Below are positions 1 to 64,000 of a stretch of 64,000 bases of DNA, one piece after another; the stretch's first letter is position 1, and each line of letters starts with the position of its first letter. The position numbers were made by a program, and so were the translations under genes. The stretch comes from Sandaracinus amylolyticus (lineage in GTDB: Bacteria > Myxococcota_A > Polyangia > Polyangiales > Sandaracinaceae). The DNA lies in contig NZ_CP070225.1 of NCBI RefSeq assembly GCF_021631985.1, positions 248,001 to 312,000 of the forward strand, given 5' to 3'. The notes under the pieces are model-generated. The model searched no databases. It was given only the letters and a program-made list of their open reading frames with translations, and was not told the origin of the DNA.

Positions 1-203
1 CCGCGCTCGCGAAGCCGCTGCTCGCCGCAGCGGACGAGAGCGAGGACGCGGTCGTGCGCGTGCTCGAGACGTTGATCTTCGAGCTCAGGGTGATCGCGTT
101 CTGCTGCGGCGCCCGCGACGTCGCGGAGCTGCGCGCGGTGCGCGCGATCGCGCCCGGCGCGGCGATGCCCGGTGTCGTGGATCAGGTGGAGGCCCGTCCG
201 TGA
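1..203 (+). CDS. fni: Type 2 isopentenyl-diphosphate delta-isomerase, C-terminal fragment
   Basis: Partial gene entering from the left edge; the first complete codon is at 3 and the TGA is at 201-203. The 66 visible residues contain an ELRVIAFCCGARDVAELR stretch, which matches the conserved C-terminal helix of FMN-dependent type 2 IPP isomerases (usually ELR-x-AMF-x-GA). In that family the enzyme interconverts IPP and DMAPP in the mevalonate pathway. The stop overlaps the GTG start of the HMG-CoA reductase fusion by 4 bp (GTGA), so the two are probably translationally coupled. Only the tail is visible, so the assignment rests on this motif plus the isoprenoid context; the FMN and substrate sites lie outside the window. 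Confidence 0.7.
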   Translation, partial: ALAKPLLAAADESEDAVVRVLETLIFELRVIAFCCGARDVAELRAVRAIAPGAAMPGVVDQVEARP

Positions 204-2824
204 CGAGCGAGCTCTCGGGGTTCTATCGGCTGTCGATGCGCGATCGCCGCGCGCGCGTCGCGCAGGTGATCGGTGCGCGCGAGGACGATCTCGCGTCGCT
301 CTCGCCCGATCGCGGGCTCGCGGAGGTGCAGGCCGATCGCATGGTCGAGAACGCGCTCGGCGTGCTCGGGATGCCGCTCGGTCTCTGCGTGAACATGCGC
401 ATCGCGCTCGACGGCGAGGCCGCGCGCGACGTGCTCGCGCCGATGGCGGTCGAGGAGCCGAGCGTGATCGCGGCAGCGAGCTACGCGTCGAAGCTGCTGC
501 GCGCCGGCGGCGGCGTGCGCGCGAGCGTGAGCGAGCCGGTGATGATCGGGCAGATCCAGGTGCTCGAGGTACCGGATCCCGAGGTCGCGGAGCGCGCGGT
601 GCGCGCCGCGAAGGACGAGCTGATCGCGAGCGCGAACTCCGGCCATCCCTCGCTGATCGCAGCGGGAGGCGGGGCACGCGACGTGGAGGTTCGTCATCTC
701 GCGCAGCTCGGCGAGGACGATCCCTGCGGCGCGATGATGGTCGTGCACCTCGTCGTCGACGTGCGCGACGCGATGGGCGCGAACGCGATCAACACGATGT
801 GCGAGCGGCTCGCGCCGCGCGTCGCCGAGCTCACCGGCGGTCGCGTCGCGCTGCGCATCCTCTCGAACCTCACCGATCGCCGCACCGTCACGGTCGAAGG
901 GCGCGTGCCGTTCGCCGCGCTCGAAGGGCAGGGCGCCTCGAGCGGTGAAGCGCTGGCCCGCGCGATCGAAGAGGCGAGTGTGTTCGCCGAGCGCTGCCCG
1001 TGGCGCGCCGCGACGCACAACAAGGGGATCATGAACGGCGTGGACGCCGTGCTGCTCGCGCTGGGGCAGGACTGGCGCGCGGTCGAGGCCGGCGCGCACG
1101 CGTTCGCCGCGAAGGACGGCCGCTACACCGCGATGGCGCGCTGGCGCGTCGAGAACGGCGCGCTCGTCGGTCGCATGACGCTGCCGATGGCGGTGGGCAC
1201 GGTCGGCGGCGTGATCCGCGTGCACCCGCAGGTGCAGATCAACCGCCGGATCGCGAAGATCGAGCGCGCGCCGGAGCTCGCGGCGATCGTCGCGGCGGCC
1301 GGGCTCGCGCAGAACCTCGGCGCGCTGCGCGCGCTCGCGGCCGAGGGCATCCAGAGCGGCCACATGCGCCTGCACGCGCGCAACGTCGCGGTCGAAGCGG
1401 GCGCGACGAGCAGCGAGGTCGAGCAGGTCGCGAACACGATCGCCGATCGCCGCGAGGTGAACCTGCGCGCCGCGAAGGAAGCGCTCGCGGCGCTGCGCGC
1501 GCGGCCCATCGCGAAGGTCGAGCCGATCACGATCGCGACACCCACGACGACGCGCCCGGCGCGCCGCCCGCCGACGCCTCCGATGCCGGAGAGCGCGCGA
1601 GCGTCGATGTCGAGCGGAGAGAGCACCAGCGGGGAGAACAGCATGACGAGCAGCGATTCGGTCACGCAGAAGCGTTACGAGCGACAGCCGCACCGCGAGC
1701 TCGGCGGCAAGGTGTTCGTCACGGGGGCCGCGGGGCACCTCGGCGCGAACCTGGTGCGCCGCCTGCTCGAAGAGGGCCGCGACGTGCGCGTGCTCCTGCG
1801 CAACGGGAGCCACAACGAGGCCATCGACGGGCTCCCCGTCGAGAAGGTCTACGGCGATCTCCGCGACGGCAAGCGCCTCGTGGAGCTGATGCGCGGTTGT
1901 CAGACTGCCTATCACGCGGCGGCGCAGGTCTCGACGGTCGTCGCCACGCCCGAGCTCGAGCGCGACATCTTCGAGTGCAACGTCCTCGGCACGCGGAACC
2001 TGCTGCGCGCCGCGATGGACAATCACTACGAGCGCGTCGTCGTCACCGGCTCGTTCAGCGCGGTCGGCTACGACCCGCAGGACCCGCAGCGCCCGGGCAA
2101 CGAGGACGACGTCTTCTATCCCTTCGACGACGTGCTGCCCTATGCGCGCACGAAGGTGCAGGTCGAGCACGAGGTGCTGAAGGCGTGCGTCGAGGGCCTC
2201 GACGCGCTCGTCGCCACGTCGTGCGCGATCCTCGGGCCCAACGACTACAAGCCCTCGCGCATGGGCCTGACGCTCGTCGACTACGCGAACGGGCGCCTGC
2301 GCGCCTATCCGCCGGGCGGGTTCGACTTCGTCGCGGCGCGCGACATCTGCGAGGGCCACGTGCTCGCGATGCACCGCGGTCGTCGCGGGCAGAAGTACAT
2401 CATCAGCACGCAGTTCGCGACGGTCGACGACCTCATGGACATCTTCGAGGAGGTGTCGGGTCGCCCGCGCCCGCGCCTGCGCATCCCGGGCCCGGTGATG
2501 CAGGGCATCGCCGCGGTGTCGCAGGTCGCGCTCGACACGTTCGCGCCGAGCACGCCGCGTCGCTTCACGCCGGCCGCGATTCGCATCCTCCGCGCGCAGC
2601 GCCACGCCGACACCACGAAGGCGCGCGTCGAGCTCGGCTTCGAGCCCACCAGCATCCGCACCGCGATCCACGAGGCGTACGCGGACTTCGCGCGTCGCGG
2701 CCTCGTCCCCGCGCGTCCCGGCACGGTCGGTGTCGCAGAGAGCGCAGCACGCAAGTCGCCCCCGTCGCGCGCGGCGACGGACTCCGCAGCATCGGAGTCG
2801 AACCGCGCCGCCACCGGCAGCTGA
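200..2824 (+). CDS. Class II HMG-CoA reductase fused to SdmB-like sterol C-4 decarboxylating dehydrogenase
   Basis: An 874-residue fusion. Residues 1-430 are a class II (Pseudomonas mevalonii-like) HMG-CoA reductase: VEEPSV near 84-89 carries the catalytic Glu, Lys275 lies in THNKGIMNG, DWRA follows, and His388 sits in the SGHM motif. It makes mevalonate. After a 50-residue Pro/Ser-rich linker, residues about 500-840 form an extended short-chain dehydrogenase with TGAAGHLG (508-515) and a catalytic Tyr648-x3-Lys652. It resembles the 3-beta-hydroxysteroid dehydrogenase/decarboxylase family that includes SdmB, which acts with the Rieske oxygenase SdmA in bacterial C-4 demethylation. No stop separates the halves, but an ATG at 1643 (residue 482) has GGGGAG just upstream, so the SdmB part may also be made alone. 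The HMGR call is near certain; SdmB is inferred from family and the adjacent sdmA. Confidence 0.9.
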   Translation: MTSELSGFYRLSMRDRRARVAQVIGAREDDLASLSPDRGLAEVQADRMVENALGVLGMPLGLCVNMRIALDGEAARDVLAPMAVEEPSVIAAASYASKLLRAGGGVRASVSEPVMIGQIQVLEVPDPEVAERAVRAAKDELIASANSGHPSLIAAGGGARDVEVRHLAQLGEDDPCGAMMVVHLVVDVRDAMGANAINTMCERLAPRVAELTGGRVALRILSNLTDRRTVTVEGRVPFAALEGQGASSGEALARAIEEASVFAERCPWRAATHNKGIMNGVDAVLLALGQDWRAVEAGAHAFAAKDGRYTAMARWRVENGALVGRMTLPMAVGTVGGVIRVHPQVQINRRIAKIERAPELAAIVAAAGLAQNLGALRALAAEGIQSGHMRLHARNVAVEAGATSSEVEQVANTIADRREVNLRAAKEALAALRARPIAKVEPITIATPTTTRPARRPPTPPMPESARASMSSGESTSGENSMTSSDSVTQKRYERQPHRELGGKVFVTGAAGHLGANLVRRLLEEGRDVRVLLRNGSHNEAIDGLPVEKVYGDLRDGKRLVELMRGCQTAYHAAAQVSTVVATPELERDIFECNVLGTRNLLRAAMDNHYERVVVTGSFSAVGYDPQDPQRPGNEDDVFYPFDDVLPYARTKVQVEHEVLKACVEGLDALVATSCAILGPNDYKPSRMGLTLVDYANGRLRAYPPGGFDFVAARDICEGHVLAMHRGRRGQKYIISTQFATVDDLMDIFEEVSGRPRPRLRIPGPVMQGIAAVSQVALDTFAPSTPRRFTPAAIRILRAQRHADTTKARVELGFEPTSIRTAIHEAYADFARRGLVPARPGTVGVAESAARKSPPSRAATDSAASESNRAATGS
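1643..1645 (+). promoter_or_regulatory. Possible internal translation start for the SdmB-like half
   Basis: An in-frame ATG lies exactly at the linker/SDR border, with a GGGGAG Shine-Dalgarno-like stretch about 6 nt upstream. If used, the locus would produce both the 874-residue fusion and a free dehydrogenase of about 393 residues. This is inference; the upstream frame is uninterrupted. Confidence 0.35.
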
Positions 2825-2851
2825 AGAACGTCAGTCGAGGAGAGAGCGCAG

Positions 2852-4027
2852 ATGTCGATCCACGAAGAGCGCAAGGCCCCGCCGTCGTTCGAAGAGGGCA
2901 CCAACCGCCGCCAGAAGGTCCGCGCCGCGGGCCTCGACCCGAACTACTGGTATGCGGTCGAGCACGACTCGAAGATCGCGAAGAAGCAGATCGTCGAGGT
3001 GAAGTTCTGGGGCCAGTCCGCCGCGCTCTATCGCGACGACAAGGGCCGCCTGCATGCGGTGGAGAACCGCTGTGCGCACCGCCAGGTGCCGCTGACGCTC
3101 GGCACGGTCATGGGCGAGCGCATCGTCTGCGAGTACCACGGCTGGGGCTACAACGGCGCGGGCGAGCTCGTCGACGTGCCCCACACGCTCTTCGGCAAGA
3201 AGATGCCGCAGTGCAAGCTCCGCACGTTCCCGGTGCGCGTTCGCTACGGGCTCGTGTGGATGTTCTTCGGTGATCCCGAGCGCGCCGACTCGACGCCGAT
3301 GCCGGAGATCCCGGAGCTCGAGGGCGAGAATCGGTGGGAGTGCGTCCCGGTCGACTTCACCTGGAGCGCGCATCACTCGCTGATCATCGACAACGTCTCG
3401 GACTTCACGCACGAGTTCCTGCACCGCAAGTACGCGCCCTTCGTGGACGCGAAGCTGACGAAGCTCGAGACCGTCGGCGACACCGTGCAGCTCGCGTACG
3501 ACACGAAGGTCGGTCGCGGGAAGATCAGCGGGCTCTTCGTGGACCGCGTGTCGGTCGACACGAACTCGATGGAGCTCGCCTATCAGTATCCGTATCAGTG
3601 GTCGAATACGGACGGGAAGATCAAGCACTGGCTCTTCGTGCTGCCGATCGACGAGCGCACGACGCGCGTGTTCTTCCTCTTCTACTTCGATCATTTCGTG
3701 GTCCCGTTCACGAAGATCAAGCTGCCGAAGCGCGTGATGCGCCCGTTCCTGAAGATCTCGAACGAGCTGCTCGTGAAGCCGCTGCTGCAGCAGGACGGAC
3801 GCGTGACGCAGGGCGAGCAGGAGGGCCACGAGCGTCACTGGGACGCGCCGGTCGTCGAGCTGAGCCCCGCGGTGAACGCGTTCCAGGCGCTCACCGTGCG
3901 CAAGTGGGAGGAGTACCTCGCGGCCGAGCGCGCGAAGAAGGAGCAGCGCGAGCTGATCCGACTGCAGCGTCGTGAGGCGCTCGAGCGTGCCAGCGCGGCG
4001 GACGCCGCGGACGGCGCGGAGGAGTGA
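2852..4027 (+). CDS. sdmA: SdmA-like Rieske non-haem iron oxygenase (sterol C-4 methyl oxidation)
   Basis: A 391-residue Rieske oxygenase alpha subunit. The [2Fe-2S] motif is Cys74-x-His76 ... Cys93-x2-His96, and the mononuclear iron site is Asp184-x2-His187-x3-His191 in DFTHEFLH. The C-terminus is a charged helix. The gene starts at an ATG preceded by GAGGAGAGA and follows the SdmB-like dehydrogenase by 27 bp. SdmA and SdmB were described in Methylococcus capsulatus as the bacterial replacement for eukaryotic ERG25/26/27 in sterol C-4 demethylation: SdmA oxidises the methyl group and SdmB decarboxylates. Pairing with an SDR, a CYP51 and a C-14 reductase here strongly suggests that role. Other Rieske steroid oxygenases such as KshA are the alternative. 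No dedicated reductase gene is visible; the CYP51-fused ferredoxin or an unlinked reductase could supply electrons. Confidence 0.85.
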   Translation: MSIHEERKAPPSFEEGTNRRQKVRAAGLDPNYWYAVEHDSKIAKKQIVEVKFWGQSAALYRDDKGRLHAVENRCAHRQVPLTLGTVMGERIVCEYHGWGYNGAGELVDVPHTLFGKKMPQCKLRTFPVRVRYGLVWMFFGDPERADSTPMPEIPELEGENRWECVPVDFTWSAHHSLIIDNVSDFTHEFLHRKYAPFVDAKLTKLETVGDTVQLAYDTKVGRGKISGLFVDRVSVDTNSMELAYQYPYQWSNTDGKIKHWLFVLPIDERTTRVFFLFYFDHFVVPFTKIKLPKRVMRPFLKISNELLVKPLLQQDGRVTQGEQEGHERHWDAPVVELSPAVNAFQALTVRKWEEYLAAERAKKEQRELIRLQRREALERASAADAADGAEE

Positions 4028-5157
4028 GCGCCGTGGCAGAGACGATCGACGCGAACGTCGTCATCCTCGGCGCGGGCCCCGCGGGCACTGCGGCGGCCGC
4101 GCACCTCGGCACGCTCGGCGTGCGCAACGTGGTGCTCGTCGACAAGCACGACTTCCCGCGCGACAAGACGTGCGGCAGCGGTGTCTCGCCGAAGGGCATC
4201 GAGACGCTGAAGCAGCTCGGCGTGTGGCACGAGGTCGAGCCGCACGGCTACTGGATCAAGGGCATCCGCCTCGTCACGCCGGGCGGCTACGACAGCACGC
4301 AGTCGGCGGGCGACGTCGGCGCCGCGATCGTGTGTCAGCGCCGCGTGCTCGATCACGTGCTGCTGAAGAAGGCAGTCTCGCGCGGCACGCGCTTCGTGCC
4401 CGACTTCCACGTCACCGAGGCGCTCGAGGAGAACGGGCGCGTCGTCGGTGTGCGCGCGGCGGACGGCCGCGAGGTGCGCGCGAAGTACACGCTCGTCGCG
4501 GGTGGATCGCACTGCCGCGTCGGGCTGCCCGAGCAGCGCCCGCGCAAGGTCATCCAGGCGATCATGGGCTGGTGGGACGACGTCCCGTTCAAGGCCCATC
4601 ACGTCGAGATGGTCTTCGATCGCATGGTGGAGCCCTATTACGGCTGGCTCTTCCCGGAAGGGGAGCGCCGCGTGAACATCGGCATCACCTACGAGGACGG
4701 AGAGAACGGCGAGAAGAAGAACGCGCGCCAGCTCTTCACCGAGTTCCTCGACAAGCACTATCGAGAGCGCCTGAAGGGCGCGACGCAGATCGGCGGCTGG
4801 AAGGGCCATCCGGTCGTGTGGTCGTTCGACATCGAGAAGCTCACGGCGCCGGGCCGCGTGGTGATCGGCGAGGCCGGTCTGATGACGCATCCCGCGACCG
4901 CCGAGGGCATCTATCAGGGCATGCGCTCGGGCATGCTCGGCGCCGAAGCGGTCGCCGACGTGCTCAATGGGCGTCTGTCGGAGAAGGACGCGATGCGCGA
5001 CTACGAGCGTGCCTGTCGCGCGACGTTCCAACTCTCGTTCTGGGGCGGCGGTGTGTTCCGCAAGATCGTGCGCACCGACGCGCTCGACTGGATGGTCAAG
5101 CTCGGCGACACGCCGATGGTGCAGTCGGCCGCTGCGCGCCTGATGGCGCAGATGTGA
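4024..5157 (+). CDS. Geranylgeranyl-reductase-family flavoprotein, candidate sterol side-chain reductase
   Basis: A 377-residue FAD-dependent oxidoreductase of the geranylgeranyl reductase (GGR) family. The Rossmann GAGPAG motif lies near residue 14; FPRDKTCGSG, with Cys50, is the family signature, and GEAGLMTHPATAEGI near 282-296 is the second FAD motif. The GTG start overlaps the sdmA stop by 4 bp. GGRs saturate isoprenoid C=C bonds with NAD(P)H through FAD. I see no DHCR24/ERG4-type C-24 reductase in the operon, so reduction of the sterol side-chain delta-24 double bond, itself an isoprenoid double bond, is a reasonable hypothesis. Reduction of menaquinone or polyprenol chains is the alternative. 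Family assignment is firm; the substrate is inference from position. Confidence 0.75.
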   Translation: MSAVAETIDANVVILGAGPAGTAAAAHLGTLGVRNVVLVDKHDFPRDKTCGSGVSPKGIETLKQLGVWHEVEPHGYWIKGIRLVTPGGYDSTQSAGDVGAAIVCQRRVLDHVLLKKAVSRGTRFVPDFHVTEALEENGRVVGVRAADGREVRAKYTLVAGGSHCRVGLPEQRPRKVIQAIMGWWDDVPFKAHHVEMVFDRMVEPYYGWLFPEGERRVNIGITYEDGENGEKKNARQLFTEFLDKHYRERLKGATQIGGWKGHPVVWSFDIEKLTAPGRVVIGEAGLMTHPATAEGIYQGMRSGMLGAEAVADVLNGRLSEKDAMRDYERACRATFQLSFWGGGVFRKIVRTDALDWMVKLGDTPMVQSAAARLMAQM

Positions 5158-5164
5158 TGGCCGT

Positions 5165-8100
5165 ATGAGCGGCTCGCACTACGACGTGGCGATCGTCGGT
5201 GCCGGCCCGGCGGGCTGTGCGAGCGCGCTCGCGCATGCGCGCAAAGGCCTGCGCGTGCTGCTGCTCGAGGCCGATCCGCGCAGCTCGGATCGGCTCGCGG
5301 GCGAGTGGCTCCATCCACCGGCGCTCGCGATCCTCGATTCGCTCGGCGTCGATCTGACGCCCGCCACGCCCTATGCGACCGGCAAGGGCTACGTCGTGTT
5401 CCCCGAGGACGGCAGCGAGCCGATCGCTCTGCCGTACGCGGCGGGCCATTTCGGCATGGCGGTCGAGCATGCGGTGCTCGTCGAGACGCTGCGCGCGCAC
5501 TGCGAGCACCACGAGCACATCGAGCTCGTGCCGTGGGCGCGCGCCACGCGCATCGAGGGACAGAGCCTCACCTACGAGCGCCGCAGCGGGACGTCGTCGC
5601 GCACGACGTCGCGCACCGTGAGCGCGCCTTCGATCATCGGAGCGAGCGGTCGTGTCGCATCGGGCCCGCTCGCGACGTCACCGGGCCCGCTCGCGCACGG
5701 CGTCGCCGCGAGCTCGCGCATCGCGGGCATCGCCGTCGAGCATCACGCGCTGCCGTTCGAAGGATTCCTCCACATCTTCCTCGGCGGACCGGGGCCGGTG
5801 ATCGCCTATCGCATCGACGCGCGCCGTGTGCGTGTGCTGTGCGAAGTGCCGCACTCGCTCGCGATCCCGCGCGAGGGCGGACTGGCGCTCTTCGAGGCCT
5901 ATTCGCCAGTGCTGCCGAGTGGGCTGCGCGAGGCGTTCGGGCGTGCGCTCGCGGAGAGCGCGCCTGCCTGGGCGAGTGTCGATCTGCGGCCGCGCGGCGA
6001 CCTCGGGCGCGAAGGTCTCGCGCTGATCGGCGATGCAGCGGGCACCCATCCGCCGCTGCCCGCGATCGGCCTCACGCTCGCGCTCGAAGATGCGGTCGCG
6101 ATCGCGAAGGCGCCGAGCTTCTCGGCCTATCGACGCGAGCGCACGCGGCGCACGCGGGTGCGCGAGATGCTCGCGGTCGGCCTCTACGAGGTGTTCGCGG
6201 ACGACGCCGAAGAGTCGATCGCGATGCGCCGCGCGATCTACGAGCTGTGGCGCGAGAAGCCGCGCGAACGACTGCGCTCGATGGGGTTCCTCTCGGGCGA
6301 GGATCGCAGTCACGTGGGGTTCGGCCGCGCGTTCCTCCGCACGATGCTGCGCAGCTCGCGCGACTTCGTGAAGGACGCGATCGCGACCGGCAACGTGCGC
6401 CACACCGGGCGCGTCGCGAGTGATCTTGGCCAGCGCATGGCGTGGCTGTTCGGCGGCACGCTGCACCTCACGAACGCGCTTCCCGCGCGCACCAAGCAGG
6501 GCCTCGGTGCGCCCCGCACGGCGGAAGAGCGATATGGCGCCGCGCTCCGCGCGTCGACCGCGAAGGGCGAAGTCGTCGGACTGCCGCGCGCGGGGAGCGA
6601 CGACTTCTCGGCGCGCGACTCGCTGCGGCGCGGGGCACGCGCGCTGATTGCGGAGCAGGCCGAGGACGGCTCGTTCGAGGGCGAGGTCGTGTGGTGTCCG
6701 ATGCTCGCCGCCCAGTACGTCATGGGGTGGCACGCGATGGGCCGTCCGATGAGCGCGGAGCGTCGCGCGTCGGTGCTCAAGCACTTCGAGCGCACGCGAC
6801 TGGCCGACGGCACGTGGGGCCTGCACGAGAAGAGCGAGCCCTATCTGTTCGTGACGCTGCTGGTGTTCGTCGCATGCCGGCTGCTCGGTCTCGCGAAGGA
6901 CGATCCGCTGATCGCGCGCGCGCACGAGTTCATCCGTCGTGAGGGCGGCGCAGTGGCGGTGCCCACCTGGGGCAAGCTCTGGCTCGCGCTGCTCAATCTC
7001 TACTCGTGGGACGGAGTCAGCGCGGTATTGCCCGAAGCGTGGCGCGCGCCGCGCTGGCTGCCGTTCCATCCGAGCCGCTTCTACTGCCACACGCGGCTCA
7101 TCTATCTCGGCATGGCGGTGCTCTACGGCGAGAAGTGGAGCGCGCCGGTCACGCCGCGAATCCTCGCGATCCGCGACGAGATCTTCCCCGGAGGATGGGA
7201 GTCCGTCGACTGGGTGAAGGCGCGCGAGACGCTGCGGACCGCCGAGATCCACACTCCGTGGACTCCCGCGCTCCACGTCGGATATCGCGTGCTCGGCGCG
7301 GTCGATCGGCTGCAGTCGCGGGAGAAGCGCGCGACCGTGCTCGCCGAATTGCGCGAGCACATTCGCTACGAGCTGCGCTCGACGAACCACACGTGCATCT
7401 CGCCGGTGAGCGGGCTGCTCGATCAGATCGCGCTCTTCATCGAGGACCCGAACGACCCCGACCTGCGCGTCGCGGCGGAGCGCTTCGAGGGCTGGGTCTG
7501 GGAGGACGAGCTCGACGGCGCGCGCGTCACCGGCGCGCGCAGCGCGTCGTGGGACACGGCCTTCGCCGCGCAGGCGATGGCCGCGGCGGCGCCGCACTGC
7601 GGGAACGACGTGCGCGAGGCGCTTCGCCGCGCCGACGCGTTCCTGGTGACCCAGCAGATCCCGCGCGGCACCGGTCGCGAGCGCGATCACGATCGCATCG
7701 ATCCCACGGGCGGATATTGCTTCGCCGGGGTCTGGCACGGATGGCCGGTGAGCGACTGCACCGCCGAGGCGATGCTCGCGCGCCTGGAGTCGCCCGAGGC
7801 GGATCCGTCGCGCGAGTCGATGGAGGCCGCGACGCGCTTCGTGCTGCGCTGTCAGAACTCCGACGGTGGGTTCGGCAGCTACGAGGCGCGCCGTACCGAC
7901 GTCTCGCTCGAGTGGATCAACCCCGCCGAAATGTTCGGCGACTCGATGACCGAGAAGTCGTACGTCGAGTGCTCGGCATCGTGCATCACCGCGCTCGCGG
8001 CGTTCGTGCATCGCTGGCCCGACAGCGACCTCGCGCGCGAGTGCGAGGCCGCGATCGCGCGCGGTGTCGCCCTGCTGACGCGCATCCAGCGTCCCGATGG

Positions 8101-8602
8101 CTCCTGGCCGGGCATGTGGGGCGTGCACTTCGTGTACGGCACGATGTTCGGCGTGCGCGGCCTGCTCGCGGGAGGCGTGCCCGCGCACGATCCGCGTGTT
8201 CGCCGCGCCTGCCGCTTCCTCGAGGAGCGCCAGCGTCCCGACGGCGCGTGGGGCGAGCACCGCACGAGCGTGATGGTCGGTCGCTACGTCGATCACGACG
8301 AGGGCCAGTCGGTGCAGACGGCGTGGGCGATGACGACGCTCCTCGAGGCGCGTCATCCCGAGTTCGCGCCGATCGAGCGCGCCGCGCGCTGGCTCGCGGC
8401 GAAGCAGTCGGAGAGCGGCACGTGGCCGAAGCAGGAGGCCGAGGGGATCTTCTTCCACACGGCGCTGCTCGATTACGTGCTCTATCGCCGATATTTCCCG
8501 GTCTGGGCGCTCGGTCTCTACGAGTCGCGCCGCGCGGAGCGAGCGAAGTTCCGCGACCACGGCGCCGAGAGCGCGAGCCGCCCGACTCGGATCCACGTCT
8601 GA
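5165..8602 (+). CDS. Squalene-monooxygenase-like flavoprotein fused to oxidosqualene cyclase
   Basis: A single 1145-residue frame. Residues 1-460 form a class A flavin monooxygenase: GAGPAG near 13, GEWLHP at 46-51 (the counterpart of the GE-x-LQPGG motif of squalene epoxidase) and a GDAAG FAD motif with Asp290. Residues about 475-1145 are a full triterpene cyclase: GWPVSDCTAE with general-acid Asp864 followed by Cys, INPAEMFGDSM, YVECSAS, several QW-type repeats (DGSWPGMWG, DGAWGEH, SGTWP) and a C-terminal FPVWALGLYE. DCTAE, not DxDD, marks it as an oxidosqualene cyclase (lanosterol/cycloartenol synthase) rather than squalene-hopene cyclase. The fusion would couple epoxidation with cyclisation. 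The flavin domain's THPPLPAIGL segment departs from the usual HP-LTGGGM, so its own reaction is less certain than the cyclase. Confidence 0.9.
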   Translation: MSGSHYDVAIVGAGPAGCASALAHARKGLRVLLLEADPRSSDRLAGEWLHPPALAILDSLGVDLTPATPYATGKGYVVFPEDGSEPIALPYAAGHFGMAVEHAVLVETLRAHCEHHEHIELVPWARATRIEGQSLTYERRSGTSSRTTSRTVSAPSIIGASGRVASGPLATSPGPLAHGVAASSRIAGIAVEHHALPFEGFLHIFLGGPGPVIAYRIDARRVRVLCEVPHSLAIPREGGLALFEAYSPVLPSGLREAFGRALAESAPAWASVDLRPRGDLGREGLALIGDAAGTHPPLPAIGLTLALEDAVAIAKAPSFSAYRRERTRRTRVREMLAVGLYEVFADDAEESIAMRRAIYELWREKPRERLRSMGFLSGEDRSHVGFGRAFLRTMLRSSRDFVKDAIATGNVRHTGRVASDLGQRMAWLFGGTLHLTNALPARTKQGLGAPRTAEERYGAALRASTAKGEVVGLPRAGSDDFSARDSLRRGARALIAEQAEDGSFEGEVVWCPMLAAQYVMGWHAMGRPMSAERRASVLKHFERTRLADGTWGLHEKSEPYLFVTLLVFVACRLLGLAKDDPLIARAHEFIRREGGAVAVPTWGKLWLALLNLYSWDGVSAVLPEAWRAPRWLPFHPSRFYCHTRLIYLGMAVLYGEKWSAPVTPRILAIRDEIFPGGWESVDWVKARETLRTAEIHTPWTPALHVGYRVLGAVDRLQSREKRATVLAELREHIRYELRSTNHTCISPVSGLLDQIALFIEDPNDPDLRVAAERFEGWVWEDELDGARVTGARSASWDTAFAAQAMAAAAPHCGNDVREALRRADAFLVTQQIPRGTGRERDHDRIDPTGGYCFAGVWHGWPVSDCTAEAMLARLESPEADPSRESMEAATRFVLRCQNSDGGFGSYEARRTDVSLEWINPAEMFGDSMTEKSYVECSASCITALAAFVHRWPDSDLARECEAAIARGVALLTRIQRPDGSWPGMWGVHFVYGTMFGVRGLLAGGVPAHDPRVRRACRFLEERQRPDGAWGEHRTSVMVGRYVDHDEGQSVQTAWAMTTLLEARHPEFAPIERAARWLAAKQSESGTWPKQEAEGIFFHTALLDYVLYRRYFPVWALGLYESRRAERAKFRDHGAESASRPTRIHV

Positions 8603-8619
8603 GCCACTCGGATCTCGAT

Positions 8620-9795
8620 ATGGACGCTCCTCTTCCCGTCAGCGATCTCGGAAATCTGCTCCTCGGCGCGGTGCTCGCGCTGGGGTTCGTGCTCTATCTC
8701 TTCGTCGGCTCGATGGTGGTGCCCGGCCCGGTGCGGCAGGGCGTCGCGCTCTCCGACGGGACCCGCATCTCCTACAAGCTGAACGGGCTCGCGCTCTTCC
8801 TGATCACGGCGGGGCTCGCGGCGCTCGGGACGTGGCTCGGCTTCGTCGATCTCACGCTCCTCCACCGCCACTTCTGGGGGCTCTTCGTCGCGGCGAACGT
8901 GCTCTCGTTCGTGATGACGGCGCAGCTCTTCGTGAGCGGCAAGGACAAGCGCGATGCGCACCGGCATCGCGTCGATCCGAGCCCGCGCGTCACCGGCGTC
9001 GACGCGCACGGCAACGCGACCGGGAGCGCGGCAGGGAGCCAGAGCGCGCTCGGGCTGATCGAGGATCTCTGGTACGGCGTGGAGCTCAATCCGAAGTGGA
9101 TGAGCCTCGACGCGAAGATGTTCAGCTATCGCCCGTCGCTCATCGGACTGGCGCTCTTGAACATGTCGTTCGCCGCGGTGCAGTACGCCAAGTACGGCGA
9201 GCTCTCGCAGGCGATGATCCTCTATCAGGCGTTCACGTTCGTGTACGTCTTCAACTACTTCCAGTTCGAGTACGGGATGCTCTACACGTGGGACATCGTG
9301 GCCGAGCGTTTCGGCTTCATGCTCGTGTGGGGCGATTATGCGTTCGTGCCCTTCGCCTACTCGGTGACCGGCTGGTACCTCGTCGACGAGACCGGTGATC
9401 TGCCTCCCTGGGCGCTGATCGGACTGCCGCTCATGTTCGTCCTGGGGCTCTGGATCTTCCGCGGATCGAACCAACAGAAGGACGAGTTCAAGCGCGATCC
9501 GAAGGTGAAGATCTGGGGCCGTCCCGCGGAGACGATCGGCGGGAAGATCCTGGTCTCGGGCTTCTGGGGAATCGGCCGGAAGCTGAACTACACCGGCGAG
9601 ATCACCGTCTATTGGTCGTTCGTGCTGCTGGCGTGGGGCGAGTCGTTCGTTCCGTTCCTCTTGCCCACCTGGCTCATCTGTCTGCTCGTCCACCGTGCAT
9701 GGCGAGACGACAAGAAGTGTCGCGAGAAGTACGGCCCGCTCTGGGAGCAGTACTGCAAGCGCGCGACCTTCAAGATGATTCCTTTCGTCTACTGA
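8620..9795 (+). CDS. erg24: Sterol C-14(15) reductase, ERG24/DHCR7 family
   Basis: A 391-residue polytopic membrane protein of the ERG4/ERG24 family, with about eight to ten hydrophobic segments. Family features include SYKLNG near the N-terminus, LIEDLWYGVELNP, LNYTGE around Asn323, and a C-terminal KCREKYGPLWEQYCKR, the typical NADPH-binding end. The enzyme would reduce the delta-14 double bond left by CYP51 demethylation. I chose the ATG at 8620, 17 bp after the cyclase stop; the frame is open far upstream, but that stretch is antiparallel shadow of the cyclase. A delta-7 reductase (DHCR7) is a close relative and cannot be excluded by sequence reading; position beside CYP51 favours C-14. 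Confidence 0.85.
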   Translation: MDAPLPVSDLGNLLLGAVLALGFVLYLFVGSMVVPGPVRQGVALSDGTRISYKLNGLALFLITAGLAALGTWLGFVDLTLLHRHFWGLFVAANVLSFVMTAQLFVSGKDKRDAHRHRVDPSPRVTGVDAHGNATGSAAGSQSALGLIEDLWYGVELNPKWMSLDAKMFSYRPSLIGLALLNMSFAAVQYAKYGELSQAMILYQAFTFVYVFNYFQFEYGMLYTWDIVAERFGFMLVWGDYAFVPFAYSVTGWYLVDETGDLPPWALIGLPLMFVLGLWIFRGSNQQKDEFKRDPKVKIWGRPAETIGGKILVSGFWGIGRKLNYTGEITVYWSFVLLAWGESFVPFLLPTWLICLLVHRAWRDDKKCREKYGPLWEQYCKRATFKMIPFVY

Positions 9796-9817
9796 CGCTC
9801 TCACAAACGAGGCAGTC

Positions 9818-12800
9818 ATGCGTGCGAGTCGAAGCAGCTACGACGTCGCCGTCGTGGGCGGTGGTCCCGTCGGTGCGACCACCGCGATCGCGTTCGCGCG
9901 TCGCGGCGCGAAGGTCGCGCTCCTCGAGGCGGATCCCCGCGCATCGCGGCGCTTCGCGGGCGAGTGGCTCCATCCCACGGCGGTCGAGGTGCTCGACGAG
10001 CTGCGGATCGGCCATCTCGACGGGGCGCGGGCGCGCACCGGGTACGGGTTCGTGATCTGTCCCGACGATCGCAGCGCGCCGATCGAGATGCCGTATGCCG
10101 AGGGCATCGCGCTCTCGGCGGAGCACTCCGAGATCGTCGAGGCGATTCGCGACGTCGCGCGCGGTGTGCCGGGGATCGAGTGGATCCCGATGGCGCGCGT
10201 GAGCGGGATCGAGGGCGATCTCCTGCGCTGCGACGATCGTGAGTCGCACACTGCATTCGAATTCCGCGCGGGGCGCATCGTCGGCGCGGACGGTCGTGCG
10301 TCGGTGGTCCGACAGGCGCTCGGCTATCGCGAGAACAGCACGCTGCTCTCCTACATGGCGGCCGTCGAGCTCCGGAATTGCGAGCTGCCCTTCGAGGGAT
10401 TCGGGCACGTCGTGCTCGGCGGTCCGGGGCCCGCGCTCTTCTATCGCATCAGCGACGACGTGATCCGCGGTTGTCTCGACGTGCCGGTGAGCTTCGGCGC
10501 GCGTGCGCGCACGCCGGGTTTCCTGTGGGACTCGTTCCACGCGGTCCTGCCGCCGAAGATGGTCCCTGCGTTCCGCGCGGCGATCGAGCGCGGGCCGAGC
10601 GGATGGGCGGCGAATCGATTCCGCCCGCGCGCGGACTTCGGTCGCGGCGAGACGATGCTCGTCGGCGACGCGCTCGGTCACGTGCACCCGATGACCGCGA
10701 TCGGCATGACGATGGGCATGCTCGATGCGCGCGCGGTGTCGCGCGCCGCGACCGTCGAGGAGTACGAGCGCGAGCGCCGCGGGTACATCCCCGAGCTGCT
10801 CTCGAACGCGCTCTATCACTGCTTCCGGCGCGAAGATCCGAGCGCGACCGAGGTGCGCCGCGCGATGTTCCGCACGCTGCGCGCGAACGACGCGGAGCGG
10901 CGCCGCACGATGATGATCCTCGCCGCGTCGGATCTTCGTCGCCGTAGCTTCGGCAGCGCGTTCCTGAAGATCGCGGCGCAGGCGATCGGCGCCACCGTCG
11001 CGGACGCGACGAAGGACGGCGACCTGCTGCGCGTGCCGGGCGCGCTCTCGCAGTACGGCGAGTGGATGCAGTGGCCCGCGGCGATCGCGGTGCCGCACCG
11101 GCTGCGTGATCGGTATCGCGGCCAGAGCACGCCGACGCACCCGATCCCCGTGCTCTCGCGCTTCGTGCGCACCGCCGATCCACTGCAGCCGCCCGAGGGC
11201 GACGAGCCGCGCGCCGGCGAGCCCGCGGACGTGCCGGTGCAGGACGCGATGGCGCGCGCGCACGGCGTGCTGCTCACCGAGCTCGAGGCGATCGCGCGCG
11301 TGCTCGGCAGCGTGCCGGACGCCGAGGTCGCGGCGCCTGCGGCGCGCATGATCCGCGTGATCACGTCGGGCACGATGCGGCCCGCGATGGCGGCGCGCAT
11401 GACGATCGCGCGGCGCCGTCTCGCGGTCGAGGGCGTGCCGCGCCTCATCGAGACCGGCGCGTGGCGCACCGAGGCGCTCGCGGATCTGCTGCTCCTCCTC
11501 CTCGACGGGAGCGCGTGGGGCGAAGAGCCGATCACCGATCTCGCCGAGGGCGTGCGCGCTCTGCTCGAGTGCCAGACCCACCACGGTGGTTTCGCGACGA
11601 AGACCGCGCGCGACGTGCCGCGCGATCACGAGGGTGATCTCGACGCGACCGCGCTCGCGTGCCGCGCGATCGACGCGGTGCTGCGGCGTCGACCCGGCGC
11701 GTCGGACGCGGACCTCGAGGGCGCGCTCGCGCGTGCCGGCGCGTGGCTCCGCGCTCGACAGAACGACGATGGGAGCTGGCCCGCGATCGCGAAGCTCGGG
11801 GGCGGCGGCGCGCCGCACGTGGTGGCGCGCACCGCGCTCGCGCTCGATGCGCTGATCGCGATCGACGGCAATCCCGGCGAGCCCACGGTGCGGCGCGCGC
11901 TGAAGTGGCTCGCGACCAACGCCGAGGCGTGGTCGGGCGAGAGCGCGTCGATCGCGCTCTCGTCGGCGGTCGTCCGTGCGCTCTGCGCGGCGCGCGCGCC
12001 CTCGAGCGACGCGATGGTCCGCGCGGTGCGCGTGCTCGCCGCGCGCGAGGACCTTGGCTGGCAGGACGCAGCGCACGTCGCCGAGGCGCTCGCGAGCTAC
12101 GACCTGCGCCGTGTGGAGCGCCCCGCGCTGGGACGCACCCGCGCGAAGACCGGCGCGCCGAGCGCGACCGCGGCGGTGTCCACCGAGATCGTCGATGCCG
12201 ACTGGGCGTACTGCAAGCAGGCGCTCGCCGAGGTGTCGCGCACCTTCAGCAAGCCGATCGCGATGTTGCCCGGCAAGCTCGAGGTCGCGGTCACGCTCGG
12301 ATATCTGCTCTGCCGCATCGCGGACACGATCGAGGATCATCCGCTCGTCGATCCGCGCGATCGCGATCGGCTCTTCGCGATGTTCCTCGACGTGCTCGAG
12401 AACGGCGTCGACGCAGAGCCCTTCGAGCGCGGGTTCGACACGATCGATCACGACGACCCCGAGCTCTCGCTGGCGCGCCGCACCCGCGTCGTGATGCGGG
12501 TGTTCGCGGCGCAGAGCGAGCGCACGAGGGACGCGTGCATCCGCTGGGTCAGCGAGATGGCGCGCGGGATGAGCCTCTATTCGCACCGTCGCAAGGGCGA
12601 GGACGGATTCGTCGCGCTGCACACGACGAGCGATCTCGAGCGTTATTGTTATTACGTCGCGGGCACCGTCGGACATCTGCTGACGGATCTCTTCGTCGCG
12701 GAGGTCGGCGCGGACTCGGCGCTCGAGCTGAAGCTGCGCGAGGACGCGGAGGCGTTCGCGTCGGGGCTGCAGCTCGTGAACATCCTCAAGGACGTCACCG

Positions 12801-13249
12801 ACGATCGCGAGCGCGCGTGGAGCTTCATCCCGCGTACCGCGGTCGCGGCGCAGGGGATCACGATCACGAACCTCTGCGACGATGCCCTGCGGCCCAAGGC
12901 GCACGCCGCAGTCGCGCCGCTCTTCGACGTCGCGCGGCGCCAGCTCGACGGCGCGTTGCGATATGCGCTCTCGATTCCGCCGCAGCACACCGGAATCCGG
13001 CTCTTCTGCCTGCTTCCGCTGTGGATGGCGGCGCGGACGCTGGTGGTCGGGCGCGGCAACGACGCGATGTTCGTGCCTGGTCAGGCCGTGAAGATCTCGC
13101 GCGAAGAGGTGGAGTCGATCATCGCGGAGTGCGTGCGCTTCGTCGCCGACGACGACGCGCTGCGCGCTCGTTATGCGCGGCTCTACGACGACGGCGCGAC
13201 GGCGCGCCGCGCGAGCGGATCGCCCTCGGCGATCGCGAACGGACGGTGA
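9818..13249 (+). CDS. Squalene monooxygenase fused through a toroid-like segment to squalene synthase
   Basis: A 1143-residue fusion. Residues 1-430: a flavin monooxygenase with GGGPVG, GEWLHP near 47-52 and GDALGHVHPMTAIGMT (Asp284), close to the squalene epoxidase GDA...HP-LTGGGMT motif. Residues about 470-780: an all-helical region with LLECQTHHGGF and ARQNDDGSWP QW-like motifs, resembling part of a prenyltransferase/cyclase alpha-toroid but lacking DxDD or DCTAE. Residues 793-1100: trans-isoprenyl diphosphate synthase of the squalene/phytoene type, with Asp-rich DTIED (836-840) and NILKDVTDD (Asp992-Asp996). It should condense two FPP to squalene and epoxidise the product. Squalene synthase is otherwise absent from the operon, supporting this role. 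Phytoene synthase-like activity is the alternative. Confidence 0.87.
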   Translation: MRASRSSYDVAVVGGGPVGATTAIAFARRGAKVALLEADPRASRRFAGEWLHPTAVEVLDELRIGHLDGARARTGYGFVICPDDRSAPIEMPYAEGIALSAEHSEIVEAIRDVARGVPGIEWIPMARVSGIEGDLLRCDDRESHTAFEFRAGRIVGADGRASVVRQALGYRENSTLLSYMAAVELRNCELPFEGFGHVVLGGPGPALFYRISDDVIRGCLDVPVSFGARARTPGFLWDSFHAVLPPKMVPAFRAAIERGPSGWAANRFRPRADFGRGETMLVGDALGHVHPMTAIGMTMGMLDARAVSRAATVEEYERERRGYIPELLSNALYHCFRREDPSATEVRRAMFRTLRANDAERRRTMMILAASDLRRRSFGSAFLKIAAQAIGATVADATKDGDLLRVPGALSQYGEWMQWPAAIAVPHRLRDRYRGQSTPTHPIPVLSRFVRTADPLQPPEGDEPRAGEPADVPVQDAMARAHGVLLTELEAIARVLGSVPDAEVAAPAARMIRVITSGTMRPAMAARMTIARRRLAVEGVPRLIETGAWRTEALADLLLLLLDGSAWGEEPITDLAEGVRALLECQTHHGGFATKTARDVPRDHEGDLDATALACRAIDAVLRRRPGASDADLEGALARAGAWLRARQNDDGSWPAIAKLGGGGAPHVVARTALALDALIAIDGNPGEPTVRRALKWLATNAEAWSGESASIALSSAVVRALCAARAPSSDAMVRAVRVLAAREDLGWQDAAHVAEALASYDLRRVERPALGRTRAKTGAPSATAAVSTEIVDADWAYCKQALAEVSRTFSKPIAMLPGKLEVAVTLGYLLCRIADTIEDHPLVDPRDRDRLFAMFLDVLENGVDAEPFERGFDTIDHDDPELSLARRTRVVMRVFAAQSERTRDACIRWVSEMARGMSLYSHRRKGEDGFVALHTTSDLERYCYYVAGTVGHLLTDLFVAEVGADSALELKLREDAEAFASGLQLVNILKDVTDDRERAWSFIPRTAVAAQGITITNLCDDALRPKAHAAVAPLFDVARRQLDGALRYALSIPPQHTGIRLFCLLPLWMAARTLVVGRGNDAMFVPGQAVKISREEVESIIAECVRFVADDDALRARYARLYDDGATARRASGSPSAIANGR

Positions 13250-13257
13250 GGGACCGA

Positions 13258-15036
13258 ATGCAGCTCCGCAGTCTCGTCGATCAGACCGTCAAGCGCGCGA
13301 CCCGTCGCAGCGCGAGCGAGATCCCGAGTGGGCTCCGTCCGCCGCCGCGGCTCTCCGGCGGACTGCCGGTGATGGGGCACAGCGTCGAGTTCGTGCGCGC
13401 CACGATCGAGCTGCTCTTCCGCGCGAACCGCGAGCTCGGCGAGGTCGCCGCGTTCAGCGTGTTCAACCGCGAGATGGTCGCGATGTTCGGGCCCGAGGCA
13501 CACGAGGCGGTGTTCCGTGCGCCCGACGCGGTGCTGAGCCCGACCGAGGCCTACAAGATCATGACGCCGGTCTTCGGCAAGGACGTCGTCTACGACGCGA
13601 CGCCGGAGAAGATGGCGGAGCAGCTCAAGATGCTGCTGCCCGCGCTGAAGGATCGCCGGATGCGCACCTACGGCGAGGCCGTGGTGCACGAGACCGCGGC
13701 GAGCACGCGCGAGTGGGGCACGAGCGGAGTCGTCGACTTCGTCGAGTTCTGTCGCGTCCTCACGAACTTCACCTCGAGCCGCTGTCTGCTCGGCAAGGAG
13801 TTCCGCGAGGGGATGAGCGAGGAATTCGCGCGCGTCTATCACGACCTCGAAGGGGGCGTGACGCCGCTCGCGTACATCGATCCTCACCTGCCGGTGCCGG
13901 CGTTCCGCAAGCGCGACAAGGCGCGGGTGCGGATGGTCGAGATGATCTCCGGCATCGTGCGCGATCGACGCGCGCATCAGCGCACCGGGGAGGACTTCCT
14001 CCAGACGCTGATGGAGTCGAACTACTCGGATGGTCGCGGGCTCAGCGAGCACGAGATCACCGGGCTCCTGCTGGCGGGGATCTTCGCGGGGCACCACACG
14101 AGCTCGGTCACGACGGCGTGGACGCTGCTCGAGCTGCTGCAGAATCCGACTCAGCTCCAGCGCTGCGTCGCCGAGGTCGATCGAGTGTTCGGCGACGGGC
14201 GCCCGGTGAGCCACGCCGCGCTGCGCGAGCTGACCACGATCGAGAACGCGGTGAAGGAAGCGCTCCGGCTGCACCCGCCGCTCTTCATGCTCGTGCGCGT
14301 CGTGAAGCAGGACTTCACGTACAAGCAGTACTTCATTCCCAAGGGGACTTGGATCGTCGTCTCGCCGACGGTCTCGCACCGCATCCCGACGGTGTTCCGC
14401 GATCCCGACGCCTTCGATCCCGATCGGTATCTGCCGGGCCGCGAAGAGGACAAGAAGGACTTCGCGTACATCGCGTTCGGCGGCGGTCGCCACAAGTGCC
14501 TGGGGAACGCGTTCGCGATCCTGCAGATCAAGGCGATCCTCGCGCTCCTGCTCGGGCAGTTCGAGTTCGGGCTCTGCGGCGACGCGATCGCGCCGAGCTT
14601 CCAGGGACTGGTGATCGGGCCGAAGGAGCCCTGTCGAGTTCGTTATCGCCGGCGTGCCCAGCCGAGCGTGACGATGGAGATGGGCACCGAGCTCGCGGCG
14701 GCGGCGAAGGACGCGATCGTCGCCGAGGTGAGCGGCGCGAAGGAAGTGCCGCAGGCGGTGCAGCAGGCCGCGGCGGCGGCGGGCTGCCCGGCGCACGCCC
14801 ATGTGAACGGGGCGAGCGCGAGCAAGGGAGCCTCGCTGCGCGTGAAGGTGGATCGTGATCTCTGCCAAGGGCACGCCGTGTGCGCGTCCGAGGCGCCCGA
14901 GGTCTTCGCCGTCAGCCCCAAGGACCACAAGGTCATGCTCAAGCTCGCGCGACCGCCGGTGGAGCTGCACGACAAGGTGCGGAAGGCCGCGCAGTACTGC
15001 CCGAATCACGTGATTCGAATCGAAGAGACGGACTGA
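13258..15036 (+). CDS. cyp51: CYP51 sterol 14-alpha-demethylase fused to a [3Fe-4S] ferredoxin
   Basis: A 592-residue protein. Residues 1-470 are a cytochrome P450: I-helix AGIFAGHHTSS (273-283), which matches the CYP51 signature, the ExxR pair Glu334/Arg337, and the haem loop FGGGRHKCLG with Cys414. An Ala-rich linker leads to a ferredoxin at about 525-592 with Cys536-x5-Cys542 ... Cys581-Pro, typical of a [3Fe-4S] cluster. The same architecture is known from Methylococcus capsulatus CYP51, where the ferredoxin supplies electrons for removal of the C-14 methyl of lanosterol. The gene begins 8 bp after the squalene synthase fusion and ends one base into the ERG2-like gene (TGATG). Confidence 0.93.
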   Translation: MQLRSLVDQTVKRATRRSASEIPSGLRPPPRLSGGLPVMGHSVEFVRATIELLFRANRELGEVAAFSVFNREMVAMFGPEAHEAVFRAPDAVLSPTEAYKIMTPVFGKDVVYDATPEKMAEQLKMLLPALKDRRMRTYGEAVVHETAASTREWGTSGVVDFVEFCRVLTNFTSSRCLLGKEFREGMSEEFARVYHDLEGGVTPLAYIDPHLPVPAFRKRDKARVRMVEMISGIVRDRRAHQRTGEDFLQTLMESNYSDGRGLSEHEITGLLLAGIFAGHHTSSVTTAWTLLELLQNPTQLQRCVAEVDRVFGDGRPVSHAALRELTTIENAVKEALRLHPPLFMLVRVVKQDFTYKQYFIPKGTWIVVSPTVSHRIPTVFRDPDAFDPDRYLPGREEDKKDFAYIAFGGGRHKCLGNAFAILQIKAILALLLGQFEFGLCGDAIAPSFQGLVIGPKEPCRVRYRRRAQPSVTMEMGTELAAAAKDAIVAEVSGAKEVPQAVQQAAAAAGCPAHAHVNGASASKGASLRVKVDRDLCQGHAVCASEAPEVFAVSPKDHKVMLKLARPPVELHDKVRKAAQYCPNHVIRIEETD

Positions 15037-15599
15037 TGGGATACATCTTCGAGCCCGAGATCCTCCACGACGTGGCGCGGCGAGCGATCGGTCAGCCGAT
15101 CGACGGAGTGATCACCCAGATCGCCGACGAGCTCTCGGAGCGTTATCCGGGGCACATCCTGCCGGCGAAGGATCGCGAGTGGATCTTCAACGTCGCGGGC
15201 GGCGCGATGGGGCAGATGATGGTGCTCCACTCGTCGATCACCGAGTACATCATGATCTTCGGCACGCCGATCGGGACCGAGGGATTCTCCGGGCGATTCG
15301 CGGCCGAGGATCACTTCATGATCCTCGAGGGCGAGCAGTGGAGCTATCGAGAGGGCTCGTTCGAGAAGGAAGTCTATCGGCCCGGTGATCGCAACGTGCT
15401 CCCGCGCGGCGCGGCGAAGGGCTATCGCATGCCCGACAAGTGCTTCGCGCTCGAGTACGCGCGAGGCCTGATCCCGGCGATGCTCCCCTTCGGCCTCGCC
15501 GACGCGATGTCGAGCACGCTCGATGCGACCAGCGTCGCACGGACGTTCAAGGTGTACGCGAAGGCCGTCGTCGGAAACCTCGCGCGCGGGAAGGTCTGA
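15036..15599 (+). CDS. erg2: Sterol C-8 isomerase, ERG2/sigma-1 receptor family
   Basis: A 187-residue member of the ERG2/sigma-1 receptor family. Diagnostic segments are GTPIGTEGFSGRF, FMILEGEQWSY, the acidic VYRPGDRNVLPRGAAKGY and ALEYARGLIPAMLPFGLADA. Yeast Erg2 moves the sterol double bond from C-8 to C-7. The protein lacks the N-terminal membrane helix of eukaryotic homologues and is shorter than yeast Erg2 (about 222 residues). The ATG overlaps the CYP51 stop by one base, so coupling is likely. It is the last gene of the sterol operon. ERG2-type isomerases are uncommon in bacteria, which makes its place here notable. Confidence 0.9.
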   Translation: MGYIFEPEILHDVARRAIGQPIDGVITQIADELSERYPGHILPAKDREWIFNVAGGAMGQMMVLHSSITEYIMIFGTPIGTEGFSGRFAAEDHFMILEGEQWSYREGSFEKEVYRPGDRNVLPRGAAKGYRMPDKCFALEYARGLIPAMLPFGLADAMSSTLDATSVARTFKVYAKAVVGNLARGKV

Positions 15600-15614
15600 C
15601 TCCCGGCCGGAGTG

Positions 15615-15678
15615 CTCGTCCCGCAGGTCCCGGACGGGAGCGCGCAAAGCGCGCGGACGGTAGGGACCGGCGGGCGAG
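15615..15678 (+). terminator. Long imperfect stem-loop after the sterol operon
   Basis: The arms 15615-15631 (CTCGTCCCGCAGGTCCC) and 15663-15678 pair almost perfectly, with one bulge and one mismatch. They enclose a smaller perfect hairpin, GCGCGC-AAA-GCGCGC, at 15640-15654. It begins 16 bp after the last sterol gene, with no T-tract. I read it as a candidate transcription end or RNA 3' stabilising structure. Confidence 0.45.
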
Positions 15679-15686
15679 CCGACTTT
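15653..15686 (-). repeat. Dispersed gene-end repeat, copy 1 (reverse orientation)
   Basis: Reads on the minus strand as AGTCGGCTCGCCCGC, a short variable part, then CCGTCCGCG. It is an imperfect copy of the core found at 20285-20322, 20384-20421 and 35194-35231. It forms the right arm of the stem-loop downstream of the sterol operon. The rest of 15600-15893 contains no convincing gene. Confidence 0.5.
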
Positions 15687-15858
15687 CTCGACGCCCTGAC
15701 GCCGTCTCCCGTTGGTCACGCGTCCGACTGGCACGCACAGGTCGCGCAATCGCTGCTCGACGATGGTCGTGCTCGTCACGGTCGCGCGCTCGATTCCCGC
15801 GATCACGCGCGGCACGCATAGTGCGATTCGCCCCCTCGCCCGCCAGTGCGGGCGATTT

Positions 15859-15888
15859 GCGCGCATTTCTCACGGTGAGAACGCGCGC
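15859..15888 (+). promoter_or_regulatory. Strong inverted repeat just upstream of the protease start
   Basis: A perfect TTCTCAC-G-GTGAGAA palindrome (15867-15881) is extended outward by GCGCGC (15859-15864) and CGCGCGC (15882-15888). It ends 5 bp before the GTG at 15894 and covers the ribosome-binding region. It could be an operator or a leader hairpin that controls translation. Confidence 0.45.
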
Positions 15889-15893
15889 GGGGG

Positions 15894-18800
15894 GTGCACG
15901 TGCGTCTGTATTCCAAATGCAGGTCTCGATACCTGCGCTCAGTGCAATCGGTGCTCGCGGTCGTGGGGATTGCAGTGTTCCCTGCGGCATGCGCGGAGAC
16001 GCCCGACGTCGCAGTGGCCGAGGAGGACGTCTACGGCGACACGACGGTGAACGTCGACTCGGTCGGGACGGGATTCGAGGCCTCGGTGGGCCGGCTCATG
16101 ATGCCGGCCGGGACGTGCTCGGCGACCGCGGTCGCGCGCAACGCGATCGTCACCGCGAAACACTGCTTCTGCGGGAGCGCGCCTCCCGCAGGGACGGTGT
16201 TCTGTCTGCCGCAGGGCGGCAGCGGTGATCGCTGCGGATCGATCGGCGACGCGCCCGAGGGCTTCGTGAGCGCGATCTCGGGGGTCGCGGGCCACTCGCC
16301 CACCTCGAGCTTCGAGACGTGCAACCCGAGCGAGATCTCGTTCGTCGGGCCCGACGTCGTGGTGCTCTTCCTCTCCACGCCGATCCCGCCCAGCGTCCTC
16401 CCGACACTGCCCGAGGTGCACGTCGGCAACGATCCGCTCTCGTTCAGCATCGTCGAGGCCGCGCAGCACGGCGGTTTCCCGGCGTTCTTCCACGTCGGGT
16501 TCGGCGGTACGGCGTGGGTCTCGGGCGTGAACGGCGGAGTGCGACGCAGCGGACGGACTGGCACCGATCTCCATCTCACTTCCGAAGAGGGAACGTGGGA
16601 GTCGTGGTTCCTCAAGTCCGATGCGAACGACGACCCCGCTGCGCTGAGCACGCTCGGCCTCGGTGACTCGGGCGGTCCGCTCTTCATGCAGCCGATCGAC
16701 GCGAACGGGGACCGCGTCGGGACTCCCGTCCTCATCGGCGTGAATTCCGGGCTCTCCGAGCAGCTCTGGGACGACGATCAGTACTACGCGCTCACCGGCA
16801 GTCGCCTCCAGAGCCCGGAGAGCGGTCCGGGCGTGCGCAACTCCGACCTGATCGCGCAGGCGCTCGCGCCCGACGCCGATGGTGACCAGGTGCTCGACTC
16901 GGGCGACAACTGCCCTCCTTCGGCGTGTCCTTCGAACGCCGCTGCGTGCGCGAATCCCAGTCAGATCGACTCCGACGGAGACGGCGCGGGCGACACCTGC
17001 GATCGCTGCGACGCGATGGACGACGCGCTGGGGTTCGGTCAGCCCGGGCCCGACGGTGATGGCGACCAGATCGGGTTCCTCTGCGACAACTGCCCCGAGA
17101 TCGCGAACTGGGGCCAGTCCGACGACGACGGAGACGGAGTCGGCGACGCCTGCGACAGCTGTCCGGAGACCGCCAACCCGTATGCCGTCTGCACGTCGAA
17201 CGCGCAGTGCACGGGCAGCGGGAACACCTGCCGGCGCGCGACCGGCGCGCCGAGCGGCCGCTGCTCGCGGCAGGCCGACGACACCGACTCCGACGGGCTC
17301 GGAGACGCGTGTGACTCGTGTCGTTTCAATCCCGCCGACGGACAGCACGGGATCGCCGCCGACTCGAACTCCGACGCACAGGACGTGCTCGGCGTCACCG
17401 CGCTCGGCGACGTGTGTGACCCGGTCCCGCAGTACGTGATGCGGCCCAATCAGATCGCGTTCGAGCAGCAGAGCGCGCAGTGCATCGTCGGCAGTCAGAT
17501 GGGTCCCTGTCGCGACTACGTGCGGTTCTTCGCGTCGGCGGGAATCGGCAGCACGACCGGGGCGACGACTGCGTCGTTCACGGCGCCGGTCGGATTCCGG
17601 TTCTGCGACTGCTACGACGAGGACGACGATCTGCTCGATCGCGAGACGTGCCTCCTCTCGCAGTGTGCGGTGGCGCTCGACGAGTACGCGAGCGCGGGCA
17701 GCTCGTACCTGCGTGTCTCGACGACCACCGGCGGCATCTCGAATCCGTCGTATCCGAACACGCTCGCCGCGCCCTCGCTCGCGTCGCGCACGTTCACGTC
17801 GGCGCTCTCGCAGAGCGACGTCTACGCGCACCCCGACGATGGTCTGCCGGGGCACGTGGAGGACGAGGAGTGGCGAGTCGGGAACACCGAGACGATCGTC
17901 TGGGCGTTCCGCCGCGACATCCAGGACAGCGTGATCCTCGGTCATCCGGCCTCGGTGCCCGTCGCGGATCGACGCGCCGGCGGGATCTTCTGGAGCATCG
18001 CGCTGCCGACCGCGTCGGATGCGTCGCGACGTGACGGCGCGGCCGATCAGCAGCTCCGATCGACGTACAGCTATCTCCTCGCGCCGGTGATCGGGCCGCC
18101 GCCCCAGCCCGATATCGACTGGACCGATGCGATGGCGGAGCCCTGCTTCGGCGACTGCATGCTCGAGCTGCGGCCCGGCCTGCACCGGGTGAATCCCGCG
18201 GACTTCGTCGTCTTCGGTCAGCGCGAAGAGGTGATGTTCGCGCACGCGCAGCGCGGCGTGGTCGCGGTGTTCGGGGGCTCGCGCACCACGCCCTATCGAG
18301 CCGAGGCGTTGCTGTCGGAGACGATGAGCCACGCGCTGGCCGCGGGATCGCATCAGTGGCTCTCGCCGGTCGAGGCCGATGGGGTGACTCGGGTGCTCCG
18401 CGACACCACCACGGGCGCGTTCCTTCCCACCGAGTGGCGCGACGGATCCGAGGTGCACCTGTTCGAGCCGGGCGCGGAGGGCGGCTTCGTGGACCGCGTG
18501 ATCCGCAACGAGGGCGCGCGGGCACCGAGCGCGCGAGTCGGGTTCGTGTCGCTGCTCTCGCTCACCGAGCGCTCTCTCCTGATGGTCGGTGGCGAGGGAT
18601 CGGGCGGCGCGCCGACCCACGAGATCTGGCGACTCGACCTCGATCGTGGCGTGTGGTCCGAGGAGATCACCGACGGGACCGGGCTCGGGCACGTGCTCGA
18701 TGCGACGTACTCGCCGGGGCTCCAGACCCTCGTCGCGATCGATCGCGACCCGAGCGTCGATCAGCAGGTGATCGCCGCGGGCACGACGGGCACGCGCGCG

Positions 18801-19172
18801 AGCGCATCGGAGATCGATCGTGTGCGCATCGTGGTGGTCGATCTCGGCACCGGCACCAGTCGAGTGGTCGCGACGTTCGCCGATGCCGGGCGCTATGCGC
18901 GCGTCGCGGTGAGCGCGGAGGCGCGGCCGGGCTCGTACGTGCTGCTCGGCGAGCGAGCAGGCGAGGGCACGGTCGAGGCGTTCCGCTTCGAGATCCGCGG
19001 CAGCGATCTGGCGTGGATCGGACAGGGCAGCTTCGTCGGGAGGCTCGTCGACGGCGCCGATCCCAGCGATCAGGGGGTGGTCGCGCCGATTCGCGTGGGT
19101 GAGCGCATGGACGTGCTGACCGTGCGCTCGAGCGATCTCCGGACTGCGACCACCGGACCGAGGGAGCTCTGA
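15894..19172 (+). CDS. Secreted trypsin-like serine protease with calcium-type Asp repeats
   Basis: A 1092-residue exported protein. Residues 1-35 form a signal-peptide-like segment ending near FPAACAET, which may be a lipobox. Residues 45-300 are a chymotrypsin-fold protease with catalytic His90 (TAKHC), Asp154 (PDVVVLF) and Ser259 (GDSGGP). Residues about 325-480 carry repeated DSDGDG/DxCDxC motifs like thrombospondin type 3 repeats, rich in Cys. The C-terminal 500 residues are beta-rich and may form propeller or kelch-like structure, but I cannot name the fold. It probably acts outside the cell or on its surface. The GTG at 15894 is chosen because it precedes the signal peptide; a GTG at 15900 is possible. 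The stop overlaps the next ATG by one base. Confidence 0.75.
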   Translation: MHVRLYSKCRSRYLRSVQSVLAVVGIAVFPAACAETPDVAVAEEDVYGDTTVNVDSVGTGFEASVGRLMMPAGTCSATAVARNAIVTAKHCFCGSAPPAGTVFCLPQGGSGDRCGSIGDAPEGFVSAISGVAGHSPTSSFETCNPSEISFVGPDVVVLFLSTPIPPSVLPTLPEVHVGNDPLSFSIVEAAQHGGFPAFFHVGFGGTAWVSGVNGGVRRSGRTGTDLHLTSEEGTWESWFLKSDANDDPAALSTLGLGDSGGPLFMQPIDANGDRVGTPVLIGVNSGLSEQLWDDDQYYALTGSRLQSPESGPGVRNSDLIAQALAPDADGDQVLDSGDNCPPSACPSNAAACANPSQIDSDGDGAGDTCDRCDAMDDALGFGQPGPDGDGDQIGFLCDNCPEIANWGQSDDDGDGVGDACDSCPETANPYAVCTSNAQCTGSGNTCRRATGAPSGRCSRQADDTDSDGLGDACDSCRFNPADGQHGIAADSNSDAQDVLGVTALGDVCDPVPQYVMRPNQIAFEQQSAQCIVGSQMGPCRDYVRFFASAGIGSTTGATTASFTAPVGFRFCDCYDEDDDLLDRETCLLSQCAVALDEYASAGSSYLRVSTTTGGISNPSYPNTLAAPSLASRTFTSALSQSDVYAHPDDGLPGHVEDEEWRVGNTETIVWAFRRDIQDSVILGHPASVPVADRRAGGIFWSIALPTASDASRRDGAADQQLRSTYSYLLAPVIGPPPQPDIDWTDAMAEPCFGDCMLELRPGLHRVNPADFVVFGQREEVMFAHAQRGVVAVFGGSRTTPYRAEALLSETMSHALAAGSHQWLSPVEADGVTRVLRDTTTGAFLPTEWRDGSEVHLFEPGAEGGFVDRVIRNEGARAPSARVGFVSLLSLTERSLLMVGGEGSGGAPTHEIWRLDLDRGVWSEEITDGTGLGHVLDATYSPGLQTLVAIDRDPSVDQQVIAAGTTGTRASASEIDRVRIVVVDLGTGTSRVVATFADAGRYARVAVSAEARPGSYVLLGERAGEGTVEAFRFEIRGSDLAWIGQGSFVGRLVDGADPSDQGVVAPIRVGERMDVLTVRSSDLRTATTGPREL

Positions 19173-20278
19173 TGCTGCGCGCGTGGCTCTGTGTGATCGG
19201 CGTCGTCGCGCTCGGTGCCGCAGGGTGCCAGTCCGCAGAGCCCGCGCGCGCGGCCGATCGGTGGAGTGTGGTCGAGGGGCTCGAGGCGTGTGACGTGGAG
19301 CGCCTCGAGTCTCCCTCTCCCGCGTTCGACGTGCCGTGGCACGAAGTGAGCGAGGGAGTGCGTGCGCGCGCGGCAGTGCCGCAATCGCTGGCCGGGTATT
19401 CGGCGGATCGGTTGGCGTCGGCGGCCGAGATCGTCGACGGACGGCTCTGGACGCGCACGTCGCTGTCGGGCCCGGGGCCTCGCTACGAGATCGTTCACGT
19501 CGACGGCGCGGCACGTCTGGTCCTGAGGCTCTCGCGCGACTGTCACGTCACGAGTCGCAAAGCAGGTGTCGCGACGGTGATCGAGATGTTCGCGTCGCCG
19601 GGATCGCACTTGGTCGCGATCGTGGATCCCGAGACCGCGCAGCTCGCGGTGCATCACCAGCCGATCGCGGTGCGCCCGCCGATCGCGGGGTGGTTCCGCC
19701 TCGAGCGCGGCTGGGGCTGGGCCGACGCGCTGGGTGTGCACGTCGTCGAAGGCGGAGACGAGACGCTGGTCGCGGGCACTGCCGGCGCGATTCGCCCGCG
19801 TGGTGAGGGAGACCGCGTGTCGTTCGTGCAGCCGGGGCGCGAGCTCGTGGCGTGGGAGGACGGCTCGCTCTCGCACGTCGTCACGACCGAGGGGGAGCTC
19901 GCCGCGTTCGCCCTCGATGGCGCGGGGGACGTGGCGTGGGTCGAGGGCTCGGGACCGATCGCGCGGATGGGCGCGTTCGAGCAGGCGCGACTGCGATGGT
20001 CGGAGGGAGAGCTCGACCTCACCGGCGTGGCGAGCGGGCCCATCGTGTTGGTCTCGCTGCCGCGCCACATCGTGGGCTCGTCGCCGGGCGATGGCGCGGG
20101 GGTGCCGCCGTCGGTGTGGGTCGTCGATCGCGCGGAGCGATCGATTCATCGTGTCGAGCCGGCCGCGGGCCAGCGCGACGACGTCGTCGCGGGCGTCGAC
20201 GATCGTGTGCTGCTGCAGCGCGTCCGGGACGATCGCGCGCGGTACTTCGAGGAGTGGGTGGAGCTGCAGCTCGAGTGA
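19172..20278 (+). CDS. Hypothetical lipoprotein
   Basis: A 368-residue protein with an N-terminal hydrophobic stretch and a lipobox (LGAAGC, Cys about 19). The rest is beta-strand rich with alternating hydrophobic/Gly turns and no motif I recognise. It overlaps the protease stop (TGATG), so the two are probably co-transcribed; it may be a propeller-like partner of the protease's C-terminal region. Its last codons lie inside the first unit of a 99-bp tandem repeat. Function unknown. Confidence 0.65.
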   Translation: MLRAWLCVIGVVALGAAGCQSAEPARAADRWSVVEGLEACDVERLESPSPAFDVPWHEVSEGVRARAAVPQSLAGYSADRLASAAEIVDGRLWTRTSLSGPGPRYEIVHVDGAARLVLRLSRDCHVTSRKAGVATVIEMFASPGSHLVAIVDPETAQLAVHHQPIAVRPPIAGWFRLERGWGWADALGVHVVEGGDETLVAGTAGAIRPRGEGDRVSFVQPGRELVAWEDGSLSHVVTTEGELAAFALDGAGDVAWVEGSGPIARMGAFEQARLRWSEGELDLTGVASGPIVLVSLPRHIVGSSPGDGAGVPPSVWVVDRAERSIHRVEPAAGQRDDVVAGVDDRVLLQRVRDDRARYFEEWVELQLE

Positions 20279-20482
20279 GAGTCCAAGACTCGGCTCGGCC
20301 GCTCAGGGCCCTCCCGTCCACGTGCTCCGCACGCTCCCGTGCGAGCCCTGCGCGAGCGAGCACTCCAGCTCGAGTGAGCTTCCAAGACTCGGCTCGCCCG
20401 CTCAGGGCCCTCCCGTCCACGTGCTCGGCACGCTCCCGTGCGAGCCCTGCGCGAGCGAGCACTCCAGCTCGAGTGAGCTTCC
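20268..20482 (+). repeat. 99-bp tandem duplication containing the dispersed repeat
   Basis: Two full units (20268-20366 and 20367-20465) and a 17-bp third start at 20466. Each unit begins with AGCTCGAGTGAG, which in unit 1 includes the stop codon of the upstream lipoprotein gene, so the duplication copied the gene end. Each carries the dispersed core (20285-20322, 20384-20421) followed by a GCACG-CTCC-CGTGC hairpin. The units differ at only a few bases, suggesting a recent event. Confidence 0.9.
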
Positions 20483-20516
20483 ACCGACCGGACCACGCGT
20501 ATACGCTCGCGACGTG

Positions 20517-21308
20517 ATGGGGGAGCTCGCCGACGTGACCGAGACGTTGTCGCGCGGGCTCCATCCTGCGTACGTGCTCCCGGTGCTCGCGGGCCTCGCG
20601 CTCGCGGTGCTCTTTCCATCGGGGCGCACATTCACCGATCCCGCGGTGCGGCGGCGCTATCAGGGCCTGCAGCTCGCGACGCTGATCGGGGCGCTGATCG
20701 GCGCGAAGGTCGCCGCGATCATCGGAGACCTGCGGTGGCCGATCGAGCCCATCGAGTCGCCGGCTGCGTTGTTCGCGACCGGTCGGTCGATCACCGGCGG
20801 GCTGCTCTTCGGGTTCCTCACCGCGGAGCTGCTCAAGCCGGTGTTCGGTCATCGCGAGCCGCCGAACGATCGTTTCGCCGCCGTGCTGCCGTTCTCGATC
20901 GCGATCGGGCGGCTGGGATGTTGGTTCGCCGGGTGCTGCAACGGATTGCCCACCGAGAGCGCGCTCGGTCTCCCCGACGAGCACGGCGTGCTGCGGTATC
21001 CGACGGCGCTCTTCGATCTCGCGTTCCACCTCGTGCTCGGCGTGATCTTCGTGGTGCTGCTGCGCCGCGGGGTGCTGCGCGGGCGCCTCTTCGCGATCCA
21101 CCTCGTCGCGTACGGCGTCTTCCGTTTCGGCGTCGAGCCGCTGCGCGACTCGCGCGAATATCTCTTCTCGTTCTCCGCCTATCAGCTCTTCGCCCTCGCG
21201 ATGATCGCGTGCGGCGTGTTCGGTTTCCTGCGTCGCCTCCCCGCGCCGCAGACCGCCTCGACCACGGAGCGCTCCGATGACGTCCGAGCAAGCACCGCCG
21301 CCGCGTGA
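20517..21308 (+). CDS. Lgt-like (prolipoprotein diacylglyceryl transferase family) membrane protein
   Basis: A 263-residue protein with about six or seven hydrophobic segments. It carries the Lgt-family pattern: SITGGLLFGFLTAEL, then AIGRLGCWFAGCCNGLPTE with the conserved Arg-Gly-Cys region, and a late YGVFRFGVEPLR. Canonical Lgt moves diacylglycerol from phosphatidylglycerol to a lipoprotein Cys. Because this copy begins a coupled operon with a ferritin-like protein, a Tes-like radical SAM enzyme and a desaturase, it may be a paralogue that transfers a lipid moiety in membrane-lipid modification rather than the housekeeping Lgt. ATG 20517 is preferred; GTG at 20514 is possible. Confidence 0.75.
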   Translation: MGELADVTETLSRGLHPAYVLPVLAGLALAVLFPSGRTFTDPAVRRRYQGLQLATLIGALIGAKVAAIIGDLRWPIEPIESPAALFATGRSITGGLLFGFLTAELLKPVFGHREPPNDRFAAVLPFSIAIGRLGCWFAGCCNGLPTESALGLPDEHGVLRYPTALFDLAFHLVLGVIFVVLLRRGVLRGRLFAIHLVAYGVFRFGVEPLRDSREYLFSFSAYQLFALAMIACGVFGFLRRLPAPQTASTTERSDDVRASTAAA

Positions 21309-21468
21309 TCCGAACCAAGAAGACGCCGAGCTCGCCAAGACCGCGGCGGTCGGCTGCTTCGCGGGGATGGGCGTCGTCGGCGCGACGATCCTCGTGGTGC
21401 TCGGCGTGGTCGTCGCGATCGTGCTCGCGGGCGCGTTCCTCATCTTCCTGACGTGCAGCGGTCACTGA
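21277..21468 (+). CDS. Small single-pass membrane protein
   Basis: A 63-residue protein: a charged N-terminal 25 residues rich in Pro, Glu and Asp, then a single long hydrophobic helix (about 28-57) and a short LTCSGH tail. It starts within the last codons of the Lgt-like gene (32-bp overlap, different frame) and its stop overlaps the ferritin-like ATG by one base (TGATG). The tight coupling on both sides argues that it is real and belongs to this system, perhaps as a membrane anchor or subunit. No known family recognised. Confidence 0.65.
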   Translation: MTSEQAPPPRDPNQEDAELAKTAAVGCFAGMGVVGATILVVLGVVVAIVLAGAFLIFLTCSGH

Positions 21469-22181
21469 TGCTCGAGCACGCGGCGAAGCTGCGCTGGCAC
21501 CTCGACATCGTCGATCAACCGGCGGTGCACGCGTGGGCGCTCGCGCTCTATCGCGCGGGTGAGCGCCATCCCGAGACCGTCACCGACTACTTCCCGCACA
21601 CCGCGGTGCGCGCGCACTGGCCGGAGCTCGCAGACCAGCTGAAGCGGCACGCGGGCGACGAGCGAGGGCACGCTGCGCTCTACACCCGCGCGATCGAGAA
21701 GCTCGGCGAGCCCGTGCACGACGTCGACGATCACGACGTGTTCAACCACGCGATCCGCGCGCACACGCCGGTGTCGTGGGCGATCGGCGAGGACGACGAG
21801 CGCGACGTGATCCGCCTGAAGGTGGCGCACTTCCTCGCGCACGCGCACCACCTCGAGAAGCGCGTGATGCGCTCGCTCGACTACCACGTCGAGGCGTGCG
21901 CGCGGCGGCGGCGCGACCACGTGCTCTCGGTCGTCGAGCGCGTCCATGCCGACGAGGCGCGTCACGTGCGCACGACGATGGAGTCGCTCGTCGCGCTGAC
22001 GACCGAGGCCGAGCGACGGGTGATCGTCGATCTCCACGTGCGCGCCGAAGCGGCGGCGACGAGCGCGTTCTCGGCGCGACAGACGCGCACCTTCCTCGCG
22101 CGTCTGGGGACGCGCGTGCCCCTCGTGCGGCGCGTGGTGTACGCCGCGTCGGCCTTCGTGATGGAGCAGAGCGGTGGCTGA
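21468..22181 (+). CDS. Ferritin-like diiron protein
   Basis: A 237-residue, mainly helical protein with two ExxH motifs: DERGH in the first half and DEARH in the second, the usual metal ligands of ferritin-like four-helix-bundle proteins. A His-rich LAHAHHLEKR stretch lies between them. Such proteins include ferritins, rubrerythrins and diiron oxidases/desaturases. Here it sits between a membrane protein and a radical SAM enzyme, and its last 8 bp overlap the next gene. A diiron oxidase acting on the same lipid substrate is plausible; iron storage is less likely in this context. The ATG at 21468 is chosen over an upstream GTG (21453) because it is coupled to the preceding stop. Confidence 0.65.
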   Translation: MLEHAAKLRWHLDIVDQPAVHAWALALYRAGERHPETVTDYFPHTAVRAHWPELADQLKRHAGDERGHAALYTRAIEKLGEPVHDVDDHDVFNHAIRAHTPVSWAIGEDDERDVIRLKVAHFLAHAHHLEKRVMRSLDYHVEACARRRRDHVLSVVERVHADEARHVRTTMESLVALTTEAERRVIVDLHVRAEAAATSAFSARQTRTFLARLGTRVPLVRRVVYAASAFVMEQSGG

Positions 22182-23709
22182 CGGGAACACGACGAGCCCC
22201 AAGAAGAAGCTGCGGCTCGGGATGGCGCCCCCGCCGGTGTCGCGCATCGAGCGCATCGCGCGGCTCTCGCGCGAGCTCGCGGAGATGGACGCGGATCGTG
22301 CGATCGCGACGCTCGGCGCGCGGGACGTCGATCGTCCGCTGAAGACGACGGTGAGCCTCTGTCCGACGTGCCTCGCGCACGTTCCCGCGATCGTGTTCGA
22401 GCGGGCAGGGCGCGTGATCATGACCAAGCGGTGTCCCGAGCACGGCGCGAGCGAGGCGCTGATCGAGAGCGATGCGCGGTATTACGCGCTCTCGAACAAG
22501 GATCGGGTGGGACGCCGGTTCGCCGAGGACCGCATCTTCCACATCCCGGAATTCCTGGGCGCGGCGACGGGGTGTTGTGCGCCGGGCGAGACCTGCGACA
22601 CCGGAGATGGCACCGATCAGAGCGCCAATCGGACTTGCACCATCCTCGTGGAGGTGACCGATGCGTGCAATCTCGCGTGCAAGGTCTGTTATTCGGAGAG
22701 CGCGGGAGATCGATATCTGCCGTTCGCCGAATTCCAGAAGACGATTCTCGCGCTGATCGCGCAGAAGGGCCGTCTCGACTCGGTGCAAGTGACGGGCGGG
22801 GAGTCGACGCTCCACCCGCAATTCTGGGAGATGATCGCGTTCCTGTATCGGCAGGAGGGCGTCGGGAAGATCTACGTGCCGACGAACGGGCTCCGCCTCG
22901 CGAAGGAGGAAGAGCGCGCGAAATTCGCACCGTTCGCCGACAAGATCATGGTGCTGCTCCAGTTCGACGCGCTCTCGCGCACCGCGAACCAGACGATCCG
23001 CGGGGCCGAGCCCGCGGATCTGCGGCGCAAGATCATCGAGTCGCTCGACGCGCTGGGCGTGCCGATGCAGCTCACGATGACGCTCGCGCGCGGGGTGAAC
23101 GACGCGGAGCTCGGCGACGTGGTCGACGTCGCGCTCGCGCACGACGCGGTGAAGCTGGTCGCGCTGCAGCCGGTGACGTGGTCGGGGCGCTACGAGCTCG
23201 AGATGGATCCGATGGAGCGACTCACGCTCTCCGACGTCGCGCGCGCGGTGCACGAGCGGGCGCGACTGCGGATGCGCCGCGAGGACTTCGTGCCGATCCC
23301 GTGCAGTCACCCGAATTGCGGGTGGATCACGGTGTTCTTGCGGCGCTTCGGGGCGGTCCACAACATCGTGCGCTACGTCGACATGGAGAAGGCGATGGAG
23401 CGCGTCGCCTACAAGACGCTGATGTCGACGTCGGAGATCCGCGAGGTCGTCGGCACCGACGATCGCTCGGTGATCCACAAGGTCGCGGGGTGGATCGGCG
23501 GGCGGCTGGTGAAGTCGACCGACATGTTCTCGATCGCGATCAAGCCGTTCATGGATCGTTACTCGTACGATCAGGATCGGATCGCGAACTGCTGCCATCA
23601 CATCGCGGACACGCAGGGACGCGCGCGCAGCTTCTGCGAGTACAACGCGCTCGATCGTCGATCCGACCCGTGGTCGAATTTCCCGCGCATCGAGGAGCTG
23701 CAGCGATAG
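22174..23709 (+). CDS. Tes-like radical SAM enzyme
   Basis: A 511-residue radical SAM protein. The [4Fe-4S]/SAM site is Cys165-x3-Cys169-x2-Cys172 (CNLACKVC), followed by a GGE motif (VTGGESTLHP). The N-terminus has a metal-binding knuckle: Cys63-x2-Cys66 ... Cys87-Pro-Glu-His. The C-terminal half has PCSHPNCGW and a final Cys cluster (NCCHHI ... SFCEYN), suggesting auxiliary Fe-S clusters. The N-terminal CPEHG knuckle and Cys-rich end resemble the Tes family, whose archaeal members join two lipid tails to make tetraether lipids; bacterial relatives have been linked to membrane-spanning lipids. Its GTG start overlaps the ferritin-like gene by 8 bp. Family is fairly sure; the substrate is inference. 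Confidence 0.75.
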   Translation: MADGNTTSPKKKLRLGMAPPPVSRIERIARLSRELAEMDADRAIATLGARDVDRPLKTTVSLCPTCLAHVPAIVFERAGRVIMTKRCPEHGASEALIESDARYYALSNKDRVGRRFAEDRIFHIPEFLGAATGCCAPGETCDTGDGTDQSANRTCTILVEVTDACNLACKVCYSESAGDRYLPFAEFQKTILALIAQKGRLDSVQVTGGESTLHPQFWEMIAFLYRQEGVGKIYVPTNGLRLAKEEERAKFAPFADKIMVLLQFDALSRTANQTIRGAEPADLRRKIIESLDALGVPMQLTMTLARGVNDAELGDVVDVALAHDAVKLVALQPVTWSGRYELEMDPMERLTLSDVARAVHERARLRMRREDFVPIPCSHPNCGWITVFLRRFGAVHNIVRYVDMEKAMERVAYKTLMSTSEIREVVGTDDRSVIHKVAGWIGGRLVKSTDMFSIAIKPFMDRYSYDQDRIANCCHHIADTQGRARSFCEYNALDRRSDPWSNFPRIEELQR

Positions 23710-24522
23710 GTGCGCTCGCTCGCGATCGTCTATCTCGGGCTCCTGATCATCGCGCCGCTCTGCGCGCTGGCGCAGCGTCTCCGGCCGAGCGCGACGCCCG
23801 CACCGCGTGTGCTGTCGCGGTCTCGGCGCGTCGACTGGCTCTATTGGATCGTCACGCCGCTCGGCACCGGGTTCCTCACGCGCGCCGCGACGCTGACGTT
23901 CGCGGCGATGGTCGTGCTCGCGCTCGGGTGGGGCGATCTCGAGGCGCTGCTCGACGTGTTCCACGCGCGCAGTCCGCTGCCCTTCGCGCGGTGGCCGCTC
24001 TGGGCGCAATTCCCGACTGCGATCGTAATCGCGGACTTCGTGTCGTACTGGAGCCACCGCGCGCGCCATCACGCGCGCTTCTTCCCGCTCCACGCGGTGC
24101 ATCACTCCGCGCGTGAGCTCGACTGGCTCGCTGCGGCGCGCATGCACCCGCTCGACGATCTCGTCGACAACGTCGCGGTGACGCTGCCGATCCTGCTGCT
24201 CGGCTTCGATCCGGTGGTGTTCGTCGCGATCGGCCCCGCGCTGCTGCTGCACACGCTCTACCTGCACAGCGCGGTGCAGCTCTCGCTCGGGCCCCTCCGC
24301 TACGTGATCGCGACGCCCGATTTTCACCGCTGGCACCACGCGATCGAGCCCGAGGCGCAGGGCTCGAACTACGGCGGCGTGCTGGCGATCTGGGACGTGA
24401 TGTTCGGCACGTTCCGGATGCCGCGCGATCGCGCGCCGAGCGCGTTCGGGGTCGAGCCGCCGATCGACGACTCGCTGCGGGCGCAGCTGGTGCGCCCGCT
24501 GGAGCGCGTCATCCGCGCTTGA
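23710..24522 (+). CDS. Sterol desaturase / fatty acid hydroxylase superfamily membrane protein
   Basis: A 270-residue polytopic protein with three histidine boxes: SHRARHH, HAVHHS and HRWHH, the diiron ligands of the fatty acid hydroxylase/sterol desaturase superfamily. Several hydrophobic helices flank them. It begins at a GTG immediately after the radical SAM stop (0 bp gap), so it belongs to that operon. Two roles are possible: modifying the lipid made by this operon, or acting as the sterol C-5 desaturase missing from the sterol cluster 8 kb upstream. Members also hydroxylate carotenoids or ether lipids, so the reaction cannot be fixed from sequence. Its end overlaps the convergent minus-strand gene by 14 bp. 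Confidence 0.8.
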   Translation: MRSLAIVYLGLLIIAPLCALAQRLRPSATPAPRVLSRSRRVDWLYWIVTPLGTGFLTRAATLTFAAMVVLALGWGDLEALLDVFHARSPLPFARWPLWAQFPTAIVIADFVSYWSHRARHHARFFPLHAVHHSARELDWLAAARMHPLDDLVDNVAVTLPILLLGFDPVVFVAIGPALLLHTLYLHSAVQLSLGPLRYVIATPDFHRWHHAIEPEAQGSNYGGVLAIWDVMFGTFRMPRDRAPSAFGVEPPIDDSLRAQLVRPLERVIRA

Positions 24523-25522
24523 GCGCGGGCTTCGGGATCGCGATGCGGCCGGTGCCGGGCCCCGTGCTCTTCACACCGCTCTTGCCGTCGAGCTCGCTCT
24601 GGCCGCCCATGCTGCCGAGGATCTCGTCGACCTCGACGTCCATCGCCGACGCGACGGGCTCGGGCTCGTCCATCGTGACCTTCACCTCGATGTCGGTCTC
24701 GCTGCTGCCGGGCGCGCTCGCCGACGAGATCGTGAGCGGCGGCGGAGGCTGGACCGGCGGGCTCATCGTCGTCGCCTCGGGCACGAGGCCGTGCACTTCC
24801 GCGATGCGCGGCATCACGACCTGCTCCCAGATCCAGTCGAGCGGGATGTGGCGCACGAGCGTCGTGATCGGCGTGATCGTGAGCAGCGTCCTCTCGACGA
24901 AGGGCTTGTTCTCGCTGCCGACCTTGAGCGCCGCGGCGAGCAGCATCTCGAGCTCGGTACGCGGCAAGAGCTCGCTCATGCGGGTCACGCTGATGCCCTC
25001 GACGATGTCGCGGTGCGTGAGCAGCTGATCGACCAGCGCGCGATCGAGCACGTACGCGATGTGCTCGGCCGCGATCGCGTGGCGCGCGCGATCCTTCGCG
25101 GGGCTGACCGTCCAGAACGCGCCTTCCGCGAGGAAGCTCCAGATCGCGCGCGCGTCGAGGTAGCGCACGCGATCGTCGGGCTGGAACTGCTGCACGACGA
25201 CGTGCGCCTGGGTCTCGCCCTCGTCGAGCGCGATCTGCAGATCGACGCCGCACGCCTCGGCGGCCTTCTTCACCGCGATCTTGAAGCGGACGCCGGTCGC
25301 GACCTCGATGATGTTCGCGCGGAGATCGGGATGGTCCTGCAGCGCGTGCATGATCGCCGCGGGCGGGAAGTGACGCAGGAAGTCGGCGTGGGTGCGGCGA
25401 CCGCACGCGAGCGCGTGCTCGATCGCGTGCGCCAGGAAGCGCTGGCGTCCCTCGGGCAGCTTGGATGCGAACGGGCGGGGCTCGCTCGCGGCGTCGATCT
25501 TCTCGCTCGGGGTGCTCGCCAT
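24509..25522 (-). CDS. Hypothetical cytoplasmic protein
   Basis: A 337-residue protein. The first 230 residues are alpha-helical with no signal peptide; the last 90 are Pro/Ser/Glu-rich and probably disordered. No catalytic motif stands out. The start at 25522 has a near-perfect GGAGGA Shine-Dalgarno; longer upstream readings of the frame are shadow of the neighbouring gene. It lies 29 bp after the regulator-like gene at 25552-28083 and is likely co-expressed with it. Function unknown. Confidence 0.65.
   Translation of the reverse strand: MASTPSEKIDAASEPRPFASKLPEGRQRFLAHAIEHALACGRRTHADFLRHFPPAAIMHALQDHPDLRANIIEVATGVRFKIAVKKAAEACGVDLQIALDEGETQAHVVVQQFQPDDRVRYLDARAIWSFLAEGAFWTVSPAKDRARHAIAAEHIAYVLDRALVDQLLTHRDIVEGISVTRMSELLPRTELEMLLAAALKVGSENKPFVERTLLTITPITTLVRHIPLDWIWEQVVMPRIAEVHGLVPEATTMSPPVQPPPPLTISSASAPGSSETDIEVKVTMDEPEPVASAMDVEVDEILGSMGGQSELDGKSGVKSTGPGTGRIAIPKPALKRG
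24513..24528. terminator. Hairpin across convergent gene ends
   Basis: CCGCGC-TTGA-GCGCGG. The loop contains the TGA of the plus-strand desaturase gene, and the structure also lies in the last codons of the minus-strand gene. No T-tract. Possible bidirectional end signal. Confidence 0.35.
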
Positions 25523-25551
25523 CCGTCCTCCTGTGATCGCTTCGTTCTCGT

Positions 25552-28083
25552 TTATTCGGGCGCCGGCTCGCTCGGCGTGGTGCTCGGCGTCGCTGCCGTC
25601 TCGGTGCCGAGCCGGCGCGCGCAGGAGCTCTGGCCGGCCTCGACCTGGAGGCAGCGCTCCCACGCGTCGCGCGCACGCACGCGACGTCCGTTCTGCTGGT
25701 GGATGTCGCCGATGAGCAGCCAGAAGAGCGGCTCGGCGCGATCGACCCGCGTGCCTCGCTCGGCCCACTCGAGCGCCTCGGCGTCGCGACCGAGGCGCAG
25801 CACCGCGACCGCGTGATCGTAGAACGCGCGGGCGTTGGTGGGATCGAGCGCAAGCGCCTGGTCGGCGAGCTCGAGCGCGCGCTGGTACTGACGCGCGCGC
25901 ATCGCGCGATCGGCCTCGAGCACGATGCGCGCGGCGCCGCGTGCGTCGACGATGGGGCCCTCGGTCGGCGGCGCGGTGGTGGCGATCTCGGTCGGCGGCG
26001 CTTCGGCGATCTCGGTCGGCGGCGCTTCGGCGACCGCGGGGTCTTCGGTGTCGGGCTCGCTCGGCGCGGGCGGCGCGGCGACGGTCGGGATGGGCGCGTC
26101 GGCGACGGGCGCGTCGGGCGCGTGCGCGAAGAGACGATCGCGCATCGTCCACGCACCGACTCCGAGCCCGATCGCGATCGACGCGGCCAGCGCGATCAGC
26201 GGCACGCGCGAGCGCGGGCGCGGAGCGGGGACGCTCGGTGCGACTGGGAGCTCGATCGACGGTGCGGGGATCGGCTCGGGCGTGCTCGGCGGCGCGGGGG
26301 GCGCGTCGGCTTCGATCGCCCCGATCGCGATCGTCGTGAGCTCCTCGCTCGTCGTCGCGCTGCTCGCGGGCTCCGGCTCGGTCGCGGGCTTCGGGTCGCT
26401 CGCGAGCGCCGCCAGCGACGCGGGGCGCACTGCGAGCATCGTCGGCTCGTCGTCCTCGTCGTCGTCGATCGGCGCCGGTCGTGTGATCCGCGATCCGATC
26501 GAGTCGCGCGCCGGTGGCTCGTCGACACGGACCGACTCGGCGACCTTCGCGCGCACGACCTCGTCACCGGCGATCGCGGTGCGCTCCTCGTGCTCGATCG
26601 CGCCGGCGTCGACGCTCGGAGCGATCGCGTCGATGCGTGCCGCGGCCGCTGCGCGCTGCGGCGCCGGCGCGGCGCCGTTCGCGATCGCCGCGCGTGCCGG
26701 AGGGCTCGCGACGGCGGCAGGCCGCGGGGCGACCACGCCCGCGCGCGGCGCCGGGATCGCGGCCTGCGGCATCGGGCGCTTCGCCGCGGGCATCGGGCTC
26801 GCCGCGCGCAGCGGCGCACGCTCGTGCGGCGGTGTGTCGGCGCGGTTCGCCAGCAACGTGCCGTACGAGGTCGCGACCACCGCGCGCACCGCGGCCGCGC
26901 CTTGCAGCGGGCTCGCCGCGCGATCGCGAGGCGTGAAGCTCGCGTCCTTGATCCGCCCCGACGCGAGCACGAGCTCGCCTTCGCCGCTCGGACCGCGCAC
27001 CCGCATGCGCACCGCGGCCTCGCTGCGCGCGAGCGTCTTCAGCCATCGCGCCGGGCCGAGCGTCTCGACGCGATCGATCAGGGGCTCGCCGAGCGACCGC
27101 TCGCGGATCGCGAGCTCGTGCGCGCACGCGTCGATCACCGTCGCGACCACCAGCCCGGTGCCGCTGCGCGCGAGGCGCTCCGGTGCGACGACGACCAGCG
27201 CCGCCGACGAGAGCCGCGGGTCTTCGAGGATCGTGCGCCCCGCGGGGGTCGCGAGCGCCGCCGTCGGCACCACGATCGCCGCCGGGTCCGCGGTGCGCGC
27301 CTCTTCGAGCGCGTCCTTGCGCGCCGTGACCACGCGCGCGTTCGCGCCGATGTCGCGCAGCGCCTCGGCGACGGCCGACCACGATCCACCGCCGCCCTCG
27401 ATCACGACCACGGCGAGCCCGTCGAGGCGCGTCGATGCACGTCGCTTCGTGTCGTCGGGCTTCGCGTCGGCGCCGAGCACGGCGAGCCGCCCCGGCGCTC
27501 GCTCGTAGAAGCGCAGCGTGAGGCTCTCGCTGGTCGACGTGCGCTCCACGAAGCTCGCGAGCGAAGGCGCGCACGAGCCCTCGGCCGTCATCGCGATCGC
27601 CGCGGGCGGACTGCCGCACAGGAGCACGCCCGCGCGCCGATCTTCTCTCGCGCGCGCCGCGAAGCCCTCGAGCTCGCGCGGCGCGAGCGAGAGCGACCAG
27701 AGCCCGTGCGACGATCCGAGCTTCGCGAGCAGGCCCTCGATCCGCGGCGCGAGCTGCGACATCGCGATCGTCGAGTCGAGGCTCGCGACCACGCCGTAGC
27801 GTCGCTCGAGCTCGGTGTCGATCCCGGGCTCGAGCACGACCAGCGGAGGCGGGCTCACCGGGCGCTCCGCATCGAGCTCGGCCGCGAGCGACTCCGCGCG
27901 CTCGATCGCGCTCGCGCCCAGCACCACGAGGTCGGGCGCGAGCGCCGCGATCTCTCGTGCCGCCATCGCCGCGGGCGCCTTCACGATCTGGACGCCGCGA
28001 ACGGCGAGCTCTCGGTGCAGTGCCCCGACGTCGTCCCCCAACCAGAGCACGTACGTCGGAGCGGCCTCGGCCTGCGCGCTCAT
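25552..28083 (-). CDS. Receiver-like / PATAN-type regulator with membrane helix and TPR C-terminus
   Basis: An 843-residue protein. The first 370 residues contain two receiver-like alpha/beta stretches (VLWLGDDVGALHREL; LAVVVIEGGGGSWSAVAEAL) with poor phosphoacceptor conservation. Residues about 350-430 include a segment like the DUF4388/PATAN domain common in myxobacterial regulators (GEGELVLASGRI). A long Ala/Pro-rich, disordered linker follows, one transmembrane helix (about 627-648), then a Pro/Glu-rich region and two or three TPR motifs near the C-terminus. It may link a cytoplasmic signal to an envelope partner. Divergently transcribed from the beta-barrel gene. Domain names are tentative. 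Confidence 0.6.
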   Translation of the reverse strand: MSAQAEAAPTYVLWLGDDVGALHRELAVRGVQIVKAPAAMAAREIAALAPDLVVLGASAIERAESLAAELDAERPVSPPPLVVLEPGIDTELERRYGVVASLDSTIAMSQLAPRIEGLLAKLGSSHGLWSLSLAPRELEGFAARAREDRRAGVLLCGSPPAAIAMTAEGSCAPSLASFVERTSTSESLTLRFYERAPGRLAVLGADAKPDDTKRRASTRLDGLAVVVIEGGGGSWSAVAEALRDIGANARVVTARKDALEEARTADPAAIVVPTAALATPAGRTILEDPRLSSAALVVVAPERLARSGTGLVVATVIDACAHELAIRERSLGEPLIDRVETLGPARWLKTLARSEAAVRMRVRGPSGEGELVLASGRIKDASFTPRDRAASPLQGAAAVRAVVATSYGTLLANRADTPPHERAPLRAASPMPAAKRPMPQAAIPAPRAGVVAPRPAAVASPPARAAIANGAAPAPQRAAAAARIDAIAPSVDAGAIEHEERTAIAGDEVVRAKVAESVRVDEPPARDSIGSRITRPAPIDDDEDDEPTMLAVRPASLAALASDPKPATEPEPASSATTSEELTTIAIGAIEADAPPAPPSTPEPIPAPSIELPVAPSVPAPRPRSRVPLIALAASIAIGLGVGAWTMRDRLFAHAPDAPVADAPIPTVAAPPAPSEPDTEDPAVAEAPPTEIAEAPPTEIATTAPPTEGPIVDARGAARIVLEADRAMRARQYQRALELADQALALDPTNARAFYDHAVAVLRLGRDAEALEWAERGTRVDRAEPLFWLLIGDIHQQNGRRVRARDAWERCLQVEAGQSSCARRLGTETAATPSTTPSEPAPE
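25981..26033 (-). repeat. 24-bp coding tandem repeat (EAPPTEIA)
   Basis: Two near-identical 24-bp units encode EAPPTEIA twice in the disordered region after the membrane helix of the regulator-like protein, and a third degenerate APPTEG follows. In-frame, so length changes would be tolerated. Confidence 0.7.
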
Positions 28084-28201
28084 CGCGCGAGGAGGGTACC
28101 GCGACCGTGCTCGCGAGCGAACGACGAAAGCGCTCCTCGGCAAGGATGTCGGGGGCGCGAGACCCGGGGCGTGGTGCGCAGACCCTTGGCACGTAACGGC
28201 A

Positions 28202-28230
28202 TTGACTCGGAGATGCGGGCAGGGATACCA
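28202..28230 (+). promoter_or_regulatory. Possible promoter for the beta-barrel gene
   Basis: TTGACT, then 17 nt, then ATACCA, about 65 bp upstream of the ATG at 28295. The -35 element is close to consensus; the -10 is weak. It lies in the 211-bp divergent gap with the regulator-like gene, the natural place for a promoter. Confidence 0.3.
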
Positions 28231-28294
28231 ATCGAGGCCGATGCCGGTCCGGCCGCGCGTGCGCTGCGCTCCACGAACGAGCTCCGAGCGCGCG

Positions 28295-28981
28295 ATGATC
28301 GAGCGATGCGTGCTGACATTCGCGCTCCTCGCGAGCGCGACGTTCGGCGTCGTTCCATCGATCGCGTCCGCCCAGGAGGCGACCTCGGCCTGCATCGACG
28401 AGGCGATCCGCGACGAGCTCAACGCGCGCCGTCGTTATCGCGGCGTCCGCGAGCGCATCTTCCAGAAGGCGGGGCGCTTCGAGCTGAGCGCGATGGGCGG
28501 CGTGTACGCCGCGGACCTGCTCAGCGCGTCCTATCTCCTGCAGGGCGCGCTCACCTACCACGTCACCGAGGACATCGGGCTCGAGGCGTCGTTCGCCTAC
28601 TCACGCGCTGAGTCCGAGCTCGTCCGCATCATCGAGAACGATCGCGGCGTCACGCTGATCCGTCTCGATCAGCCGGTCTACATCTACCAGGCGCATCTGC
28701 TCTGGACGCTCGCGTACGGAAAGATGCGCTGGTTCGGCGCGGACATCGGGCGCTTCGACTTCAACATCGCGCTCGGCGGCGGCGTCACCGACAACCAGAC
28801 CTCGCGCGGCCTCACCGGCAGCTTCGGGATCGGCGTGAAGTTCTTCTTCGGCGAGTGGTTCTCGATCCGCATCGATCTGCGCGATCAGATCCTCGAGCAG
28901 GAGCTCCTCGGCGAGTCGGCGATCGTGAACAACCTGACCGCGACGCTGGGGCTCTCGATCTTCATCCCCTTCGAGTCGTGA
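28295..28981 (+). CDS. Outer-membrane beta-barrel protein, GltA/GltB-like
   Basis: A 228-residue protein with a signal peptide ending near SIASAQ, then a series of amphipathic beta-strands (AMGGVYAADLL, LEASFAYSRAES, FNIALGGGVTDNQ) and a C-terminal LGLSIFIPF end typical of small porin-like barrels. It matches the myxobacterial 'outer membrane beta-barrel domain' type, of which Myxococcus GltA and GltB are examples in the gliding complex. It heads a run of four plus-strand exported proteins ending at 35183 and overlaps or nearly touches the next gene. GltA/B identity is inference from gene order. Confidence 0.7.
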   Translation: MIERCVLTFALLASATFGVVPSIASAQEATSACIDEAIRDELNARRRYRGVRERIFQKAGRFELSAMGGVYAADLLSASYLLQGALTYHVTEDIGLEASFAYSRAESELVRIIENDRGVTLIRLDQPVYIYQAHLLWTLAYGKMRWFGADIGRFDFNIALGGGVTDNQTSRGLTGSFGIGVKFFFGEWFSIRIDLRDQILEQELLGESAIVNNLTATLGLSIFIPFES

Positions 28982-28992
28982 TGGAGTCGGCG

Positions 28993-29802
28993 ATGCTTCG
29001 TCCGTTCTCGATCGCTCTGGCCGTCGCGCTGGTGCTCGGTGCCGCGAGCGACGCCGATGCGCAGCGACGGCGCGCCGGGCGTCGTGGTGCGCGCGGCGCG
29101 ACGACGCAGCCCGCGGAGAGCACGGAGCCGGCGACCGAGGAGACCGCGCCCGCCGAAGCGCCCGCGGCCGAGCCCACCACGACGACGCCGCCCCCCGCGA
29201 CGACGACCCCGACCGCGCCGACCGCCCCCGCCGCGCAGGTCGCGCCGCCGCCTCCGAGCCCGACCGCGAGCGCGACGCCGCCCGCGGCGGCCGCGGATCC
29301 CGGCCCGATGCCGCCCGATCTCTCGCCGCTGCGCCAGGAGTACGTGCAGCTCATGGACGAGATGGTGCAGGCGCGCTCGCGCGTCGCGATCGTCGGCCAG
29401 GAGCTCTTCCAGACGCGCATGACGATCACGGTGCAGGACCGCACCGGCGGAGAGCAGACGCTCACGCGCTTCGTGCTCGAGCTCGACGGGACGCCGGTGC
29501 ATCGCACCGACGGCGAGCTCGAGGGAGGCGATCAGGGACGCCAGCTCTTCGAGGGCGCGCTCGCGCCGGGGCCGCACGTGCTGACGATCGACATGGAGCA
29601 GCGCTCGCGCGAGGACACCGAGTACCGGACCACGCAGCGCGAGTCGTTCCGCTTCATCGTCGTCCGCGATCGCCTCACCGAGATCACGATCGTGCTCGAG
29701 GACGACTCCGACATCGCGCGCGAGTTCCGCTCGGGCGGCGAAGGACGCTTCGAGATCCGCACCCGGGTGCGCGTCGCGACGCGCGCGCTGCCGAGGAGCT
29801 GA
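28993..29802 (+). CDS. Exported Pro/Ala/Thr-rich envelope protein
   Basis: A 269-residue protein with a signal peptide (cleavage after DADAQ), a 90-residue low-complexity Pro/Ala/Thr-rich stretch that looks like a flexible periplasmic spacer, and a C-terminal beta-sandwich of about 150 residues (ITVQDRTGGEQTLTRF, GALAPGPHVLTI). The ATG at 28993 has GGAG at good spacing; an ATG at 28981 overlapping the barrel stop is an alternative. Proteins of this composition are often misnamed dihydrolipoamide acetyltransferase. It sits between a beta-barrel and a TPR protein, as in the Glt locus. Function unknown. Confidence 0.6.
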   Translation: MLRPFSIALAVALVLGAASDADAQRRRAGRRGARGATTQPAESTEPATEETAPAEAPAAEPTTTTPPPATTTPTAPTAPAAQVAPPPPSPTASATPPAAAADPGPMPPDLSPLRQEYVQLMDEMVQARSRVAIVGQELFQTRMTITVQDRTGGEQTLTRFVLELDGTPVHRTDGELEGGDQGRQLFEGALAPGPHVLTIDMEQRSREDTEYRTTQRESFRFIVVRDRLTEITIVLEDDSDIAREFRSGGEGRFEIRTRVRVATRALPRS

Positions 29803-29808
29803 TCGAGC

Positions 29809-31818
29809 ATGCGGCGCGCCGTCGGCCTCGCGTTGCTCCTCTCGCTGTGCGGCGTCGAGACCGCTGCGGCGCAAGAAGGAACGACGCTCGCCGACTACTA
29901 CCGATCGCTCGCCGATCGCCGGCTGCTCGCGGCGGAGACGGGATCGATCGAGGCGCTGCGCGAGCTCGTGCAGCAGGGTGAGGCGCTCGTGGTGCAGGAG
30001 CGCTGGGACGAGGCCGCGCTCGTGCTGTGGGAAGCGACGGAGTCGCCGCGCTTCGCCGACTTCGCCGAGACCGAGGAGATGCGCCAGGCGGAGTTCATGC
30101 TCGCCGGCGCGCTGCAGGAGATGGGCGCGCTGCGCACCGCGTATCGCGTGCTCGAGCGCATCCTCGCGCGTGGGCCGAGCGATCCCTACTTCGGGCCCGC
30201 GTATCGGCGCGCGGTCGACGTCGCGCTCGCGGGCGCGGATCTCGCGGGGATCGTCGCGTCGCTCGAGGGCGTGGGCGCCGATCCGCTGCCGCCCGACGCG
30301 GCCAACGAGCTGCGGTATCTGCGGGGTCGCGAGCGCTACGACGCGGACGATCTCGCGGCGGCCGACGCGCAGCTCGCGGAGGTGACGCGACGCTCGCGCT
30401 TCTACGCGAACGCGCAGTATCTGCGCGGCGTGATCGCGGCACGACGCGGCGCGCTCGACGAGGCCGAGGCGCGCTTCTGCTCGATCGCGACCACGCCCGA
30501 CACCGATCGCTTCACGTTCTACGTCGATCGCCGCTACTTCGAGATCCGCGATCTCACGTGGCTCGCGCTGGGCCGCGTGGCGCACGAGGGGCGGCGGGCC
30601 GAGGACGCGTTCTACTACTACTTCCAGGTGCCGAACGACTCGGAGCGCGTCAGCGAGGCGCTCTTCGAGGCGGCGTGGTCGATGTACGAAGGAGGCGACG
30701 CGGAGACCGCGGTCGATCTCCTCGACCAGCTCGGCGCGCGCTTCCCGAGCTCGCCCTTCGTCGACGAAGCGGCGTTGCTGCGCGGCTACGTGCACCTCGC
30801 GCGCTGCGAGTTCGAGGAGGCGGATCGATTGTTCGTCGCGTTCGCGGCGCGCTTCGAGCCGATCCGCGACGAGCTCGATCGCATCCTCGCCTCGCCCTCG
30901 CGGCGCGCGCGGATCTTCGAGGAGCTGCTCGAGATCGAGTCGCGCCCACCGACGCCCCCGGTGCCCGAGGGCCAGGTCGCGCCCGAGCCCGAGGCGCGCG
31001 AGCTGCTGCTCGGACTGCTGCGGGTCGATCCCACGTTCTTCCGGCTCTACGCGGAGATCCGCACGCTCGACGCGGAGGCGGCGCGCTCGGCGAGCGTCGC
31101 CGATCAGATCGCGGCGATCGAAGTGCGTCTGTCGGGGAGCGAGGCGCCCGAGGCCGCCGCGTCGCAGGCCGACGCACCGGAGGACGAGGCGGCGGCGCTC
31201 GCGCGTGATCTCGCGGGCGCACGCGCGGCGCTGCGTGCGATGACCGATCAGCTCGACACGATGCGGCGCGCGGGCGCGGCGCGGGATCGGCTCGAGCCGC
31301 TCGAGCAGGAGCTGCGTGGGCTCGGGGATCGCGTCGAGCAGATCGAGCGCTCGATGCGCCAGTCGATCGCGGCGAGCGGCGGTGCGCAGACGAGCGCGGA
31401 CGCCGCGGCGACCGATCTCGAGGGCATGCTGCGGCGCGATCGGCGTGCGGCGTATCACCTCCCGGCGCGCGCAGCGGCGCTGCGGGCGCGGATGATCGAC
31501 GCGGCGAACGACGTCGCGGTGCGCTCGATCACCGAGCTCCGCGATCGGCTCGCGCAGAGCCTTCGTCGTGCGCGCATCGGTCGGATCGACGCGGTGATGG
31601 GCAGCAAGCGCCGCATCGAGATCCAGATCGAGAGCCTCGCGGCCGGGCGCTTCCCCGCGGAGCTGCAGGATCCGCTGCGCATCCAGGGCCTCCTGCGCGA
31701 CGACGAGGAGTACTGGCCGTTCGAGGGCGAGTACTGGGAAGACGAGTACGAAGAGGACGAGGAGTCCCTCGCGGAAGAGCCCGCCGAGCCCGTGACCGAG
31801 AGCGAGGCCGAGGAATGA
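29809..31818 (+). CDS. Periplasmic TPR protein, GltC-like
   Basis: A 669-residue exported protein: signal peptide ending ETAAAQ, then many TPR-like helix pairs across residues 40-380, followed by an acidic coiled-coil region (about 410-560; Ala/Arg/Glu-rich heptads) and a very acidic tail. No enzyme motif. Size, export and position after a beta-barrel gene match GltC of the Myxococcus gliding machinery; this is inference. It ends by overlapping the next gene by 4 bp (ATGA), so the TPR pair is coupled. Confidence 0.6.
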   Translation: MRRAVGLALLLSLCGVETAAAQEGTTLADYYRSLADRRLLAAETGSIEALRELVQQGEALVVQERWDEAALVLWEATESPRFADFAETEEMRQAEFMLAGALQEMGALRTAYRVLERILARGPSDPYFGPAYRRAVDVALAGADLAGIVASLEGVGADPLPPDAANELRYLRGRERYDADDLAAADAQLAEVTRRSRFYANAQYLRGVIAARRGALDEAEARFCSIATTPDTDRFTFYVDRRYFEIRDLTWLALGRVAHEGRRAEDAFYYYFQVPNDSERVSEALFEAAWSMYEGGDAETAVDLLDQLGARFPSSPFVDEAALLRGYVHLARCEFEEADRLFVAFAARFEPIRDELDRILASPSRRARIFEELLEIESRPPTPPVPEGQVAPEPEARELLLGLLRVDPTFFRLYAEIRTLDAEAARSASVADQIAAIEVRLSGSEAPEAAASQADAPEDEAAALARDLAGARAALRAMTDQLDTMRRAGAARDRLEPLEQELRGLGDRVEQIERSMRQSIAASGGAQTSADAAATDLEGMLRRDRRAAYHLPARAAALRARMIDAANDVAVRSITELRDRLAQSLRRARIGRIDAVMGSKRRIEIQIESLAAGRFPAELQDPLRIQGLLRDDEEYWPFEGEYWEDEYEEDEESLAEEPAEPVTESEAEE

Positions 31819-34800
31819 AGCGCGTCCTCGTGCTCTCGCTCTTGCTCTCGCTCGCGTCGCCCGCGAGCGCGCAGCGCGGGCAGGCCGGCTCGCGCTTCCA
31901 GACGCCCGCGGCCGAGTCGCGCATCGAGACCGAGGGCCCGAGCGACGAGGAGCGAGCGCAGCTGCGCGGCGACGACGACTCCGGCGCGCCCGAGGATCTC
32001 GAGGAGCGCCTCTATCTGCGCGAGCGGCCCGACGCGCTCGGCTCCGCGGCGCGCGAGTGGCACGACGCGCAGCTCGAGACGCTGCTGCACGATCGCGAGC
32101 GCCTCGCGGGCGAGCGTCGCGATCAGGCGATCGCGCTGCTCGAGGAGTTCGTGCGCGAGGAGCCGGAGACCGCGGCGGAGATGCCCGACGCGCTCCTCCG
32201 CCTCGCCGAGCTGCGCTGGGAGCTCGCGCGGTCGCAGTACCTCGAGCGCTTCGCCGCGTGGCAGCAGGTGCCCGAGGAGAACCGCGGCACCGAGCCGGCG
32301 CCCGACTACCGCCCTGCGATCACGCTCTACGATCGCATCCTCGAGCACCATCGCGACTACGACCGCTACGACTTCGTGCTCTACATGAAGGCGTTCGCGC
32401 TCACCGAGCTCCAGGATCTCGAGGGCGCGCTCGCGCTCTATCGACGCATCCTGCGCGACTTCCCGCAGAGCCGGTTCGTGCCGGACGCGCACATGGCGCT
32501 CGCCGAGGCGGCGTTCGCGAACCTCGAATTCGAGGCGGCGCTGCCCGAGTTCGAGCAGGTGCTGCGATACCGCGACAGCGAGCTCTACGACATGGCGCTC
32601 TTCAAGAGCGCGTGGTGCCTGTGGCGCATGAACCGCACGACGGAAGCGGCGACGCGCTTTCGTCAGGTGCTCGATCTCGGGCGCGATCGCGGGCAGCTCA
32701 CGAGCGCGCAGCGACGACGCCTGCGCGATCTCCAGAGCGAGGCGCTCGACTATCTGATCCAGGTCTTCACCGAGGACGAGCGCAACACCGCGCAGGACGT
32801 GTTCCGGTTCCTCGAGGAGATCGGCGGTGAGCGATACGCGGGGCGCGTGCTCTCGCGCTTGTCGCTCCGCTACATGGACGACGCGCGCTACGACCAGGGC
32901 ATCGCCGCATATCGCCTGTTGCTCGAGATGGAGCCGGCGAACGAGGACGCGCCGCTCTGGGCGCAGCAGATCGCGGCGGGATATGCGGCGCTCGACGACT
33001 CGCAGCACACGCTCGAGGCGCTGACCGCGCTGGCCGAGGGATATCTGCCGGGGGGCGCCTGGGCGCAGCAGCAGAGTGATCCCGAGGTCGTCGAGGCGGC
33101 GAGGGTGCGAATCGAGCGTGCCGTTCGAGTGCGCGCGATGCGCTGGCACGAGCTCGGACAGCGCGACAACCAGCGCACTCGATTCGAGTGGGCGGAGCGC
33201 GGATACGATCTCTATCTCGAGCACTTCCCCGAGAGCGAGAGTGCCTACAACCTGCACTTCTATCGCGCGGAGATCCTGTTCCATCGACTGGAGCGATATC
33301 CGGAGGCGGGAGACGAATATCTCGCGGCCGCACACCGGAATCCGCAGGGCGAGCACACGCGTGACGCGCTCTACAACGCGATCGGCGCGTTCGAGCGGGT
33401 GAGGGAAGGGCAGCTCGAGACGTGCACGCGGACGCGGGGGACCGCGCCGCCGCGGACTCCGGCGCAAGCGCCGGCGCAGCCGCCCGCGGAGGGCGCGCCC
33501 GAAGACCCGTGCGGCGAGACCGAGAACGACGTGAAGTTCTCGGAGGCGATCGAGCTCTACGTCGAGCTCTTTCCCAACGACCCGGATCTGCCGGAGATCC
33601 TGTTCCGACAGGGACGGCTCTACTACGACCGCGGGATCTACGACCCTGCAGTGCGCCTCTTCGGTCAGCTCCTCGAACGATTCCCGCAGAGCGAGTACGC
33701 GGCGACCGCGGGCGAGCTGATCCTCGACTCGTTCAATCGCGCGCAGGACTACGCGAACATCGAGACCTGGGCGCGACGGCTGAAGACCGCGCCGTCGTTC
33801 CAGAACGCGCAGGCACAGCAGCGGCTCGACACGCTGATCCTCCAGGCGGTGTTCGCGCTCGGCGAGCAGCTCGCGGGGCGCGGCGAGCACGGCGAGGCCG
33901 CGCTCGCGTACCAGCGCGCGGCCGAGGAATTCCCCCGCGATCCGCGGGCGCGACAGGCCTGGTACAACGCGGGCCTCGAGCGACAGCGCGCGGGTGATCT
34001 CGCGGGCGCGTCGAGCGCGTACGACCGACTGATCGAGCTGCACCCGGGCAGCAACGAGGGCGCGCTCGCGGCGTGGTCGGGCGCGCAGATGATGGAGTCG
34101 ATCGCGCAGTTCTCCGATGCCGCGCGCTTCTACGAGGCGTACGGCACGCGCTTCCCGCAGGGCGAGCACGCGGCGGACTCGCTCTACAACGCGGTGCTGC
34201 TGCGCCTGGCGGCGGAGGACTGGGACGACGCGGTGCGCGCGGCGAACGCGTTCCTCGAGCGCCATGCGCGCGACGCCCAGGCCGACGAGGTGAGCTTCAT
34301 GCTCGCGCGCGCGCACGAGGGCGCGGAGCGCTGGACCGAGGCGGCGCGCGTCTACACCGAGTACGCGCGACGGAGCCGCAACCCCGATCGCGACGTCGAG
34401 GCGCAGACCCGCCTCGCGCAGGTGCTCCTGCGCGCCGAGGATCGCGCGGGCGCGGATCGCGCGCTGCAGCAGGCGGTGCGCACCGGTCGCGGCGCGCTGC
34501 GACGGCTCGGCGAGCGCGGTCGTTATTGGCTCGCGCAGGCGCGATATCTCCAGGGCGAGCTCGTGCTCCGCGAGTTCGAGGGCGTGCAGATCGCGGGGCC
34601 GGTCGACGGGCTGCGACAGCGCCTCGAGCGCAAGAGCCAGCTGCTGCGCGACGCGTCGACGGCGTTCGCCGAGGTCGTCGAGCTGCGGGTCGCCGAGCTC
34701 GTCACCGCGGCGCTCTTCCAGATCGGTCGCAGCTACGAGCTCTTCGCGCAGTCGCTGCGCGAGTTCGAGGTCCCGCCGAACCTCACCGAGGAAGAAGATC

Positions 34801-35183
34801 AGGCGTACCGCGACCAGCTCGCGATGTTCATCATCCCGATCGAAGAGCAGGCGCTGCAGGCGTACGAGGGCGGCTACCAGCAGGCGATCGAGCTGCGCAT
34901 CTTCAACTCGTGGACCGCGCAGCTCCGCGAGGGCCTCACGCGGCTGAACGACGTGCAGTACCCGCCGTTCCGCGAGATGGGCGCGGACATCGTCGAGGGC
35001 GTGCCGCTCCCGCCGCCGCAGCCGCTCGACGGACTGCGCCGCGGCGAGCCCGCCGCGCCCGAGAGCGCGCCCGGCGCCGCGGCGGCGCCGACTCCGACGA
35101 CGACGACGACGGGCGGAGAAGCGACGCAGGGCGAGCGCCCGCGCGAAGAGCGCGGCACTCGGCGCCGCCGCCGATCGCGCTGA
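31815..35183 (+). CDS. Large exported TPR protein
   Basis: A 1122-residue protein with a signal peptide (cleavage after SPASAQ). Almost its whole length is TPR or Sel1-like helical repeats: TPR phrases such as ALALYRRILRDFPQSRFVPDAHMALAE recur through about residues 110-860. The final 60 residues are low-complexity. Large periplasmic TPR proteins of this size occur in gliding/secretion complexes of myxobacteria (AgmU/GltD type) and would act as scaffolds. The ATG overlaps the preceding stop (ATGA). A dispersed repeat follows its stop. Specific GltD identity is only suggested. Confidence 0.6.
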   Translation: MKRVLVLSLLLSLASPASAQRGQAGSRFQTPAAESRIETEGPSDEERAQLRGDDDSGAPEDLEERLYLRERPDALGSAAREWHDAQLETLLHDRERLAGERRDQAIALLEEFVREEPETAAEMPDALLRLAELRWELARSQYLERFAAWQQVPEENRGTEPAPDYRPAITLYDRILEHHRDYDRYDFVLYMKAFALTELQDLEGALALYRRILRDFPQSRFVPDAHMALAEAAFANLEFEAALPEFEQVLRYRDSELYDMALFKSAWCLWRMNRTTEAATRFRQVLDLGRDRGQLTSAQRRRLRDLQSEALDYLIQVFTEDERNTAQDVFRFLEEIGGERYAGRVLSRLSLRYMDDARYDQGIAAYRLLLEMEPANEDAPLWAQQIAAGYAALDDSQHTLEALTALAEGYLPGGAWAQQQSDPEVVEAARVRIERAVRVRAMRWHELGQRDNQRTRFEWAERGYDLYLEHFPESESAYNLHFYRAEILFHRLERYPEAGDEYLAAAHRNPQGEHTRDALYNAIGAFERVREGQLETCTRTRGTAPPRTPAQAPAQPPAEGAPEDPCGETENDVKFSEAIELYVELFPNDPDLPEILFRQGRLYYDRGIYDPAVRLFGQLLERFPQSEYAATAGELILDSFNRAQDYANIETWARRLKTAPSFQNAQAQQRLDTLILQAVFALGEQLAGRGEHGEAALAYQRAAEEFPRDPRARQAWYNAGLERQRAGDLAGASSAYDRLIELHPGSNEGALAAWSGAQMMESIAQFSDAARFYEAYGTRFPQGEHAADSLYNAVLLRLAAEDWDDAVRAANAFLERHARDAQADEVSFMLARAHEGAERWTEAARVYTEYARRSRNPDRDVEAQTRLAQVLLRAEDRAGADRALQQAVRTGRGALRRLGERGRYWLAQARYLQGELVLREFEGVQIAGPVDGLRQRLERKSQLLRDASTAFAEVVELRVAELVTAALFQIGRSYELFAQSLREFEVPPNLTEEEDQAYRDQLAMFIIPIEEQALQAYEGGYQQAIELRIFNSWTAQLREGLTRLNDVQYPPFREMGADIVEGVPLPPPQPLDGLRRGEPAAPESAPGAAAAPTPTTTTTGGEATQGERPREERGTRRRRRSR

Positions 35184-35193
35184 AAGAGTGCCC

Positions 35194-35248
35194 AAGAGTC
35201 GGCTCGCCCGCTCAGGGCCCTGCCGTCCACGAGCGATCACGCTCGTTC
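35194..35248 (+). repeat. Dispersed gene-end repeat with hairpin
   Basis: Core (35194-35231) with GCTCGCCCGCTCAGGGCCC, nearly identical to the copies inside the 99-bp duplication, followed by a perfect ACGAGCG-ATCA-CGCTCGT hairpin ending near 35247. It begins 10 bp after the stop of the large TPR gene. The remainder of 35249-35381 shows nothing I can identify. Confidence 0.75.
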
Positions 35249-35381
35249 TTTTCCACCCCGCGATCGAGCAGCGTGCGCGATCGCGCGTGGGCCCCTGGAA
35301 ACTGCGGGCGACTGACGCGACCATCGCGCGCGGGGGGCCGAGGAATTGCGCCTGCGCGACGACGGTAAGAACGGACCGCCC

Positions 35382-35918
35382 ATGCGCCGCGCCCGCGCCC
35401 GCGCTCTGCCCGTCTCGCCGCACGTGCCCGTCTCGCCGCACGTGCCCGTCGCGCTGCACGTGATCCTGCCGCTGCTCGTCGGCGGCGCGATCTACCTCGC
35501 GTGGCGTGACGGCTCCCTGCTCGGATGGCGCTGGGCGGACGCGCTCGGGCTGCGCGAGATCGCGAGCGCGCTGCGCGTCTCGCTGCGCGCGACCGACATC
35601 GTGCTGCCCGAGTGGGCGCGCTTCTCGCTGCCCGATGCGCTCTGGGTCTACGCGCTCACGTGGTCGCTCGCGCGGGTGCACGCGGAGTCGGGCCCGAAGG
35701 AGCGCGCGCTCGCGCTCTTCGTGCCGCTCGCGCTGGGGCCCGGCGCGGAGCTCGCGCAGCTCGCGCGCGTGATGCCGGGCACGTTCGACGTGCTCGACCT
35801 CGCCCTGACCTCCGTCGCGCTCGTCGCGGCGATCTGGACGTCCGGTGGAACGCGCGCTGGCTCGCGTCGCGCGACTGCCTTCACGACCGAGACGCGAGCT
35901 TGGGAGAACGGGTCATGA
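35382..35918 (+). CDS. Small integral membrane protein
   Basis: A 178-residue protein with about four hydrophobic segments (AL HVILPLLVGGAIYLAW region near 30-50, and three more between 80 and 155). The N-terminus carries a three-unit PVSPHV repeat. A VanZ-like fold is possible from the layout (acidic/aromatic helix ends, GPGAELAQL), but I am not sure. The stop overlaps the ATG of the next gene by 4 bp. The ATG at 35382 is chosen although a TTG 36 bp upstream keeps the frame open. Confidence 0.55.
   Translation: MRRARARALPVSPHVPVSPHVPVALHVILPLLVGGAIYLAWRDGSLLGWRWADALGLREIASALRVSLRATDIVLPEWARFSLPDALWVYALTWSLARVHAESGPKERALALFVPLALGPGAELAQLARVMPGTFDVLDLALTSVALVAAIWTSGGTRAGSRRATAFTTETRAWENGS
35409..35462 (+). 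repeat. 18-bp tandem repeat in coding sequence
   Basis: Two exact units and one diverged unit of CCCGTCTCGCCGCACGTG, encoding PVSPHV, PVSPHV, PVALHV just before the first membrane helix. In-frame. Confidence 0.9.
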
Positions 35919-36811
35919 CGAAGAATCGACGGCGCGCGCTCAGCGTGTTGATCGTCGCCGTGTTCGCGGTGCTCGGCACCGCGACGGCGGGCGGGGGCGA
36001 AGAAGGCGCGGCGAGCAGCGGCAGCAACGACGCCGTGAACGCGATGGAGGGGCACTTCCAGTACGGCCAGGCGTGGGGCGAGGGCCCCGAGGCGCAGCAG
36101 ATGGCGCAGACGCTCCTGTCCGATCTCGAGCCCGGCGACTCGGTCGCGGTGCGCGTGATCGACGGTACGCCGCGCCGCGTGGTCGCGCTCGTGAAGTACG
36201 GCGACGCGCAGACCGAGGGCCTCGCCGATCTCGACGATGCGACGCGCCGCCAGCACCTCGACGGCCTGCTCAGCGACCTCGACGCGATCTACGAGACCGG
36301 TGACTCGAACGTCGGCCTCGGCATCCGCGGCACGCTCTTCTACGGCGCGGTCGTGACGCGCCAGCCCGGTCAGGCGCCGCAGTACCAGGTCGGCGCGATC
36401 ATCACGACCGATCCCCTCGAGGCGATCCTCGATGCGGCCGCGACGCCGCCCGCTCCGCCGCGCGCGATCGCGGTCGGCGCGACCGAGAGCGGTCAGCTCC
36501 AGGCCTCGCCCGCGCCGCTGCCGCGTTATCTCCTCACGCTCGCCGCGCCCGCGAACCTGATGACGAACGTGGTGTCGCCCGGGCTCACCGGAGAGCAGGC
36601 GCCGTTCGCGATGATCTGCACCGGTGCGGTGCGCTTCCCTGCATGCGAGACCGCGATGGTCGAGCCGCAATTCGACGATCAGGGCAACCCCGTGTACCGG
36701 CTCGCCGCGGGCGCGTACTCGGTGTTCGTGGTGCCCGGCGACGACTGCGGCGGATCGCCGGTGTGCCCGCCCGCGCAGGCCGGGTACCAGCTGACCGTCA
36801 CGCAGATGTGA
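35915..36811 (+). CDS. Exported hypothetical protein
   Basis: A 298-residue protein with an N-terminal hydrophobic export signal (VLIVAVFAVLGTATAGGG), a central region rich in Asp/Gln and a C-terminal beta-rich domain with paired Cys (ICTG...FPACE; DDCGGSPVCPP). The start has GGGAG and overlaps the membrane protein stop, so the two form a pair. I do not recognise the family. Convergent with the cupin gene, separated by a strong hairpin. Confidence 0.6.
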   Translation: MTKNRRRALSVLIVAVFAVLGTATAGGGEEGAASSGSNDAVNAMEGHFQYGQAWGEGPEAQQMAQTLLSDLEPGDSVAVRVIDGTPRRVVALVKYGDAQTEGLADLDDATRRQHLDGLLSDLDAIYETGDSNVGLGIRGTLFYGAVVTRQPGQAPQYQVGAIITTDPLEAILDAAATPPAPPRAIAVGATESGQLQASPAPLPRYLLTLAAPANLMTNVVSPGLTGEQAPFAMICTGAVRFPACETAMVEPQFDDQGNPVYRLAAGAYSVFVVPGDDCGGSPVCPPAQAGYQLTVTQM

Positions 36812-36820
36812 TCCCATGAG

Positions 36821-36856
36821 CGAGGGTGATGGATCCGCTGCGATCCATCACCCTCG
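36821..36856. terminator. Bidirectional terminator hairpin
   Basis: A perfect 15-bp stem, CGAGGGTGATGGATC paired with its complement, and a 6-nt loop (CGCTGC). It lies exactly between two convergent genes (ends 36811 and 36858). This is the clearest stem-loop in the window. Confidence 0.75.
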
Positions 36857-36857
36857 T

Positions 36858-37352
36858 TCATGATCGCGTCAGCGCCGTGATCACCTGCGCGTGCTGGGGG
36901 AAGCGCGCGATCAGATCGGCGCGCTGCGCGAGCTCGAAGTCCGCGAAGTCGAAGCCCGGCGCGACGGTGCACCCGACGAGCGCCCATTCGCCTTCGCCCT
37001 CGATCGTCGCGCCGAACCACGCGCCCGCTTCGACGACGCCCTGCGGCGCGTGGCCGGGCCCGAGCACGAGATCGCGGCGCGCGCCGTCCTCCCCGATGCA
37101 CACCACGCGCAGCGCGGCGCCCGCGTAGTGGTGCCAGACCTCGTCGCTCGCGATGCGGTGCAGCGCCGAGAACGTGCCGCGCGGGACGAGGAAGTAGATC
37201 GCGGTGGACGCGGCGCGCGGGCCGCGCGGGGTGTCGACCATCGTGCTCGCGCGGTAGGTCTCGCGGTAGAAGCCGCCCTCGGGGTGCGGCGCGAGGCCGA
37301 GGCGCTGCGCGAGCTCGTCGGCGGTGGACCGACTCTCGGTGGGCAGTGTCAT
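36858..37352 (-). CDS. DUF985 cupin-family protein
   Basis: A 164-residue cupin. HPEGGFYRETYR near the N-terminus, ALHRIASDEVWHHYAG in the middle (the cupin metal/His region) and GFDFADFELA at the end match the DUF985/YML079-like family of small beta-barrel proteins with unproven function. ATG 37352 is chosen because the upstream part of the frame overlaps the polymerase gene and lacks homology features. Only 25 bp separate its start from the divergent dinB start. Confidence 0.8.
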   Translation of the reverse strand: MTLPTESRSTADELAQRLGLAPHPEGGFYRETYRASTMVDTPRGPRAASTAIYFLVPRGTFSALHRIASDEVWHHYAGAALRVVCIGEDGARRDLVLGPGHAPQGVVEAGAWFGATIEGEGEWALVGCTVAPGFDFADFELAQRADLIARFPQHAQVITALTRS

Positions 37353-37377
37353 GGCGCGCAGATTAGAGTCCGCGCCT

Positions 37378-38571
37378 GTGTCGCGCGAGGTCGAGCGCAC
37401 CATCCTGCACGTCGACATGGACGCGTTCTATGCGTCGGTCGAGCAGCGCGACGATCCGTCGATCCGCGGCAAGCCGGTGATCGTCGGGGGCGCGGCGCGG
37501 CGCGGTGTGGTGTCGGCTGCGTCGTACGAGGCGCGCACGTTCGGGGTGCGCTCCGCGATGTCGATGGGCGAGGCGATGCGGCGATGCCCGCACGCGATCG
37601 TGGTGTCGCCGCGGCACGATCACTACGCGTCGGTCAGCCGTCAGGTGTTCGCGATCTTCCATCGCTTCACGCCGATGGTCGAAGGGCTCTCGCTCGACGA
37701 GGCGTTCCTCGACGTCGGCGCGAGCCGCGCGCTCTACGGCGACGGCGAGGCGATCGCCGCCCAGATCAAGCGCGCGATCCGCGAGGAGGTCGGGCTCACC
37801 GCGTCGGCGGGCGTCGCACCGTCGAAGTTCGTCGCGAAGATCGCGAGCGATCTGCGCAAGCCCGACGGGCTCGTGGTGGTGCGCGCCGGTGAAGTGCGCG
37901 AGTTCCTCGCGCCGCTGCCGATCGAGCGCATGTGGGGCATGGGCCCGAAGAGCGCGCCGCGCGCGCACGCGGCGGGCTATCACACGCTCGGCGACCTCGC
38001 GCGCGCCGACGACGAGCGGCTCGCGCGCGCGTTCGGCGAGTGGGGCCCCGAGATGGCGCGGCTCGCGCGCGGCGAGGACGAGCGCGACGTCGAGCCCGAG
38101 CGCGAGGCGAAGTCGATCGGCGCCGAGGAGACGTTCGACGACGATCTGCGCGACGAGAACGCGGTCGCGACGAAGCTGCTCTCGCAGAGCTCGCGCGTCG
38201 CGCAGCGGCTGTTCCTCGCGGGGCTCGCGGGGCGCGGCGTGACGGTGAAGCTCAAGTACAGCGACTTCACGCTGAAGACGCGCTCGATGCAGCTCCCCGA
38301 GGCGGTCTCCGACACGACGTCGATCCATCGCGCGGCGCGTGCGCTGCTCGAGCGCTTCGAGCCCTCGCTGCTCGCGCGCAAGGGCGTGCGGCTCAGCGGC
38401 GTGAGCGTGTCGGCGCTGGTGCCGATCGACGAGGCGCGCACGCTCTTCCCCGATCCCGGGGTCGAGCGCGGGCGCAAGCTCGAGGCGGCGCTCGCCGCGC
38501 TGCGCGATCGCGGTGCGGGCGTCACGCGCGCGGCGCTGCTCGGCGAGCGCGACGACGACGACGACGAGTGA
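37378..38571 (+). CDS. dinB: DNA polymerase IV (Y-family)
   Basis: A 397-residue Y-family polymerase. HVDMDAFYASVEQ at the start carries the first metal-binding Asp, SYEARTFGVRSAM is the fingers motif, and SLDEAFLD holds the catalytic Asp-Glu. Helix-hairpin-helix and little-finger regions follow; the C-terminus is a run of Asp, without an obvious beta-clamp motif. It performs translesion synthesis. I prefer the GTG at 37378, which places VERTILHVDMD close to the usual Pol IV start. There is no good Shine-Dalgarno; TTAGAGT lies about 10 bp upstream and may be a -10 element of a leaderless transcript. Confidence 0.93.
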   Translation: MSREVERTILHVDMDAFYASVEQRDDPSIRGKPVIVGGAARRGVVSAASYEARTFGVRSAMSMGEAMRRCPHAIVVSPRHDHYASVSRQVFAIFHRFTPMVEGLSLDEAFLDVGASRALYGDGEAIAAQIKRAIREEVGLTASAGVAPSKFVAKIASDLRKPDGLVVVRAGEVREFLAPLPIERMWGMGPKSAPRAHAAGYHTLGDLARADDERLARAFGEWGPEMARLARGEDERDVEPEREAKSIGAEETFDDDLRDENAVATKLLSQSSRVAQRLFLAGLAGRGVTVKLKYSDFTLKTRSMQLPEAVSDTTSIHRAARALLERFEPSLLARKGVRLSGVSVSALVPIDEARTLFPDPGVERGRKLEAALAALRDRGAGVTRAALLGERDDDDDE

Positions 38572-39330
38572 TCACCCGGGCAGGTGCGCGGCGAAGCGGA
38601 GCCGCACGTAGTCCGCGGTCCACGCGCCGCTCGGGTCGCGCAGCGCCGGCTCGACACGCGCCCGGACGTCCTCGAGGTACGCGGGTCGCTCGGCCTCGGG
38701 CAGCACGCCGGTGAAGCGCTGCGCGAACGTCTCGAGCCAGCCGATCACGTCGCCGGGGAGCGGCGTCGGGCGCGGGAACAGCGCGATCGCGTGCACCTCG
38801 AAGCCCGCGCGCTCGAGCCTCGCCCCGTAGTCCTCGGCGCTCGGGAAGTACCAGGGGCTCGCGGCGCGCCCGTCGTGCCCGCGCGCGTCGAGCGCGTCGA
38901 TCAGCGCGCGATGGATCGTCTCGACGCAGCCGAGCCCGCCGCACTCCGCGACGAAGCGTCCGCCGGGGCGCAGCACGCGCCGCACGCCCGCGATCACCGC
39001 GTCGGCGTCCTTCATCCAGTGGAGCGCCGCGTTGCTGAACACCGCGTCGAACGGCGCTTCGCCCTCGAGCGCGATCGCGTGGCCGTCCATCACCCGCGCG
39101 TCGATTCCGCGCGCGCGTGCTGCGGCGACGAAGGGCTCGCTCGCGTCGATGCCGACGACCTCGCAGCCGAGCTCGACGAGCGCGCGTGTGAGCGCGCCGT
39201 CACCGCAGCCGAGGTCGAGGATGCGCTCGCCGCGTCGCGGCGCGAGCAGCTCCACGACGGGCATTCCGAGGTCCGAGACGAAGCGCGCGTGGGTGTCGTA
39301 CGTGCCGGGATCCCAGGTCTGGCGGGTCAT
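38572..39330 (-). CDS. Class I SAM-dependent methyltransferase
   Basis: A 252-residue methyltransferase with motif I LDLGCGDG, motif II GIDAS, and motif IV FDAVFSNAALHWMKD, the trans-aconitate/UbiE-like arrangement. Substrate unknown; the closest family is trans-aconitate 2-methyltransferase-like. It is convergent with dinB with the two stop codons abutting (TGA|TCA at 38569-38574). Likely the last gene of a short minus-strand group that begins at 40839. Confidence 0.8.
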   Translation of the reverse strand: MTRQTWDPGTYDTHARFVSDLGMPVVELLAPRRGERILDLGCGDGALTRALVELGCEVVGIDASEPFVAAARARGIDARVMDGHAIALEGEAPFDAVFSNAALHWMKDADAVIAGVRRVLRPGGRFVAECGGLGCVETIHRALIDALDARGHDGRAASPWYFPSAEDYGARLERAGFEVHAIALFPRPTPLPGDVIGWLETFAQRFTGVLPEAERPAYLEDVRARVEPALRDPSGAWTADYVRLRFAAHLPG

Positions 39331-39346
39331 GCCGGCGCAGTATGGT

Positions 39347-40075
39347 TCACGGTGCCGCGCGCAGCCGGGCGTGACATGCGCCGCAGGTCGCGACGATGCG
39401 CCCGTAGATCGTCACGCGCTCGTCCATCGTCGTCGCGCTCGCGACGTCGCGCGCGGCGTCGCGCAGTCGCTCTTCGATCTCGCGCAGCCCCGCGGGGCGC
39501 TCTTCGTCGGGTGCGATGTCGCCGCTCAGCGGCGCTTCGGCGAGCACCGACGCGGCGCGATCGAAGCGCTCGGGATCGCGCGTGAGGAGCGCCTCCCACA
39601 TGCGCTCGTTGGCCCACGCGTGACGCTGCATGCGCGGCTCGAGATCCTCGCCCTCGGGGATCGGCGTCTCCTGCCACGCCCACGTCGCGCCCGCCGCTTC
39701 GTGGCAGGCGCCGCAGGTGCCGACGAGCTGCGCGAACGCGGCGCTCGCGGTGTCGAGATCCTCCGCGGCCGAGAGCGCGAGCGCGCGTCGCGGCACCGCG
39801 TCGCCGTGCACGCGCACCGGCGGAGGGAGATCGATCGGCATGCGGAACGCGATCGTCGACGCGATCGTGCGCGTCGCCGCGAGGTCGCCGCGCTGCAGCG
39901 CGCTGCGGGCGACGTCGATCGACTCGAAGCGCTCGTGCATGTGCGCGCGTCGGGTGTCGGCCGAGGCGTGCTCGGGCGCCGCGACCGCGAGTGGCTCGGA
40001 GGTCGCGCCGCCCTCGCACCCCACGACGAGGAGCGTGACCACGATGAGGACGCGTGACGGTATGCGCCGCCACAT
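39347..40075 (-). CDS. Di-c-haem cytochrome lipoprotein
   Basis: A 242-residue exported protein with a lipobox-like VVGCEGG near residue 18 and two CGACH haem c-binding sites, one in the middle and one 10 residues from the C-terminus. The fold is otherwise helical, resembling cytochrome c' or duplicated c-type domains. It could carry electrons at the envelope. ATG 40075 gives a clean signal peptide. It follows the hypothetical gene at 40084-40839 by 8 bp. Confidence 0.75.
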   Translation of the reverse strand: MWRRIPSRVLIVVTLLVVGCEGGATSEPLAVAAPEHASADTRRAHMHERFESIDVARSALQRGDLAATRTIASTIAFRMPIDLPPPVRVHGDAVPRRALALSAAEDLDTASAAFAQLVGTCGACHEAAGATWAWQETPIPEGEDLEPRMQRHAWANERMWEALLTRDPERFDRAASVLAEAPLSGDIAPDEERPAGLREIEERLRDAARDVASATTMDERVTIYGRIVATCGACHARLRAAP

Positions 40076-40083
40076 ATGCGCTG

Positions 40084-40839
40084 TCAGCCGGAGCGCCAGG
40101 CCGAGGGCACCGCCTCGGAGAGCCACCATCGGAACCATGCCTCCGCGCGCGCGGGCGGCTGGTGCGAGCGCGCGTCGGGGACGAGCTCGGGCGGCGCGTC
40201 GAGCCATGCGTAGGCACACAGATCGGGGAGCTCCGTGGTCTCCACGCGCGCGTCGCTGTGAGCGACGAGATCGTGCGCGAGGACGATCGCGCGCAGCGCC
40301 GAGAGCGCGGGATCGGAGGGCGGGATCTCACGCTCGAGCGCGTCGCGGATCGCGTGCACGTTCGCGTCGAGCGCGCCCTCGGAGAGCGCGTCGACCAGCA
40401 CGAGGGGGCGCTCGTCGTCGGCGTGCGTGTGCATCCACATCGGCACGACCGACTGCGCGCAGCGCCACGCGAGCACGGCGTGGCGGCGCATCGCGGGGAG
40501 GTCGCACGGCGCGATCGAGACGCGCGCCGGATCGATCGCGGGGCGCGCGATCGACTCTCCCTCCAGCGCGAGCATCACCCGCGCGCGCGGTGCGTCCGAC
40601 CCGATCACGAGCGCGCCACCATCGCGATCGATCCGCGCCGCGAGATCGGGACGCAGCGCGCGCGCCTCGTCGAGCGCGTCACCACGGAGCACGCGCGGCA
40701 GGACACCGAGCGCGTCCTGCACCGCACGCTGCAGCGCTTCGTCGGGATGCTCCCAGGGCCGCTCGTCGAGCGCGCGCCAGCACGCGTCGAGCGCATCGCG
40801 CAGCGCGTCCGGCAGGTCGGCCCACGAGGACGGGCGCAT
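40084..40839 (-). CDS. Hypothetical protein
   Basis: A 251-residue soluble protein without signal peptide. The first 70 residues are helical; several Trp-rich segments occur at the C-terminus. No motif recognised. First gene of a minus-strand trio (40839 to 38572) and divergent from the zinc-ribbon gene, 27 bp apart. Confidence 0.55.
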   Translation of the reverse strand: MRPSSWADLPDALRDALDACWRALDERPWEHPDEALQRAVQDALGVLPRVLRGDALDEARALRPDLAARIDRDGGALVIGSDAPRARVMLALEGESIARPAIDPARVSIAPCDLPAMRRHAVLAWRCAQSVVPMWMHTHADDERPLVLVDALSEGALDANVHAIRDALEREIPPSDPALSALRAIVLAHDLVAHSDARVETTELPDLCAYAWLDAPPELVPDARSHQPPARAEAWFRWWLSEAVPSAWRSG

Positions 40840-40866
40840 CGGTCGTCATGATACCGTTCGGATCGC

Positions 40867-41208
40867 TTGTCCTCGCGCAAGATCGAGCTGACGTGGGTGT
40901 GCACGAGCTGCGGCCACCGGAACCTCGGGCGCTTCGCGGAGTGCAAGGCGTGCGGGAGCCCGAAGGACGCGTCGGAGCGCTACCAGATGCCGGGCGACAC
41001 ACGCGCGGCGCCCACGGTGAGCGACCCCGCGTTGCTCCGCCTCGCACACGCGGGCGCGAACTGGCGCTGCACGTTCTGCGGCACCGAGAGCCGCGCGCTG
41101 GTCGCGTCGTGCGAGCACTGCGGCGCGCAGCGGGGGCCCGCGGTGAACGTGATCGCGCCGCCGAGCGTGCCGCGCGCGCCGGCGCGAACGAGAGGCCGAC
41201 CGGGCTGA
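40867..41208 (+). CDS. Double zinc-ribbon protein (possibly first part of a frameshifted gene)
   Basis: A 113-residue protein with two RanBP2-like zinc ribbons: WVCTSCGHRNLGRFAECKACG and WRCTFCGTESRALVASCEHCG, each Cys-x2-Cys-x10-12-Cys-x2-Cys. The best start is TTG at 40867, directly before the first ribbon. The C-terminal 25 residues become a low-complexity Arg/Pro stretch up to TGA at 41206. The next frame carries a membrane helix and continues with no gap, so this may be the front of one protein that is split by a frameshift. Confidence 0.65.
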   Translation: MSSRKIELTWVCTSCGHRNLGRFAECKACGSPKDASERYQMPGDTRAAPTVSDPALLRLAHAGANWRCTFCGTESRALVASCEHCGAQRGPAVNVIAPPSVPRAPARTRGRPG

Positions 41209-41210
41209 TC

Positions 41211-42098
41211 GTGATCGGTCTCGGCGTCGCGTTCCTCGGCGCGTGCTTCGTGACCGGGCTCGCGGCGGCGCTGCTCGTCTCGGCGCGCCCGACCGCGGTG
41301 TACGAGCCCTACGTCGAGCCGGGCCCCGAGGTGGTGCGCACCCCGGTCGTCGATCGCGAGTGGAGGACGACCCTGCGCCTCGAGCGACACCGGATCGTGG
41401 AGCGCGAGGGCTTCGCCGAGCAGCGCCCGCCCGACGCGTTCGACGTGACCGAGCTCGGCATGCGGCACCACCACGACGAGCAGGTCCCCGACGGAACCCA
41501 GGAAGAGCAGCTCTGGGAGCAGGTGCCCTACCAGGACGTCGAGACCTACGTGGAGCAGGTGCCGTGCGGCGAGGACTGCATCGACCTGCCGCAGACCTGC
41601 AGCGAGTCGTGCTCCGACGACGGCAACGGCTTCGCGACGTGCACCACGCACTGCACCGGCGGCGGTCGCACCTGCACGCCGCGCACGTGCAGCGAGACGC
41701 GCACGCGGCCGGTCACACGCACGCGGCCCGAGCTGCGCACGCGCACGGTGCCGCGCTTCCGCACCGAGCCGCGCGAGGCGACGTGGTACCGCTGGCGCGT
41801 GCGCGAGTGGCAGGTGGAGCGCACCGCCGAGCGCACCGGGCGCGGTGCCGACGAGCCGACGTGGCCGAGCGAGGACGAGCTCGCGCCGATCGAGGGTGAC
41901 GATCCCTCGCGCTTCGCGCGCGATGCCACGTGGCGCGTGACGCTGCGCGCCGACGCGCAGCGCACCTTCGTGACGACCCCACCGTCGCTCGAGGATCTCG
42001 CGCGCTACCCGATGGGCGCGGAGCGCTGGCTCGAGGTCTATCCGCGCGGCGTGTTCCGCGAGATCGCAGCTCCGCCGGCGGATGCGTCGATACGTTGA
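41211..42098 (+). CDS. Cys-rich membrane-anchored protein
   Basis: A 295-residue protein. The GTG at 41211 is followed by one hydrophobic helix (about 1-24), a polar region with a repeated His/Gln-rich stretch, a Cys cluster (CGEDC, CSESC, CTTHC, CTPRTC) near 115-160, and an Arg/Thr-rich segment. In the frame upstream of the GTG the codons NERPTGLIV continue smoothly into the helix, so translation may really enter from the zinc-ribbon frame 3-40 bp earlier. It is convergent with the small membrane gene at 42125-42373. Confidence 0.55.
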   Translation: MIGLGVAFLGACFVTGLAAALLVSARPTAVYEPYVEPGPEVVRTPVVDREWRTTLRLERHRIVEREGFAEQRPPDAFDVTELGMRHHHDEQVPDGTQEEQLWEQVPYQDVETYVEQVPCGEDCIDLPQTCSESCSDDGNGFATCTTHCTGGGRTCTPRTCSETRTRPVTRTRPELRTRTVPRFRTEPREATWYRWRVREWQVERTAERTGRGADEPTWPSEDELAPIEGDDPSRFARDATWRVTLRADAQRTFVTTPPSLEDLARYPMGAERWLEVYPRGVFREIAAPPADASIR

Positions 42099-42114
42099 TC
42101 AACTCGATCAACGT
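42092..42114. terminator. Hairpin between convergent genes, containing the stop codon
   Basis: A 9-bp perfect stem ACGTTGATC paired with GATCAACGT around a 5-nt loop (AACTC). The TGA of the plus-strand gene (42096-42098) is inside the stem. Likely bidirectional end signal. Confidence 0.55.
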
Positions 42115-42124
42115 GATCCATGCA

Positions 42125-42373
42125 TCAACCCGTCTGCTTCTTCTTGCGCTGCGAGACCACGATCGCCGCGACCACGCCGATCGCGGGCACGCCGAAGCAG
42201 CACGCGAGACCGCACACGAAGCCGAGCGCGCGGCCGATCATCTCGCCGCGCTCGAAGTCGCTCATCGGCTGCTGCGGCGGCGGAGGCTCGGGCAGCGGGC
42301 CGGGCGGGATGTCGGCGGACGCGCTCGACGCGATCAGCGTCGCGAACGCGAGGGCGAGCAGGGCGCGCTTCAT
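42125..42373 (-). CDS. Small exported membrane protein
   Basis: An 82-residue protein: signal-like N-terminus (LALAFATLIASSASA), a Pro-rich spacer, then one membrane helix (GFVCGLACCFGVPAIGVVAAIVV) and a basic tail. It overlaps the stop of the TPR lipoprotein by 4 bp and is therefore probably part of that unit. No family recognised. Confidence 0.6.
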   Translation of the reverse strand: MKRALLALAFATLIASSASADIPPGPLPEPPPPQQPMSDFERGEMIGRALGFVCGLACCFGVPAIGVVAAIVVSQRKKKQTG

Positions 42374-43527
42374 CGGGCCGCTCCTGCTGCGCGCGGCGGC
42401 GCCGCCGGGGCGGGCGCGGGGATCTCGTCGACGTAGCGCTGCGCGGTCGCGCGGTACTCGCCGCCCGACGGCGCGATCTCGAGGAAGCGCACGAAGAGCT
42501 CTCTCGCGCGCGGTCGCTCGTCGAGGAAGTCGGCGAGCAGCACCGCGAGATTGAACGTCGCCCCCGCGTGGTTGGGCGCCGACTCGAGCACGCGCTCGTA
42601 CTCGCGACGCGCCTGCGCGTGCTCGCCCTGGGCGCGCAGCGCCGCACCGAGCGCGACGCGCGCGTCGAGGTGCTCGGGATCGGCGGCGAGCACCGCGCGG
42701 TACTCGGTCGCCGCGCCCGCGTAGTCGCCGGCGCGCAGCAGCACCGCGCCCTGGTTCAGGTGCGCGGGCGCGAAGCGCGCGTCGAGCGCGATCGCGCGCT
42801 GGAACTCCTCGAACGCCGCCTGGGTGTCGCCGCGTGCGAGCTGGATCAGGCCGAGATCGTTGTGCAGGTCGGCCGCGTCCTGGATCTCGACGGCCTTGCG
42901 CACCACGAGCTCCGCGACGTCGTACTGCTCGCGGGCTCGATAGATGCGGCCGATCTCCGCGAGCGCTCGGACGTTGCGGGGATCGCGCACCAACACCTCG
43001 CGCGCCTGCGCGAGCGCGCCGTCGTGATCGCCTCGCTCGCGCAGCACCGTCGCGAGCGCGACGCGCACCGGGATCGACTCGGGGTGCTGGGCCACGTACG
43101 CGCGCAGGAGGTCCGCCGCGGCATCGCGCTCGCCGAGCGCGTAGCGAGTCTCCGCGAGCGCCGCGAGCACCTCGCCGCTCGCCGGCTGGATCGCGCGCGC
43201 GGCCTCGAACGACGCCGCGGCCTCGCGCAGCTCGCCCGCGTCGCGCTGGATCACGCCGAGGTCGTAGTGCGCCTCCCACAGGTTCGGATCGATCGCGATC
43301 GCCGCCTCGAAGCGCTCGCGCGCGCGCCGCATCGCGGGACGACCGCCTTCCTGCATCGCGCGCACGCCCGCCTGGAACTCGCGGAGCGCAGCGGGATCGA
43401 CCGGTGGAAGCTCCGTGCGCGCGGTGGTGGTCGTCTCGCCGGCGCCCGAGGGCGCGCCGCCGCACCCGACGAGCATCGCGATCACACAGAGCGCGCGGAT
43501 CACGCGCGCGATCGTGGGCCGCACCAT
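42370..43527 (-). CDS. TPR lipoprotein, GltE/AglT-like
   Basis: A 385-residue lipoprotein: signal helix with lipobox MLVGC (Cys about 21), an Ala/Thr-rich spacer, then about nine TPR motifs (for example LWEAHYDLGVIQRDAGELREAA; LHNDLGLIQLARGD). AglT/GltE of Myxococcus is an outer-membrane TPR lipoprotein of the gliding complex, and this protein lies next to a GltF-like and a GltG-like gene, divergently transcribed. ATG 43527 is chosen since the upstream frame is only Arg-rich shadow. The Glt assignment is by architecture and neighbourhood. Confidence 0.7.
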   Translation of the reverse strand: MVRPTIARVIRALCVIAMLVGCGGAPSGAGETTTTARTELPPVDPAALREFQAGVRAMQEGGRPAMRRARERFEAAIAIDPNLWEAHYDLGVIQRDAGELREAAASFEAARAIQPASGEVLAALAETRYALGERDAAADLLRAYVAQHPESIPVRVALATVLRERGDHDGALAQAREVLVRDPRNVRALAEIGRIYRAREQYDVAELVVRKAVEIQDAADLHNDLGLIQLARGDTQAAFEEFQRAIALDARFAPAHLNQGAVLLRAGDYAGAATEYRAVLAADPEHLDARVALGAALRAQGEHAQARREYERVLESAPNHAGATFNLAVLLADFLDERPRARELFVRFLEIAPSGGEYRATAQRYVDEIPAPAPAAPPRAAGAAR

Positions 43528-43655
43528 CGCGCGCGAGCGTACACGATCTCTCCGTGCGCGACGTGCAGGTGGGCGCGCGTCGGACCTCGACGCACGAGCG
43601 CGGTGCATCGGTTCCCGCTTCCGCGCCGCGCGCCGTTCGTGTCACTCTCGCGCTC

Positions 43656-44030
43656 GTGACCCGGCTCGGAGCGACCGCCCGGCGATCCCTCGCGCTCGCG
43701 CTCTGTGCGACCACGTTGTCGATCGTCTCCGTTGCAGTGGGACAGGACCGTGGCGGCGCGCGCGAAGAGCGCGGCGCCCCAGCGGGCAGCGAGCCCGACG
43801 CGCCCGAGACCGCGGCCGACGACGTCGACGCGGAGAGCCGCGAGGTCAGCGAGGGCGGCGAGAAGGTGAAGGCGATCCGCTTCAGCGGGCTCGACGTGTC
43901 GGGCCGCCTGAAGTCGCCGCAGCTCCTCTACTTCCTCAACCGGCTGCGCGCGGAGTTCGATCGACCGCGCCTGCCGCACCGATCGTTCATGCCCGAGATG
44001 GAGCGCTCGGCGCGCTCCAAGTCCTTCTAG
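43656..44030 (+). CDS. Small exported protein, GltF-like
   Basis: A 124-residue protein with an Ala/Leu signal peptide ending near VAVGQ, an acidic disordered middle and a conserved-looking C-terminus (IRFSGLDVSGRLKSPQLL; RPRLPHRSFMPEM). The GTG start (43656) gives the signal peptide. It precedes the AgmX/PglI-domain gene by 20 bp and is probably co-transcribed. I think it corresponds to the small protein beside GltG in Myxococcus Glt loci, but I cannot confirm this. Confidence 0.6.
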   Translation: MTRLGATARRSLALALCATTLSIVSVAVGQDRGGAREERGAPAGSEPDAPETAADDVDAESREVSEGGEKVKAIRFSGLDVSGRLKSPQLLYFLNRLRAEFDRPRLPHRSFMPEMERSARSKSF

Positions 44031-44050
44031 GCGTACGGAGTCTTCTCGAC

Positions 44051-45610
44051 GTGGCGATCACCTCGGCGGAACGGAAGCTGCGCGTCGCGCTCGTCTGGAA
44101 CGGCACGGTGCAGCAGGAGGAGACGCTCGACGCGCCGAAGCCGGTGCTGCTCGACGGCACGCGCATCGAGGGATCGACGATCGGCGTGGTCCCACGCATC
44201 GTGTCGGCGATCCCCTACGTCGGGCTCGCGCTCACGCTGCTCGTCGTCGCGTGGTTCGTGACGTCGCCGTGGTACGCGCACTGGGCGCTGGTGGTCGCGG
44301 GGCTCGTGTCGTTCCTGCGCGGCATCGCGGTGATGGTGAGCCCGCGCGACGTGAAGGAAGTCGTGCTCGCGATGCCCGGCGCGCTGGGCGAGAGCGATCG
44401 GGATCGCGTCACGGTGCTCGAGCCCTCGGGGCACGGCTATCGACTGCGCGCGACGGAGCTCGGCGACGTCGGCGGCTCGATCTGGATCGGCGGCGAGCGA
44501 CACGATGCGCGATCGATCGCGGCGCGGGGGACGATCGATCTCGGGCCCGACGACTACGGCGTGCTCACGATCGGCACGGCCGCGCTCTTCTTCCAGCACG
44601 TGCGCGCAGCGCGTCGTCCCGGCGCGGCGCTCGCGCCGAACTGGACGAACGTCGCGAGCTTCTTGCTCTCGCTGACGGTGCACGCCGCGCTGATGCTCTT
44701 CTTCATCGTGGTGCGCAGCGAGATGGATCAGCCCGATCCGCTCGAGCTGCCCGCGGATCTGATCCGGCAGTTCATGATCACGCCGCCCCCGGAGGACATC
44801 CTCGAGCCGCAGCGCACCAGCGGCACCGACACCCAGGCTCCCGGGATCCAGGATCGCGAAGAGGCGGGCGGTCGCCAGCACGAGGGCGAAGAGGGGCGCG
44901 TCGGTCGTCGCGACGCGACGCAAGAGCAGACCGAGATGGAGGGCGAGGTCACGGGCGGAGCTGCGGCGCGCGTGCGCAAGATGGGCCTGCTCGGGGTGCT
45001 CGCCGATCCCGGCGCGGACGACTCGCCGCTCTCGGCGCTGCAGGACGGACCGAGCGTGAGCGACATCCTCGGTGGGCTCGGATCGTCGCGCACGGTGTAC
45101 GGGCGTGGCAGCGGAGGCACGGGGCTGCGCGGTGAGGGCGGCGGTGGTGGTGGCACCGGGCCCGGCACGCTCTTCGGCGGTGGTGGAGTCGGCACGGGTG
45201 TGGGTGTCGGCAGCGGCAGCGGTGGTGGGCGCGGGCGTGGTGGCCCGGGCGCGCCGGGTCGGCCGCGCGCCGAGGCGCGCGTCGCGGTGTCGACCGGCAC
45301 GCCGCGCGTGAACGGCTACCTGTCGCCCGAGCAGATCATGCGCGTGGTGCGGCAGAACCAGGCCGCGGTGCGCTACTGCTACGAGACCGAGCTGCAGCGG
45401 CAGCCGAACCTGCGTGGGCGCATCGAGGTCAGCTGGCGCATCAACCTGCAGGGCGCGGTGACGAGCTCGCGCGTGGCGCGCAGCACGATGGGCAACCCGC
45501 GGGTCGAGGGCTGCATCGTGCGTCAGGTGCGCGGCTGGCGCTTCCCGCAGCCCGACGGCGGCGAAGTGAGCGTCGAGTTCCCGTTCATCTTCGGCGCCCA
45601 GGGCGGCTGA
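44051..45610 (+). CDS. AgmX/PglI C-terminal domain protein, GltG-like
   Basis: A 519-residue inner-membrane-spanning protein. Residues 10-45 resemble the start of an FHA-like beta-sandwich (VALVWNGTVQQEETL), interrupted by two membrane helices (about 49-90); a third helix lies near 200-220. A Gly-rich flexible stretch (about 350-410) leads to a C-terminal domain (425-519) with GYLSPEQIMRVVRQNQAAVRYCYE and RQVRGWRFPQPDGG, the AgmX/PglI (TonB-like) C-terminal signature. Such proteins couple inner-membrane energy to envelope components in gliding. GTG 44051 is preceded by GGAG at slightly long spacing. Confidence 0.78.
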   Translation: MAITSAERKLRVALVWNGTVQQEETLDAPKPVLLDGTRIEGSTIGVVPRIVSAIPYVGLALTLLVVAWFVTSPWYAHWALVVAGLVSFLRGIAVMVSPRDVKEVVLAMPGALGESDRDRVTVLEPSGHGYRLRATELGDVGGSIWIGGERHDARSIAARGTIDLGPDDYGVLTIGTAALFFQHVRAARRPGAALAPNWTNVASFLLSLTVHAALMLFFIVVRSEMDQPDPLELPADLIRQFMITPPPEDILEPQRTSGTDTQAPGIQDREEAGGRQHEGEEGRVGRRDATQEQTEMEGEVTGGAAARVRKMGLLGVLADPGADDSPLSALQDGPSVSDILGGLGSSRTVYGRGSGGTGLRGEGGGGGGTGPGTLFGGGGVGTGVGVGSGSGGGRGRGGPGAPGRPRAEARVAVSTGTPRVNGYLSPEQIMRVVRQNQAAVRYCYETELQRQPNLRGRIEVSWRINLQGAVTSSRVARSTMGNPRVEGCIVRQVRGWRFPQPDGGEVSVEFPFIFGAQGG

Positions 45611-45647
45611 TTCCCCGCGTGTGCGCTCGCGCGTGAGGAGCGTCGCA

Positions 45648-45666
45648 CCCGACGAGCCCTGTCGGG
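45648..45666 (+). terminator. Possible terminator after the GltG-like gene
   Basis: CCCGAC paired with GTCGGG around a 7-nt loop, followed by GTTCTCC. It is 38 bp past the gene end and before the response regulator. Short stem, weak T-run. Confidence 0.35.
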
Positions 45667-45730
45667 GTTCTCCATTACATGGGCTCGCGCGTCTGCGGTG
45701 ATGAATGAGCAGATCCGCGGAGGTGACTGG

Positions 45731-46135
45731 ATGGGGCGCCGCGCGTCGTCGTCGTCGAAAGGGAGCACGCTCTCGGTGCTGGTCGTCGAGGACGACGTGC
45801 ACACACGCGAGATGATGGTCGAGATGCTCGTGCACGCCGGGCTCGACGTGTGGGCGTGTGCGACCGTGACGGAGGCGCTGGCGCGTGCCGCACGCTCCGC
45901 ACCGCACGTCGTGATCACCGACCTCGCGCTCGGCGAGGAGCACGGGCGCGATCTCGCGGCGGCGTTGCGGGCACGCGAGGACACGGCGCGCGCGGCGATC
46001 ATCGCGGTCACGGGCGAGGTCTCGCCCACGCCCGACGTGATCCGGCACCTCGACGCGTACCTCTGCAAGCCGATCGAGCTCGCGCGCCTGCCCGATCTCG
46101 TCCGCGCGATCGCCGAGGCCCGCGGCGCGATCTGA
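45731..46135 (+). CDS. Single-domain response regulator
   Basis: A 134-residue receiver domain: acidic pair VVEDD, phosphoacceptor Asp64 (ITDLAL), conserved Thr in VTGEV and Lys in LCKPIE. No output domain, so CheY-like. ATG 45731 is preceded by GGAGG at 8-nt spacing, so it is preferred over the upstream in-frame GTG/ATG (45698, 45701). No histidine kinase is adjacent. Confidence 0.87.
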   Translation: MGRRASSSSKGSTLSVLVVEDDVHTREMMVEMLVHAGLDVWACATVTEALARAARSAPHVVITDLALGEEHGRDLAAALRAREDTARAAIIAVTGEVSPTPDVIRHLDAYLCKPIELARLPDLVRAIAEARGAI

Positions 46136-46186
46136 TCGCGACCGCGGCTTGCCGAGCGCGGCCCGCAGGACCAGAAGAGCCGCTCG

Positions 46187-46654
46187 GTGTCGGTCTCGAT
46201 CGATCACGAGCGGTTCATGCGGCTCGCGCTGGCCCAGGCGGAGCGGGCGCGCGGGCACACCGGGGACAACCCGTGGGTGGGCGCGGTGATCGCGAAGGAC
46301 GGCGCGGTGATCGGCGACGGGCACACCCACCCGCCGGGCAGCGACCACGCGGAGATCGCGGCGATCAAGTCGGCGCTCTCGCGCGGCGCGTCGCTCGAGG
46401 GCGCGACGATCTACTCGACGCTCGAGCCCTGCTCGTTCCACGGGCGCACCCCGGCGTGCGCGATCGCGATCGTCGAGCATCGGCTGGCGCGGGTGGTGAT
46501 CGGCATGCGCGACCCGCACCCGCGCGTGAACGGTGAGGGCCTCTCGATCCTGCGCACCGCGGGGATCGAGGTGGTCGAGGGCGTGCTCGAGCCCGAGGTC
46601 GCGCGCTCGCTCGCGCCGTGGATCGACGCCTACCACCCGCACGCGAAGCGATGA
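46187..46654 (+). CDS. RibD-type deaminase, stand-alone domain
   Basis: A 155-residue cytidine-deaminase-fold protein with zinc motifs HAE (DHAEIAAI) and PCSFHGRTPAC, identical in layout to the N-terminal deaminase domain of riboflavin-biosynthesis RibD. The C-terminal reductase domain of RibD is absent, and no other rib gene is nearby. It may deaminate the pyrimidine intermediate while a separate reductase completes the step, or act on another nucleotide-like substrate. The GTG at 46187 precedes the first helix. Confidence 0.8.
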   Translation: MSVSIDHERFMRLALAQAERARGHTGDNPWVGAVIAKDGAVIGDGHTHPPGSDHAEIAAIKSALSRGASLEGATIYSTLEPCSFHGRTPACAIAIVEHRLARVVIGMRDPHPRVNGEGLSILRTAGIEVVEGVLEPEVARSLAPWIDAYHPHAKR

Positions 46655-46673
46655 GGCGTAGAATCGCGCACCG

Positions 46674-47696
46674 ATGATCACGCTGGTGCGCGACGAGCCG
46701 GGGACGATCCTCGCGGGCAAGTACGAGCTGCTCCGCAAGGCGGGCACGGGCGGCATGGCCGTCGTGTGGAAGGCGCGCACGCTCGGCGCCGCGGGCTTCT
46801 CGCGACCGGTCGCGGTGAAGCGCATCATCCCGCACCTCGCGACGTCGCAGGAGTTCGTCGCGATGTTCGTCGAGGAGTCGCGCGTCGTCTCGGAGCTGCA
46901 GCACCCGGGCATCGCGCAGATCCACGACTTCGGCGCGGACGAGGCGGGGCATCACTTCCTGGTGCTCGAGTGGATCGAGGGCGTCGATCTGCAGGAGCTC
47001 GTCGACGCGTTCGTGCGCGCAGAGCAGCCGACGCCGTGGACCGTGATGGCCGAGATCCTGGTGCAGGTGCTGGGCGCGCTCGGGGCGGCGCACGAGCGTC
47101 GCGACGCGAGCGGCGTGGTCTCTCCGGTGTTCCATCGCGACGTCACGCCGCACAACGTCCGCGTGGGCGCGCTCGGCTACGTGAAGCTCACCGACTTCGG
47201 CATCGCGCGCGCGGCGGATCGCTCGACGATGACGCGGCCCGACGCGATCAAGGGCAAGCTCAGCTACGTCGCGCCCGAGATGCTCAAGGGCGCGCCCGCG
47301 AGCGTGCGCACCGATCTCTTCGCGGTCGGCATCGTGCTCTGGGAGGCGCTCGCGGGGCGTCGTCTCTTCGAGGCGCCGAGCGACATGCAGGTCATGTTCA
47401 TGGTGCACGAAGCGCGTGTGCCCGACCTGCGCACGATCCGCCCCGACATCCCCGAGGCGCTCGCGGCGGCGGTGCATCGCGCGCTCACGAAGGACGCATC
47501 GGGGCGCTTCGAGGGCGCGCACGAGATGGCGCGCGCGCTGGTCGACGTGCTGCGCGCGGCGCCCGAGCCCGTCGATGCGCGGACGATCGCGTCGATCGTC
47601 GAGTGGGCGCGTCCCGGGGCGCCGATCGCGAAGACCGCGACGGCGGGAGCGGGAACGACCGAGATCGAGCTCGAGGAGATCGAAGACGTCGAGTGA
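46674..47696 (+). CDS. Hanks-type serine/threonine protein kinase
   Basis: A 340-residue soluble kinase: GTGGMAVVWKA glycine loop, VAVKRI lysine, FHRDVTPHN catalytic loop, DFGIA magnesium loop and an APEM motif. About 55 residues after the kinase core form an acidic tail with no membrane helix or sensor domain, so it is cytoplasmic. It starts 19 bp after the RibD-like gene. Convergent with the BON gene. Confidence 0.9.
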   Translation: MITLVRDEPGTILAGKYELLRKAGTGGMAVVWKARTLGAAGFSRPVAVKRIIPHLATSQEFVAMFVEESRVVSELQHPGIAQIHDFGADEAGHHFLVLEWIEGVDLQELVDAFVRAEQPTPWTVMAEILVQVLGALGAAHERRDASGVVSPVFHRDVTPHNVRVGALGYVKLTDFGIARAADRSTMTRPDAIKGKLSYVAPEMLKGAPASVRTDLFAVGIVLWEALAGRRLFEAPSDMQVMFMVHEARVPDLRTIRPDIPEALAAAVHRALTKDASGRFEGAHEMARALVDVLRAAPEPVDARTIASIVEWARPGAPIAKTATAGAGTTEIELEEIEDVE

Positions 47697-47710
47697 GCTC
47701 CTTCACTCGA
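47689..47710. terminator. Inverted repeat formed by two convergent stop regions
   Basis: TCGAGTGA, 6-nt spacer GCTCCT, TCACTCGA: an 8-bp perfect stem whose arms contain the TGA of the kinase gene and the complement of the BON gene stop. Compact bidirectional end candidate without T-tract. Confidence 0.45.
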
Positions 47711-49289
47711 TGCGGGTCGGTGCGGGCGTACGCGGCGCGACGATCTCGACCCCGCGGATCGAGAGCTCGTTGACGACCTCGAGCGCGCCTGCGTCGTACG
47801 CCTCGCGCTCGGCCTCGCGGAACGCGCGCACGTCGTCGACCTCGCCGCGCAGCGTGGCGATGCCCTCGCTCGCGGTGACCTGCACGTTCATGCGATCGAG
47901 GAACGGGTTCCACTCGAGCCCGCTCTGCACCTCCGCGGCGAGCTCCCAGTCCTCGAGCGGCTCGACGTCCTCCTCGAGCGCGAGCTGATCGTCCACGTCG
48001 CGCACGCCGACGATCCGTGTCGCGACGTCGCGCGCAGCGCGCCGCAGGAAGCGCGAGGCGACGGTGCCGCGCAACGCCACGCGTCCTTCCTGCGCGCCGA
48101 CCTCGATCTCGCTGTCGCTGGTCCACGCGCTCGACGCGAGGCGCTCGGTGACGCGCTGCTGGAGCTCGCTGCCCTCGACCGGATCGGTGTGCACCTGGAG
48201 CTGATCGCCGACGCGCCGCACGCCGACGACGTTCAGCGCGTCCTCCACCGCCGCGGTGCGAGCGTACGCGCTCGGCACGATCCCGCGCAGGGTCGCGAGC
48301 CCGGACGTGACGTCGATCGCGACGTTCGGCGCGCGGACCCGCGGATCGCTGGTGATCTCGTCGCGCACCGCGCTCGTGATGCGGGCGTCGTCGAGCGGTG
48401 TCGCGTCGCGGCGCAGGGTGTCGCGCGCCCACCACTGCACCTCCAGCGCGTGGGCATCGATCTCTCTCGCGCCGGAGACCTCGGCGATCTCGTGCACGAC
48501 GTCGCGCTCGGCGACGCTGCCGACGACGCCCGAGAGCGCGACGGTGCCGTCGTCGACCATCACGTCGATGCGCGCGGGATCGACGCGCACGTCGCGCTGC
48601 AGGCGCGCGAGCACCGACGCGCGGATCTGCTCGTCGGTCGGGTCGCCCATCGGCTCGAGCTGGAGGTCGTTCTGGACCGCGCGCACGCCGCGCACCGAGC
48701 CCGCGATCTCCTCGGCGAGGCGCGCCTCGGTGAGGGTGCGGACGACGCTCCGCAGCGTGACGATCGCGTCGTGCACCTCGATCTCGATCGCGCGGTCCGC
48801 CATCGCGGGATCGAGGCGGATCGCGCGGCGCACGTCGTCTTCGAGCGACTCGTCCTCGCGAGGCGGGCCGCGGACCTCGATGCGCGAGACCACGTCGACG
48901 ACGCCGCGCGTGGAGGCCGCGATCGCGCGGGCACGTCGTGCCGCGGGCAGGTGCGGCACCGTGCCGGTGAGGGTGGCCACGCCCTGGGCCATCGCGACCG
49001 CGACCGCGTTGGGGGGAAGCGCGTCGTCGCGCGCCAGACGTCGTCGCAGCGCCGCGCCGATGTCCTCGTCGTCGATCGAGCTGCGATCGTGCGCGGTCTC
49101 CTCGGTGCGGGTCGCGACGCCACGCGACGCGCTCGCGGGGGTGGCCGGTCGCGCGGTGGTCGCGCGAGGTCGCTGCACCGTCGTTCGCTGCGGCTCGCCG
49201 CCACACGCGAGGAGCGAGATGGCTCCGAGGCAGACGATCAGCGTGCGCGCACGGGAGCGCGTACGTCGTGAGGCTCGGGATCTCGGCAT
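47703..49289 (-). CDS. Lipoprotein with six BON domains
   Basis: A 528-residue protein with signal/lipobox LLACGGE (Cys about 29), a Thr/Arg-rich spacer and six BON-like units, each with a TLxGxV or VALRGxV beta hairpin followed by an AAxxAxxxxGVxxVxxxL helix. BON domains bind membranes or other envelope parts and are found in osmotic-shock and secretin-associated proteins. Six in one lipoprotein is unusually many. The start codon lies just after a hairpin that hides its Shine-Dalgarno. Role: probably envelope stability; not proven. Confidence 0.8.
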   Translation of the reverse strand: MPRSRASRRTRSRARTLIVCLGAISLLACGGEPQRTTVQRPRATTARPATPASASRGVATRTEETAHDRSSIDDEDIGAALRRRLARDDALPPNAVAVAMAQGVATLTGTVPHLPAARRARAIAASTRGVVDVVSRIEVRGPPREDESLEDDVRRAIRLDPAMADRAIEIEVHDAIVTLRSVVRTLTEARLAEEIAGSVRGVRAVQNDLQLEPMGDPTDEQIRASVLARLQRDVRVDPARIDVMVDDGTVALSGVVGSVAERDVVHEIAEVSGAREIDAHALEVQWWARDTLRRDATPLDDARITSAVRDEITSDPRVRAPNVAIDVTSGLATLRGIVPSAYARTAAVEDALNVVGVRRVGDQLQVHTDPVEGSELQQRVTERLASSAWTSDSEIEVGAQEGRVALRGTVASRFLRRAARDVATRIVGVRDVDDQLALEEDVEPLEDWELAAEVQSGLEWNPFLDRMNVQVTASEGIATLRGEVDDVRAFREAEREAYDAGALEVVNELSIRGVEIVAPRTPAPTRIE

Positions 49290-49294
49290 GGCTC

Positions 49295-49319
49295 GGTCCT
49301 CCTCGGCGAGAGGAGGACC
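49295..49319 (-). promoter_or_regulatory. Hairpin that sequesters the BON gene Shine-Dalgarno
   Basis: GGTCCTCCTC, loop, GAGGAGGACC: a perfect 10-bp stem with a 5-nt loop. On the minus-strand mRNA the 3' arm contains GAGGAGG 8 nt before the ATG (49289), so a folded stem would block ribosome binding. It lies in the 48-bp gap after the Ig-like lipoprotein gene, so it might instead end that transcript. Confidence 0.6.
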
Positions 49320-49337
49320 AAGCAGGGGCGATGCCGA

Positions 49338-52300
49338 TCAGCGCGCGATGCGATACCAGGCGCCGAGTGGATCTTCGTGGGTGCCGAAGAAGAGCAGCTC
49401 GCGGGCCGCGCGGTCGTAGCCCATCGCGAAGTCGCCGCTGGCGCCGTCGAAGATCATCCCGAGATACCGGGGCGTCGCGCCGCCCGGATCGGCGATGACG
49501 TGGATGTCGCCCGAGGTTCGGACGTACGCGTAGCGCGGCGTGGTGCCGGCATCCAGCTCGATGGCCAACGTGTTGTTCGTCGCGGTGCCGGTCGGGAAGC
49601 GCCAGACCAGCTCGGGTACCGCCGGGGAGTCGCCGAGATCACTGCGACGCACGCGCCACAGACCCCAGTACGACGCGCTCGTCTCGCCGGTCGCGCCGGC
49701 GAGGTAGAGCCAGGTCTCGTCGGCCGCGAGCCCGCGGATCTCGAACACGCTTCGATCGATGGTCCCCAGGCGCGCGGCGTTGCCGGGGGTCGTCGCCGAC
49801 CACGCGAACACTGCGGCGGAACGTGTCGCGGCGCTGGAGGAGCGGCGATCCACGGTGAAGAGCTGGGTGCCGTCGGTCGCGAGCGTGGACGTGGGCGCTT
49901 CCCATGCGCCGGTGGTCTCCCAGAAGACGGGTGACCAACGCGCGGTGGCGTCGGCGAGACGGAACAGGCGGGCCGCCGTGCTGGCCCCCGTGCCGCCGTT
50001 CGCGAGCGTGAAGAGCTGTTCGCCGATGGTCACGGTGCCGCTGCCCATCGTGCGCCCGTCGACGTCCTCCCGAAGGATCGAGGCGCCGGGCACGCGAGGG
50101 CCCTCGATGATCCCTGCGGTGCCGAAGTGCGTGTAGAAGCGCGTCGGGGTGGTCACGAGCCAGCCGTCTCCCGCGATCCCGGTGAACGACCAGGGCGTCC
50201 CGTAGAGCGACGGGCGATCCACGCCGCTGTGGGTCGCCGGCTCGAGGCCCACGCCGCCGTAGTCGATGGGCTCGATCGAGAGCGAAGTGATCGAGGGGCC
50301 CGTCGTCACCGCGACGCAGAGCCGCGTCCCGACCGGCGCGAAGCGATAGAGCGCCGTCGTGCTCGCATCGGTCGAGCAAGGTCCGGTCGCGGTCGGTGCG
50401 TCGACGAGAGCGATCGCGCCACCGGCGTCGGCACGCAGGTGCGTGAGCTCCTCCGTCGTCTCGAACGAGTACCAGGTGACGTTCTCGCTCGGAGCGAAGC
50501 ACGAAGGCGCGTCGTAGCGAGCCGCGTGCGTCGGCGTGATCGGGACGGTCGCGCCCGGCGTGATCGGGATCGCCGTCGCGCAGCTCGAGCCGGGCGCGGT
50601 CGGTGCGGGCAGCTCGCGGATCTCGACGCGTGCTCCGGTGAAGCCCGCGTTGAAGCTGCTGCGCCCGAGCCAGAGCGAGACCGGGCCCGCGGGCGCGCGC
50701 GCCGAGAAGCGTCGGCCGGTCGACGTCGGGATGGCGGCCTGGCAACCCGCGCGCACCGCGCCGGGCTCATCGGGACGGCAGCCACCCGCGACGACCTCGG
50801 CGTACGCGGTGCTCGCCGCCGGATGCACGAACACGTCGAGCACCGAGTCCTCGGCTTGCTTCTGGTACGTGAGCACGACGTCGTCCTGCACGATCGGGGC
50901 GCACGACATCGCCTGGTAGGCCGCGTTCGTGTTGCTGATGTCGGCAGACACGCCGCCCGACGCAGGCACCTCGAACACGTGCGGCGCGTCCGGCGCGCTC
51001 GGCGGCGTGTAGATCGCGCTCGACTGATCCCAGGGCTGGTCGCAGCTCTGACCCTCGACCGCGTCCGCGACCTCCTCGATGGCGACGCGGATGTCGGTGG
51101 CGCTGCCGGTTTCCGTGGAGACCCAGACGTAGTAGTCGCCCGCGGGCACGTCGAGGACCATGTCCCAGTTGTAATTGTCGGTCGCACAGCGCAGCCGCGC
51201 GGCGGCGGCGAGCGGGTCGCGCGGGTTGCACACGCCGTGGAAGACCTCGACGTTGGCGCCGTTCGAGCCGACGAACGTGCGGATGCGGAGCGCGCGCCCG
51301 TTGCCCGACGGATCTCCGGTCGCCGGGGTCGTCTTGCGCACGAGGATCACCGCGTCGGTCTCCGCGACGCCGTCGGCGTCGCAGTACGCGCTGCCGCTGT
51401 AGCGCGTGCGCTGGGCCCGCGTGACCACGAATCCGTTGAGGCCCGCGCCGTTTCCGGCGGGAAGCGGCGCCGCGAGCTCCATCAGCAGCGGCTCGTCGCA
51501 GGACGCACCGGTGGGCCGCGCGATCGAGAAGTCGAGCACGCCGTCAGCGAGGTACGCGTGATCGATCGAGACCGTCGAGCCACTGCGGTCGCGCAGCGCG
51601 CGCACGTCGAGGTGATGGGTGCGTCCCTGCACGAATGCGGTGCCCGGCAGGACCAGCACGGTGCCCCCCGCTTCCCAGACGCCGGTCAGCGTCGTGGTCG
51701 CGCCGCTGCTGTCGGTCTGCGTGACGTCGGCGAAGTCGGTGTCCATCGCCTCCGAGAACGCGAGGCGGACCTCCTGCATCGGGATCGGCACGTTCATCGC
51801 GCCCTCGACGGGCGTGCTGGCGACGACGTAGGGGATGAACGCGTCCGAGCCGGTCACGAAGTCGAGGTGACCGTCGTGGAGGTACGGCTCGGCGGCGACG
51901 GCGTTGCCCGCCGCGTCGCGCAGCGTGCCCAGATCGAGCGTGTGCGGCGCGGCGAGCGCGAGCGCACCGCGGACGTCGACGTGCGCCGTGCGCTGGTCGA
52001 CCCACGTGATCGGGCGCGAGGTGACGGTGCCGCCCGCGTCGAGCGGCACGTTCGCGGCGCGGGTGTCCATCGCCTCGTCGAATTGGATCTCGATCACACC
52101 GCCGAGGTCGGTCGACGAGACGTCGACCTGGCCCTCGTTCGGGCTCGACGCCACGACCTGCGGCGCTTCGTCGTCGGCGCGCGTCGTGAAGTCGATCTCG
52201 GAATCACCGAGCATCACGGTGCCGTCGAGCGGCGTGCCTGCGCGATCACGGAAGCCCTCGAGCACCACGCGATACGCGGTCGCGTTCGCGAGGCCCTCGA

Positions 52301-52970
52301 TCGCATAGGTCACTGCGTCGGCGCTCCACGACGGGCGCGACGCATCGATCGAGCCCGCGCCGCCCTCGAGCCGCACCGTTCCGGCGCCCTGGTCCATGGG
52401 CTCGCTGAACCGGATGCGGAGCGACGCGGTGCGGGCCGAGACGTCGTTCGCGCCTTCCGCAGGCGTCGTGCTCACCACGGTCGGCGACTCGTCGTCGATC
52501 GTGCTGAAACGAAGGACGAAGGGGCGCTCGAGCGCGTTGCCGGCGCGGTCCGCGAAGTCGTCGGAGAGCCGGATCTCGATCTCGGCCTCGGCCGGCCACG
52601 CCGCGGCAGGCGCGATCGTCAGCTCGTCGCCGTCGAGCTCGATCATCGCGTCGTCGACGTGGACGCCGTCGGCGCGCACCTGCATCGTGCCGCCCGCGCG
52701 CATCGCCTCGGAGAAGCGCACGACCACGGCGGTGCCGCGCGCGATGTCGGTGGCGCCCTCGACCGGCATGGTGCCGATCACGCGCGGCGCCTCGAGGTCG
52801 GGCGGCGCGCCGCCGTCGCTTCCGGAATCGATCGGCAGCGGGCCGCCATCGGCGGGCGCGGCGCCGTCGTCGTCGCCGCAGCCCGCGAGCGTGAGGAGGA
52901 CCGAGACGAGGGCGCACGTCGCGCGTGCGGTCGCGGAACGGAGCAGGGTGTGATGGGACATCGAAGTCAT
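49338..52970 (-). CDS. Large Ig-like (Big_5) lipoprotein, paralogue 1
   Basis: A 1210-residue exported lipoprotein: lipobox LTLAGCGDDDG, an Asp-rich spacer, four Big_5-type Ig repeats of about 105 residues, each ending in FSEAMD-like phrases (residues 55-490), then repeats of a Cys-containing beta-sandwich (GESC/GSSCATAI... TWYSF patterns) and a C-terminal propeller-like region with conserved LFRLAD and ELLFFGTHED. Big_5 Ig repeats act as spacers in cell-surface proteins. Likely an outer-surface lipoprotein. It is followed by the BON gene and preceded, 3 bp away, by paralogue 2. An alternative ATG is at 52961. Confidence 0.8.
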   Translation of the reverse strand: MTSMSHHTLLRSATARATCALVSVLLTLAGCGDDDGAAPADGGPLPIDSGSDGGAPPDLEAPRVIGTMPVEGATDIARGTAVVVRFSEAMRAGGTMQVRADGVHVDDAMIELDGDELTIAPAAAWPAEAEIEIRLSDDFADRAGNALERPFVLRFSTIDDESPTVVSTTPAEGANDVSARTASLRIRFSEPMDQGAGTVRLEGGAGSIDASRPSWSADAVTYAIEGLANATAYRVVLEGFRDRAGTPLDGTVMLGDSEIDFTTRADDEAPQVVASSPNEGQVDVSSTDLGGVIEIQFDEAMDTRAANVPLDAGGTVTSRPITWVDQRTAHVDVRGALALAAPHTLDLGTLRDAAGNAVAAEPYLHDGHLDFVTGSDAFIPYVVASTPVEGAMNVPIPMQEVRLAFSEAMDTDFADVTQTDSSGATTTLTGVWEAGGTVLVLPGTAFVQGRTHHLDVRALRDRSGSTVSIDHAYLADGVLDFSIARPTGASCDEPLLMELAAPLPAGNGAGLNGFVVTRAQRTRYSGSAYCDADGVAETDAVILVRKTTPATGDPSGNGRALRIRTFVGSNGANVEVFHGVCNPRDPLAAAARLRCATDNYNWDMVLDVPAGDYYVWVSTETGSATDIRVAIEEVADAVEGQSCDQPWDQSSAIYTPPSAPDAPHVFEVPASGGVSADISNTNAAYQAMSCAPIVQDDVVLTYQKQAEDSVLDVFVHPAASTAYAEVVAGGCRPDEPGAVRAGCQAAIPTSTGRRFSARAPAGPVSLWLGRSSFNAGFTGARVEIRELPAPTAPGSSCATAIPITPGATVPITPTHAARYDAPSCFAPSENVTWYSFETTEELTHLRADAGGAIALVDAPTATGPCSTDASTTALYRFAPVGTRLCVAVTTGPSITSLSIEPIDYGGVGLEPATHSGVDRPSLYGTPWSFTGIAGDGWLVTTPTRFYTHFGTAGIIEGPRVPGASILREDVDGRTMGSGTVTIGEQLFTLANGGTGASTAARLFRLADATARWSPVFWETTGAWEAPTSTLATDGTQLFTVDRRSSSAATRSAAVFAWSATTPGNAARLGTIDRSVFEIRGLAADETWLYLAGATGETSASYWGLWRVRRSDLGDSPAVPELVWRFPTGTATNNTLAIELDAGTTPRYAYVRTSGDIHVIADPGGATPRYLGMIFDGASGDFAMGYDRAARELLFFGTHEDPLGAWYRIAR

Positions 52971-52973
52971 TCC

Positions 52974-55900
52974 TCAGCGCACCTCGACGAACGTGCCGTC
53001 GGTGCTCGTCTCGGTCTCGAACATGAAGAGCGCGGGGATCGCGGGGTCGATCGCGAGGCCGTGATCGCTGCTCCGTCCGCGGAGGATCACCGGCCCGGCG
53101 TAGATCGGCGTGGGGCTCGACGCGTCCCACACGGCGTAGATGCCGCCCTGCGTCGACGTCGTGCGGAAGTAGAGGACGTCGCGCGTCTCGTCGTAGGCCA
53201 TCGAGCCGTTCGACGAGCTGAACGAGAGACCGGCGGCGAGCGCGATGGGCTGCGGCGGTGCGCTCAGGTTCGCGCGCGGGATGCGGTACACCGTCCGGCC
53301 CGCGTCGCCGTTGCCGATGACGAAGACCCAGCTCGCGTTCGCGGCGATGGCGACGACGTCGCGGATCGCAGCGTTCTCACCGGGGCGCAGCACGGCCTCC
53401 GAGGTGGTCGTCGAGGCCGTGTAGAAGATGGTGGGAACCGTCGTCGTGCCGGCGCTCGCGAGGATGAAGCGGTTCTCGCCGGAGATGAGCGCCATCGCGC
53501 GGATCACCGCGGTCGTGTAGAGCGAACCGGTGTCCCACGGGGTGCCGGCGGCGGTCACGCCACCGCCCGTGTCCACGAGACGGAAGAGACGCCCCGGGCG
53601 ATTGGTCTCCTCGACCGAGAAGACGGTCTCGCCGACCGATACGCCCGCGTTGCCGATCGCGAAGCGATCGACGGGGACACGGCTCGCGTTGTCCATGCCG
53701 ACGCGCGGGGCGGCGATCAGCGCCGCAGAGGTCGTGCCCGGGTTGATCCCGAGGTAGAGCTGGCTCGGCGTCACCGAGAGCCATGCCTCGCTCGTGATCG
53801 AGATTCCGACGCCTGCGTCGTCGACCGGGCGATTGATCGCGAGATCGGTCGCGTTCCCGGTGAGGCCGCGCCAGTCCAGGCTCTGCACCGAGAGCGCGCT
53901 GATCGCGCTCCCGGAGGGCACCGCGATGCACACGTCCGTGCCGACCGGCGCGCGGCGGGGCAGCGGGACGCCCGTGAGGTCCGTGGGGCACACGAGCGTG
54001 TCGCCGCTCGTCGGGTCGACCACCGCGACGGGCGCGACGCCGGTCGCGCCGACCAGGCTGACCTCGTGCGTGCTCGTGAAGCGGTACCAGGTCACCGGAC
54101 CGCTCGAGATGCAGCTCGGCGGGAAGTAGCGCGTCGTCGCGGCGGGCGTGACCGGCGTCGTCATCCCGGGCGTCAGCCGGATCGCGGTGCCGCACGTCTC
54201 GCCGGGCTGGGGCTCGACCTCGCGGACGACGATGTCGGCGCGCGGGATCGCGGCATCGGGGTTCGCCGAGGCGACCCAGATCCACGTGGGGCCGGCGGGC
54301 ACGTCGAGCTGGAAGCTGCGCGGCGACGTCGTGCGCGACGTGCACTGGAGCACGCCGCTCGCCGAGCCTCCCGCGCACTCCGAGCGCGCTTCGACGTACA
54401 CGCCGTGGCGATCGAGGAGCGTGTCCATCGGGAAGGGCTCGATCGACACGTCGAGGAACGAGGTCGCGCTCTCCTTGTCGGCGCGGATGACCACGTCGGG
54501 CCCGTGCGTCGTCGTGCAGGTGATCGCGCCGTCACCGCGCGTCGACGTGCCGTAGTCGGACGAAGTGCCGGCGTTGTGCTCGATGTGCCAGCGGTCCGCG
54601 CCGTCGTCCGTCGTGTGGTTGGGCGACGCTGCGGTGTACGGCGCGCTGCACGACTCGCCCTGCGGCACCGCGTCGACCTCTTCGACGCGGATCGTCGCGC
54701 CCACGAAGGTGCCCGAGCAGCTCGAGCCCGAGCACGAGTACGCGGTCTCGTTCGAGACCCAGAGGTAGTAAGTGCCCGCGGGCCCGTCGAGGTACTGCTC
54801 CCACTGCAGGCTCGCTGCGAGGCAGGCGAGCCGCGTGGGCGTGGTGCCGCCCGGCGCCGCGGGATCGCACCCGCCCGAGAGCACTTCGAGCTGCACGCCG
54901 TTGAACTCGTCGGCGCTCGTCGCGGTGATCCGGAGCGCGCGGCCTCCGCTCGCGACGTCGGGAGTCGTCTTCACGATCTCGATGACGCCGTCGAGCACGG
55001 GGGTGTTGACGCGACACGAGGGGTGACCGTTCGCGGTGCGGAACGCACCGCCCTCGAGCGTCCACACGAGCGCGTCGCCGTCACGGCTCGCCTCGGCGCT
55101 CGTCAGCGGGTCTGCGCAGTCCTCTCCGGTCGGCGCGCCGGTGCGGAAGTCGAGCTTCGTGTCGACGAGGTACGGATGCGAGGGCGGAATCGCGTTGCCG
55201 CTGAGATCCGTGCTCGCGCCGAAATGGACCTCGTACGCGGTGCTGGGCACGAGCGGCGCGTCGAGGGTCATCGTCGCGCGGGTTCCGGCGGCGTTCCACG
55301 TCGCGGTGAGCTCGCGGACGTCCGTGCCTCCCCGCAGGTCGAACCGAGTGAGCGTCGTGTCCATCGCCTCCGAGAAGAGGACGTCGACGGTCGCGGTGCG
55401 CGGGGAGACGACGCCGCCCTCGACCGGCGTCGTGAACACGACGAAGGGCAGCGCCTCGTCAGCCGCGCTCGTCGTGAACGCGAGCACGCCGTCCGCGAGG
55501 CCCACGGCGCCGTCGAGCGCGTTGCCAGCGCGATCGCGCAGCGCGCGCAGGTCGAGCCGGTGCGTCGCGTCGATCGTCAGACGCCCGCTCACCGCGAAGG
55601 TCAGCGTCGTGCCGTCGGCGCTCCAGTTGCCGGTCAGCGTCTGCGTGGCGGTGCCGTCGTCGAGCATCGCGGTGCGCGCCGACGTGTCCATCGGCTCACT
55701 GAGCTGCAGTGTGATCGTGCGCAGGAGGGCGATGTCGACGTCGCCCTGCTGGTGCGTGGGGTTCGAGTCGACGAGCGTGGGCGCGATCTCGTCCGCCGCC
55801 GTCGTGAAGTCGATCGCTCCGTCGGCGAGCACCGGCGCGCCGTCGAGCGCGTTGCCGGTCACGTCCTCGAAGCCCTCGAGCTGCACGCGGTAGGCGGCGT

Positions 55901-56591
55901 CCTGATCGAGGCCGGCGATCGCGACGCTCAGCTCGCTCGGGCTCGCCCACGTGCGCGCGCCGATCGCGCCCGCTCCACCTGCGATCCGCAGCACGCCGAG
56001 GTGCGGGTTCATCGGCTCGCTGAAGCGGATCGTGATCGCGGCGAGCGTGGGATCGATCCCGGTCGCGCCCTCGGCGGGCGCCGTCTCGAGGACCGAAGGC
56101 GCGGCCGCGTCGGTGGTCTCGAAGACGAACGCGTAGGGCTCGGCGAGCGCGTTGCCCGCGACGTCGCGGAAACCCTCGGCGCGGATCGCGACCTGCGAGC
56201 CGCTCGGCCACGACGTGGCGGGCGCGACGCGTACGACGTCGCTCGCGTCATCCCAGGCGGGCGCGGCCAGCGCGATCACGACGTCGCCGACCGCCGCGGT
56301 GATGGTGCCCGCGGTCTCGTCCATCGGCTCGCTGAAACGGAGCTCGACTTCGGCGCCCACGGCGACCAGCGTCTCGCCATTGCGCGGGCGGGTGGAGGTG
56401 ACGCGAGGCGCCTCGCGCTCCGGTCCCGCGTCGCTGCCCGCGTCGATCGTCGGGCTGGCGTCCACCTCGGACGGCCCCGCGTCGTCGCGCGGGATGGTCG
56501 TGTCGTCGTCTCCGCACGCGCTCGCCATCAAGGCGCACGTCGCCGCGAGCGTCGCGAGCGCGCGACGCCGAGCCCACACCGGGTTCCTCAT
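52974..56591 (-). CDS. Large Ig-like (Big_5) lipoprotein, paralogue 2
   Basis: A 1205-residue lipoprotein of the same plan as the genes at 49338 and 61095: signal with lipobox LMASACGDDD, Asp/Ser-rich spacer, four Big_5 repeats (residues 65-480), Cys-containing beta-sandwich repeats and a propeller-like end. The ATG at 56591 has GGAG at 5-nt spacing and gives the signal peptide; longer upstream readings are shadow. Only 3 bp separate it from paralogue 1. The neighbouring 56592-56843 gap holds no gene I can support. Confidence 0.8.
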   Translation of the reverse strand: MRNPVWARRRALATLAATCALMASACGDDDTTIPRDDAGPSEVDASPTIDAGSDAGPEREAPRVTSTRPRNGETLVAVGAEVELRFSEPMDETAGTITAAVGDVVIALAAPAWDDASDVVRVAPATSWPSGSQVAIRAEGFRDVAGNALAEPYAFVFETTDAAAPSVLETAPAEGATGIDPTLAAITIRFSEPMNPHLGVLRIAGGAGAIGARTWASPSELSVAIAGLDQDAAYRVQLEGFEDVTGNALDGAPVLADGAIDFTTAADEIAPTLVDSNPTHQQGDVDIALLRTITLQLSEPMDTSARTAMLDDGTATQTLTGNWSADGTTLTFAVSGRLTIDATHRLDLRALRDRAGNALDGAVGLADGVLAFTTSAADEALPFVVFTTPVEGGVVSPRTATVDVLFSEAMDTTLTRFDLRGGTDVRELTATWNAAGTRATMTLDAPLVPSTAYEVHFGASTDLSGNAIPPSHPYLVDTKLDFRTGAPTGEDCADPLTSAEASRDGDALVWTLEGGAFRTANGHPSCRVNTPVLDGVIEIVKTTPDVASGGRALRITATSADEFNGVQLEVLSGGCDPAAPGGTTPTRLACLAASLQWEQYLDGPAGTYYLWVSNETAYSCSGSSCSGTFVGATIRVEEVDAVPQGESCSAPYTAASPNHTTDDGADRWHIEHNAGTSSDYGTSTRGDGAITCTTTHGPDVVIRADKESATSFLDVSIEPFPMDTLLDRHGVYVEARSECAGGSASGVLQCTSRTTSPRSFQLDVPAGPTWIWVASANPDAAIPRADIVVREVEPQPGETCGTAIRLTPGMTTPVTPAATTRYFPPSCISSGPVTWYRFTSTHEVSLVGATGVAPVAVVDPTSGDTLVCPTDLTGVPLPRRAPVGTDVCIAVPSGSAISALSVQSLDWRGLTGNATDLAINRPVDDAGVGISITSEAWLSVTPSQLYLGINPGTTSAALIAAPRVGMDNASRVPVDRFAIGNAGVSVGETVFSVEETNRPGRLFRLVDTGGGVTAAGTPWDTGSLYTTAVIRAMALISGENRFILASAGTTTVPTIFYTASTTTSEAVLRPGENAAIRDVVAIAANASWVFVIGNGDAGRTVYRIPRANLSAPPQPIALAAGLSFSSSNGSMAYDETRDVLYFRTTSTQGGIYAVWDASSPTPIYAGPVILRGRSSDHGLAIDPAIPALFMFETETSTDGTFVEVR

Positions 56592-56843
56592 GCTCACTCC
56601 ACCGGCGCGCTGCGCGCGCACCGAGCCATCGTCTGCAGCGGTGGATGTCGATCCCGCCTTCGGCTCAGGCACGTCGCAGATCGGCTCGTGCGGTCGTGAG
56701 TGTCCGCACGTAAGTCGTGACGGAGCACGGATGCACACCGGAGTGCGACGACCGACGCGCGCGTGCGCTCGTGTGCATGACGGAACGCGAGCGCGCCGCC
56801 GGCGCGAGGCCGACGGCGCGCGTGCGTCGATCGAACGCCGTGA

Positions 56844-58844
56844 TCAGCCGAAGATCGGCGGCTCGATCGTGGGCGGCACGAGGAAGTAGACGGTGCGCGA
56901 GTCGAGGATCGACCCGTCGCCACGCACCGTGACGCGCGCGCGGAACACGAGCGGACGGTCGCGGGCCTCGATGCGATCGTTGTCGCGCGCGACGACGTCC
57001 CAGCACACCGGGGTTCCGGGCATGAGCGAAGGATACGAGTCGCGGAACCCGTCGCCGTCGGTGTCGGCGGTCGAGTCGACGATCGTGCAGCCGCCGCCGC
57101 CGCTCGCGTTCACTTCGATGCGATCGACGAACTGAAGCGCGTCTCCGTCGTCTCCGTCGACCTCCGCCGACTCGATCGCCACGAAGATCGGGCGATTGCG
57201 GGCGATGTTCCGGATCGCGTCACTGACCGCGGCGGTGACCGCGGCCTCGCTGCCCTGCACGTAGAGCGGGGCGCCCGAGGCATCGAGTGAGTTCGACGCG
57301 CGCGCGATCGCCTCGAGGTGCATGCGGGGCGATGCGCTCGCATCCGCGTCGACACCGACGAAGAGGATCTCCTCGGCGCGAAGGCGCGTGCCCGCCGCGA
57401 CCGCGGTGTTGACCGGACAGCTGCCGCACTGGTTGGTCTCGTCGGTGATCGTGACGAGCATGCGGACCGCATCGCGGCGGAACGCGGGGCAGCCGATGCC
57501 GCCGGGCGTGCACTCCGCGCCGCTGCACGCGGTGGGATCGGCCACGCACGCGACGCTCTCGAAGAGCGACTCGTCGGCGCCGCCGCCGTTCGCCGACGTC
57601 GGGATGCGCATGCGCGTCATCGCGGGGTCGGGCTGGAGCTGCAGCAGGTTGCGGTAGCTCGACGGGTTGCCCGAGTAGACGCCGACGCCGGTCCAGATGT
57701 CGGCGATGCAGCCGGTGATCTCGGGATCCTCGATGCAGCGTCCGGCGGCGCTGCACACGTAGGGCGCGGCGCAGCCGATGTCGCCCGCGCACGACGCGCC
57801 CGACTCCGCGCACGTGAGCTCGTCGATGATGGTCTCGACGGCGCCGCGCATCGACGCGATCTCGGTGCTCATCGAGCCCGTCGTGTCGAACTGGAAGTAG
57901 ACGTCGGCGTACTGGATGTTCGTGCGGAAGAGCAGCGTGTCGCGCGCCGGCTCCGCCGCCTCCTGGTAGGGCATCACGAACACGAAGTCGCCGCGGGTGC
58001 GCGGGCTCTCCGCGATGTTGTTGGGATCCGTGCCCGCGCCGACCTCGATCAGGTCCGAAACGCCGTCACCGTCGCTGTCGGGCTCGAGACGATCGGTGCC
58101 CTCTTCGAGCTCGATGCCGTCGGGGAGGCCGTCGTTGTCGGCGTCGCGATCGCGGAAGTCGGCGATGCCGTCCTCGTCGGTGTCGATCGGCACGGTGCGC
58201 ACGTCGGCATCGCCCGCCTCGTCGGCGTCGACGACTCCGTCGTCGTCCGCGTCGAGATCCCACCAGTCGGGCGTGCCGTCTCCGTCGGAGTCGAAGCCGA
58301 ACTCGTGTCCGTCGAGGATCGCGTCGCCGTCGGCGTCGACGTCGCGGAAGTCGGGCGCGCCGTCGTCGTCGTGATCGGCAGGGAAGTCGGTGCGGTCGCC
58401 GAGCTCGCGCTCGTCGGTCACGCCGTCGTTGTCGTCGTCGAGATCGGCGGCGTCGTGCGTGCCGTCCTCGTCGAAGTCCTCCGTGCCCTCGCGCGCGTCG
58501 GGGATGCCGTTGTCGTCACTGTCGAGGTCGCGGAAGTCCGCGATGCCGTCGCCGTCGGAGTCGCGCGGGCCGGTCGTGAGCACGCCGTCTCCCGCCTCGA
58601 GCGAGTCGGGTAGGCCGTCGTTGTCGCTGTCGGCGTCCTCGAAGTCCGGCGTGCCGTCACCGTCGGTGTCGACGCGCAGGAGGGCTTGTTCGTCGGCGTC
58701 GGCGATCGTGTCGCCGTCGGTGTCGCGGCTGAAGTCGGTGCCGCCGTCGTCGCTCGCGGGAGGAGCGCCGTCGTCACACGCGACGAAAGGGAGCGCCAGC
58801 GCGCACACCAGCGCGAGGCGGAGAAGGAGCGAGAGCGTTCTCAT
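56844..58844 (-). CDS. Lipoprotein with calcium-type Asp repeat and VWA-like domain
   Basis: A 666-residue protein with lipobox LPFVACDDG. Residues about 45-290 are an almost unbroken array of DxDxDGxxD calcium-binding loops (thrombospondin type 3-like), more than fifteen of them. Residues 290-560 include FDTTGSMSTEIASM, a von Willebrand A/MIDAS-like DxSxS-type motif (DTTGSM) and a Cys-rich inserted region, so it may be a metal-dependent adhesion domain. The C-terminus is beta-rich. Likely calcium-rigidified surface adhesin. Confidence 0.78.
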   Translation of the reverse strand: MRTLSLLLRLALVCALALPFVACDDGAPPASDDGGTDFSRDTDGDTIADADEQALLRVDTDGDGTPDFEDADSDNDGLPDSLEAGDGVLTTGPRDSDGDGIADFRDLDSDDNGIPDAREGTEDFDEDGTHDAADLDDDNDGVTDERELGDRTDFPADHDDDGAPDFRDVDADGDAILDGHEFGFDSDGDGTPDWWDLDADDDGVVDADEAGDADVRTVPIDTDEDGIADFRDRDADNDGLPDGIELEEGTDRLEPDSDGDGVSDLIEVGAGTDPNNIAESPRTRGDFVFVMPYQEAAEPARDTLLFRTNIQYADVYFQFDTTGSMSTEIASMRGAVETIIDELTCAESGASCAGDIGCAAPYVCSAAGRCIEDPEITGCIADIWTGVGVYSGNPSSYRNLLQLQPDPAMTRMRIPTSANGGGADESLFESVACVADPTACSGAECTPGGIGCPAFRRDAVRMLVTITDETNQCGSCPVNTAVAAGTRLRAEEILFVGVDADASASPRMHLEAIARASNSLDASGAPLYVQGSEAAVTAAVSDAIRNIARNRPIFVAIESAEVDGDDGDALQFVDRIEVNASGGGGCTIVDSTADTDGDGFRDSYPSLMPGTPVCWDVVARDNDRIEARDRPLVFRARVTVRGDGSILDSRTVYFLVPPTIEPPIFG

Positions 58845-58879
58845 CGGAGACCTCGAGCAGCTCGGGAAGAAGCGAGGGA

Positions 58880-61060
58880 TCAGGGATCGGCGAGGTACGC
58901 GACGATCGAGTAGGGACCGACCGCGCCGCGCGAGGACTCGACGACGACGTAGTAGGTGCCGGCGTCGAGCGTGCGGTTGAGCAGCGCGGACGGGCCGCTG
59001 GTGCAGGCGAGATCGCTCGAGGGCGTCGCGCAGTCGCTGCGCAGGCCGATCGTGAGCACCTCGGAGCTGCCGTCGGTGCGGCGCGCGACGAGGGTCACGT
59101 TGCGGCGCTCGGTGAGCACGAGGCGGTGGATCGCGTCGGGGCTCCCCTCGGCCGCGCATCCGAGCACGTCGTCGGCTGCCGCGAGGAGATCGGCGGTCGC
59201 GGGCACTCCGTCGACGAGCTCGGTCGCGCCCGCGCAGGTGTCGTTCGCCGGCGGGAACGTCGGGGGCTCGAGCCGCGCGCTCGCGACGATCGAGCCGCTC
59301 GCGAGCGCGGTCGACACCGTCACGTGGTAGGTGCCGGCGGGCACGCGCAGGAGGCGCTGCTCGATGCGCGGCGTGCCGTTCGCGCAGCTCGTCTCGGTGG
59401 TGAGATCACCGCAGTCGCTCGCGACCGAGACGTAGTGGATGCCGCCGACCTCGGTGGTGAGGACGACGTCGCGGAGCTCGGTCGTGGTGAACGAGAAGCT
59501 CGCGTCGCGCGACGACGTGGTGTTGCCGCCGCAGGTCGTGCCGTAGTCGATCTCGACCGAGCTCAGCGGCACCGAGACCATCGCGTTCGTGATGTCGATC
59601 TCGGAGCTGCACGCGTCGCCGGGGTTGCGCATCGCGGCCGGCTGGATGTCGGCGACGAGCCGCCACGTCGTCGCGGCCGTCGACGAGCTCTCGAGCAGCA
59701 CGTAGTAGACGCCGGGCGCGACCGAGCGGCGGAAGATCTCGGCGCTCGCGCGCTGCACGCACGCGACGGCGGTCGAGGGGCTGGTGCAGTCGCGGACCAG
59801 CGAGAGATACGTCGTCGTGCTCGACGTCGCGGTCGTGCTCGCGGTGAGGCGCACGTCGCTCGGCTCGGTGATCACGAGGCGGTACGCGACGTCCTTCGCC
59901 GTGCCGGTCGCGCGGCACGAGAGCGTGTAGTCGTGGTTCACGTCGGCGAAGAAGCCGGTGAACGTGCCGCCCGCCGAGATGTCGACGGTCGCGTCGTTGC
60001 ACACGTCGACGCGCTGGATCGGCGTCGCCGTCATCTGCGCGAGGGTCAGCGAGAACGTCGAGCCGGTGCTGGTGCGCACGATGACCGCGTAGTCGCCCGG
60101 CGCGAGATCGCGCGCGAGCACCTCGTTGTCGCGGCAGTACGCGTCGGGGCCGGCCGTGCACGAGGCCCAGGGACGGATCGCGACCGAGCCCGCGCCGCTC
60201 TCCACGCTCAGCGTGAGCTGCACGTCGGCGCGCTGTTCGAGGTGGATGCGGAAGACGGTGTCCACACCGGTCGGACGGCAGCCGAGCGCGTAGTCGTTCG
60301 CCGCTCCGCGCGTCGTACGCACGTAGGTGCCGGGCCCCGGCAGCGTCTCGGCGGTCGCGCAGGTGTCGTTCGCCGCGCCGCAGGTCGGATCGCGATAGTC
60401 GCTGAGGCCGTCGCAGTCGTCGTCGTACGCGTTGCCGCAGACCTCCGTACCGCCGGGCGAGATCGCCGCGCCGACCACCGGATCGTCGTTGCAGTCCTCA
60501 CCACCGCAGCGCTCGTCGGCGAACCCGTCGCCGTCGAGATCGCGCGGCACGAACGCGCAGCCCGTCGCGGGATCGCAGGTGCCGACGGTGCACGGATCGC
60601 CGTCGTTGCACGTCAGGCGCAGGCCCGGGCGGCACCCGAGGCCGGGCACGCACGCCTCGGCGCCGTTGCAGAGATCCTCGTCGGCGCACATCTCGTCGCG
60701 TCCGACGAACTCGCAACGGTTCTCCTCTTCGTTGCAGCTGTCGACGGTGCACTCGATGTCGTCGTCGCAGGGGGCCTCGTGCTGGATGCACGTGCCTTCC
60801 ATGCAGACCTCGACGCCGTTGCAGAAGCAGCCGTCGTCGCACTCGCTGGTCGAGCTGCACGACGCACCCACGGTCGAGTCGGGCGTGCACTCGCGCGGGC
60901 CGGCGTCGGGCGCGACCTGCGCGTCGCGATCGCCGCCGTCGAGCATCGCGGCGTCGGACCGCATGGGGTCGGGCCGGCCGTCGCCGATGGTGCAGCCCGC
61001 GACGAGCGCGGAGGCGAGCGCCATCAGCGTGACGAGCGGTCGGAGGGAGCGTGCGTGCAT
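58880..61060 (-). CDS. Lipoprotein with Cys-rich N-terminus and four beta-sandwich repeats
   Basis: A 726-residue protein with lipobox LVAGCTIGD. Residues 55-230 are very Cys-rich, similar to the MopRep/EGF-like segments of myxobacterial surface proteins (CxxxECDDGCFCNG; ADEDLCNGAEAC; CNDGDPC). Residues about 235-726 hold four repeats of roughly 120 residues, each starting NDTC or DxC and containing a YxLxC-type strand; PPC-type pre-peptidase domains are the closest guess. No catalytic domain. Probably a surface-binding protein. Confidence 0.75.
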   Translation of the reverse strand: MHARSLRPLVTLMALASALVAGCTIGDGRPDPMRSDAAMLDGGDRDAQVAPDAGPRECTPDSTVGASCSSTSECDDGCFCNGVEVCMEGTCIQHEAPCDDDIECTVDSCNEEENRCEFVGRDEMCADEDLCNGAEACVPGLGCRPGLRLTCNDGDPCTVGTCDPATGCAFVPRDLDGDGFADERCGGEDCNDDPVVGAAISPGGTEVCGNAYDDDCDGLSDYRDPTCGAANDTCATAETLPGPGTYVRTTRGAANDYALGCRPTGVDTVFRIHLEQRADVQLTLSVESGAGSVAIRPWASCTAGPDAYCRDNEVLARDLAPGDYAVIVRTSTGSTFSLTLAQMTATPIQRVDVCNDATVDISAGGTFTGFFADVNHDYTLSCRATGTAKDVAYRLVITEPSDVRLTASTTATSSTTTYLSLVRDCTSPSTAVACVQRASAEIFRRSVAPGVYYVLLESSSTAATTWRLVADIQPAAMRNPGDACSSEIDITNAMVSVPLSSVEIDYGTTCGGNTTSSRDASFSFTTTELRDVVLTTEVGGIHYVSVASDCGDLTTETSCANGTPRIEQRLLRVPAGTYHVTVSTALASGSIVASARLEPPTFPPANDTCAGATELVDGVPATADLLAAADDVLGCAAEGSPDAIHRLVLTERRNVTLVARRTDGSSEVLTIGLRSDCATPSSDLACTSGPSALLNRTLDAGTYYVVVESSRGAVGPYSIVAYLADP

Positions 61061-61094
61061 CTCGAGGTCTCCAGGAGCGCGTGCGAGGGTGCGA

Positions 61095-64000
61095 TCAGTC
61101 GAGGCGGACCCAGCGATCCGGGTTCGGGTTCGTGTCGTTGAGCCAGAGCGAGGGACCACGCGGGTCGTACGCGAGGCCGCCGTTCTGCGCGCTGCCGGGC
61201 GCACGCCAGAGCGGGCCGACCCAGCGCGGCGTCTCGGCGTCGGGGTCGACGACGACCATCACGTTGCTGCCGTTCGCGCCGTCGTTGCTCGTGCGGAAGT
61301 AGACGATCCCGGCGTTCGTCGTGCTGTCGACCGAGATGTCGCCGCTGTCGTCGGACAGCGAGCCCGTCCAGAGCGCGACGGGCGTCTGCGTCGCCTCGCT
61401 GAGCTGATCGCGGCGGAGTCGGAAGATCGACTCGTGCCAGACCGAGGTGCCGGTGCTGCTCGGCGGCACCGGCGGGATCCATCCGCCCGCGACGCGCCCG
61501 TGCACGTAGAGGTGGGTCGCGTCGGCGGCGATGCCGTTGATGTCCACGATGGTCGCGTTGCGACCGATCTCCACCGGCGCGCCGCCACCGGCGGGAATCG
61601 CGTAGAAGATCGTCGGATCGCAGCAGCCCTCGCTGAACATCGGGTTCTGCGTCGACGTGCGCTGCGTGGTCGCGACGATGAACTGGGTCCCGTCCCACGT
61701 GATCGCGTCGAACGCGCGCGGCGGGTACGAGAACCCTTCCGGCAGCACGTCGAGGGGCTGCGGCGTCGCGAGGAACGCCCCGGTCCCGTCGGTCACGCGG
61801 AGCACGCGGGGGCTCGTCGCGTCGACGCTGGTCGTGACGATGTAGAGCCCCTCGGGACGCGCGACCGCGCCGCCGCCGTCACTGGTGGCGCCGGTGAGCG
61901 TCGTCTCCGACACGAGGCCGCCCGACGTCGAGACGCGGTGGATGCGGCCGAGCGTGGCGCCGCGGAAGACGTCGTCGTCGAGCACCGACATCCAGCTGCT
62001 GCCGGACACCGACACACCGGACGGCGTCTCGAGCGGGTACGCGGTCTCGAGCCCGCGCACGCCGTCGTACGGGATCTCCTCGACGGTGATCTGCGTGACG
62101 CCCGCGCTCGACGAGAGCGCGACGCAGACGTCGCGGCCGACTTCGCCGAACACCGGCAGGCCCGGCGTACCGACCGACGTGTCGTCCTGCGCCGAGCAGC
62201 GCAGCACCTGCCCGCTCGGCGCGTCCACGACCGCGCCCGACGTCGAGCCGTTCGTGCGCACGACGGCGAGGCCCTGCGTCGGCGTGAACCGGAACCACGT
62301 CACGCCGCCGGTCGCGAGGCACGCCGGGACGTGCGCACGCCACGGGCGGTTCGCGCTCACGACGTTCGTGATCCCCGCGGTCAGCGGGATCGCGTTCGCG
62401 CACGTGTCGCCCTGCTGCGGCTCGAACTCGGTGATCTCGATCGTCGCGGGCAGGATCGCGGGCACCGGCGGCGTGCCGGAGCTGGCGCTGGCCCACGAGC
62501 CGGCCGGCAGCGGCGAGGAGCGGCGCTCGGCGTACCACGTCGAGATCGGACCTGCGGGGCCGTCGAGCGTGACCTCGGTGTTGACCGCGCTCGCCGAGAA
62601 CGGGAGGCACGCGAGCTCGGTGCGAGCCGCGTCGCCGGGATCGCACGCGCCGCGCACGATCTCGAACGCGCCGTGGCGGGCCGACGCCGACGCCATCGTC
62701 ACGCGTACGGTCACGAGGCTGGTGGCGGTGAGCTTGTCGTACGTGACCACCGCGTCGTGTCCGACCGAGGCGCCTTCGGGCATGCACGAGAACGTCGCGT
62801 CGGGATCGGCGTGCGTGATGCCGCGATCGAGCGCGCGCGGGAACCCGCCCGGGAGCTCCCAGCGGTGCGGATGGCCCGGCATCGTCGGCGCGGTGTAGAT
62901 GGGGCTCGGCGAGCTCGTCGTGAGCGGCGCCTCGCAGCTCTCCCCCTCGCGGACACCGGGCACCTCTTCGACGACGATCGTCGCACCGTTGAACGTCGAC
63001 GAGCCGTCGCGCGAGACCCACACGAAGTAGTCGCCGGGACCGACGTCGAGCCACTGCTCCCAGTCGTTGCGCTCGACGAGGCATCGGAGGCGCGAGGCCT
63101 CGACCTCGGCCGCGCCGGTGCGGCAGTCGTTCGCGGCGATCTCGACGTCGAAGCGGTTCGAGCTCGCGGTGCCCGCGCCATCGACGAAGACGCGCAGCGC
63201 GGTCCCACCGTCGCGCGCGGCGGCCGTCGTCTTGCGGTAGCGCACGAGCACGTCGGGTCCGTGGCCGTCGGGATCGCACGACGCGCTGCCATCACCCGAC
63301 GTCACCGCGCCCGAGGCGACCACCCACTCGACGCGACCCGGCGCGGACGTCGCCGCCTGCGCCTCGGTGAGCGCATCACCGCAGCGCTCGCCGTTGGGCG
63401 CGCGGAAGGTGAACTCCGCGATGCCGTTGCCGAGGTACGCGTGCGTCGCATCGACGCTGGTGCCACCGGCGTCGCGGAATCCGCGGAGGTCGAGCGCGTA
63501 GCTCCGACCCGCCTGGAGCATCGGCGCCGAGAACGTCAGGACCGTGTTGCCCGACGACCACGTGCCGCCGACGGTCACGGTGCGGCCATCGCCCTCGAGC
63601 GGCGCGCTCCCGGTCGACGGATCCATCGCCTCGCTGAACACGACGACGATCTCGAGGGTCGCGTCGGTCGCGGTCGCGCCCTCTTCGGGCGACGTGAACG
63701 CGACGAAGGGCACGAAGAGATCGCTCCCGGTCGTGAAGTCGAGCGCACTGTCGACGAGGTAGGTCGCGGCATCGAGCGCGTTGCCCGCGAGGTCGGTGAG
63801 CCCGGTGAGCGTGATGTGATGCGCGGCGGCGGACTGGAGGAGGCCCGCGACCTCGAGGCGCACGCGCCGGCCGCCGCGATCCCACTCGGGCGCGAGCTCG
63901 GTGGTCGCACCGCCCACGACGAGCGCGAACGTGCCCGAGCTCGTATCCATGGGCTCGCTGAACGTGATCGCGACCGTCGACACGAGGCCGACGTCGACGT
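61095..64000 (-). CDS. Large Ig-like (Big_5) lipoprotein, paralogue 3, 5' end missing
   Basis: The open frame runs off the right edge, so the N-terminus and start are absent; at least 967 residues are present. Two Big_5 repeats are visible (FSEPMD near the edge and FSEAMD about 80 residues on), followed by Cys-containing beta-sandwich repeats (GERCGDAL, GESCEAPL, GDTCANAI) and a propeller-like C-terminus that parallels the genes at 49338 and 52974. A third copy of the same lipoprotein architecture, in the same orientation. Confidence 0.78.
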   Translation of the reverse strand, partial: VDVGLVSTVAITFSEPMDTSSGTFALVVGGATTELAPEWDRGGRRVRLEVAGLLQSAAAHHITLTGLTDLAGNALDAATYLVDSALDFTTGSDLFVPFVAFTSPEEGATATDATLEIVVVFSEAMDPSTGSAPLEGDGRTVTVGGTWSSGNTVLTFSAPMLQAGRSYALDLRGFRDAGGTSVDATHAYLGNGIAEFTFRAPNGERCGDALTEAQAATSAPGRVEWVVASGAVTSGDGSASCDPDGHGPDVLVRYRKTTAAARDGGTALRVFVDGAGTASSNRFDVEIAANDCRTGAAEVEASRLRCLVERNDWEQWLDVGPGDYFVWVSRDGSSTFNGATIVVEEVPGVREGESCEAPLTTSSPSPIYTAPTMPGHPHRWELPGGFPRALDRGITHADPDATFSCMPEGASVGHDAVVTYDKLTATSLVTVRVTMASASARHGAFEIVRGACDPGDAARTELACLPFSASAVNTEVTLDGPAGPISTWYAERRSSPLPAGSWASASSGTPPVPAILPATIEITEFEPQQGDTCANAIPLTAGITNVVSANRPWRAHVPACLATGGVTWFRFTPTQGLAVVRTNGSTSGAVVDAPSGQVLRCSAQDDTSVGTPGLPVFGEVGRDVCVALSSSAGVTQITVEEIPYDGVRGLETAYPLETPSGVSVSGSSWMSVLDDDVFRGATLGRIHRVSTSGGLVSETTLTGATSDGGGAVARPEGLYIVTTSVDATSPRVLRVTDGTGAFLATPQPLDVLPEGFSYPPRAFDAITWDGTQFIVATTQRTSTQNPMFSEGCCDPTIFYAIPAGGGAPVEIGRNATIVDINGIAADATHLYVHGRVAGGWIPPVPPSSTGTSVWHESIFRLRRDQLSEATQTPVALWTGSLSDDSGDISVDSTTNAGIVYFRTSNDGANGSNVMVVVDPDAETPRWVGPLWRAPGSAQNGGLAYDPRGPSLWLNDTNPNPDRWVRLD

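Follow-up and report, generated by a model that had tools for sequence, protein, structure and literature searches.

Introduction

The protein MJ0619 was reportedly once described as a pterin methylase, whence the family name HMPTM. It has been re-identified as a lipid enzyme, the radical SAM protein Tes or GDGT-MAS (PDB 7tol), and the published map of its cofactors is the reference for the comparison made here (PMC9433317). Bacterial Tes homologues have been proposed for brGDGT synthesis without proof, and hundreds of them are taken in surveys as potential signs of membrane-spanning lipids, although activity has been confirmed for none (PMC8941075, PMC11868695). The second described system of interest is Lgt, which lipidates lipoproteins. 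In the E. coli enzyme, substitutions of His103 and Asn146 abolish activity, and arginines hold the phosphatidylglycerol (PG) head group (PMC8689077, PMC4728403). Here we describe an operon that encodes relatives of both proteins and that probably builds an as yet undescribed membrane lipid. As a group, bacterial Tes homologues were already known; the gene set and the pairing with an Lgt-like gene appear to be new.

Results

The window, that is, the whole stretch of 64,000 nucleotides analysed, covers positions 248001-312000 of a 10.96-Mb genome. Five ORFs follow one another on its plus strand, coding for an Lgt-family membrane protein (LGTL, 20517..21308), a small membrane protein of 63 residues (SMP, 21277..21468), a predicted ferritin-like diiron protein (FER, 21468..22181), a radical SAM protein of the Tes/TrsS family (RSAM, 22174..23709) and a membrane protein of the fatty acid hydroxylase superfamily (FAH, 23710..24522). 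An initial annotation of the sequence had described every junction as overlapping or abutting, and the ORF coordinates agree with it, the four junctions being -32, -1, -8 and 0 nt. LGTL, SMP, FER and RSAM form the core set; FAH and a 4-TM protein (TM4) encoded in other loci are accessory.

The closest solved structure to RSAM is that of Tes (7tol, E 4e-45), and Pfam finds in RSAM both the Tes-type zinc ribbon (PF23545) and the Radical_SAM domain (PF04055). The rubredoxin-type ligands are C63-C66-C87-H90 (CX2CX20CX2H), C87-H90 being the CPEHG knuckle singled out in the initial annotation, and the cysteines of the SAM cluster are C165-C169-C172 (CX3CX2C). The extra Cys clusters it mentioned could also be mapped: C134, C135, C141 and C155 lie on the N-terminal side and are invariant in a seven-sequence alignment, and C382, C473, C474 and C488 lie on the C-terminal side, where cysteines aligned with C-terminal cysteines of Tes are conserved. 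The rubredoxin-type, SAM-cluster and C-terminal cysteines are thus common to RSAM and Tes. In contrast, the [Fe4S4]N motif of Tes, CX3CX2CX2H (C73, C77, C80 and a His), is absent from 11 of 11 RSAM-family members, which have CC..C there instead. Moreover, Met439 of Tes is replaced by Lys in the RSAM family, and Tyr459 by Ile, Leu or Thr (Ile in the window protein). Because of these three changes, the chemistry of RSAM may differ from that of Tes.

Against the NCBIfam Tes model NF045702, RSAM scores 205.5 bits, below the cut-off of 450, whereas the planctomycete control L116 scores 576.6 bits, above it. In a tree of 77 proteins the window RSAM belongs to a clade of 11 (support 100/100), and a 100/100 branch separates this clade from archaeal Tes, from a planctomycete Tes that passes the cut-off and from a Myxococcota group. 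The tree program flagged the long branches that connect L017/L114 to the window clade, which makes this connection uncertain; the separation from Tes is independent of it. Structure prediction from five RSAM sequences was poor (pLDDT 52.8). On sequence grounds, then, RSAM is a member of the Tes/TrsS family that lies outside the characterised Tes clade. Its earlier description as a Tes-like radical SAM protein holds for the superfamily and fails for Tes itself. We know of no member of this branch with a known substrate.

One alternative deserves attention here, namely that RSAM makes a membrane-spanning lipid by coupling the ends of two acyl tails, in the manner of Tes and Mss, while LGTL deals with the outer-leaflet head group. 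Myxobacteria produce iso-branched and ether lipids, which would suit such a product, but no membrane-spanning lipid is, to our knowledge, known in these organisms. The homology of RSAM to Tes and the proposal of Zeng et al. that bacterial Tes homologues make brGDGTs (PMC8941075) argue for tail joining. However, RSAM falls outside the clade of archaeal Tes and its bacterial relatives, and it has replaced both Met439 and Tyr459, which are invariant in 1000 archaeal Tes sequences, although an M439A variant of Tes retains activity (PMC9433317). Weighing these points, we regard tail joining by RSAM as unlikely.

The best NCBIfam score of RSAM is obtained with TrsS rather than Tes (NF045646, 228.3 bits), again below the cut-off, here 490. 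There is no in-frame stop in the window gene, and its product, as distinct from TrsS, is therefore not a selenoprotein. We know of no function assigned to TrsS. RSAM could act on a soluble cofactor or protein, as TrsS perhaps does, the membrane proteins being mere anchors, and both the TrsS score and the former pterin methylase label of MJ0619 would be in line with this. It is nevertheless a very doubtful explanation, given the repeated pairing with the Lgt-like, PG-binding family and with a lipid hydroxylase relative, and given that MJ0619 itself proved to be a lipid enzyme (PMC9433317).

LGTL matches PF01790 with 81.7 bits (cut-off 24.9; E 6.6e-23), in keeping with the Lgt-like label first given to this gene. 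We aligned the Lgt motifs of 38 proteins, 33 of them encoded near RSAM-family genes. R132 of LGTL is equivalent to Arg143 of E. coli Lgt, and the conserved FRF..E..R motif corresponds to Arg239, Glu243 and Arg246; equivalents of Arg143 and Arg239 are present in all 33 proteins from near RSAM-family genes. By contrast, the HGGL His103 of Lgt is absent from 33 of these 33 (LGTL has GRSITGG), and Cys takes the place of Asn146 in every one, giving the GC..GCC motif of LGTL (GRLGCWFAGCC). A canonical Lgt with SHGG and RLGNF, and thus with His103, is encoded elsewhere in the genome of the window (L044, C1:1153616-1154428). LGTL is an Lgt relative that has probably departed from lipoprotein lipidation. 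It may still bind PG, and complementation of lgt by LGTL is unlikely because the essential His103 and Asn146 are missing.

The C-terminal half of SMP is hydrophobic and ends in ...FLIFLTCSGH. Its counterparts in other loci, whose genes precede FER, some of them following LGTL, have about 40 to 130 residues and have in common a C-terminal hydrophobic helix that ends in a Cys (FLTCSGH, LLTCMGH, LLTCAGH, AFTCTR, AAACGGCRR, FALCGA, VAVCGSH, FGLCVAG, AGMCGLSFR and SACFIIFNV), little else being conserved. This Cys may be lipidated, may bind a metal or take part in a disulphide, or may matter for packing. One could imagine that LGTL puts a diacylglyceryl group on it and that the remaining enzymes act on the lipid or peptide so held. 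SMP would then be likened to a lipoprotein signal peptide without its mature part, and the Cys that closes the last hydrophobic helix of all counterparts found, the Lgt-family partner and the matching geometry all fit such a lipid carrier. However, LGTL lacks the His103 that is essential for thiol lipidation, a resemblance to the lipobox is seen in some SMP sequences only, the topology of SMP could place the Cys inside, and no small protein has been recognised with the Lgt-like partners of the wider family; we consider a carrier role of SMP rather improbable.

The FER ligand set E32, E65/H68, E130, E163/H166 is invariant in 11 of 11 homologues. It includes the two ExxH sites of the initial annotation (E65/H68 and E163/H166), to which E32 and E130 add the remaining ligands. 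FER exceeds the cut-off of no family in Pfam or NCBIfam, the Pfam ferritin-like match (E 0.019) included. The AlphaFold model (pLDDT 87) is a four-helix, ferritin-like fold whose best PDB matches in Foldseek are bacterioferritins, with probabilities near 1, target TM-scores up to 0.71 and a best E of 0.035, which is not significant. FER has the E, ExxH, E, ExxH ligands of the bacterioferritin/rubrerythrin/R2 superfamily and may have its four-helix fold but lacks a significant sequence or fold match to it, and is predicted to be an undescribed diiron family.

FAH had been read as a desaturase with three His boxes. The boxes are indeed present (HRARHH, HAVHH and HRWHH), but Pfam assigns the protein to the FA_hydroxylase superfamily (PF04116, 100.9 bits, E 1e-28). 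The ornithine lipid hydroxylase OlsE also has PF04116 and three His boxes, and FAH scores 122 bits against the NCBIfam OlsE model, well under its cut-off of 475. FAH is present in 7 loci, including that of a gammaproteobacterium, whereas none was found next to L088 and L089, the copies from planctomycetes.

Homologue searches turned up related loci among Myxococcota, in two planctomycetes, one of them Roseiconus nitratireducens, and in one Lysobacterales genome. The order LGTL-SMP-FER-RSAM-FAH is that of the window and its sister species (L067); it is preceded by TM4 in L070, from Myxococcota, and in L050, from the gammaproteobacterium. The five-gene order can thus be found elsewhere, as the initial annotation had suggested looking for, and the planctomycetes have LGTL-SMP-FER-RSAM, again with TM4 in front (L088 and L089). 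In L071 the order is FAH-TM4-LGTL-SMP-FER-RSAM. The short contig L068 carries SMP, FER and RSAM together with the end of LGTL, and in G013 the set is split over contigs, LGTL-SMP-FER on L069 and RSAM on L073. L047/L074 and L048 have SMP-FER-RSAM-FAH with no LGTL adjoining. TM4 lies directly upstream of LGTL in L050, L070, L071, L088 and L089 and belongs to no Pfam family; a single query, run without a positive control, gave no TM4 copy in the genome of the window.

In a set of 379 Myxococcota genomes, the FER profile matches 8 and the RSAM profile also 8, and 7 genomes have both, the exceptions being G302 with a partial RSAM only and G346 with a distant FER only. The co-occurrence gives a Fisher p of about 3e-13, which is overstated because the genomes are related; the loci in different phyla are free of this weakness. 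The operon is rare: it occurs in 2 of 392 planctomycete genomes and in 1 of 369 from Gammaproteobacteria, and both counts include the genomes on which the searches were centred. Its genes are inherited together in three or more phyla. Since gene order and co-inheritance recur across phyla, the operon is more than a chance arrangement, and co-inheritance of the set, on which its reading as a system in the initial annotation hinged, is borne out. That annotation had also called the system unrecognised. We found no published description of the gene set or of the RSAM-LGTL pairing, which is weak evidence of novelty because subscription journals and preprints were poorly covered by the search.

A wider pairing was surveyed in 199 planctomycete genomes with L083, a second and distinct bacterial Tes homologue, as query. 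The search gave 20 loci at E <=2.4e-80, and in 17 of them an Lgt-like gene lies <=1.5 kb from the Tes-homologue gene, the two always sharing a strand and either of them coming first; two of the remaining three loci are close to a contig end. An Lgt-like gene also lies beside a Tes homologue in the Myxococcota loci L075/L018, L077/L029, L078/L027, L079/L016, L083 and L084, and L023 has a partial Lgt-like match, which brings the paired loci of Myxococcota to about 7. The Lgt-like gene is absent at 15 Myxococcota loci, nine of them Tes-near (L030-L038) and six of the paired-paralogue kind. Because the pattern is clade-specific, chance adjacency of the two genes is very unlikely. Long open frames in L094 and L101 had raised the suspicion of LGTL-RSAM fusions; there the two genes are in different frames and merely overlap or abut.

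Discussion

Gene anatomy, cofactor motifs, lost catalytic residues and co-inheritance are established for this operon. From them we infer its substrate, the order of the steps and the product, and we propose that a PG-derived lipid is edited by radical and oxygen-dependent chemistry, a reading that to us stands about evenly balanced between right and wrong. We favour it because the nearest solved relative of RSAM, 7tol, couples lipid tails and RSAM has kept the rubredoxin-type, SAM-cluster and C-terminal cysteines; because the equivalents of the PG-holding Arg143 and Arg239 are retained in LGTL, as in all 33 proteins; because the five-gene order recurs, RSAM and FER are co-inherited and the link between RSAM and LGTL recurs in other branches of the family; and because FAH is a relative of OlsE-like lipid hydroxylases. 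In such a pathway, LGTL would bind PG through the arginines that it has in common with Lgt and would transfer or present the diacylglycerol part, presumably not by ordinary lipoprotein chemistry, since His103 is gone. The 5'-deoxyadenosyl radical of RSAM would abstract a hydrogen from an unactivated carbon of the acyl chain and, aided by the C-terminal cluster, RSAM would form a new bond at that carbon, whether C-C, C-S or a desaturation. FER and FAH could use oxygen to modify the same chain or the head, and SMP may be a subunit, or an acceptor through its C-terminal Cys. Tail joining and an SMP-bound lipid are more specific versions of this editing. Against it, Lgt acts on the outer side of the membrane, whereas RSAM has to be in the cytoplasm; nor are FAH and TM4 constant members.

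The results might also be taken further, towards a new class of lipid pathway in bacteria. Lgt-family proteins that have lost lipoprotein chemistry would there partner Tes-family radical SAM enzymes, widely in Myxococcota and Planctomycetota, and the pathway would yield a new tail-modified or carrier-bound lipid. The window operon would be its oxygen-using, diiron form. We put this forward tentatively, as a generalisation that may well prove too broad. Many of the bacterial Tes homologues tested, a large share of them, recur in the genomic company of the Lgt-like partner, and we found no earlier report of this context. This pairing suggests that bacterial Tes homologues should not be counted as tetraether synthases without proof. 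The operon itself is a compact gene set, the product of which is accessible by genetics and lipidomics.

Upstream of LGTL, the window holds a sterol operon that ends at 15599, with two surface-protein genes in between. In the sister species (G001) these two genes are missing, and LGTL starts 45 nt past the ERG2-like gene, the last of the sterol operon. The vicinity of a sterol operon, pointed out in the initial annotation, is therefore real and closer than claimed, but confined to the genus. This proximity, together with the sterol oxidases included in the superfamily of FAH, would be expected if the operon extended sterol biosynthesis by modifying a sterol or triterpenoid. That is highly improbable: the stretches retrieved around the other loci hold no sterol genes, those from other genera of the same family among them, and the planctomycete and gammaproteobacterial copies stand alone. 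A sterol link conserved beyond the genus was rejected on the same finding. Since it was not found outside the genus, we read the sterol link as two lipid operons that became joined at the level of the genus.

Genomic surroundings of the operon

Upstream of the five-gene operon, the window carries a sterol operon with many gene fusions (200-15036, + strand), in which an SdmB-like domain is joined to HMG-CoA reductase, oxidosqualene cyclase and squalene synthase are each fused to an FAD monooxygenase, and the P450 bears a ferredoxin-like part at its C-terminal end. Its final gene (15036-15599, + strand) encodes a bacterial ERG2/sigma-1-receptor-like protein (PF04622, E 4.8e-74), which is a candidate C-8 sterol isomerase. 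Directly upstream of the Lgt-like gene lies a 99-bp tandem duplication (20264-20461), the copies being 95% identical.

In related loci outside the Sandaracinus lineage, the Lgt-like gene is overlapped or directly preceded by a sixth gene, which encodes a 4-TM protein (gammaproteobacterial L050:3912-4352, Myxococcota L070, planctomycete L088 and L089, and L071). It has conserved His, Glu and Asp residues and matches no family in Pfam. In planctomycetes this gene is duplicated.

A separate Tes-family clade has its radical SAM genes in tandem pairs and lacks an Lgt-like partner (L015, L019/L076, L021, L024-L026, L110-L112); at L076 the pair is replaced by a triplet. The planctomycete protein L116 scored 576.6 bits, above the NCBIfam Tes cut-off of 450, and is likely a true Tes in a bacterium.

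Elsewhere in the Sandaracinus genome, about 25 Radical_SAM matches, one of them B12-binding, fall within about 68 kb (C1:7387000-7456000, L129-L132), a radical SAM island of unusual density.
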